Shown one piece after another: positions 1 through 26,010 of a DNA stretch of 26,010 bases (positions are counted from its first letter, which is position 1; each line of letters begins with the position of its first letter). The stretch covers positions 1 to 26,010 of the IMG/VR virus record IMGVR_UViG_3300020445_000060. One strand, written 5' to 3'. Position numbers and translations under genes: made by a program. The stretch comes from a virus. The notes below the pieces were generated by a model. It was not told where the DNA came from. It did not search any database and worked only from the letters and a program-made list of their open reading frames with translations.

Positions 1-207
1 AGACTCTGGAAACTGGTTAAAGAAATTAAAGAGTGTGCCCTATCACAATGTCGCCACCGTTGGGGACCTGAGGCATACATCGGTAACGACCTGATAGATG
101 CGGAGGGTTATGTGATGCACTCTGACGCAGGTTCGTGGAAATTGATCTACCGTCAGACATTCTCTCATGCCAATTTCAATAATACAAAATGGTGTGCCAC
201 AACATAA
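1..207 (+). CDS. 3' end of an unrecognised gene (partial)
   Basis: An open frame enters from the left edge and stops at TAA 205-207, giving 68 residues without a start. The peptide is rich in Trp, Cys and His (for example CRHRWGPEAY and GSWKLIYRQTF) and looks like the compact C-terminus of a soluble protein. I do not recognise the family. The base composition is visibly richer in G+C than the genes after position 600. It is followed by a short stable hairpin at 221-239 and then by the next gene on the same strand. The antisense frame over the same bases looks like a shadow. Coding status is moderately supported by sensible amino-acid composition and by the hairpin placed just after the stop. 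Confidence 0.6.
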   Translation, partial: RLWKLVKEIKECALSQCRHRWGPEAYIGNDLIDAEGYVMHSDAGSWKLIYRQTFSHANFNNTKWCATT

Positions 208-220
208 ACTGCACACAGTA

Positions 221-239
221 GGGGTCATTCGCTGACCCC
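221..239 (+). terminator. GC-rich hairpin, possible weak terminator
   Basis: A perfect 7-bp inverted repeat (GGGGTCA / TGACCCC) surrounds the 5-base loop TTCGC, 14 bases after the stop codon of the first gene. It is followed by ATCCCTT rather than a T tract, so it may be an RNA-stabilising or processing hairpin instead of an intrinsic terminator. Confidence 0.4.
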
Positions 240-245
240 ATCCCT

Positions 246-255
246 TATAATAATA
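246..255 (+). promoter_or_regulatory. Possible promoter -10 box (TATAATAATA)
   Basis: TATAAT at 246-251 matches a sigma-70 -10 box and is also close to a T4 late element (TATAATAA versus TATAAATA). It sits just after the hairpin and 23 bases before the ATG at 279, similar in geometry to the clear late promoters further on. No good -35 box is visible 16-18 bases upstream. Confidence 0.3.
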
Positions 256-278
256 GAGTAAACGACATTAATTCCCAA

Positions 279-497
279 ATGGCACGTCACAAAGCAATCG
301 GGTCAACCCGTTCAACAGACTTCAACTCACGGGGACATGCCTTAAGAGCATCTTCGGGCGGTGGGATGACATTCACAAAGGCGGGTGGATTAGGAAAGCA
401 AATGGTCGACAATCTCTTTGAGGTTCAACAACGCTATCGGGAAATGCTGATAGCAGACCGTAAGGCACAGGGACGGGGTGGTTACATCATCGGGTGA
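279..497 (+). CDS. Small basic hypothetical protein
   Basis: This ATG-started frame encodes 72 residues. The first half is rich in Arg, Ser, Thr and Gly (MARHKAIGSTRSTDFNSRG), and a Gly-rich stretch lies near residues 27-40. A short amphipathic helix follows at about residues 41-62 (MVDNLFEVQQRYREML), and the tail is basic and Gly-rich. There is no signal peptide or membrane segment. No Shine-Dalgarno sequence is visible before the ATG. The gene is single, with a hairpin and possible promoter upstream and a strong terminator 29 bases after its stop. I do not recognise a family. The basic character would fit a nucleic-acid or capsid-associated small protein, but that is a guess. Its higher G+C matches the preceding gene, not those after 600. 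Confidence 0.7.
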   Translation: MARHKAIGSTRSTDFNSRGHALRASSGGGMTFTKAGGLGKQMVDNLFEVQQRYREMLIADRKAQGRGGYIIG

Positions 498-525
498 CAC
501 CTCATTAGTTCGTGATTTGACAGTG

Positions 526-549
526 CGGGGCGTGATGCCCCGTTTTTTT
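526..549 (+). terminator. Intrinsic terminator
   Basis: A 6-bp G+C stem (CGGGGC 526-531, GCCCCG 537-542) with loop GTGAT is followed directly by seven T residues (543-549). This is a textbook rho-independent terminator. It ends the small G+C-richer transcription unit, and base composition changes just beyond it. Confidence 0.9.
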
Positions 550-682
550 ATGCCCCCCGTATATAAAACGAAAGGAACCCCTAAGCTATAAAGTGTTACG
601 GAAGCGATCTATAAATTACAATCAAAGTCAAAATTTTTTTCACACTATATAATTTTTGAAAGGAAAAAAATATTTCTCCGAT

Positions 683-856
683 ATGAAAAAAAATCCCGCA
701 GAAAATTTTACCTCCATAGAGGTCGATCCTGTAACTGGTGAATACTATACTGTTATACCTGAATGGATCCTCAATGAACAAGGATGGTATGAAGGAACAG
801 AGTTGAATTTCGCCCTTGAAGATGATATAATACTTCTAACAGAAAAGGAAGAATGA
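683..856 (+). CDS. AbrB/SpoVT-like (MazE-like) small protein
   Basis: This encodes 57 residues from ATG 683. A longer version could start at TTG 656 (66 residues), but a possible -10 box (TATAAT, 648-653) would lie right on that codon, so the ATG is preferred; neither start has a well-spaced Shine-Dalgarno sequence. The protein reads as a swapped-hairpin AbrB-type fold: a first strand (FTSIEVDPVTGEYYTVIP), a short helix with the typical 'GW..G' turn (GWYEGTEL), and a last acidic strand (DDIILL). Such proteins bind DNA as dimers and serve as transition-state regulators or antitoxins. No toxin gene is adjacent. The stop overlaps the next start in an ATGA arrangement (853-856), so translation is probably coupled. 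Fold assignment is by eye. Confidence 0.75.
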   Translation: MKKNPAENFTSIEVDPVTGEYYTVIPEWILNEQGWYEGTELNFALEDDIILLTEKEE

Positions 857-1023
857 AAACCTATCATATCTACTTACAACAAGAGTGTTTGTTTAAGGAT
901 TTAACTGAATGGGAGTTTAATATTATATGGAGAAGGATATACAAATCATACTTTACAGAAGACTTAACTTATTCAGAGGTGGTGGAAGAACCGAACGAAA
1001 AATATATTGATTCATCATATTGA
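853..1023 (+). CDS. Small conserved phage hypothetical protein
   Basis: ATG 853 lies inside the stop of the AbrB-like gene (ATGA overlap), and the frame runs to TGA 1021-1023, giving 56 residues. The peptide (MKTYHIYLQQECLFKDL...) has a beta strand followed by aromatic, acidic helices (TEWEFNIIWRRIYKSYF) and an acidic C-terminus. It resembles short 'KTYH-IY' proteins I associate with marine T4-like phages, whose function is unknown. The tight overlap suggests it is co-translated with, and may act together with, the AbrB-like protein. The sigma-70 promoter for the next gene begins on its stop codon. Confidence 0.72.
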   Translation: MKTYHIYLQQECLFKDLTEWEFNIIWRRIYKSYFTEDLTYSEVVEEPNEKYIDSSY

Positions 1024-1048
1024 CAGTTACTATATAATCTGATATAAT
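1020..1048 (+). promoter_or_regulatory. Consensus sigma-70 promoter for the glycosyltransferase gene
   Basis: TTGACA (1020-1025), a 17-bp spacer and TATAAT (1043-1048) give a perfect match to the bacterial housekeeping promoter. A second TATATAAT lies inside the spacer. Transcription would start near 1055, just before AAGGA (1056-1060), which sits 11 bases ahead of ATG 1072. This points to host-polymerase (early or middle) expression of the downstream genes. Confidence 0.85.
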
Positions 1049-1071
1049 TGTGTTGAAGGAAACTACAAATT

Positions 1072-1827
1072 ATGGCTAAAGGATTTACCGTTAAAGCAAA
1101 GAAACCTACTGTAACTAAAGAAGCGGAATGGGATTATGATCTAGCAAAAGAAATGGTTAGAGGAAAAGCCATAGTATTTTGTCTTCCAGGTAGAGGAGTA
1201 TCATATGCATATCTGAAAAGTTTTGTACAACTATGTTTTGATTTAGTACAAGCAGGTGCAAGTATACAAATATCTCAAGATTATTCATCTATGGTAAACT
1301 TTGCAAGATGCAAATGTTTAGGTGCTAATGTATTAAGAGGTCCAGATCAGAAACCTTGGGATGGTCAATTAAAATATGATTGGCAATTATGGATTGATAG
1401 TGATATTGTTTTTAACTCTGAAAAGTTTTGGCAACTTGTTCTAATGGATAAAGATCTTGCAGCAGGTTGGTATTGTACAGAAGATGGTCAAACTACATCG
1501 ATTGCTCACTGGTTAGAAGAGGATGACTTCCGTAAGAATGGTGGAGTCATGAATCATGAAACATTAGAGAGTATGAGTAAGCGTAGAAAACCTTTTACAT
1601 GTGATTATACAGGTTTTGGATGGTTACTCATTAAAAATGGTGTATTTGAACACGAAGAGATGAAGTATCCCTGGTTTGCTCCACAGATGCAAGTATTTGA
1701 ATCTGGTGAAGTACAGGATATGTGTGGAGAAGACGTATCATTCTGTTTAGATGCGAAGGAAGCAGGTTTCGAGATATGGTGCGATCCTCGTGTTAGAGTT
1801 GGTCACGAGAAAACGAGAGTGATCTAA
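1072..1827 (+). CDS. Glycosyltransferase, GT-A type (family 2-like)
   Basis: This 251-residue protein likely moves a sugar from a nucleotide-sugar donor to an acceptor, which could be the host surface, phage particle or DNA; the acceptor cannot be told. After a basic N-terminal tail (residues 1-12) comes a Rossmann-like part with CLPGRGVSYAYLKSF (about 37-51). The metal/nucleotide-binding DSD motif (D109-S-D111, within LWIDSDIVF) follows, and a GED motif (219-221) near the C-terminus is typical of GT-A enzymes. A late His (VGHEK, His245) could be the C-terminal metal ligand seen in some GT-A families. It has no signal peptide or membrane segment. A perfect sigma-70 promoter and an AAGGA ribosome site precede it, and the next gene starts one base after its stop. 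Similar enzymes are common in T4-like cyanophages. The exact family is not certain. Confidence 0.85.
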   Translation: MAKGFTVKAKKPTVTKEAEWDYDLAKEMVRGKAIVFCLPGRGVSYAYLKSFVQLCFDLVQAGASIQISQDYSSMVNFARCKCLGANVLRGPDQKPWDGQLKYDWQLWIDSDIVFNSEKFWQLVLMDKDLAAGWYCTEDGQTTSIAHWLEEDDFRKNGGVMNHETLESMSKRRKPFTCDYTGFGWLLIKNGVFEHEEMKYPWFAPQMQVFESGEVQDMCGEDVSFCLDAKEAGFEIWCDPRVRVGHEKTRVI

Positions 1828-1828
1828 G

Positions 1829-1993
1829 ATGGCTCATAAGTATAACATTTTCTGTAAGGGTGAAGTCATATACTCAAAACTTACAGAAGAAGAATACTTT
1901 GATACTATGGAAGATCTCGCATCGGAGTTCTATGAAACAGGAATTCCCCATCCAAGCGATATAAACACTGAAATTATTGAGGAACATGAATAA
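1829..1993 (+). CDS. Small acidic hypothetical protein
   Basis: ATG 1829 follows the glycosyltransferase stop by one base. The frame ends at TAA 1991-1993, giving 54 residues. The peptide begins with a beta strand (HKYNIFCKGEVIYSKL) and continues with an acidic helix (TEEEYFDTMEDLASEFYE). It is strongly acidic overall. The 'GEVIY..LTEEEYFDTMEDL' pattern resembles short conserved proteins I recall from marine T4-like phages, with no known function. Its stop shares its last base with the start of the membrane-protein gene, so both are probably translated together. A weak GAG lies in the upstream ribosome-site position. Confidence 0.75.
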   Translation: MAHKYNIFCKGEVIYSKLTEEEYFDTMEDLASEFYETGIPHPSDINTEIIEEHE

Positions 1994-2217
1994 TGGCTTC
2001 TAAGTCAGGATTAACTACCCAGAAGGTAGTTGATTACATTAAAGAAAAATGGCAGGTATTTGGAGTAAGTGCTCTGATTATCTTTATACTACAGTTATTA
2101 TCCACTAAAGTGCTAATTTCGGCACTTTTAGGTCTAGTAATTGCTGCATTACTGCCCTCAGATACTATTAAAAAGGTCACTAAGAAAATTACCAAGGAGG
2201 AAAATGGCAAAAATTAA
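1993..2217 (+). CDS. Small membrane protein with a hydrophobic hairpin
   Basis: This is a 74-residue protein with a GAGGAA ribosome site (1979-1984) eight bases before ATG 1993. The N-terminus is polar and basic (residues 1-21). Two hydrophobic stretches (about 22-36 and 40-54) are separated by a short STK turn, and the tail is Lys-rich. This is the shape of a helical hairpin inserted in the inner membrane with both ends in the cytoplasm. A holin-like or membrane-anchoring role is possible, but nothing in the sequence proves it and there is no lysin gene beside it. Its 3' end overlaps the next gene by 14 bases in another frame. Confidence 0.75.
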   Translation: MASKSGLTTQKVVDYIKEKWQVFGVSALIIFILQLLSTKVLISALLGLVIAALLPSDTIKKVTKKITKEENGKN

Positions 2218-2350
2218 GAGTTCCGTTCTAGGAACCCAATTTGTTGAGGCAACCCCGAAAAAGTCTCGTCAAGGGAACGGAAAACACTCAAAATATAGTG
2301 CAACATCCCGTAACTCGGCTCGAAAAAAGTACCGAGGGCAAGGCAAATAA
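2204..2350 (+). CDS. Small very basic hypothetical protein
   Basis: This encodes 48 residues from ATG 2204. An upstream in-frame ATG (2141) exists, but 2204 is preferred because AAGGAGG (2194-2200), the strongest ribosome site in the window, lies just before it; the 3-base spacer is short. The peptide MAKIKSSVLGTQFVEATPKK is followed by a Lys/Arg/Ser-rich tail (SARKKYRGQGK). The high positive charge and lack of a hydrophobic core suggest a nucleic-acid-binding or ribosome-associated peptide. I recall similar short proteins beside baseplate genes in marine T4-like phages, but no function is known. An intrinsic terminator follows its stop at once, making it the last gene of this transcription unit. 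Confidence 0.75.
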   Translation: MAKIKSSVLGTQFVEATPKKSRQGNGKHSKYSATSRNSARKKYRGQGK

Positions 2351-2362
2351 CTAAAAATCCCA

Positions 2363-2388
2363 AAAAGCGTCTCGATAGACGCTTTTTT
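2363..2388 (+). terminator. Intrinsic terminator
   Basis: A 7-bp stem (AGCGTCT 2366-2372, AGACGCT 2377-2383) with tetraloop CGAT is flanked by A residues on the left and by a T tract (2383-2388) on the right. It ends the early/middle unit that starts at the sigma-70 promoter near 1020 and separates it from the late structural genes. The A tract could let it work in both directions. Confidence 0.92.
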
Positions 2389-2394
2389 AATGCA

Positions 2395-2402
2395 AATAAA
2401 TA
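2395..2402 (+). promoter_or_regulatory. Candidate T4-type late promoter (AATAAATA)
   Basis: Seven of eight bases match TATAAATA. It lies just after the terminator and 23 bases before ATG 2426, close to the 20- and 19-base distances of the two exact late promoters in this window. It would place the tiny ORF at 2426 in the late class and argues against the upstream ATG at 2390. Confidence 0.4.
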
Positions 2403-2425
2403 GTTTTTTGAATCCTTTTAAGTAC

Positions 2426-2563
2426 ATGGATAATTCCAACGTTAAAAAAATGTGGGAAACCTCTGAAAATAACGAAGAAAATGCATCAGATCCACAAATA
2501 ATACAAGAAATTATGCATGATGACATTCCTTCTAACAAGCAAAGTTTAAAAGAATCCAAATAA
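2426..2563 (+). CDS. Tiny acidic ORF before gp25
   Basis: This encodes 45 residues (MDNSNVKKMWETSENNEENA...), rich in Asn, Glu, Asp and Ser and without hydrophobic segments, so probably disordered or helical. An in-frame ATG at 2390 would add 12 residues (MQINSFLNPFKY) and cannot be excluded, but it lies right on the terminator's T tract. Neither start has a ribosome-binding site, a trait shared with gp25, gp6 and the giant gene. It fills the space between the terminator and the late promoter of gp25, and its stop is three bases before that promoter. Function unknown; coding status moderate. Confidence 0.5.
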   Translation: MDNSNVKKMWETSENNEENASDPQIIQEIMHDDIPSNKQSLKESK

Positions 2564-2566
2564 TAG

Positions 2567-2574
2567 TATAAATA
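2567..2574 (+). promoter_or_regulatory. T4-type late promoter for gp25
   Basis: An exact TATAAATA, the sequence read by the T4 late sigma factor (gp55-type), followed by an A-rich stretch. Its end is 20 bases before ATG 2595, leaving a leader of roughly 14 bases with no Shine-Dalgarno sequence. It probably drives the gp25 - gp6 - giant gene operon. Confidence 0.85.
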
Positions 2575-2594
2575 TAAAAAAATCTTGTTTATAA

Positions 2595-2996
2595 ATGGCA
2601 GTCCAGAGGACATCTAGAGCATTTAAGGACGTTAGTCTATCTTTTGATAGGCATCCTGTTACTAATGATATTCTTGTGCTCAAAAATGAGGACGCAATTA
2701 AGCGATCTATTCGTAATTTGATCCAAACAATGCCTAGTGAGCGATTTTTTAATCCTTATCTTGGTTCTGAGGTAAAAACCAGTCTATTTGAATTTGTAGA
2801 CTTTGGTACTTCCTCAATTTTGGAAGAGCAAATTAAAATTGCAATTGATAATTACGAACCAAGGGTAGAAAATGCTAAAGTTGTCGTAGTTCCAAGAGCA
2901 AATGACAACAGTTTTGAGATAAATGTTTCATTTACTATCATTGGGCAAGACATCTCACCACAAAAATTCAGTTACATACTAGAAGCAACACGATAA
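2595..2996 (+). CDS. 25: Baseplate wedge subunit gp25
   Basis: This 133-residue protein is nearly the same length as T4 gp25 (132). It is a member of the GPW/gp25 family, which joins the wedge to the tail tube and sheath and is thought to prime sheath assembly. The family core is clear: a first strand and loop (VSLSFDRHPVTNDILVLK, about 13-30), the conserved helix and turn AIKRSIRNLIQTMPSERFF, the signature NPYLGSEV, then a helix ending in a two-strand sheet (FEINVSFTI). The 'lysozyme' label sometimes given to this family should not be copied. An exact late promoter sits just upstream, no ribosome site is visible, and gp6 starts one base after the stop. Confidence 0.95.
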   Translation: MAVQRTSRAFKDVSLSFDRHPVTNDILVLKNEDAIKRSIRNLIQTMPSERFFNPYLGSEVKTSLFEFVDFGTSSILEEQIKIAIDNYEPRVENAKVVVVPRANDNSFEINVSFTIIGQDISPQKFSYILEATR

Positions 2997-2997
2997 T

Positions 2998-4860
2998 ATG
3001 CCTTTCACTAAGTTTACAAATCTAGATTTTGATCAGATAAAGACCTCTATAAAGGATTATCTCCGTGCTAATACCAGTTTTACGGATTTTGACTTTGAAG
3101 GATCTAATTTTTCTGTACTAATTGATACACTTGCCTATAATACGTACATAACGGCATTTAATTCCAACATGATTGTTAATGAATCCTTCTTGGATTCGGC
3201 AACTTTAAGGGAAAATGTGGTTTCTTTAGCAAGAAATATAGGTTATGTACCACGTTCTAAGAGTTCTGCTAAGGCAACTGTGTCATTTTCTATTGGAACA
3301 AGTGCTGCAGAGGGACAATTAATACTTAAAGCAGGTTTAGTGTGCGTTGGAGGTGTTGATAACACTACATATACCTATTCTGTACCTGAAGATATCACTA
3401 CAAACATCGTAAGTAACGTTGCATCCTTTGAAAATGTAGATGTTTTTCAAGGAATTTACTTGACGAAGCAATTTACAATTGATACATCAACAAATCAGAG
3501 ATTTATTCTCAATAATGCTGATATTGATACTAGTACACTTGTAGTAAAAGTTGGTACTCGTGAATATAAGCAGATTAGTAACATTGTAAAGGTTGATGGT
3601 GCTTCAGAAATCTATCTTTTACAAGAAATTGCCGATGAAAGGTATGAATTATTGTTTGGTGATGGAATTATTGGTAAAAAATTAGAAAATGGTGATGTTA
3701 TTCAGGTAAGTTACATTACAACCCAAGGTTCTGCTGGTAATGGACCTGCTGTATTTTCTTATTCTGGAACTACTACAGATAGTACAGATTCTATAGTTAA
3801 TTCTACCAGTACAGTAAACGTAACTACCGTTTCTAAGGCATCTGGAGGGGGCGACATTGAGTCTATTGAATCTGTTAAGTACTTTGCACCTAGAACGTAT
3901 GCAGCACAAAATCGTGCTGTTACAGCAAGGGATTATGAAGCTATAGTACAAACAGTTTATCCAGAAACAGAATCTGTAACTGTGATTGGTGGTGAAGAAT
4001 TAGACCCACCTCAATTTGGAAAAGTATTGATTAGTATTAAACCTAAAAATGGATTTGCATTGTCCGATTTTAAGAAAACTGAATTATTAAATGATCTAAA
4101 ACAATATACTGTATCTGGTATTAATCAAGAAATTATTGATCTTAAGTTACTATATGTAGAAATTGATAGTGATGTATTTTATGATTCTTCACGAGTAAGT
4201 AATATATTAGATCTTAAAACTAATATAACATCAGCATTAACAACTTATTCTAAATCCGTTGATTTGAATAAATTTGGTGGAAGATTTAAATATAGTAAGA
4301 CAATTCGTTTAATTGACGATGTTGATACTGCTATTACATCTAATATTACACGAGTTAGGATGAGAAGAAATCTTAACTGTATATTAAATACATATGCACA
4401 GTATGAATTATGTTTTGGTAATAGATTCTATAAGAGAATTGATGGATATAATATTAAGAGTACTGGATTTAGAATTCAAGGCGAATTAGAAACTGTATAC
4501 TTTGTAGATGTTCCATCTGAAGATAGTGATATTGGAATACTTTCAGCAGTTAAACCAACAGTTGAACCAGATACATTTGAAATTGTTGAAAAATCAATTG
4601 GAACAGTAGATTATGCTACTGGAGAAGTTATTGTTAATACTATCAATATTACTTCAACTGAGTTAGCAGATGGTGTTATTGAGATTCAAGCATATCCAGA
4701 TTCTAATGATGTTATTGGTCTTAAGGATCTTTATCTTGTGTTTGACGTTTCAAAAAGTAAGATAAATATGGTTAAAGATACAATTGCTTCTGGTGAGCAA
4801 ATCTCTGGCGTTAATTATCCCGTCAGATCAAGTTATTCAAATGGTAAGTTAACAAGATAA
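2998..4860 (+). CDS. 6: Baseplate wedge subunit gp6
   Basis: This 620-residue protein is slightly shorter than T4 gp6 (660). gp6 dimers form the continuous ring that ties the wedges together around the baseplate hub. Seen in the sequence: the conserved N-terminal helical part (VLIDTLAYNTYITAFNSNM near residues 41-59, then a stretch ending in ARNIGYVPRS), the baseplate-J-like 'LLFGDGIIGKKLENGD' loop near residue 220, and the KYFAPRTYAAQNRAVTARDY motif near residues 296-315, also typical of the family. The C-terminal third is beta-rich and ends in SSYSNGKLTR. It starts one base after gp25 and is followed one base later by the giant gene, without ribosome sites, so translation is probably coupled. 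No truncation or frameshift is seen. Confidence 0.95.
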   Translation: MPFTKFTNLDFDQIKTSIKDYLRANTSFTDFDFEGSNFSVLIDTLAYNTYITAFNSNMIVNESFLDSATLRENVVSLARNIGYVPRSKSSAKATVSFSIGTSAAEGQLILKAGLVCVGGVDNTTYTYSVPEDITTNIVSNVASFENVDVFQGIYLTKQFTIDTSTNQRFILNNADIDTSTLVVKVGTREYKQISNIVKVDGASEIYLLQEIADERYELLFGDGIIGKKLENGDVIQVSYITTQGSAGNGPAVFSYSGTTTDSTDSIVNSTSTVNVTTVSKASGGGDIESIESVKYFAPRTYAAQNRAVTARDYEAIVQTVYPETESVTVIGGEELDPPQFGKVLISIKPKNGFALSDFKKTELLNDLKQYTVSGINQEIIDLKLLYVEIDSDVFYDSSRVSNILDLKTNITSALTTYSKSVDLNKFGGRFKYSKTIRLIDDVDTAITSNITRVRMRRNLNCILNTYAQYELCFGNRFYKRIDGYNIKSTGFRIQGELETVYFVDVPSEDSDIGILSAVKPTVEPDTFEIVEKSIGTVDYATGEVIVNTINITSTELADGVIEIQAYPDSNDVIGLKDLYLVFDVSKSKINMVKDTIASGEQISGVNYPVRSSYSNGKLTR

Positions 4861-4861
4861 A

Positions 4862-5671
4862 ATGATAAAGACAGGGTTTGATGCTAGGGTCAAAGTACAA
4901 CAAATAATTGATAATCAGTTACCTGAATTTGTATTATCAGAAGCACCGAAAGCAGCTGAATTTTTAAAGCAATATTATATTTCACAAGAATATCAAGGTG
5001 GTCCTATTGATATTGCTGAAAATTTAGATCAATATATAAATTTCAATAATATGACCCAAGATGTGGTTGCAGGAATCACATCTTTAACTAGTGATGTATC
5101 TTTATCTGATACTACTATTTCTGTTGATAATACAAAGGGATTTCCTGATGAATATGGTCTTTTAAAATTAGATGATGAGGTAATAACATATACTGGAAAA
5201 ACTTCAACTAGCTTTACTGGATGTGTTCGTGGATTTAGTGGTATTACCAGTTATAGAGATCCACTTAATGCTGAAGAACTAGTTTTTTCGGATACTTCAG
5301 CAAGTACACATGATAATGGACTTAGAGTAAACAATTTAAGTGCTTTATTTTTAAAAGAATTTTATAGAAAATTAAAAGTTCTCCTTGCTCCTGGATTTGA
5401 AGACGTTGATTTTGTAGAAACTTTAGATATTAATGTTTTTATTAAGCAAATTCGTGATTTTTATCAGGCAAAAGGTACAAATGAAGCATTTAATATTCTT
5501 TTTGCTGTTTTATTTGGTAATAAACCAAAAATAATAAATTTAGAGGAATATTTACTTAAAGCATCTGCTGCAGAATTTATTCGTAGAGAAGTATTAGTTT
5601 GTGAGAAGATAAGTGGAGATCCAAATAAAATAGTTGGACATATGGTTCAACAATCTAATAATCTTGCTGCT
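4862..5671 (+). other. N-terminal wedge-like domain of the giant protein
   Basis: Residues 1-270 look like a globular helical phage structural domain. The N-terminus (VQQIIDNQLPEFVLSEAPK, then FLKQYYISQEYQGGP) is followed by a small beta insert (about 72-125) with GLLKLDDEVITYTG and GCVRGFSG. A second helical part (NNLSALFLKEFYRKLKVLL, then IRDFYQAKGTNEAFNILFAV) continues to about residue 225. The 'LDDE...YTG' insert recurs in altered form near 15300 (DIVKLDDEFLDI). The domain is the likely anchor to gp6/gp8 in the wedge. That role is inferred from position. Confidence 0.65.
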
Positions 5672-8600
5672 GGACCAGTTTCTGAAGTTGAAATTATTAG
5701 TAGAAATAATAGAGTTTTTTATAAAATACAATTATTCTCTGGATTTGATGAAAGAAGTCTAATTCAAGGTAATTTTACAATTTCACCAAAAACTAAGGTT
5801 ACAGACACTGTTTCTATTGGATCATCTGTAATTACAGTAGATTCTACAGTTGGATTTGGAACTACTGGAACAGTAATATCGGGTAATAATACCATTAGTT
5901 ATGGTAATAAAAATGTTAATCAGTTCTTTGATTGTACTGGTGTAACTGCAGTTATTAATCCAACTGATGATATTCGTTCTGATCAAATTATATTTGGATA
6001 TGAAGATGGGGATTCTAGTAAAAAGGTTGAATTAAGAATAACTGGTGTTCTTTCAGATATTAAAGATAAATCTAAATTTGGATTATTATTAGAAGATGAT
6101 TTAGTTTCTGTCAAAAACCTTGGTGAAAATATTTTAAATAAGAATAGAAATTTCAAAGAATTTGCATTTAATACGTGGAAATATAATGTAAGATCTAGAT
6201 ATGAAATTGAAAGCTTTAGTAATAACCAGATCGTTTTATTTGAAAAGGCAGATAGAGCTAGTTTAAAAGTTGGTGATACTGTTGATATTCTAAACAGAAA
6301 TGCTCAAGGTGCAGTTAATAATCTTGCTACAATAACTTTTATTAATGATAAAACCGTACAAATTGATCAGAATATCACTGTTCCTTCTTATACTGCATTA
6401 AGTATAAGAAAAAGATATGATTATGCAGGTGCATCAAATATAAACTTATCATCTTCAAATATTATTGCTGATGTTCAGAATGTTTATAATGAAAAAGATG
6501 AGTATATGTATGTCGCATCAAACTCATTACCAAAATATGAAATAACAAAGAAAAAATCTTATTCTTCTTTTGGATTAACTCCATCAACAACTATAAGTAA
6601 TCATTTTAAAGGATATGATTCTGGAACAAATCAATATTCTATTCTTGGATTTGATAGTAATGTTCCATTTATTACAGGAGATGAGATTGTATATACATCA
6701 TCTGGTTCTGATAATGTAATATCTGGTTTAAAGTTAAATGAAGTATATCATGTAGAAGTAATAAAAGATGGTAATAATACTAATACTATAAGACTATATG
6801 ATTCAAAATCCTTTATAGGAACTACTAAGTATGTTCAATTTGATGCATATTATGCAACATCAACCCATATGTTTACTTTAAGGCAACATAGTGGTAGAAG
6901 TTTAGCACCTAAGAAAGCATTAGCAAAGATTCCATTAGTACCAAATATTCAGTCTGGAACTGATACACCAACAACATTTGGACCTGTTGGTATGTTGGTA
7001 AATGGTGTAGAGATATTAAATTACAAAACTGATGATAAAATTTATTACGGTCCTTTAGAAGATATTAAAGTTTATAATACAGGAACTGATTATGATGTTA
7101 TAAATCCACCATCAATTCTAGCTTCTAAACCATCTGTTGGTATTGGTACTACAGCATTACTTACTGCTGTTGTTAGGGGATCTGTCAAAGATGTTTTAGT
7201 TGATCCTCAAGATTTTAGTATTCAAAGAATTGTTTCTTCAACTATTGATGGTGGAAATGGTAAAGATGCTAATATCTTACCAGTTTTGGTAAAACAATAT
7301 AGAGAAGTAGAATTTAATGCTTCACAAGTTGGTGTTGCATTAACTGGTGGTGTTGATATTACTAATGAAACTATAGTTTTTGAAAAAGAACATAGATTTA
7401 TGGAAGGTGAACCAATTGTTTACAATCCAAGTGGAAATTTACCACTTGGAATAGGTACTTTTGGTGGTTCTAATACAGATCAAGATGAATTTCTTGTTAA
7501 TGGTGCGATTTATTATCCAAAAATTATAAACACTAGAGCAATATACCTTCATAAAACTCTAGACGAATATAATGCTGGTATTAATACGGTTGGATTTACC
7601 ACTATTAATACTGGTGGAATTCATAAATTTAGAGAGCTTAATGAAAAAGATGTAATATCTGAATTTAAGATCCTTAATCCAGGTTATGGATATGAAAATA
7701 GAGTGATGAGAGTTGCTCCTACTGGTATTACAACATCTGTAAGTACTATAAATTTCAAAAATCATGGATTTAATGATGGTGAAATAGTAAATTACAGTTA
7801 TGAAGATACTAATACTGGAACTATAGGAAATCCAATAATAGGTCTTTCTAGTGAAAATTCCTATTATGTAATGAAATTGAATGATGATAGTTTCCAATTA
7901 TCAGATGTTGGTGTTACAGAAGAAAAAATAGGATCAGTTTTCTTTGATGGAGATGGTGATTTTCTTGATATTGGTGGTCATTCTGATTTTTCTCTCGGAA
8001 CTGATGATTTTACACTTGAATGTTGGATAAAAACTGCAGTTTCTGTTGCAGATGGTTCTAAAAATCGTACTATATGGATGTTGGATGGACCTACTGGTGA
8101 TGGTGAAGGACAATTAAAATTTAATATTAATCCTTCTGGAGGAGTAATTAATTTATTGGCATCAACTACTGCTTTTAGTGGAATAAGTGACGTTGCTGAT
8201 GATAAATGGCATTATATTGCAATAGTTCGTAAAGATGAAACTTTTACATTATATGTTGATGGTAAATATGAAAATAGTGCATCATTCAGTGGTAGTTTAT
8301 CACCTAATAATGGATCTCCAAGACCTAGACTTGGTACTTGGAATAATGCTAATGGTAATTTTAATGGAAATATTTCCAACTTAAGGTTGGTTAAAGGTGC
8401 TGCAAGATATATTTCAGACTTTACACCATCAAAAGCACCACTTGAAGATGTTCCTGGAACTATATTATTATGCTGTAAGAATTCTGGTTCAGTAACTGCA
8501 TTTGACGTTTCACCAAAATCAATTACAAATACTGGATCATCTATTAGTGATGCAAGTCCATTCTTCAAATCTACTGCAGAGTATTATTATGAAAGTAGAA

Positions 8601-11600
8601 ATTTTGTAAGATTTAAGTTCCCAGGTACTGGATGGCAAAGGATTTCATATCCACCTGTTACTATTAATGTAAATGCTGAAATTACTGGTGGTTCTATAGG
8701 TACTATTACAGCAACTCCAATTGTTAGAGGTGAAATAGTTGATGTATTTGCATATGAAAAAGGAACTGGATATGGATCAAAAATTCTCAATTTTGAAAGA
8801 AAACCAACTTTAACAATTAAAAATGGACTTTCTGCTCAATTGAAGTCAATTGTAAAAGATGGTAAGTTAATTGCAGTAGAAGTTCAGAATGGTGGATCAT
8901 TCTTTAATGCTGCTCCAGATTTAACTGTTAAAGGTAAAGGTGCTGGTGCAAAAATAAGAGCAGTTGTTGCAAACGGAAGAATTATTGATGTTATTGTTCT
9001 TAATAAAGGAACTAATTATGAAGATAATAGTACTTCAATTTCTATAACTCCTCCTGGTAGAAATTGTGTTTTAGATCCAAGTGTAAGACCACTTGTAGTT
9101 AATAATCATGCTAGATTTGGTGATGAGGTATTGTATGAGAATAAAGACGATTTATCATATACTATCGTTGGATATTCAACTATTAGAGATGGTACTGCAG
9201 TAGGTGATCCAAATCCAGATACAGGACATTCTGGAGTTATAGGATGGGCTAATGATGGTAATCCAATTTATGGACCATTTGGATATGATGATCCAAAAGA
9301 TTTAACATCTTCAATTGTAAAATTAGAAACAGGATATAGTGCATCACAATATAATATTACTGATAGACCTCCAATAAATGATTTTGAATTAGGTTATTTT
9401 GTTGAAGATTATAAATTTGATAGTACTGGACATTTAGATATTCATAATGGTAGATTTACAAAAACACCAGAATTTCCTAACGGTGTTTATGCTTATCATG
9501 CTGGAGTAACTACTAATTTTGATAATAATACATTAAAAGCAGAATTTCCTTATTTCGTTGGAGATACTTATAGATCAAATCCTTCAGTAACAATACTTGA
9601 TCAGAGCTTTGACTTTATTAATTCAGAATTGGTTAGAAATACTTATCCTTATAGAGTAAGACAAGATTATTCTGGAAATGATTTCTTAGTTGAATCTAAT
9701 GAAGAATATAACCAAACTGCTATTATTGAATCTGCTTCTAGAGGAACTATAGATTCACTAACTATCGTTAATCCAGGAACAGATTATAAGGTTGGAAATA
9801 CTATTAATTTTGATAATACAAATACTGAAGGTGGTGGAGCGACTGCAGAAGTTACTTTTATTGATGGTAAGGAAATTGTAGATTTAACTACTTCTTATGA
9901 CAAATTTGAAAATTCAGTTATTGTTTGGGAAAATCAAGAAAATTTAAGAGTATATACTCATTATAATGGCAATTTTTCACCAAAAACACACAATCTTTTA
10001 AATGGTGATAGAATTACGATTTCGGGTGTTACTACTCACGTAGATGGTTTATTAGATTCTCATATAATAGGAGTTACTTCAGAAACAAGTTATTTGATTG
10101 ATGATTTACCAGAGCATTCTACTTCTGGTATTGTTACTGATATCTATGTTTCTAGTATACCACCTTTAATTGGTGCAGGAACATCTGTTGGTATTGGAAC
10201 AGAAAACTTAATTGTTATTGATAGGTATGATGATCAAAATATAATAAGAGTTAAGAGGGAACTAACTGGTGTTGCTCATACTATAGGTACTAATATTTAC
10301 TTTAGAGCAGATTCCTTTACTATTCCATTAGCATCGGATTATTTTGAATCTGAGAAGGATGATAAAGTCTACTTTAATCCAAATCAGTCTGTTGGTGTAG
10401 GTGTAGCAACAGGTACAGAGACATCTATTGCTCAATTTGTTGGTAATACTAAGAAAGTTATATCAATACCAACTCAAAGCATTTATTTACCAGATCATCC
10501 ATTTAAAACAAATCAAGCACTTGTTTTAAGAAAAAATACTGGTGATAATGCTATACAAGTTAGAGATACTTCTTCTGGACCTAATATTAATTTACCTGTA
10601 AGTGGTGATCAACAAACAGTATATGTTGTAAACCAAGGAAAAGATTTTGTAGGTCTTGTAACACAAATTGGATTAACAACAAGCACAAGTGGTTTATTCT
10701 TTAATAATAATGGTTCTAATAGTTACAATTATTCTTTAGAGACTACTAAGACTCAATTAGTTGCTACTGCTAGTAAAATTAAAACTTTAGTAGCAATTTC
10801 AACAGTACATAATTTAACTAATCAAGATAAAATTGAGTTAAATGTTAAACCAAGACTTTCTTTAGGAGTTGATGAAGATGTTTCTATAAAAGTTAAGTAT
10901 AATAACACTTATAATAAGATTCTTCTTAATCCTATAGGATTTAGTTCAAGTCTAGTTAAAAATTCATCTTATGGTACAGATAGATTACATAGTAGTTTTA
11001 ATCTTAATACTCATCAATTAAATTCTGGAGATAAAGTTTTCTATACAGCAGGTGATAATGATATTGCTGCTGGATTAGATACAGGATCTTATTTTGTATA
11101 TAAGATAGATGATAATAATATTAAATTAGCAAATACTTATATAGATGTATTCTCAGATCCACCAAAAATTATTAGTATTGGTAGTACTGGAGGAGCAGTT
11201 CAAGAAATAAGTAAAGTTAATCCTCAGATTGAAGTAATTAAAAATAATAATGTAGTATTTAATATATCCGATAGTTCTTTAATAGGTTATGATTTTAAAT
11301 TATTCTATGACCAAAAAGTAAGTAATCAATTTGTTTCAACAGGAACAACTAATACATTCTCGGTTGTGAGAAATGGAACGGTTGGTATTAATACATATGC
11401 ATCAGCTACTATTACTTACAATAAGGATTTACCTACTAAGTTATATTATTCTTTAGAGAAATCTGGTAAAATTATTGATCCTGATAAAGATGTTAAGCAT
11501 TATTCTGAAATTTTATATAGAGATAGTGTTTATAAAGGATCATTTACTGCTTTTGGAATAGGTTCTACTTCATTCTTTATTTCTTTAGATGAAGTCCCAG

Positions 11601-14600
11601 AAAGATTAAAATATATTAAATCTGATTGTACTGATTTAAAATATACTACATCTTCTTTAACTGCTAGTGGACCAATAACCAATTTAAATATTATTTCTGG
11701 TGGTGCAAATTATAAGAAGCTTCCAACTATTAGTGGATTATCTACTGGAACATCAACTTCTCTTGGTAATAATGCAATTATTAGACCACAAACCAATACT
11801 ATTGGTAAACTTAATGAATTTAGAATTTTAAATGAAGGATTTGAATATTCATCTGATACAACTCTCAATCCTCAAGCACAAATTTACACACATCTTGGAT
11901 TAGAGGGATCTGAGAAAATAACAAGAATAGAAGTTATTAGTGGAGGTAAAAACTATACTTCTCCACCAGATGTTGTTCTAGTTAATGAGTATACTAAAAA
12001 AATTGTTGATAGTGGAGCATTAAGAGTTAGTCCATCGTTTAATGCTAATTCAATAGATGCTATTGAAATTATTGACGAACCAAAAGGATTGGACTCAGTA
12101 TCTCATAGACTTTATACTGTAAAAAATAGTAATGGAATACAAGTTGTAAGAATAACAAATTATAATTCAAATACTGGTGTTGTAACATTAGAACTTAATA
12201 CGCCAGCTATTGATGGATTTATTACTCCACCATTTAGCGTTGGTGATGAGATTTTTGTTGAAGGTCTTGGAAGAAAGTCACAAACTGATGATTTGGGAAA
12301 TGTAACAACTCCAGGCGATGGATTCAACTCAACAGATCATAATTATAATTTCTTTAGAGTAACTTCATATACAAACTCTAATCCAGCTGTTTTAGAATAT
12401 AATATTGGAGATTATACTACCAATGCTGGAAATCCTTTAGGTTCTGAATCTACATTTACTTCTATTGTTAAATCTGATAATTATCCTGAATTTTCTATTA
12501 CTAGAGTACCAAGTCTTTTCTTTATTGAAGAGTTTATTAAAATAAATGATACTCTAACAGATTTAAAAGTTAAAGTTGTAGATAAAAGCTTTATTAAAGT
12601 TGTTGGTGATTATGAATTAAAAGTTGGTGATATATTAACTGGAGCAACATCTGGTAATTTTGCTACAGTTAATAGTATTGATGCATATAATAATAGATTT
12701 GTAATTGATTATGCAAATAGAAAACATTTTGGATGGAAAGATGATCGTGGACAGTTAAGTAATGATCTTCAAGTAATACCAGACAATGATTATTATCAAA
12801 ATCTTTCATACACTGTTAAGAGTCCAATAACTTGGGATAAAATGGTTGATCCAGTTAATAAACTGGTTCATACAGTAGGAATGAAGAATTTTGCTGATAC
12901 GGAAGTACTTTCAAAAGCACAAGTTGCTATAGGAGTAACTCAATCTCTATCTCCTGTATTAGATTTCATATCTTCAAGAAGAGTTGATACTATTAATAAT
13001 TTCGATTTAGTTGCAGATTATGATCCTGGTGTAGATTTCTCTAGATTTATTCTTTTCCAAAGTAAGAAATTAACAGATTATATTTTATGTGAGACTAATA
13101 GAGTTCTTCAAATAGATGATATTAGTGGTGCTTTCTCAAGTTCTGAATTAAATAGGCAAACTTTTACTGATGTATCATTATATTCTATTACAGATTTCTA
13201 TTCTAAGTTCTTAATACAAGTAACAGATGAAGAAAAACAAACTAGCCAATTAAGTGAAGTTGTTGTTCTAAACAATTTTGATAGTACATTTACTGCAAAT
13301 AAAGCAGAAATTTATACTGATACAAAACTCGGTGATTTTAGTGGATTATTAGGGGATGTTGGAGATCCTGTTTTAAGATTTACCCCAACAAATCCAAATG
13401 ATTTTAGTTATAATTTAAAAGTTTATAGAGAATCATTTGATATTGCACCATTTAATATTGGAGTAGGATTTACTGATATTGGATTTACTAGATTATCTTC
13501 TAAAACAGAAAGATTGGGACCAGCAGATGGATCTGGAACACTTGGTTTTAGTACAACAGTCTTTAGATCATTATCCAGTCAGTTTGATGCTTTCTTTGGA
13601 TATGCTCATGTAAGAAATGAATCTACTGAAAGACAGAATTATTTTGAAGTTGCTGGATATTATGATGGTCAAGACACTCATATAGCAGAATCTTATTTTG
13701 ATACTGATAGTTTCCAAGGTTTCTCTGGAAGTTATATTGGTACTTTTGGATTAACTGTTGATAGTGGTATTATGAGATTGAAGTTTGATAATATGGTTAA
13801 TGATAATATTACTGTTAAAACTAAGGTAGTTGGTATAGGATCTACTACTGCTGGTATAGCAACATATAGATATCTCGTTACTGATCAAATTGCTGGAACA
13901 GAAAGAACTGCAAGATTGGAATCTGTATATAAGATTGCATCTGGTTTAACTACTGTCTTTACTTTAGATAAAACTCTAGAATTTTCTGATAAATCTATAA
14001 TTAAAGTTGGAGTAGGATCTACTGCGGCTGTTCATAATCTATGGGTTTCTTTAGATACAAATAGACATGCTTCAATGCATTCTCCATTTATATCTGTTGG
14101 TAGTACATCTGGTATTGGAACATTTTCAACTGCTTTATCTGGAGACACTCTTTCAGTTATATTCCACCCAGATCCAGAATTTGCTTCAGATAATATAGAA
14201 GTACAGGCATATAATCAAATAATATATGCTGATAAAGATGAATTTAACATTCCAGGAAATTATACTTATGGAACATCAATTGAAGGAATAAGTAATGCAT
14301 TCTATGGATCATTGAATGAATTTGGTAAAGATAAGTTAGATTTTGATGTTAAGTATAATAATATACCAATATATCAAAAAACATTCAATCCAAAGACTAC
14401 AAGTATATTAAATCGTGCTACAGGTCTCTTTAGTATTGATAATCATTTCTTTGAAACTGGTGAAGAACTAGTTTATACTCCAGATTCAACTTTACTTGGT
14501 ATTGATGGAACACCTATTGGTATTGGATCTGCTAGAGTACAAGGTGTACAGTTTACTGCTGATATTATTGCTGGATTCTCAACTGTTACTGGTATTGCAG

Positions 14601-17600
14601 ATACTACTTCAATGGCAGTTGGACAATCAATTGAACATCTTGCAACTAGTGGTCAGACTATAGATGATTATCTAATAACAGGAATTAGTACAGGGTACAA
14701 TTATTTTTATGGTGATACTACTGGTTCTAGTAATGTTATTACAGGTATTGCTAATACAACATTACTGAGTGTTGGTGCAATAGTATTCAAACAAACAACA
14801 GATGCTGTAATAGCTGGTGCTGGATCAACCATTACAAATATTGGAATTAATTCTATCACATTAAGTGCTAATACAACATTACCAACAGCAACAGGTGTAG
14901 CATTGTATTCAACTGATGTTGCTTGGCACTTGAGTATGAATAATGTTTCTACTGGAACTACATTCAGAGAAAGATTTGAAGTTGGTTTATCAACTACTAT
15001 TTGCCCAACAAAAGTTTATGCTATTAAAGTTACTAAAGATACATTTAAGATTACTGGTACTTCTGGAGGAACTTCTTCTAATCCAGGTGTAGGATTTACC
15101 TTTACTTCTACAGGAACAGGTAATTATCATAGACTTGAAATGACGAAGAAGCTTGAAAAAGCATTAATTACTGTTGATGGTGTAACTCAGTATCCTTTGA
15201 TGTATACTCCATTATCATATACTCTTGCAAATAATACTTCAACTATTGGTGCTGGATTAACATTCTTATCACTTTCTGGTATTTCATCAATAAAACCAAG
15301 AGATATTGTAAAATTAGATGATGAGTTTCTTGATATTCTTAATGTTGGATTAGGTACTCTTCCAGTTGGACCTATTTCTGGTGTTGGAACATATCCTGTT
15401 ATTGAAGTTAAGAGAGGATTTGTTGGAAGTTCTGCAACAACTCATACTGATGGAAGTTCAATTAGAATATACAAAGGTGCCTTTAATATTGTAGGAAATA
15501 AAATATGGTTTACTGATGCTCCTGATGGTAGAGGAGATAATAATAGATTGAATTCTAGTGCTCTTGCAAAAGCGAAATCTACATTTAATGGTAGAGTTTA
15601 TCTTCGTACAGATTATACTGGTAATAAAGTATATGATGATATTTCTCTAAGTTTCAATGGAATAGGAAGATCATTTACTGTTTATAAGGAAGGACAAAAT
15701 ACAACTGGTGTAGAAGCTGGAAGTGACCTTGTATTCATTAATGATGTATTCCAGACACCAAATACAGTTAATAATGCTGGAAATAACTATGTATTTGCTG
15801 AAACTGCTGGAATTACTAGTGTAACCTTTACTGGAATTACCAGAACTGGTACTGATGATATTATAACTGTTGATTATGATATTAACCAGAATCAGATCCC
15901 AAGAGGCGGTGTAGTAGTTTCTCTTGGATCTACAGGTGGATTAGGTTATGCACCTCTTGTAGGAGCATCAGTCACCACTACAGTGAACGCTGCTGGTGCA
16001 ATAACTTCTATTGGTATAGGATCTACAGGAACATTTGGATCTGGATATAGTGGACAAGTTGGTATTGCAATATCTGATCCTCAACATGTTGGAAGTGCTG
16101 CTACTATTGTTGCTACAGTTGGTGCAGAGTATCCTCATAAGTTTGTAAGTGCAGGAACTAGTGCCATATACTATGGTGGACAATACTCCCATACCTTCGT
16201 AGGTGCTGCTCAGAGTGCAGTTACTAAAGTTGGTGGTGCTTCTACAACACCAACTGGTGCAACTTATAATCCCGCTACAGGTGTTCTTGTATTAACATTT
16301 GCTAATGCTCATGGTATTACTGCAAGTGATTTTATTAGAATAGGAAGAAATACACTAACATTTACTTGTACTAAAGATAATAATGCTACACAACATGCTT
16401 ATCCTCGTGCAACTGATCCTGTTGATGGAAAGAATATAGATGTTACTGCAGTTACAACAAGTAGTCCTCATACTGTAACTGTTAATGTTGGAATATCGAC
16501 TGTTAAATATCATAATATTTCTGATGCTGAATATAATCCTGCAACTGGAGATTTAGTTGTAACATCAGTTGGGCATGGACAAACTGCAGGTAATATTGTT
16601 GGTATTGCAACAAATTCGATAGTATTTACATGTGGACAAGATAATTATTCTTCCGAGCATTCATATCCACGTTTAACTGACCCTGCTAATAATAAATCCA
16701 TTTCAATTGGAACAACATCTATTAACACATTTACTTTAAATGTTGGTAAATCACAATCAGGTGATGGTGGAGAATTAACATTTAATATAATTGGTATGGG
16801 TACTGGATATGTAAATCCAGTTATACAAGTAGATAATCCAGCATACGCTAATTTGGGTGTTAAAGGATTATCTAGATTGGGTCTTGGAGATACTACATCA
16901 ACAGGTATTGGTTTATCAATGACCTTTGAATCTAGACCATCAAGTGCTAAACCTCAAGAAGATAGATTTGGTGATGCTGCATCTCTTATTCGCCAAAACA
17001 AAACACTAATTGGTGAAGTTGCTGTTCAGCGTATGTTGGATAAGTATAACGGTCCTTATGAGCATAAATTTGATTCTGGATCTAGTACTTTAACTAATGC
17101 TGTTAATATAGTAGGTGCTGGTAATCTTACACCTAATGCTGCAGCATATAATGCCTCAACTGGTGTTTTAACACTAGGATTTGCTGGTAATCATGGATTA
17201 GTAACAAATGATGCTATTTCGATTGTTGATCGTTCTTTAGCATTTACATGTGCCTTAGATAATTTTGATACTACAACTCTATACCCTCGTGGTGATGATC
17301 CAGTTGGTTCTGGTAGAACTGTTGCTATTACTAAGACATCAAATACAGAATTTACTGTTAATGTTGGTGCTGCTATATTTAAGGTAGCATCTGGTGTTGG
17401 TACATTTGTTAATCAAGATTGTATTGATGATGTTATAGATGTTGTAGATGTTGTTGCATATAATACCGAATATGGTGGTAATGATAGAACTTATGATGCT
17501 GCGAATCTGTATATAAGTGGAGCTCATGTTGCTGATGAAGAACCACAGACCATATATGCTTTCCAGCAAGCCAGAGATATGGCAATACAAGCAATGCGTA

Positions 17601-20600
17601 ATGAACGTATTGGTATTCAATCTGGTGGACAGTATGTTCATAAGTTTGTAACTTCAAATGCTAATGCTGTAACTAGTGGTGGTGATTATCCACATACATT
17701 CGTAAGTGCAGCAAGTAGTGCAGTATACAGTGGTGGTGATTATGCACATACATTTGTAGGTGCTACTTCTGGTGCAGTTCGTATTGGTTCTTGGGTTGGT
17801 GCTGGATTAACACCCACACAAGCAGTTTATACACCATCAACTGGTTTACTAACATTTACAGTTTCTGGTAGACATAATCTTAGACATGGTGTTGATACTG
17901 TTGGTATTGCTACTAATTCATTAACATTTACTTGTGCAAGAGATAATCATGCTACTGAGCACACATATCCTCGCACAACTGATCCAGTACATAACCTTAT
18001 TAATGTTGCAGTTGCATCTACAACTTTAACCAAATTTACTGTTAATGTTGGTGTATCAACCTTAGTATATCATCCAGTTTCTGCTGCAGCATATACTCCT
18101 GGAACTGGTGATTTAACAATGACAGTTGGGAATTTGCATGGATTATCCCCTGCAACTTCACATACAATATCTACTGCAACATACACACCAACAACTGGTA
18201 TTTGTACCTTTACACTTGCATCTCATGGATTTGCTAAAGGTGAATATGTCAAGATAGATGATGGAGCATTGAAATTTACATGTGCTAAAGATAATCATGC
18301 TGGATTACATACATATCCTCGTTCATCAGATCCTGTTAGTGGTAGATGGCTTCCAATTCTTGGTGTAGCTGCTAATACATTTGAAGTTAATGTTGGATAT
18401 GCAAATAGTGATGATGTTGGTATTCATACTCTTGTATCTGTAGTTAATAATAGCCTTAAGAAAGCAGTAAGTAATATTGGAATTAATACAGCATCTCTAA
18501 CCTTTACATGTGCTAGAGATTCACATGCAACACAACATGCTTATCCTCGTGCTGGATACGCTCATACATTTGTGAGTGCATTAACTGATTGTATTAGTGT
18601 AACTGGGGCAGCATCAAGAACTCCTACAGGAGCAACTTATGATGGAGTAACTGGTGATTTGGTAATAGACTTTGGTAGAGCACATGGAATGAATACTTCC
18701 AATACCGTTGGTATTGCTACTAATTCATTAACATTTACTTGTGCTTTAGACAATCATGCTACTAATCACACTTATCCTCGTGTAACTGATCCTGTTCATA
18801 ATGTCACAACATTACCTGTTCTTTCAACAACTACTAATACTATTACAATTAATGTTGGAAGATCTGGTACTAATGATCCAGTACATAAAGCAGTAATTGG
18901 TGTTGGAGCAACTGCACCTACTACAATTACAGTTAATGTAGGTGTAACAACTTTAGCACCTAAAGGTATTTCTACAGCGACTTATGCTCCTAATGACGGT
19001 AAATTAGTATTCACATCACCTAATCATGGATTACGTGCTCCAACTAAGCACACAATAACAACATGTACCTATACACCAAGTACAGGTGTATTGATTCTTA
19101 ATATTCCTCATCATCAGTTTACTAATGGTGATTATATTAAGATTAAAGATGATTCTATATTAATGACATGTGCTAAGGATAATCATGCATCACAACATTC
19201 TTATCCTAGACCTAGTGATCCTTCAAGCAACAAGTGGTTATCAGTTTCTGGTGTAGGGATTAATACCTTTGCAGTCAATGTGGGTGTTTCTCCAGATTTA
19301 TCTGCTCATACATTTGTATCTGCAACTACTGGTGGTATTGAAAGATCATCCAGCAGTGTTGGAATTGCTACTACTTCCTTAACATTCACATGTGATAAGG
19401 ATGATCATGCTACACAACATCATTATCCTCGTACAACTGATTTTGCTCATAATGAATCAATTCAAGTTGATGCTGTAGACGGAAATACATTTACTGTAAA
19501 TGTGGGTGTATCTTCAACAGCATTTACCGATTATAAGCAAATTTACGATAAGGGAATAAGAGGAGATTATACAAGAATACCTGGAGAATATACAGTTGGT
19601 GATTGTGCAAACGTTGCTTCTGCTATTGATGTGTTGGTAGGAATTGTTACTATTGCTGTTGGTGCATCTGTTTTACCAGTTAGAACACCTGCTAATACTA
19701 ATTTATTCAGCATATCTAAATTTGATATTAAAAACCCAGGATATTCTTTTGAAAGAGGAGATATATTTGAACCAATTGGAATTGTTACTGCTAAAGGTTT
19801 AGTTGGTGCAAGATATGCACATAAATTTGTTGGTTCTGCAACTAGTTCAATTGTTTCTGGTGGTGATTATGCACATACATTTGTAAGTGCAACAACAGAT
19901 GCCATTTATGAAGGTGGTAGTTATGATCATACATTTGTAAGTGCAGCTGCTAGTGCTATTGTACCTAAGACAACTCATCCTTGGATTGGTATTGGAATAA
20001 CTCCTACAGATGCTGATTACAATGCGGAAACAGGTGCTTTACTATTAACATTTGCTTCTAGTCATGGACTTACTGGTAGTGATAAGATAGGAATTGCAAC
20101 CAATTCTTTAGTATTCACATGTGCAAGAGATAATTACGCAACACAACACGCTTATCCTCGTTCAAGCGACCCTGTTCATAATAATGGTGAAATATCAATT
20201 GCATCAACTACTACTGATACTATTACCGTAAATGTAGGTGTATCTACTATTGTTAATCATCCAGTGGGTGTTGTAACATATGTTCCATCAACTGGAAATA
20301 TAGTTGTAACTGTTGGTGCTGGTCATTCATTCACTGGATTTAGTACACATACAATTTCAACTTGTACATATACACCTTCCACAGGAACTTTAGACTTTAC
20401 AGTTACTGGTCATGGATTCTCTGAAGGTGAATATATTCAAATTCCAAATAATTCATTGAGATTTACATGTACTAAAGATAATCATGCTACATTCCATACT
20501 TATCCAAGAACTACTGATCCAAATAGTAGTAAATGGTTACCAATACAACAAGTAGGAGTTAATACATTCCAAGTTAATGTTGGAAATTCTAAAGATTCCA

Positions 20601-22975
20601 CTGCTGGAGTTCATAGATATGTTTCTTCTGCTACACCTAATGTTCCCGCACATTTAAATAAAGCAACTTACACTGTTGGATTTAGCACTGGTGGAATGGT
20701 ATTTACATGTGCTAAAGATGGACATGCAACACAACATGCTTATCCAAGAACAACTGACCCTGTTCATAACAGAGAAGTTGGTATAAGCGTTGCAGACGCT
20801 ACATCAATTGTTCTAAATGTTGGTATATCAACTATTGTTAGATTTACTCCTTCTGGTGCTAATTACAATCCAAATAGTGGTGATCTAATTTTAATAACAG
20901 ATAATCCACATAAGATGAAAGTTGGTGATGTTGTTGGTATTAATACTGATTCATTAACCTTTAAGTGTGCTCAAGATGGTTATTTAACTAATCATACATA
21001 TCCTCGTTCAACTGATCCAGCGAATGATTCTCAACTAGGAATTACAACTACTACTGATTATACATTTACTGTAAATGTTGGTGCATCTCCTATTGCTCAA
21101 GCACGTAAGAGATTAAAACTTAGTGTTGAAGATACATTTAATGATTCATTTGCATCATGGCAACTTGGTGAATTTGATTATATTGATAGTATTGGGGATC
21201 TCCAAGATGGAAATAGAACTAGATTCCCACTATACAAAAATAGTCAACTTCTAAGTTTCCAAAAAGATCTATCTGATGTAACATCATCTCTAATTGATTT
21301 TGATGCGGTTCTATTGATTTATGTAAATGGTGTTATGCAAGAACCAAAAGTTTCTTATGAGTTTACTGGTGGTACTACATTTACATTCTTACAAGCACCA
21401 TTAAAAGAAGATAAAGTAGATATTTTCTTCTATAGAGGAACTCGTGATGTTGATAGTTTTGAAAAAGATATTCCAGAAACTGTTAAACCAGGTGATGATG
21501 TACAAATCAATAAGAATGATCAGATTTCAGGAACTATAGGACAGGATTCTAGAACTATTACTCGTATTTTAGCATCTGATACAACAGAAACTGGTATTTA
21601 TCTTGGAGATGGTATTGATTCTGTTAATTACAAACCAGTTGACTGGTCTAAACAGAAGCGTGACATGTTAATTGACGAGAATCCAGTATATAAGACTAGA
21701 GATTCCTTAGAAGGACATGTATTCCCAACTGCTAAAGTTATAAAAGACTTTAAATCGGATGATGAAGAAATTTTCTTAGATGACGCTCAATTCTTCAATT
21801 ATGAAGAAAATGAATCAGATATTGAAATAGATAAAGTTTCTGGAATATTATTTGATGGTACTACTTCTTATGTTGCAGATCTAGACGCTAATGTTTCCGT
21901 TGCTGGAACGGTTACTTCTATTAGCGTTGCTGCTGGAGGTACTGGATATACACCAGGTACACTTTCTCTTAAAATTTCTCCTCCAGTTGGTAGTACTCTT
22001 GATTCTTTCTGGAATAAAGAGGGAGATATTAATGTTGGGGTTCATACTGTATTCAAGACAGTTGTCAGTGGAGTTGGTTCTATTGGTGCTGGATCTACAG
22101 TTATTAATGGTATTTCAACTGAAGGTATTAGAATTGGACAAACTATACAAGCAATATCAAATATATTGGGTACTGGATTAACAGTAACTGGAATAACATC
22201 AGCATATGGTGGTACTATTCTTTATGCTGGAATTGGAGGTACACAAGCTTCTGGTAATACATCTTCAATGTTTGATCAATTCCATTTTGGTAGATATGAA
22301 GATCAGAAATTAGCATCTGCAACTGCAACTGTTAATTCAAGTGGAACTATTACTGGTACTACTATGGTTAATCCAGGTTTTGGATATACATCCACTAATT
22401 TACCATTAGTAATTGCTCCATTACCATCTGCTCAAAAAGAATTAATTAGTGGAATTAGATTTGTACAAGGATTTACTGGAATAATAACTGGAATAACAAC
22501 CAGTGTTGGTGTATCACATCCTTTAGCAATTACATTCCATATGCTATATGATGTTAAGGATTCAACTAGACTTGACGATTTAACATCTGGTCATCCAATT
22601 CACATTTCACAAACAACTGTTGGACATGGAGTAACATCTGTTGATGGATCTAATCTTTCTGTTGTTGGAAGAGGAACAACCTTCTGCGATAATATATACC
22701 AGGTACATTCAATTACTAGAACAAGTTTAACTGGAATTATTACATGTAATGTTCATACTGGAATATCAACAGTTGGACTTCATAGTATGAGTGGTGAACA
22801 TGTTGGAAGACTATCTTGGGGTAGACTAGCTGGATTTACCAGATCTTCTACTTCTATCGGTGTAGCAGTTTCTGGATATACTGTTAATTCTGGATTAACA
22901 ACATTCCCAGTTATTCAAAGACGTGGTTATGGACTTAGAGATAAAGGATCCCTAAGAAAAGACCTTGGTCTTTAA
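4862..22975 (+). CDS. Giant modular baseplate/virion structural protein (gene 7 position)
   Basis: One uninterrupted frame of 6037 codons (18.1 kb). It begins one base after gp6 and ends just before the gp8 late promoter, exactly where T4 places gene 7, whose product is the wedge initiator (1032 residues). No homology to T4 gp7 can be claimed by eye. Regions in order: wedge-like N-terminal domain (about 1-270); beta-rich part with repeated glycine motifs (NTGTDY, NPGYGY, KGTGY, NPGTDY, SGGANY, SGGKNY); LamG-like domain (about 1024-1235); YHYH-type domain (about 1440-1575); a conserved FGWKDD...DNDYYQNLSY segment (about 2620-2690); further beta modules; a split helical domain; the Cys/YPR and HTFVSA repeat array (3757-5413); and a C-terminal structural domain (about 5425-5660) with a Gly-rich tail. 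There is no signal peptide or membrane segment. Codon use is strongly A/T-ending throughout. It probably projects from the baseplate. Some marine phage annotations use VrlC-type names for large structural proteins; I cannot confirm that link. Confidence 0.93.
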   Translation: MIKTGFDARVKVQQIIDNQLPEFVLSEAPKAAEFLKQYYISQEYQGGPIDIAENLDQYINFNNMTQDVVAGITSLTSDVSLSDTTISVDNTKGFPDEYGLLKLDDEVITYTGKTSTSFTGCVRGFSGITSYRDPLNAEELVFSDTSASTHDNGLRVNNLSALFLKEFYRKLKVLLAPGFEDVDFVETLDINVFIKQIRDFYQAKGTNEAFNILFAVLFGNKPKIINLEEYLLKASAAEFIRREVLVCEKISGDPNKIVGHMVQQSNNLAAGPVSEVEIISRNNRVFYKIQLFSGFDERSLIQGNFTISPKTKVTDTVSIGSSVITVDSTVGFGTTGTVISGNNTISYGNKNVNQFFDCTGVTAVINPTDDIRSDQIIFGYEDGDSSKKVELRITGVLSDIKDKSKFGLLLEDDLVSVKNLGENILNKNRNFKEFAFNTWKYNVRSRYEIESFSNNQIVLFEKADRASLKVGDTVDILNRNAQGAVNNLATITFINDKTVQIDQNITVPSYTALSIRKRYDYAGASNINLSSSNIIADVQNVYNEKDEYMYVASNSLPKYEITKKKSYSSFGLTPSTTISNHFKGYDSGTNQYSILGFDSNVPFITGDEIVYTSSGSDNVISGLKLNEVYHVEVIKDGNNTNTIRLYDSKSFIGTTKYVQFDAYYATSTHMFTLRQHSGRSLAPKKALAKIPLVPNIQSGTDTPTTFGPVGMLVNGVEILNYKTDDKIYYGPLEDIKVYNTGTDYDVINPPSILASKPSVGIGTTALLTAVVRGSVKDVLVDPQDFSIQRIVSSTIDGGNGKDANILPVLVKQYREVEFNASQVGVALTGGVDITNETIVFEKEHRFMEGEPIVYNPSGNLPLGIGTFGGSNTDQDEFLVNGAIYYPKIINTRAIYLHKTLDEYNAGINTVGFTTINTGGIHKFRELNEKDVISEFKILNPGYGYENRVMRVAPTGITTSVSTINFKNHGFNDGEIVNYSYEDTNTGTIGNPIIGLSSENSYYVMKLNDDSFQLSDVGVTEEKIGSVFFDGDGDFLDIGGHSDFSLGTDDFTLECWIKTAVSVADGSKNRTIWMLDGPTGDGEGQLKFNINPSGGVINLLASTTAFSGISDVADDKWHYIAIVRKDETFTLYVDGKYENSASFSGSLSPNNGSPRPRLGTWNNANGNFNGNISNLRLVKGAARYISDFTPSKAPLEDVPGTILLCCKNSGSVTAFDVSPKSITNTGSSISDASPFFKSTAEYYYESRNFVRFKFPGTGWQRISYPPVTINVNAEITGGSIGTITATPIVRGEIVDVFAYEKGTGYGSKILNFERKPTLTIKNGLSAQLKSIVKDGKLIAVEVQNGGSFFNAAPDLTVKGKGAGAKIRAVVANGRIIDVIVLNKGTNYEDNSTSISITPPGRNCVLDPSVRPLVVNNHARFGDEVLYENKDDLSYTIVGYSTIRDGTAVGDPNPDTGHSGVIGWANDGNPIYGPFGYDDPKDLTSSIVKLETGYSASQYNITDRPPINDFELGYFVEDYKFDSTGHLDIHNGRFTKTPEFPNGVYAYHAGVTTNFDNNTLKAEFPYFVGDTYRSNPSVTILDQSFDFINSELVRNTYPYRVRQDYSGNDFLVESNEEYNQTAIIESASRGTIDSLTIVNPGTDYKVGNTINFDNTNTEGGGATAEVTFIDGKEIVDLTTSYDKFENSVIVWENQENLRVYTHYNGNFSPKTHNLLNGDRITISGVTTHVDGLLDSHIIGVTSETSYLIDDLPEHSTSGIVTDIYVSSIPPLIGAGTSVGIGTENLIVIDRYDDQNIIRVKRELTGVAHTIGTNIYFRADSFTIPLASDYFESEKDDKVYFNPNQSVGVGVATGTETSIAQFVGNTKKVISIPTQSIYLPDHPFKTNQALVLRKNTGDNAIQVRDTSSGPNINLPVSGDQQTVYVVNQGKDFVGLVTQIGLTTSTSGLFFNNNGSNSYNYSLETTKTQLVATASKIKTLVAISTVHNLTNQDKIELNVKPRLSLGVDEDVSIKVKYNNTYNKILLNPIGFSSSLVKNSSYGTDRLHSSFNLNTHQLNSGDKVFYTAGDNDIAAGLDTGSYFVYKIDDNNIKLANTYIDVFSDPPKIISIGSTGGAVQEISKVNPQIEVIKNNNVVFNISDSSLIGYDFKLFYDQKVSNQFVSTGTTNTFSVVRNGTVGINTYASATITYNKDLPTKLYYSLEKSGKIIDPDKDVKHYSEILYRDSVYKGSFTAFGIGSTSFFISLDEVPERLKYIKSDCTDLKYTTSSLTASGPITNLNIISGGANYKKLPTISGLSTGTSTSLGNNAIIRPQTNTIGKLNEFRILNEGFEYSSDTTLNPQAQIYTHLGLEGSEKITRIEVISGGKNYTSPPDVVLVNEYTKKIVDSGALRVSPSFNANSIDAIEIIDEPKGLDSVSHRLYTVKNSNGIQVVRITNYNSNTGVVTLELNTPAIDGFITPPFSVGDEIFVEGLGRKSQTDDLGNVTTPGDGFNSTDHNYNFFRVTSYTNSNPAVLEYNIGDYTTNAGNPLGSESTFTSIVKSDNYPEFSITRVPSLFFIEEFIKINDTLTDLKVKVVDKSFIKVVGDYELKVGDILTGATSGNFATVNSIDAYNNRFVIDYANRKHFGWKDDRGQLSNDLQVIPDNDYYQNLSYTVKSPITWDKMVDPVNKLVHTVGMKNFADTEVLSKAQVAIGVTQSLSPVLDFISSRRVDTINNFDLVADYDPGVDFSRFILFQSKKLTDYILCETNRVLQIDDISGAFSSSELNRQTFTDVSLYSITDFYSKFLIQVTDEEKQTSQLSEVVVLNNFDSTFTANKAEIYTDTKLGDFSGLLGDVGDPVLRFTPTNPNDFSYNLKVYRESFDIAPFNIGVGFTDIGFTRLSSKTERLGPADGSGTLGFSTTVFRSLSSQFDAFFGYAHVRNESTERQNYFEVAGYYDGQDTHIAESYFDTDSFQGFSGSYIGTFGLTVDSGIMRLKFDNMVNDNITVKTKVVGIGSTTAGIATYRYLVTDQIAGTERTARLESVYKIASGLTTVFTLDKTLEFSDKSIIKVGVGSTAAVHNLWVSLDTNRHASMHSPFISVGSTSGIGTFSTALSGDTLSVIFHPDPEFASDNIEVQAYNQIIYADKDEFNIPGNYTYGTSIEGISNAFYGSLNEFGKDKLDFDVKYNNIPIYQKTFNPKTTSILNRATGLFSIDNHFFETGEELVYTPDSTLLGIDGTPIGIGSARVQGVQFTADIIAGFSTVTGIADTTSMAVGQSIEHLATSGQTIDDYLITGISTGYNYFYGDTTGSSNVITGIANTTLLSVGAIVFKQTTDAVIAGAGSTITNIGINSITLSANTTLPTATGVALYSTDVAWHLSMNNVSTGTTFRERFEVGLSTTICPTKVYAIKVTKDTFKITGTSGGTSSNPGVGFTFTSTGTGNYHRLEMTKKLEKALITVDGVTQYPLMYTPLSYTLANNTSTIGAGLTFLSLSGISSIKPRDIVKLDDEFLDILNVGLGTLPVGPISGVGTYPVIEVKRGFVGSSATTHTDGSSIRIYKGAFNIVGNKIWFTDAPDGRGDNNRLNSSALAKAKSTFNGRVYLRTDYTGNKVYDDISLSFNGIGRSFTVYKEGQNTTGVEAGSDLVFINDVFQTPNTVNNAGNNYVFAETAGITSVTFTGITRTGTDDIITVDYDINQNQIPRGGVVVSLGSTGGLGYAPLVGASVTTTVNAAGAITSIGIGSTGTFGSGYSGQVGIAISDPQHVGSAATIVATVGAEYPHKFVSAGTSAIYYGGQYSHTFVGAAQSAVTKVGGASTTPTGATYNPATGVLVLTFANAHGITASDFIRIGRNTLTFTCTKDNNATQHAYPRATDPVDGKNIDVTAVTTSSPHTVTVNVGISTVKYHNISDAEYNPATGDLVVTSVGHGQTAGNIVGIATNSIVFTCGQDNYSSEHSYPRLTDPANNKSISIGTTSINTFTLNVGKSQSGDGGELTFNIIGMGTGYVNPVIQVDNPAYANLGVKGLSRLGLGDTTSTGIGLSMTFESRPSSAKPQEDRFGDAASLIRQNKTLIGEVAVQRMLDKYNGPYEHKFDSGSSTLTNAVNIVGAGNLTPNAAAYNASTGVLTLGFAGNHGLVTNDAISIVDRSLAFTCALDNFDTTTLYPRGDDPVGSGRTVAITKTSNTEFTVNVGAAIFKVASGVGTFVNQDCIDDVIDVVDVVAYNTEYGGNDRTYDAANLYISGAHVADEEPQTIYAFQQARDMAIQAMRNERIGIQSGGQYVHKFVTSNANAVTSGGDYPHTFVSAASSAVYSGGDYAHTFVGATSGAVRIGSWVGAGLTPTQAVYTPSTGLLTFTVSGRHNLRHGVDTVGIATNSLTFTCARDNHATEHTYPRTTDPVHNLINVAVASTTLTKFTVNVGVSTLVYHPVSAAAYTPGTGDLTMTVGNLHGLSPATSHTISTATYTPTTGICTFTLASHGFAKGEYVKIDDGALKFTCAKDNHAGLHTYPRSSDPVSGRWLPILGVAANTFEVNVGYANSDDVGIHTLVSVVNNSLKKAVSNIGINTASLTFTCARDSHATQHAYPRAGYAHTFVSALTDCISVTGAASRTPTGATYDGVTGDLVIDFGRAHGMNTSNTVGIATNSLTFTCALDNHATNHTYPRVTDPVHNVTTLPVLSTTTNTITINVGRSGTNDPVHKAVIGVGATAPTTITVNVGVTTLAPKGISTATYAPNDGKLVFTSPNHGLRAPTKHTITTCTYTPSTGVLILNIPHHQFTNGDYIKIKDDSILMTCAKDNHASQHSYPRPSDPSSNKWLSVSGVGINTFAVNVGVSPDLSAHTFVSATTGGIERSSSSVGIATTSLTFTCDKDDHATQHHYPRTTDFAHNESIQVDAVDGNTFTVNVGVSSTAFTDYKQIYDKGIRGDYTRIPGEYTVGDCANVASAIDVLVGIVTIAVGASVLPVRTPANTNLFSISKFDIKNPGYSFERGDIFEPIGIVTAKGLVGARYAHKFVGSATSSIVSGGDYAHTFVSATTDAIYEGGSYDHTFVSAAASAIVPKTTHPWIGIGITPTDADYNAETGALLLTFASSHGLTGSDKIGIATNSLVFTCARDNYATQHAYPRSSDPVHNNGEISIASTTTDTITVNVGVSTIVNHPVGVVTYVPSTGNIVVTVGAGHSFTGFSTHTISTCTYTPSTGTLDFTVTGHGFSEGEYIQIPNNSLRFTCTKDNHATFHTYPRTTDPNSSKWLPIQQVGVNTFQVNVGNSKDSTAGVHRYVSSATPNVPAHLNKATYTVGFSTGGMVFTCAKDGHATQHAYPRTTDPVHNREVGISVADATSIVLNVGISTIVRFTPSGANYNPNSGDLILITDNPHKMKVGDVVGINTDSLTFKCAQDGYLTNHTYPRSTDPANDSQLGITTTTDYTFTVNVGASPIAQARKRLKLSVEDTFNDSFASWQLGEFDYIDSIGDLQDGNRTRFPLYKNSQLLSFQKDLSDVTSSLIDFDAVLLIYVNGVMQEPKVSYEFTGGTTFTFLQAPLKEDKVDIFFYRGTRDVDSFEKDIPETVKPGDDVQINKNDQISGTIGQDSRTITRILASDTTETGIYLGDGIDSVNYKPVDWSKQKRDMLIDENPVYKTRDSLEGHVFPTAKVIKDFKSDDEEIFLDDAQFFNYEENESDIEIDKVSGILFDGTTSYVADLDANVSVAGTVTSISVAAGGTGYTPGTLSLKISPPVGSTLDSFWNKEGDINVGVHTVFKTVVSGVGSIGAGSTVINGISTEGIRIGQTIQAISNILGTGLTVTGITSAYGGTILYAGIGGTQASGNTSSMFDQFHFGRYEDQKLASATATVNSSGTITGTTMVNPGFGYTSTNLPLVIAPLPSAQKELISGIRFVQGFTGIITGITTSVGVSHPLAITFHMLYDVKDSTRLDDLTSGHPIHISQTTVGHGVTSVDGSNLSVVGRGTTFCDNIYQVHSITRTSLTGIITCNVHTGISTVGLHSMSGEHVGRLSWGRLAGFTRSSTSIGVAVSGYTVNSGLTTFPVIQRRGYGLRDKGSLRKDLGL
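7931..8566 (+). other. LamG / concanavalin-like domain inside the giant protein
   Basis: Residues about 1024-1235 match the LamG_3 pattern: an opening strand VFFDGDGDFLDI, then DFTLECWIKT, a central DDKWHYIAIVRKDETFTLYV, and the closing FNGNISNLRLVKGAARY. The aromatic and acidic positions of the fold are present. Such jelly-roll domains bind carbohydrates or proteins, which fits contact with a host surface polymer. It interrupts a run of GxGY-type modules and is a clean single-copy insertion in the reading frame. Confidence 0.85.
9180..9590 (+). other. YHYH-type domain inside the giant protein
   Basis: Residues about 1440-1575 carry the family signatures GWANDGNPIYGPFG (starting near 1461), LDIHNGRF (about 1525) and NGVYAYH ending at His1546. 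YHYH domains occur in secreted bacterial proteins and in marine phage virion proteins. Their biochemical role is not firmly known. Confidence 0.8.
12590..12950 (+). other. Conserved DNDYYQNLSY structural segment of the giant protein
   Basis: Residues about 2577-2697 contain GDYELKVGDILTGATSGNFA, RKHFGWKDDRGQLS, PDNDYYQNLSYTVKSPI and HTVGMKNFADTEV. Charged and aromatic residues are dense, unlike the repetitive modules around it, which suggests a strongly constrained interaction surface. I recall closely similar wording in other T4-like marine phage structural proteins. The function is unknown. Confidence 0.55.
16968..17611 (+). other. Helical domain split by an inserted repeat module
   Basis: Residues about 4036-4065 (DAASLIRQNKTLIGEVAVQR) and about 4186-4250 (DCIDDVIDVVDVVAYNTEYG, then TIYAFQQARDMAIQAMRNER) form two predicted helical halves. 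Between them lies one HKF-type motif and one complete Cys/YPR module (Cys4130). From memory, other marine phage structural proteins have the two halves adjacent, so the module seems to have been inserted. A fragment resembling the second half recurs at about residues 4914-4935 (DCANVASAIDVLVGIVTIAV). Confidence 0.55.
17731..17758 (+). repeat. 28-bp exact direct repeat, copy 1
   Basis: Identical to 19858-19885, 2127 bp away (a multiple of three). It encodes GGDYAHTFV in both places and falls in the first HTFVSA cluster. Confidence 0.9.
17900..17937 (+). repeat. 38-bp exact direct repeat, copy 1
   Basis: Identical to 18707-18744, 807 bp away (269 codons, in frame). It encodes VGIATNSLTFTC, the lead-in to the module Cys at residue 4358. 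Identity at DNA level, including third positions, points to recent duplication or gene conversion. Confidence 0.92.
18707..18744 (+). repeat. 38-bp exact direct repeat, copy 2
   Basis: Second copy of the repeat at 17900-17937, leading into the module Cys at residue 4627. Confidence 0.92.
19858..19885 (+). repeat. 28-bp exact direct repeat, copy 2
   Basis: Second copy of the repeat at 17731-17758, in the HTFVSA cluster that opens the third higher-order block. Confidence 0.9.
21140..21840 (+). other. C-terminal structural domain of the giant protein
   Basis: Residues about 5427-5660, after the repeat array. Seen: FNDSFASWQLGEFDYIDSIG, a LIYVNGVMQEPKVSYEF strand pair, KVDIFFYRGTRD, and PVDWSKQKRDMLIDENPVYK (from residue 5592). 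An altered copy of the 'N-[GD]-V-x-Q-x-P' strand pair lies at about 15730-15800 (VFINDVFQTPNTV). The region is non-repetitive and charged, which suggests a folded end-piece. It is followed by more GxGY motifs and a basic, Gly/Leu-rich end. Confidence 0.6.
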
Positions 22976-22977
22976 TT

Positions 22978-22985
22978 TATAAATA
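22978..22985 (+). promoter_or_regulatory. T4-type late promoter for gp8
   Basis: An exact TATAAATA two bases after the stop of the giant gene and 19 bases before ATG 23005, nearly the same geometry as the gp25 promoter. It gives gp8 and the following gene their own late transcript, so they do not depend on an 18-kb read-through. Confidence 0.87.
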
Positions 22986-23004
22986 TAGAAAAAAGCTGAT
23001 CATA

Positions 23005-24564
23005 ATGGCTGCAATTGTAACAGATCAATTTAGAATATTAAACGCAAGTAATTTTGTGGATTCGGTTAGCGATACCAATAGTAATTCATATTACGTGTTT
23101 TTGAGTTTACCAAATCCTTCTGTTGTTGGGTATGGTAGATCTACTAATTGGGATTCAAATACACCTTCTCCTGTTGATAATCTTGATTACCTTAGCCATG
23201 TAAAGGATACTATGGTTTTTGGTAAAAAAATCACAGTAAATGATGTTAGGAGATTGGTTAGAAGAGTCGATTGGAAACAAGGTACTACCTATGAAATGTA
23301 TAGGCATGATTATAGTATTGGTAATCCATCACCTAAAACTAACTCTACAAGATTATATGATTCAAATTACTATGTAATGAATAGTGATTTTAGAGTATAT
23401 GTCTGTATCGATAATGGATCATCTATAGAATTTCCAAGTGGAAAGGCATCTTCAGATGAACCAACTTTTATTGATTTAGAACCATCAAGAGCTGGTGAGA
23501 GTAATGATGGGTATATTTGGAAATATCTTTTTACTGTTTCTCCTAGTGATATAATTAAATTTGACTCAATTGAATATATTCCATTACCTAATAATTGGTT
23601 GACTACTACCAATGCTCAAATTCAATCTGTTAGGGAAAATGGTGATTCTTTAATTAATGAGAATCAAATTAAGAAAATTTATATTCAAGATCAAGGATCT
23701 GGTTATAATAGTACAGATGCAGAACTTAACATTATTGGTGATGGTGAAGGTGGTAAAGTAATTGTCACTACTACCAATAATAAAATTACAAAAGCAGTAG
23801 TTTCTGCTGGAGGTAAAAACTATTCTTGGGGTAGAGTTGATTTATCAACTATTAACTCTGGAGCGACTGGTTTTGCACATTTAATACCTATTATTCCACC
23901 TTCAAGAGGGCATGGATATGATATTTACAATGAATTGGGAGCAGATAAAGTATTAATATATGCTCGTTTTGATGATTCTACTAAAGATTTCCCAGTTGAT
24001 ACTAGATTTGCACAGATTGGAATTATTAAAAATCCAACTCAGGTTGGATCTGCTTCTTCAGTATTTTCTGAAAACCAATTTTCCAATTTGGGTGGAGTAA
24101 AATTAACTAGTGTAGCAAACCCAACTGATGCTGGTGTGGGTAATCAGATTTTCCAAACCATTTCTGGTGTTGGAACTGCTACTGGTTATATTGCATCTTA
24201 TGATAGTTCGACTAAAGTTTTAAAATATTATCAGGATAGATCCTTATACTATAATGATAATTCTTTCGATCAGAAAGATTCTAAAACAGTTGTTGATGAA
24301 TCTACCAAGGTTTCATTTAGTAAAGATGGTGGAACTATAAGTTCTACAAATACTTTTAGTGGTGCAATTGATGTTTCCTATACAGGAATTACAACTACAG
24401 TTTCTGCAACTAAGAAAGTAAATTTAGCAACTCAGTTTACAGAAGGCATTGCACTTCCTGAGATAAATAAAGGATCAGGGGAAATAATTTATCTCGATAA
24501 TAGACCAAGAGTTTCTCGAAATCCTAGACAAAAGGAAGACATTAAAATTATACTAGAATTCTAA
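23005..24564 (+). CDS. 8: Baseplate wedge subunit gp8
   Basis: This 519-residue protein is longer than T4 gp8 (334). gp8 binds gp7, gp10 and gp6 in the baseplate wedge. Family signatures seen: the start AIVTDQFRILNASNF (T4 AIVTSKFR), the R-[ST]-x-W pattern near residue 45 (GRSTNWDSN), VRRLVRRVDWKQGT (T4 has IPRRDW), and the diagnostic DGYIWKYLFTVSP beginning at Asp168 (T4 DGYVWEYLFEIPP). Beyond about residue 215 come two GxGY-type motifs (DQGSGYNSTD, AGGKNYSWGR) of the kind that fill the giant protein, and a Ser/Thr-rich beta region, which account for the extra length. An exact late promoter precedes it, and the next gene starts two bases after its stop. Confidence 0.93.
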   Translation: MAAIVTDQFRILNASNFVDSVSDTNSNSYYVFLSLPNPSVVGYGRSTNWDSNTPSPVDNLDYLSHVKDTMVFGKKITVNDVRRLVRRVDWKQGTTYEMYRHDYSIGNPSPKTNSTRLYDSNYYVMNSDFRVYVCIDNGSSIEFPSGKASSDEPTFIDLEPSRAGESNDGYIWKYLFTVSPSDIIKFDSIEYIPLPNNWLTTTNAQIQSVRENGDSLINENQIKKIYIQDQGSGYNSTDAELNIIGDGEGGKVIVTTTNNKITKAVVSAGGKNYSWGRVDLSTINSGATGFAHLIPIIPPSRGHGYDIYNELGADKVLIYARFDDSTKDFPVDTRFAQIGIIKNPTQVGSASSVFSENQFSNLGGVKLTSVANPTDAGVGNQIFQTISGVGTATGYIASYDSSTKVLKYYQDRSLYYNDNSFDQKDSKTVVDESTKVSFSKDGGTISSTNTFSGAIDVSYTGITTTVSATKKVNLATQFTEGIALPEINKGSGEIIYLDNRPRVSRNPRQKEDIKIILEF

Positions 24565-24566
24565 AG

Positions 24567-26010
24567 ATGTCACAAAAAACAAATCTTAATATAGATCCAT
24601 ATTATGACGATTTTAATCCGAGTAATAATTACCATCGGGTTCTTTTCAAGCCAGGATTTCCAGTTCAGGCTAGAGAATTAACATCTCTACAATCTATATT
24701 ACAAAATCAAGTAGAATCTTTTGGTAATCACGTCTTTAAAGATGGGTCGGTAGTTATTCCTGGTAATGTAACTTATAATTCAGAATATTATGCTGTTAAA
24801 ATTAATCCAACACATGTTGGTTTAAGTGTTGGTTTATATCTTACTAGCTTAATTGGCAAAAAGATAAAGGGACAAACTTCTCAATTATCTGGAGTTATTC
24901 AGAATGTAATAACTAATGCAGAATCTGAGGCAGGTAATTATACGTTATACGTTAAATATACAACTGGTAATAGTAGTTTTAAAACAGGTCAATTTACTGA
25001 CGGAGAAACTCTTCTTCTTGAAGAACCTGTTACTTATGGTAATACAACTATTTCTACAGGAGATACGTTTGCATCATGTATTAGTCTAAATGCAACATCA
25101 ACTGCATCTGCAGTATCTCTTTCTCAAGGAATTTATTATATTAGAGGACATTTTGTAACTGTTAATGATGATACTCTTATATTAGATCAATATACAAATA
25201 CTCCTTCATATAGAGTAGGATTATTTGTTACAGAAACTTTAGTAGATTCAAAAGAAGATAATTCTTTATATGATAATGCAAGAGGATTCTCTAATTTCGC
25301 TGCTCCAGGTGCTGATAGATTAAAAATATCTGCTATTCTTTCTAAAAAGAGTTTAGGAGATAATGATGATAAGAATTTTGTTGAAATTCTTAGAGTATCT
25401 AATGGTGTAGTTAAGAAAATACAAGATACTGATGATTATTCATTATTAGAAGAGTATTTTGCTAAAAGAACTTATGAAGAATCTGGAAATTATTCTGTAG
25501 ATCAATTCAATGTTGATATTAGTGAATCTTTAAATAATAAAATAGATTCTAATGGAACTTTTTATGAAACTCAGAAAACTGATCAAGGAAAGACTCCAAC
25601 TGAAGATCTTCTAGCAGTAAAAGTTTCACCAGGAAAAGCATATGTTAAAGGTTTTAGTGTTGAAAAATCAAATACATCAATAATAGATGTAAACAAACCA
25701 AGAAAAACTGAAAAAGTAGGATCTACACTAGTTCCCTTTGAAATGGGAAATTTATTAAAAGTTAATCGTGTGTCTGGAACACCAGCTGTAGGTATTAATA
25801 ATAACAATGTTATATTTTTAAATAGTAAGAGAAAGACAAGTGCAATACCAAATGTTGGTGCAGGATTAACTATTGGTGAAGCAAGAGTATATTCTTTTGG
25901 GGTTAGTGATGCTCCTCATGTTGATGCAACAACACCTTGGGATTTATACCTTTGGGATGTTCAAACATATACAGAAATAGAATTAAATACATCTATTACT
26001 TGGAAGAAAA
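24567..26010 (+). CDS. DUF4815-family virion structural protein (partial, runs off the right edge)
   Basis: ATG 24567 opens a frame that stays open for 481 codons to the window end. The N-terminus matches the DUF4815 pattern of T4-like marine phages: YYDDFNPSNNYHRVLFKPGF, then QARELTSLQSILQNQ and FGNHVFKDGSVVIPGNV. The rest alternates beta strands with short helices, including KVSPGKAYVKGFSVE and TPWDLYLWDVQTY near the edge. The family has no proven biochemical function. Its place right after gp8, where T4 has genes 9 and 10, suggests a baseplate-fibre connector or fibre-base protein; that is inference. Spacing of two bases from gp8 implies coupled translation. The stop lies beyond the window. 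Confidence 0.88.
   Translation, partial: MSQKTNLNIDPYYDDFNPSNNYHRVLFKPGFPVQARELTSLQSILQNQVESFGNHVFKDGSVVIPGNVTYNSEYYAVKINPTHVGLSVGLYLTSLIGKKIKGQTSQLSGVIQNVITNAESEAGNYTLYVKYTTGNSSFKTGQFTDGETLLLEEPVTYGNTTISTGDTFASCISLNATSTASAVSLSQGIYYIRGHFVTVNDDTLILDQYTNTPSYRVGLFVTETLVDSKEDNSLYDNARGFSNFAAPGADRLKISAILSKKSLGDNDDKNFVEILRVSNGVVKKIQDTDDYSLLEEYFAKRTYEESGNYSVDQFNVDISESLNNKIDSNGTFYETQKTDQGKTPTEDLLAVKVSPGKAYVKGFSVEKSNTSIIDVNKPRKTEKVGSTLVPFEMGNLLKVNRVSGTPAVGINNNNVIFLNSKRKTSAIPNVGAGLTIGEARVYSFGVSDAPHVDATTPWDLYLWDVQTYTEIELNTSITWKK

Follow-up and report, generated by a model that had tools for sequence, protein, structure and literature searches.

The Giant Gene and Its Genomic Context

The window, i.e., the whole analyzed stretch of 26,010 nt from the IMG/VR record of a marine cyanophage (IMGVR_UViG_3300020445_000060), contains baseplate genes on the plus strand, with a gene of giant size located between those of the gp6-like and gp8-like wedge proteins (Table 1). 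Its frame starts with ATG a single base downstream of the gp6 stop codon and extends over 6037 codons without a stop, a length that the base composition by itself would not produce (log10 P ~ –218); each of the other five frames contains 268–904 stops in the same region. The same gene is unbroken (5934 aa, 94% identity of the proteins) in the contig IMGVR_3300020411_002746, 95% identical to the window at the DNA level, and dN/dS between the two is 0.12–0.25 in most 500-aa blocks. Judging by these ratios, most of the length of the gene is under purifying selection, and the intact ortholog together with dN/dS points to a single selected gene, not an assembly fusion; an assembly or frameshift artefact is ruled out on the same grounds. 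Hence, the claim of the first-pass annotation that a 6037-residue single-frame protein lies between gp6 and gp8 is confirmed by the open frame and the second contig, and its estimate of about six times the length of T4 gp7 (1032 aa) is accurate, the ratio being 5.85. Two scanned parts of the protein match the profile of PHROG 2885 with 2105 and 1453 bits.

Table 1. Predicted features of the window (aa, residues of the giant protein).
Feature	Coordinates	Strand	Support or comment
gp25-like sheath initiator, upstream neighbor	2595..2996	+	PF04965 E 1.3e-13; PHROG 261
gp6-like wedge protein, expected (gp6)2-gp7 partner	2998..4860	+	PF21379 E 9e-18; PHROG 219 E 9e-202
Giant gp7-type wedge protein	4862..22975	+	6037 aa, 650 kDa; PHROG 2885; intact in independent contig
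gp7 core, first piece (aa 1-310): helices, inserted beta subdomain, FYxxKGT motif (aa 198-226)	4862..5791	+	hhalign, PDB hmmsearch
Beta subdomain between core helices (aa 66-155)	5057..5326	+	AlphaFold2 strands aa 72-158, local pLDDT 60-85
Insertion inside gp7 core (aa 311-2634)	5792..12763	+	gap between core pieces
LamG cassette (aa 1019-1242)	7916..8587	+	linker comparison; absent from 135/135 other relatives measured
LamG core (aa 1041-1180), exchanged between alleles	7982..8401	+	PF13385 E 2.6e-15
YHYH domain (aa 1456-1558), motif histidines lost	9227..9535	+	PF14240 E 9e-26
gp7 core, second piece (aa 2635-2787), motif YYQxxSYxxKS...HxxG	12764..13222	+	profile matches to pf16, HTVC008M, D506, T4 gp7
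C-terminal extension (aa 2788-6037)	13223..22972	+	follows second core piece
Repeat array (aa 3757-5420): 13 units with C..D...YPR..DP plus HTFV hairpins	16130..21121	+	motif count; two-unit model
One-repeat-unit stretch (aa 4063-4183), mostly missing from 95%-identical relative	17048..17410	+	ortholog alignment
Second divergent tract in array (aa 4551-4700)	18512..18961	+	dS 0.30, dN 0.29
Conserved C-terminal module (aa 5748-6037)	22103..22972	+	aligns to C-termini of S-SRM01 (35%), S-SM2 (25%)
gp8-like wedge protein, downstream neighbor	23005..24564	+	PF09215 E 1.2e-10; PHROG 438
VrlC (DUF4815), 5' part; in print said to replace gp7	24567..26009	+	PF16075 E 2e-38

Upstream of the baseplate genes, positions 1072–1827 encode a conserved protein (PHROG 1574) that weakly resembles glycosyltransferases. 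The T4-type late promoter motif NATAAATA is found just before gp25 (2567–2574) and between gp7 and gp8 (22978–22985), its count across the window being below the chance level.

Cyanophages of the giant-gp7 kind abound in the oceans; tblastn with the first 3000 aa retrieves 463 phage records, nearly all from cyanophages and often annotated as “baseplate wedge initiator” or “gp7.” The length of the slot protein varies widely, from 7312 aa in P-SSM4, 6180 in S-SM1, 6037 in the window, 5195 in P-SSM2, 4446 in P-HM1 and 4225 in ACG-2014f, to 4156 in S-SM2, 3895 in S-SRM01, 3048 in S-PM2, 1016 in HTVC008M and 523 in pf16 (1032 in T4). Giant gp7 is thus general in cyanophages, and the class is already known. 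In two phages the slot annotation is irregular, with frameshifts or real splits being possible: the first 7 kb of the giant gene are unannotated in S-SKS1 (L005:15001-25186), and in B23 (L015:19998-31777) two genes are annotated, one encoding 2845 aa and a further one.

Assignment to the gp7 Wedge Family

According to published work, cyano- and pelagimyophages lack gp7 and have VrlC in its place (PMC7029224), so that the giant protein would be an unrelated structural protein in the gene 7 slot; databases, contrary to this, call the slot protein gp7. The similarity to T4 gp7 is indeed below the reach of ordinary pairwise searches, as phmmer of aa 1–500 against PDB yields no match. In profile searches, however, gp7 is the only protein recognized. 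With a profile built from 11 cyanophage N-termini, the match to that of T4-like gp7 has E = 1.3e-6, compared to 0.023 for the best of 40 column-shuffled profiles, 0.55 for the reversed profile, and 0.18 or worse for seven other T4 baseplate proteins. With hhalign, the N-terminal profile matches the C-terminal part of T4 gp7 (residues 641–1032) at E = 9e-10, and residues 1–690 of T4 gp7 match none of the segments tested. When all PDB sequences were scanned by hmmsearch with a 15-sequence N-terminal profile, the best two matches were T4-type gp7 proteins, those of KP1 (5.5e-5) and T4 (1.8e-4), followed by a match at 0.17. The identification as gp7 made in the first-pass annotation therefore holds.

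The structural part of the HHpred/AlphaFold-type check proposed there for the N-terminus is less clear than the profile part, in which hhalign detected gp7. The AlphaFold2 model of aa 1–340 is weak (pLDDT 61, pTM 0.40), and while its top two matches among 350,542 PDB chains come from the KP1 and T4 baseplates, have lengths fitting gp7, and reach E-values of 4e-3 and 8.5e-3, the TM-scores are low, so that with a model of this quality the fold match is only suggestive. By analogy, we infer that the beta subdomain between the core helices is placed similarly to the loop by which XM1 gp17 binds spikes (PMC10457771).

The window protein scores 18.4 bits with the Pfam wedge family PF23786 against the cut-off of 27, which is exceeded by the pf16, HTVC008M and D506 proteins, and the Pfam scan finds in it neither Gp7_helical nor domains V and VI. 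Hence, on the evidence of profiles, the giant protein belongs to the wedge family without being a full-length gp7 of the T4 type, as found in Straboviridae. VrlC, in turn, resembles neither gp7 (hhalign E = 0.38 or worse) nor other T4 baseplate proteins, which speaks against its being a substitute, as does the HTVC008M slot protein of 1016 aa passing the wedge cut-off. Taken together, these comparisons support the gp7 assignment against the printed statement, which is corrected here; that gp7 is absent and VrlC substitutes for it seems very improbable.

Two existing annotations are affected. The “putative structural protein” encoded between gp6 and gp8 of the Pelagibacter phage HTVC008M (L225:2936-5986), the cultured reference pelagimyophage, is gp7 (PF23786 E = 8e-13) and contradicts the printed absence in pelagimyophages. 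In the Vibrio phage D506, the gene directly after gp6 (L226:6751-7758), annotated as “head closure Hc2,” encodes a gp7-type wedge protein of 335 aa (PF23786 E = 7e-62).

The Split Core

Aligned by blastp with the 523-aa protein of pf16, the window protein yields two collinear matches, aa 157–347 and aa 2632–2720. A profile of the second region (aa 2600–2790), built with pf16 left out, finds pf16 (6e-16), HTVC008M (7e-16), D506_0216 (3e-6) and T4 gp7 (1.6e-4), as well as all five other T4-like gp7 proteins used, including one gene fragment; the controls, other T4 baseplate proteins, stay above 0.3. The link of the second piece to T4 is the weakest one in the split core, the above E-value being obtained in a small set and hhalign giving 8e-4. 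The counterparts in T4 gp7 are approximately residues 725–823 for aa 1–310, and approximately 865–917 for aa 2635–2787. By these comparisons, the protein has a conserved core in two collinear pieces, between gp6 and gp8.

The distance between the pieces is 14 aa in D506, 33–91 aa in T4-like phages, 184 aa in pf16, 473 aa in HTVC008M, and 1536–2750 aa in giant cyanophage proteins (2345 aa in the window). As in T4 and D506 the pieces lie almost side by side, about 2,300 aa have been inserted within the core of the window protein, and the simplest account of its anatomy would be that an insertion grew within the core and that the protein was also extended at its C-terminus, by about 3,250 aa. Given the split, LamG and YHYH reside in a loop, both ends of which return to the wedge core. 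Comparison with pf16, HTVC008M and D506 made us drop the layout of an N-terminal wedge followed by a tail: of the anatomy proposed in the first-pass annotation, the LamG, YHYH and Cys/YPR array regions are present, but the wedge core is not solely N-terminal. The sizes of gp7, which run from 335 up to 7312 aa, are largely explained by growth at defined sites. In the longest giants, S-SM1 and P-SSM4, a further insertion of about 500 aa separates the first helices from the FYxxKGT part of the core, which starts there at about aa 615.

Removable Modules of the Loop and the Extension

The LamG domain of the loop, which is concanavalin-like and thus of a sugar-binding type, is well above the PF13385 cut-off (57.3 vs. 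27.6 bits). The cassette containing it has been found in four sequences, the window, L229, L230 and L231 (the last two nearly identical), its site being occupied by a linker of 1–9 aa in all of the 135–136 ORFs of relatives measured. Around the site, the window and L229 are 95–100% identical, and in the first 22 residues of the cassette, 86%; within aa 1041–1180 the identity falls to 49%, and the three LamG alleles are about 50% identical to one another. Since dS in this core is 0.44 compared to 0.02–0.11 nearby, a divergent allele has been exchanged. Positive selection by point mutation was considered and rejected, as dS is elevated as much as dN, which fits allele exchange better; neutral recombination could be behind the exchange. 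As the core is exchanged between nearly identical phages, LamG is most likely the putative binding site, and aa 1041–1180 are a candidate receptor-binding module of the giant gp7, a concrete one that can be expressed.

The second recognizable domain of the loop, YHYH, belongs to a type for which jumbo-phage work predicts a metal-dependent hydrolase with a histidine-based metal site (PMC7824862), and, with the strong PF14240 match, an enzyme attacking the cell envelope might be expected. The motif, however, reads YAYF in most of the 117 aligned family sequences and YAYH in the window. Of the residues linked to the motif, H1456 and two aspartates are retained, and the triad of histidines plus aspartate of the hydrolase is lacking in the window protein. 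These substitutions make a structural role more likely than an enzymatic one, and we give hydrolase activity hardly any credence.

The extension carries the C/YPR array, in which the motifs of the 13 units span aa 3836–5382, with C, D, YPR and DP conserved in all or nearly all of them. A two-unit model (pLDDT 84) consists of beta domains, and comparison of the unit fold with PDB structures gave no match better than E = 0.05. Similar units are also present in tail-fiber and structural proteins of cyanophages, and good matches in the viral library come from phage proteins only, mostly those of cyanophages. A cellular source was rejected, as the two matches in genome contigs are a short MAG contig, possibly of phage origin, and a match of 25 aa. 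The former is the Flavobacteriales contig NHFO01000035.1, with a unit of 54% identity, which may be a misbinned phage contig.

Alignment with the 3895-aa protein of S-SRM01 covers aa 1–1018, 1243–3799 and 5748–6035 of the window protein. The array region comprises about 1,950 aa in the window vs. 178 aa in S-SRM01, and together with the LamG cassette (about 225 aa) it accounts for nearly all of the length difference. The array changes its length, units coming and going among relatives. The comparisons place the extra mass of the protein at two sites, the loop and the extension, both with removable modules, the LamG cassette and the C/YPR array, respectively.

Proposed Role

Slot proteins of relatives are found in virions: that of S-SM1 (T4-like GC969) was detected in purified particles (PMC3037559), and so was ORF122 of S-CREM2, with 91 unique peptides and 27.2% coverage (PMC10665884). 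The latter sits between ORFs placed like gp6 and gp8 and is about 1,937 aa long, so that this result does not cover the longest extensions. In these two relatives, the proteomic check proposed in the earlier annotation thus comes out in its favor. In the Vibrio phage XM1, gp17 makes up the core bundle together with two gp6-ortholog chains, and 12 spikes attach to it (PMC10457771). In contractile injection systems, re-engineering is said to have its hotspot in the gp7-like part (PMC8894135).

We consider it probable that the giant protein is a gp7 wedge subunit whose loop and extension form a host-contact surface tethered to the baseplate. By analogy with T4 and XM1, the core pieces would fold together and connect a pair of gp6 chains per wedge; with one gp7 per wedge, a virion would contain six copies with a combined mass of about 3.9 MDa. 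Both the loop and the extension would project from the baseplate edge, so that the contact surface would be built into the wedge instead of consisting of separate spikes. On this surface, LamG is proposed to act as a specific binder, and the YPR array may serve as a spacer or a low-specificity binding surface with length variable by recombination. As both ends of the LamG-bearing loop are at the wedge core, its binding could, speculatively, help trigger contraction. The fiber or curtain shape and the anchoring to surface polymers suggested in the first-pass annotation are hypothetical.

Alternatively, the extensions may be mainly structural, replacing the missing gp10/gp11/gp12 periphery and stiffening a large baseplate with no direct host binding. 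Such a role would agree with the reported lack of g10, g11 and g12 in cyanomyoviruses, summarized in a review (PMC2984593), with the conservation of most of the length under purifying selection, and with the loss of the YHYH metal site. It does not account for the LamG cassette, which the baseplate does not need, as all 135 other relatives lack it, and whose core is exchanged, nor for array units that come and go, and we find it rather unlikely. The missing periphery of cyanophages may be fused into gp7.

Extended to the whole cyanophage gp7 family, the contact-surface interpretation would mean a contact loop of about 1,500–2,750 aa that leaves the core, re-enters it and mechanically ties receptor binding to the contraction trigger, with at least one lineage swapping its lectin like an antigenic cassette; this generalization is possible, but we propose it tentatively.

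A literature search, which was not exhaustive, found no published description of the split core layout or of a lectin exchanged between near relatives, and both features of giant gp7 appear not to have been described previously. Giant gp7 is real and selected, the split anatomy and the exchanged lectin being apparently new aspects of a known class.

Comparison With Known Systems

The giant gp7 proteins of P-SSM2 (YP_214343), P-SSM4 and other members of PHROG 2885 share with the window protein the slot, the split core and YHYH, and some of them have YPR units; they differ in having no LamG cassette at the aa 1019–1242 site and a shorter or absent array. T4 gp7 shares the wedge core pieces and the gp6-gp7-gp8 order, but its core is preceded by about 640 aa and lacks a large insertion, so that its extra mass precedes the core, unlike that of the window protein. 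In HTVC008M (1016 aa) and pf16 (gp212, 523 aa), the core starts from the N-terminus and is in two pieces, and the slot is the same as in the window, but the insertions comprise just 473 and 184 aa, respectively, and Pfam reports no LamG or YHYH. Finally, XM1 gp17 (242 aa) is orthologous to gp7 and holds the spikes with a loop and its C-terminus (PMC10457771), a similarity drawn from its published description; in XM1 the spikes are separate proteins, whereas in the window protein large modules are fused in.
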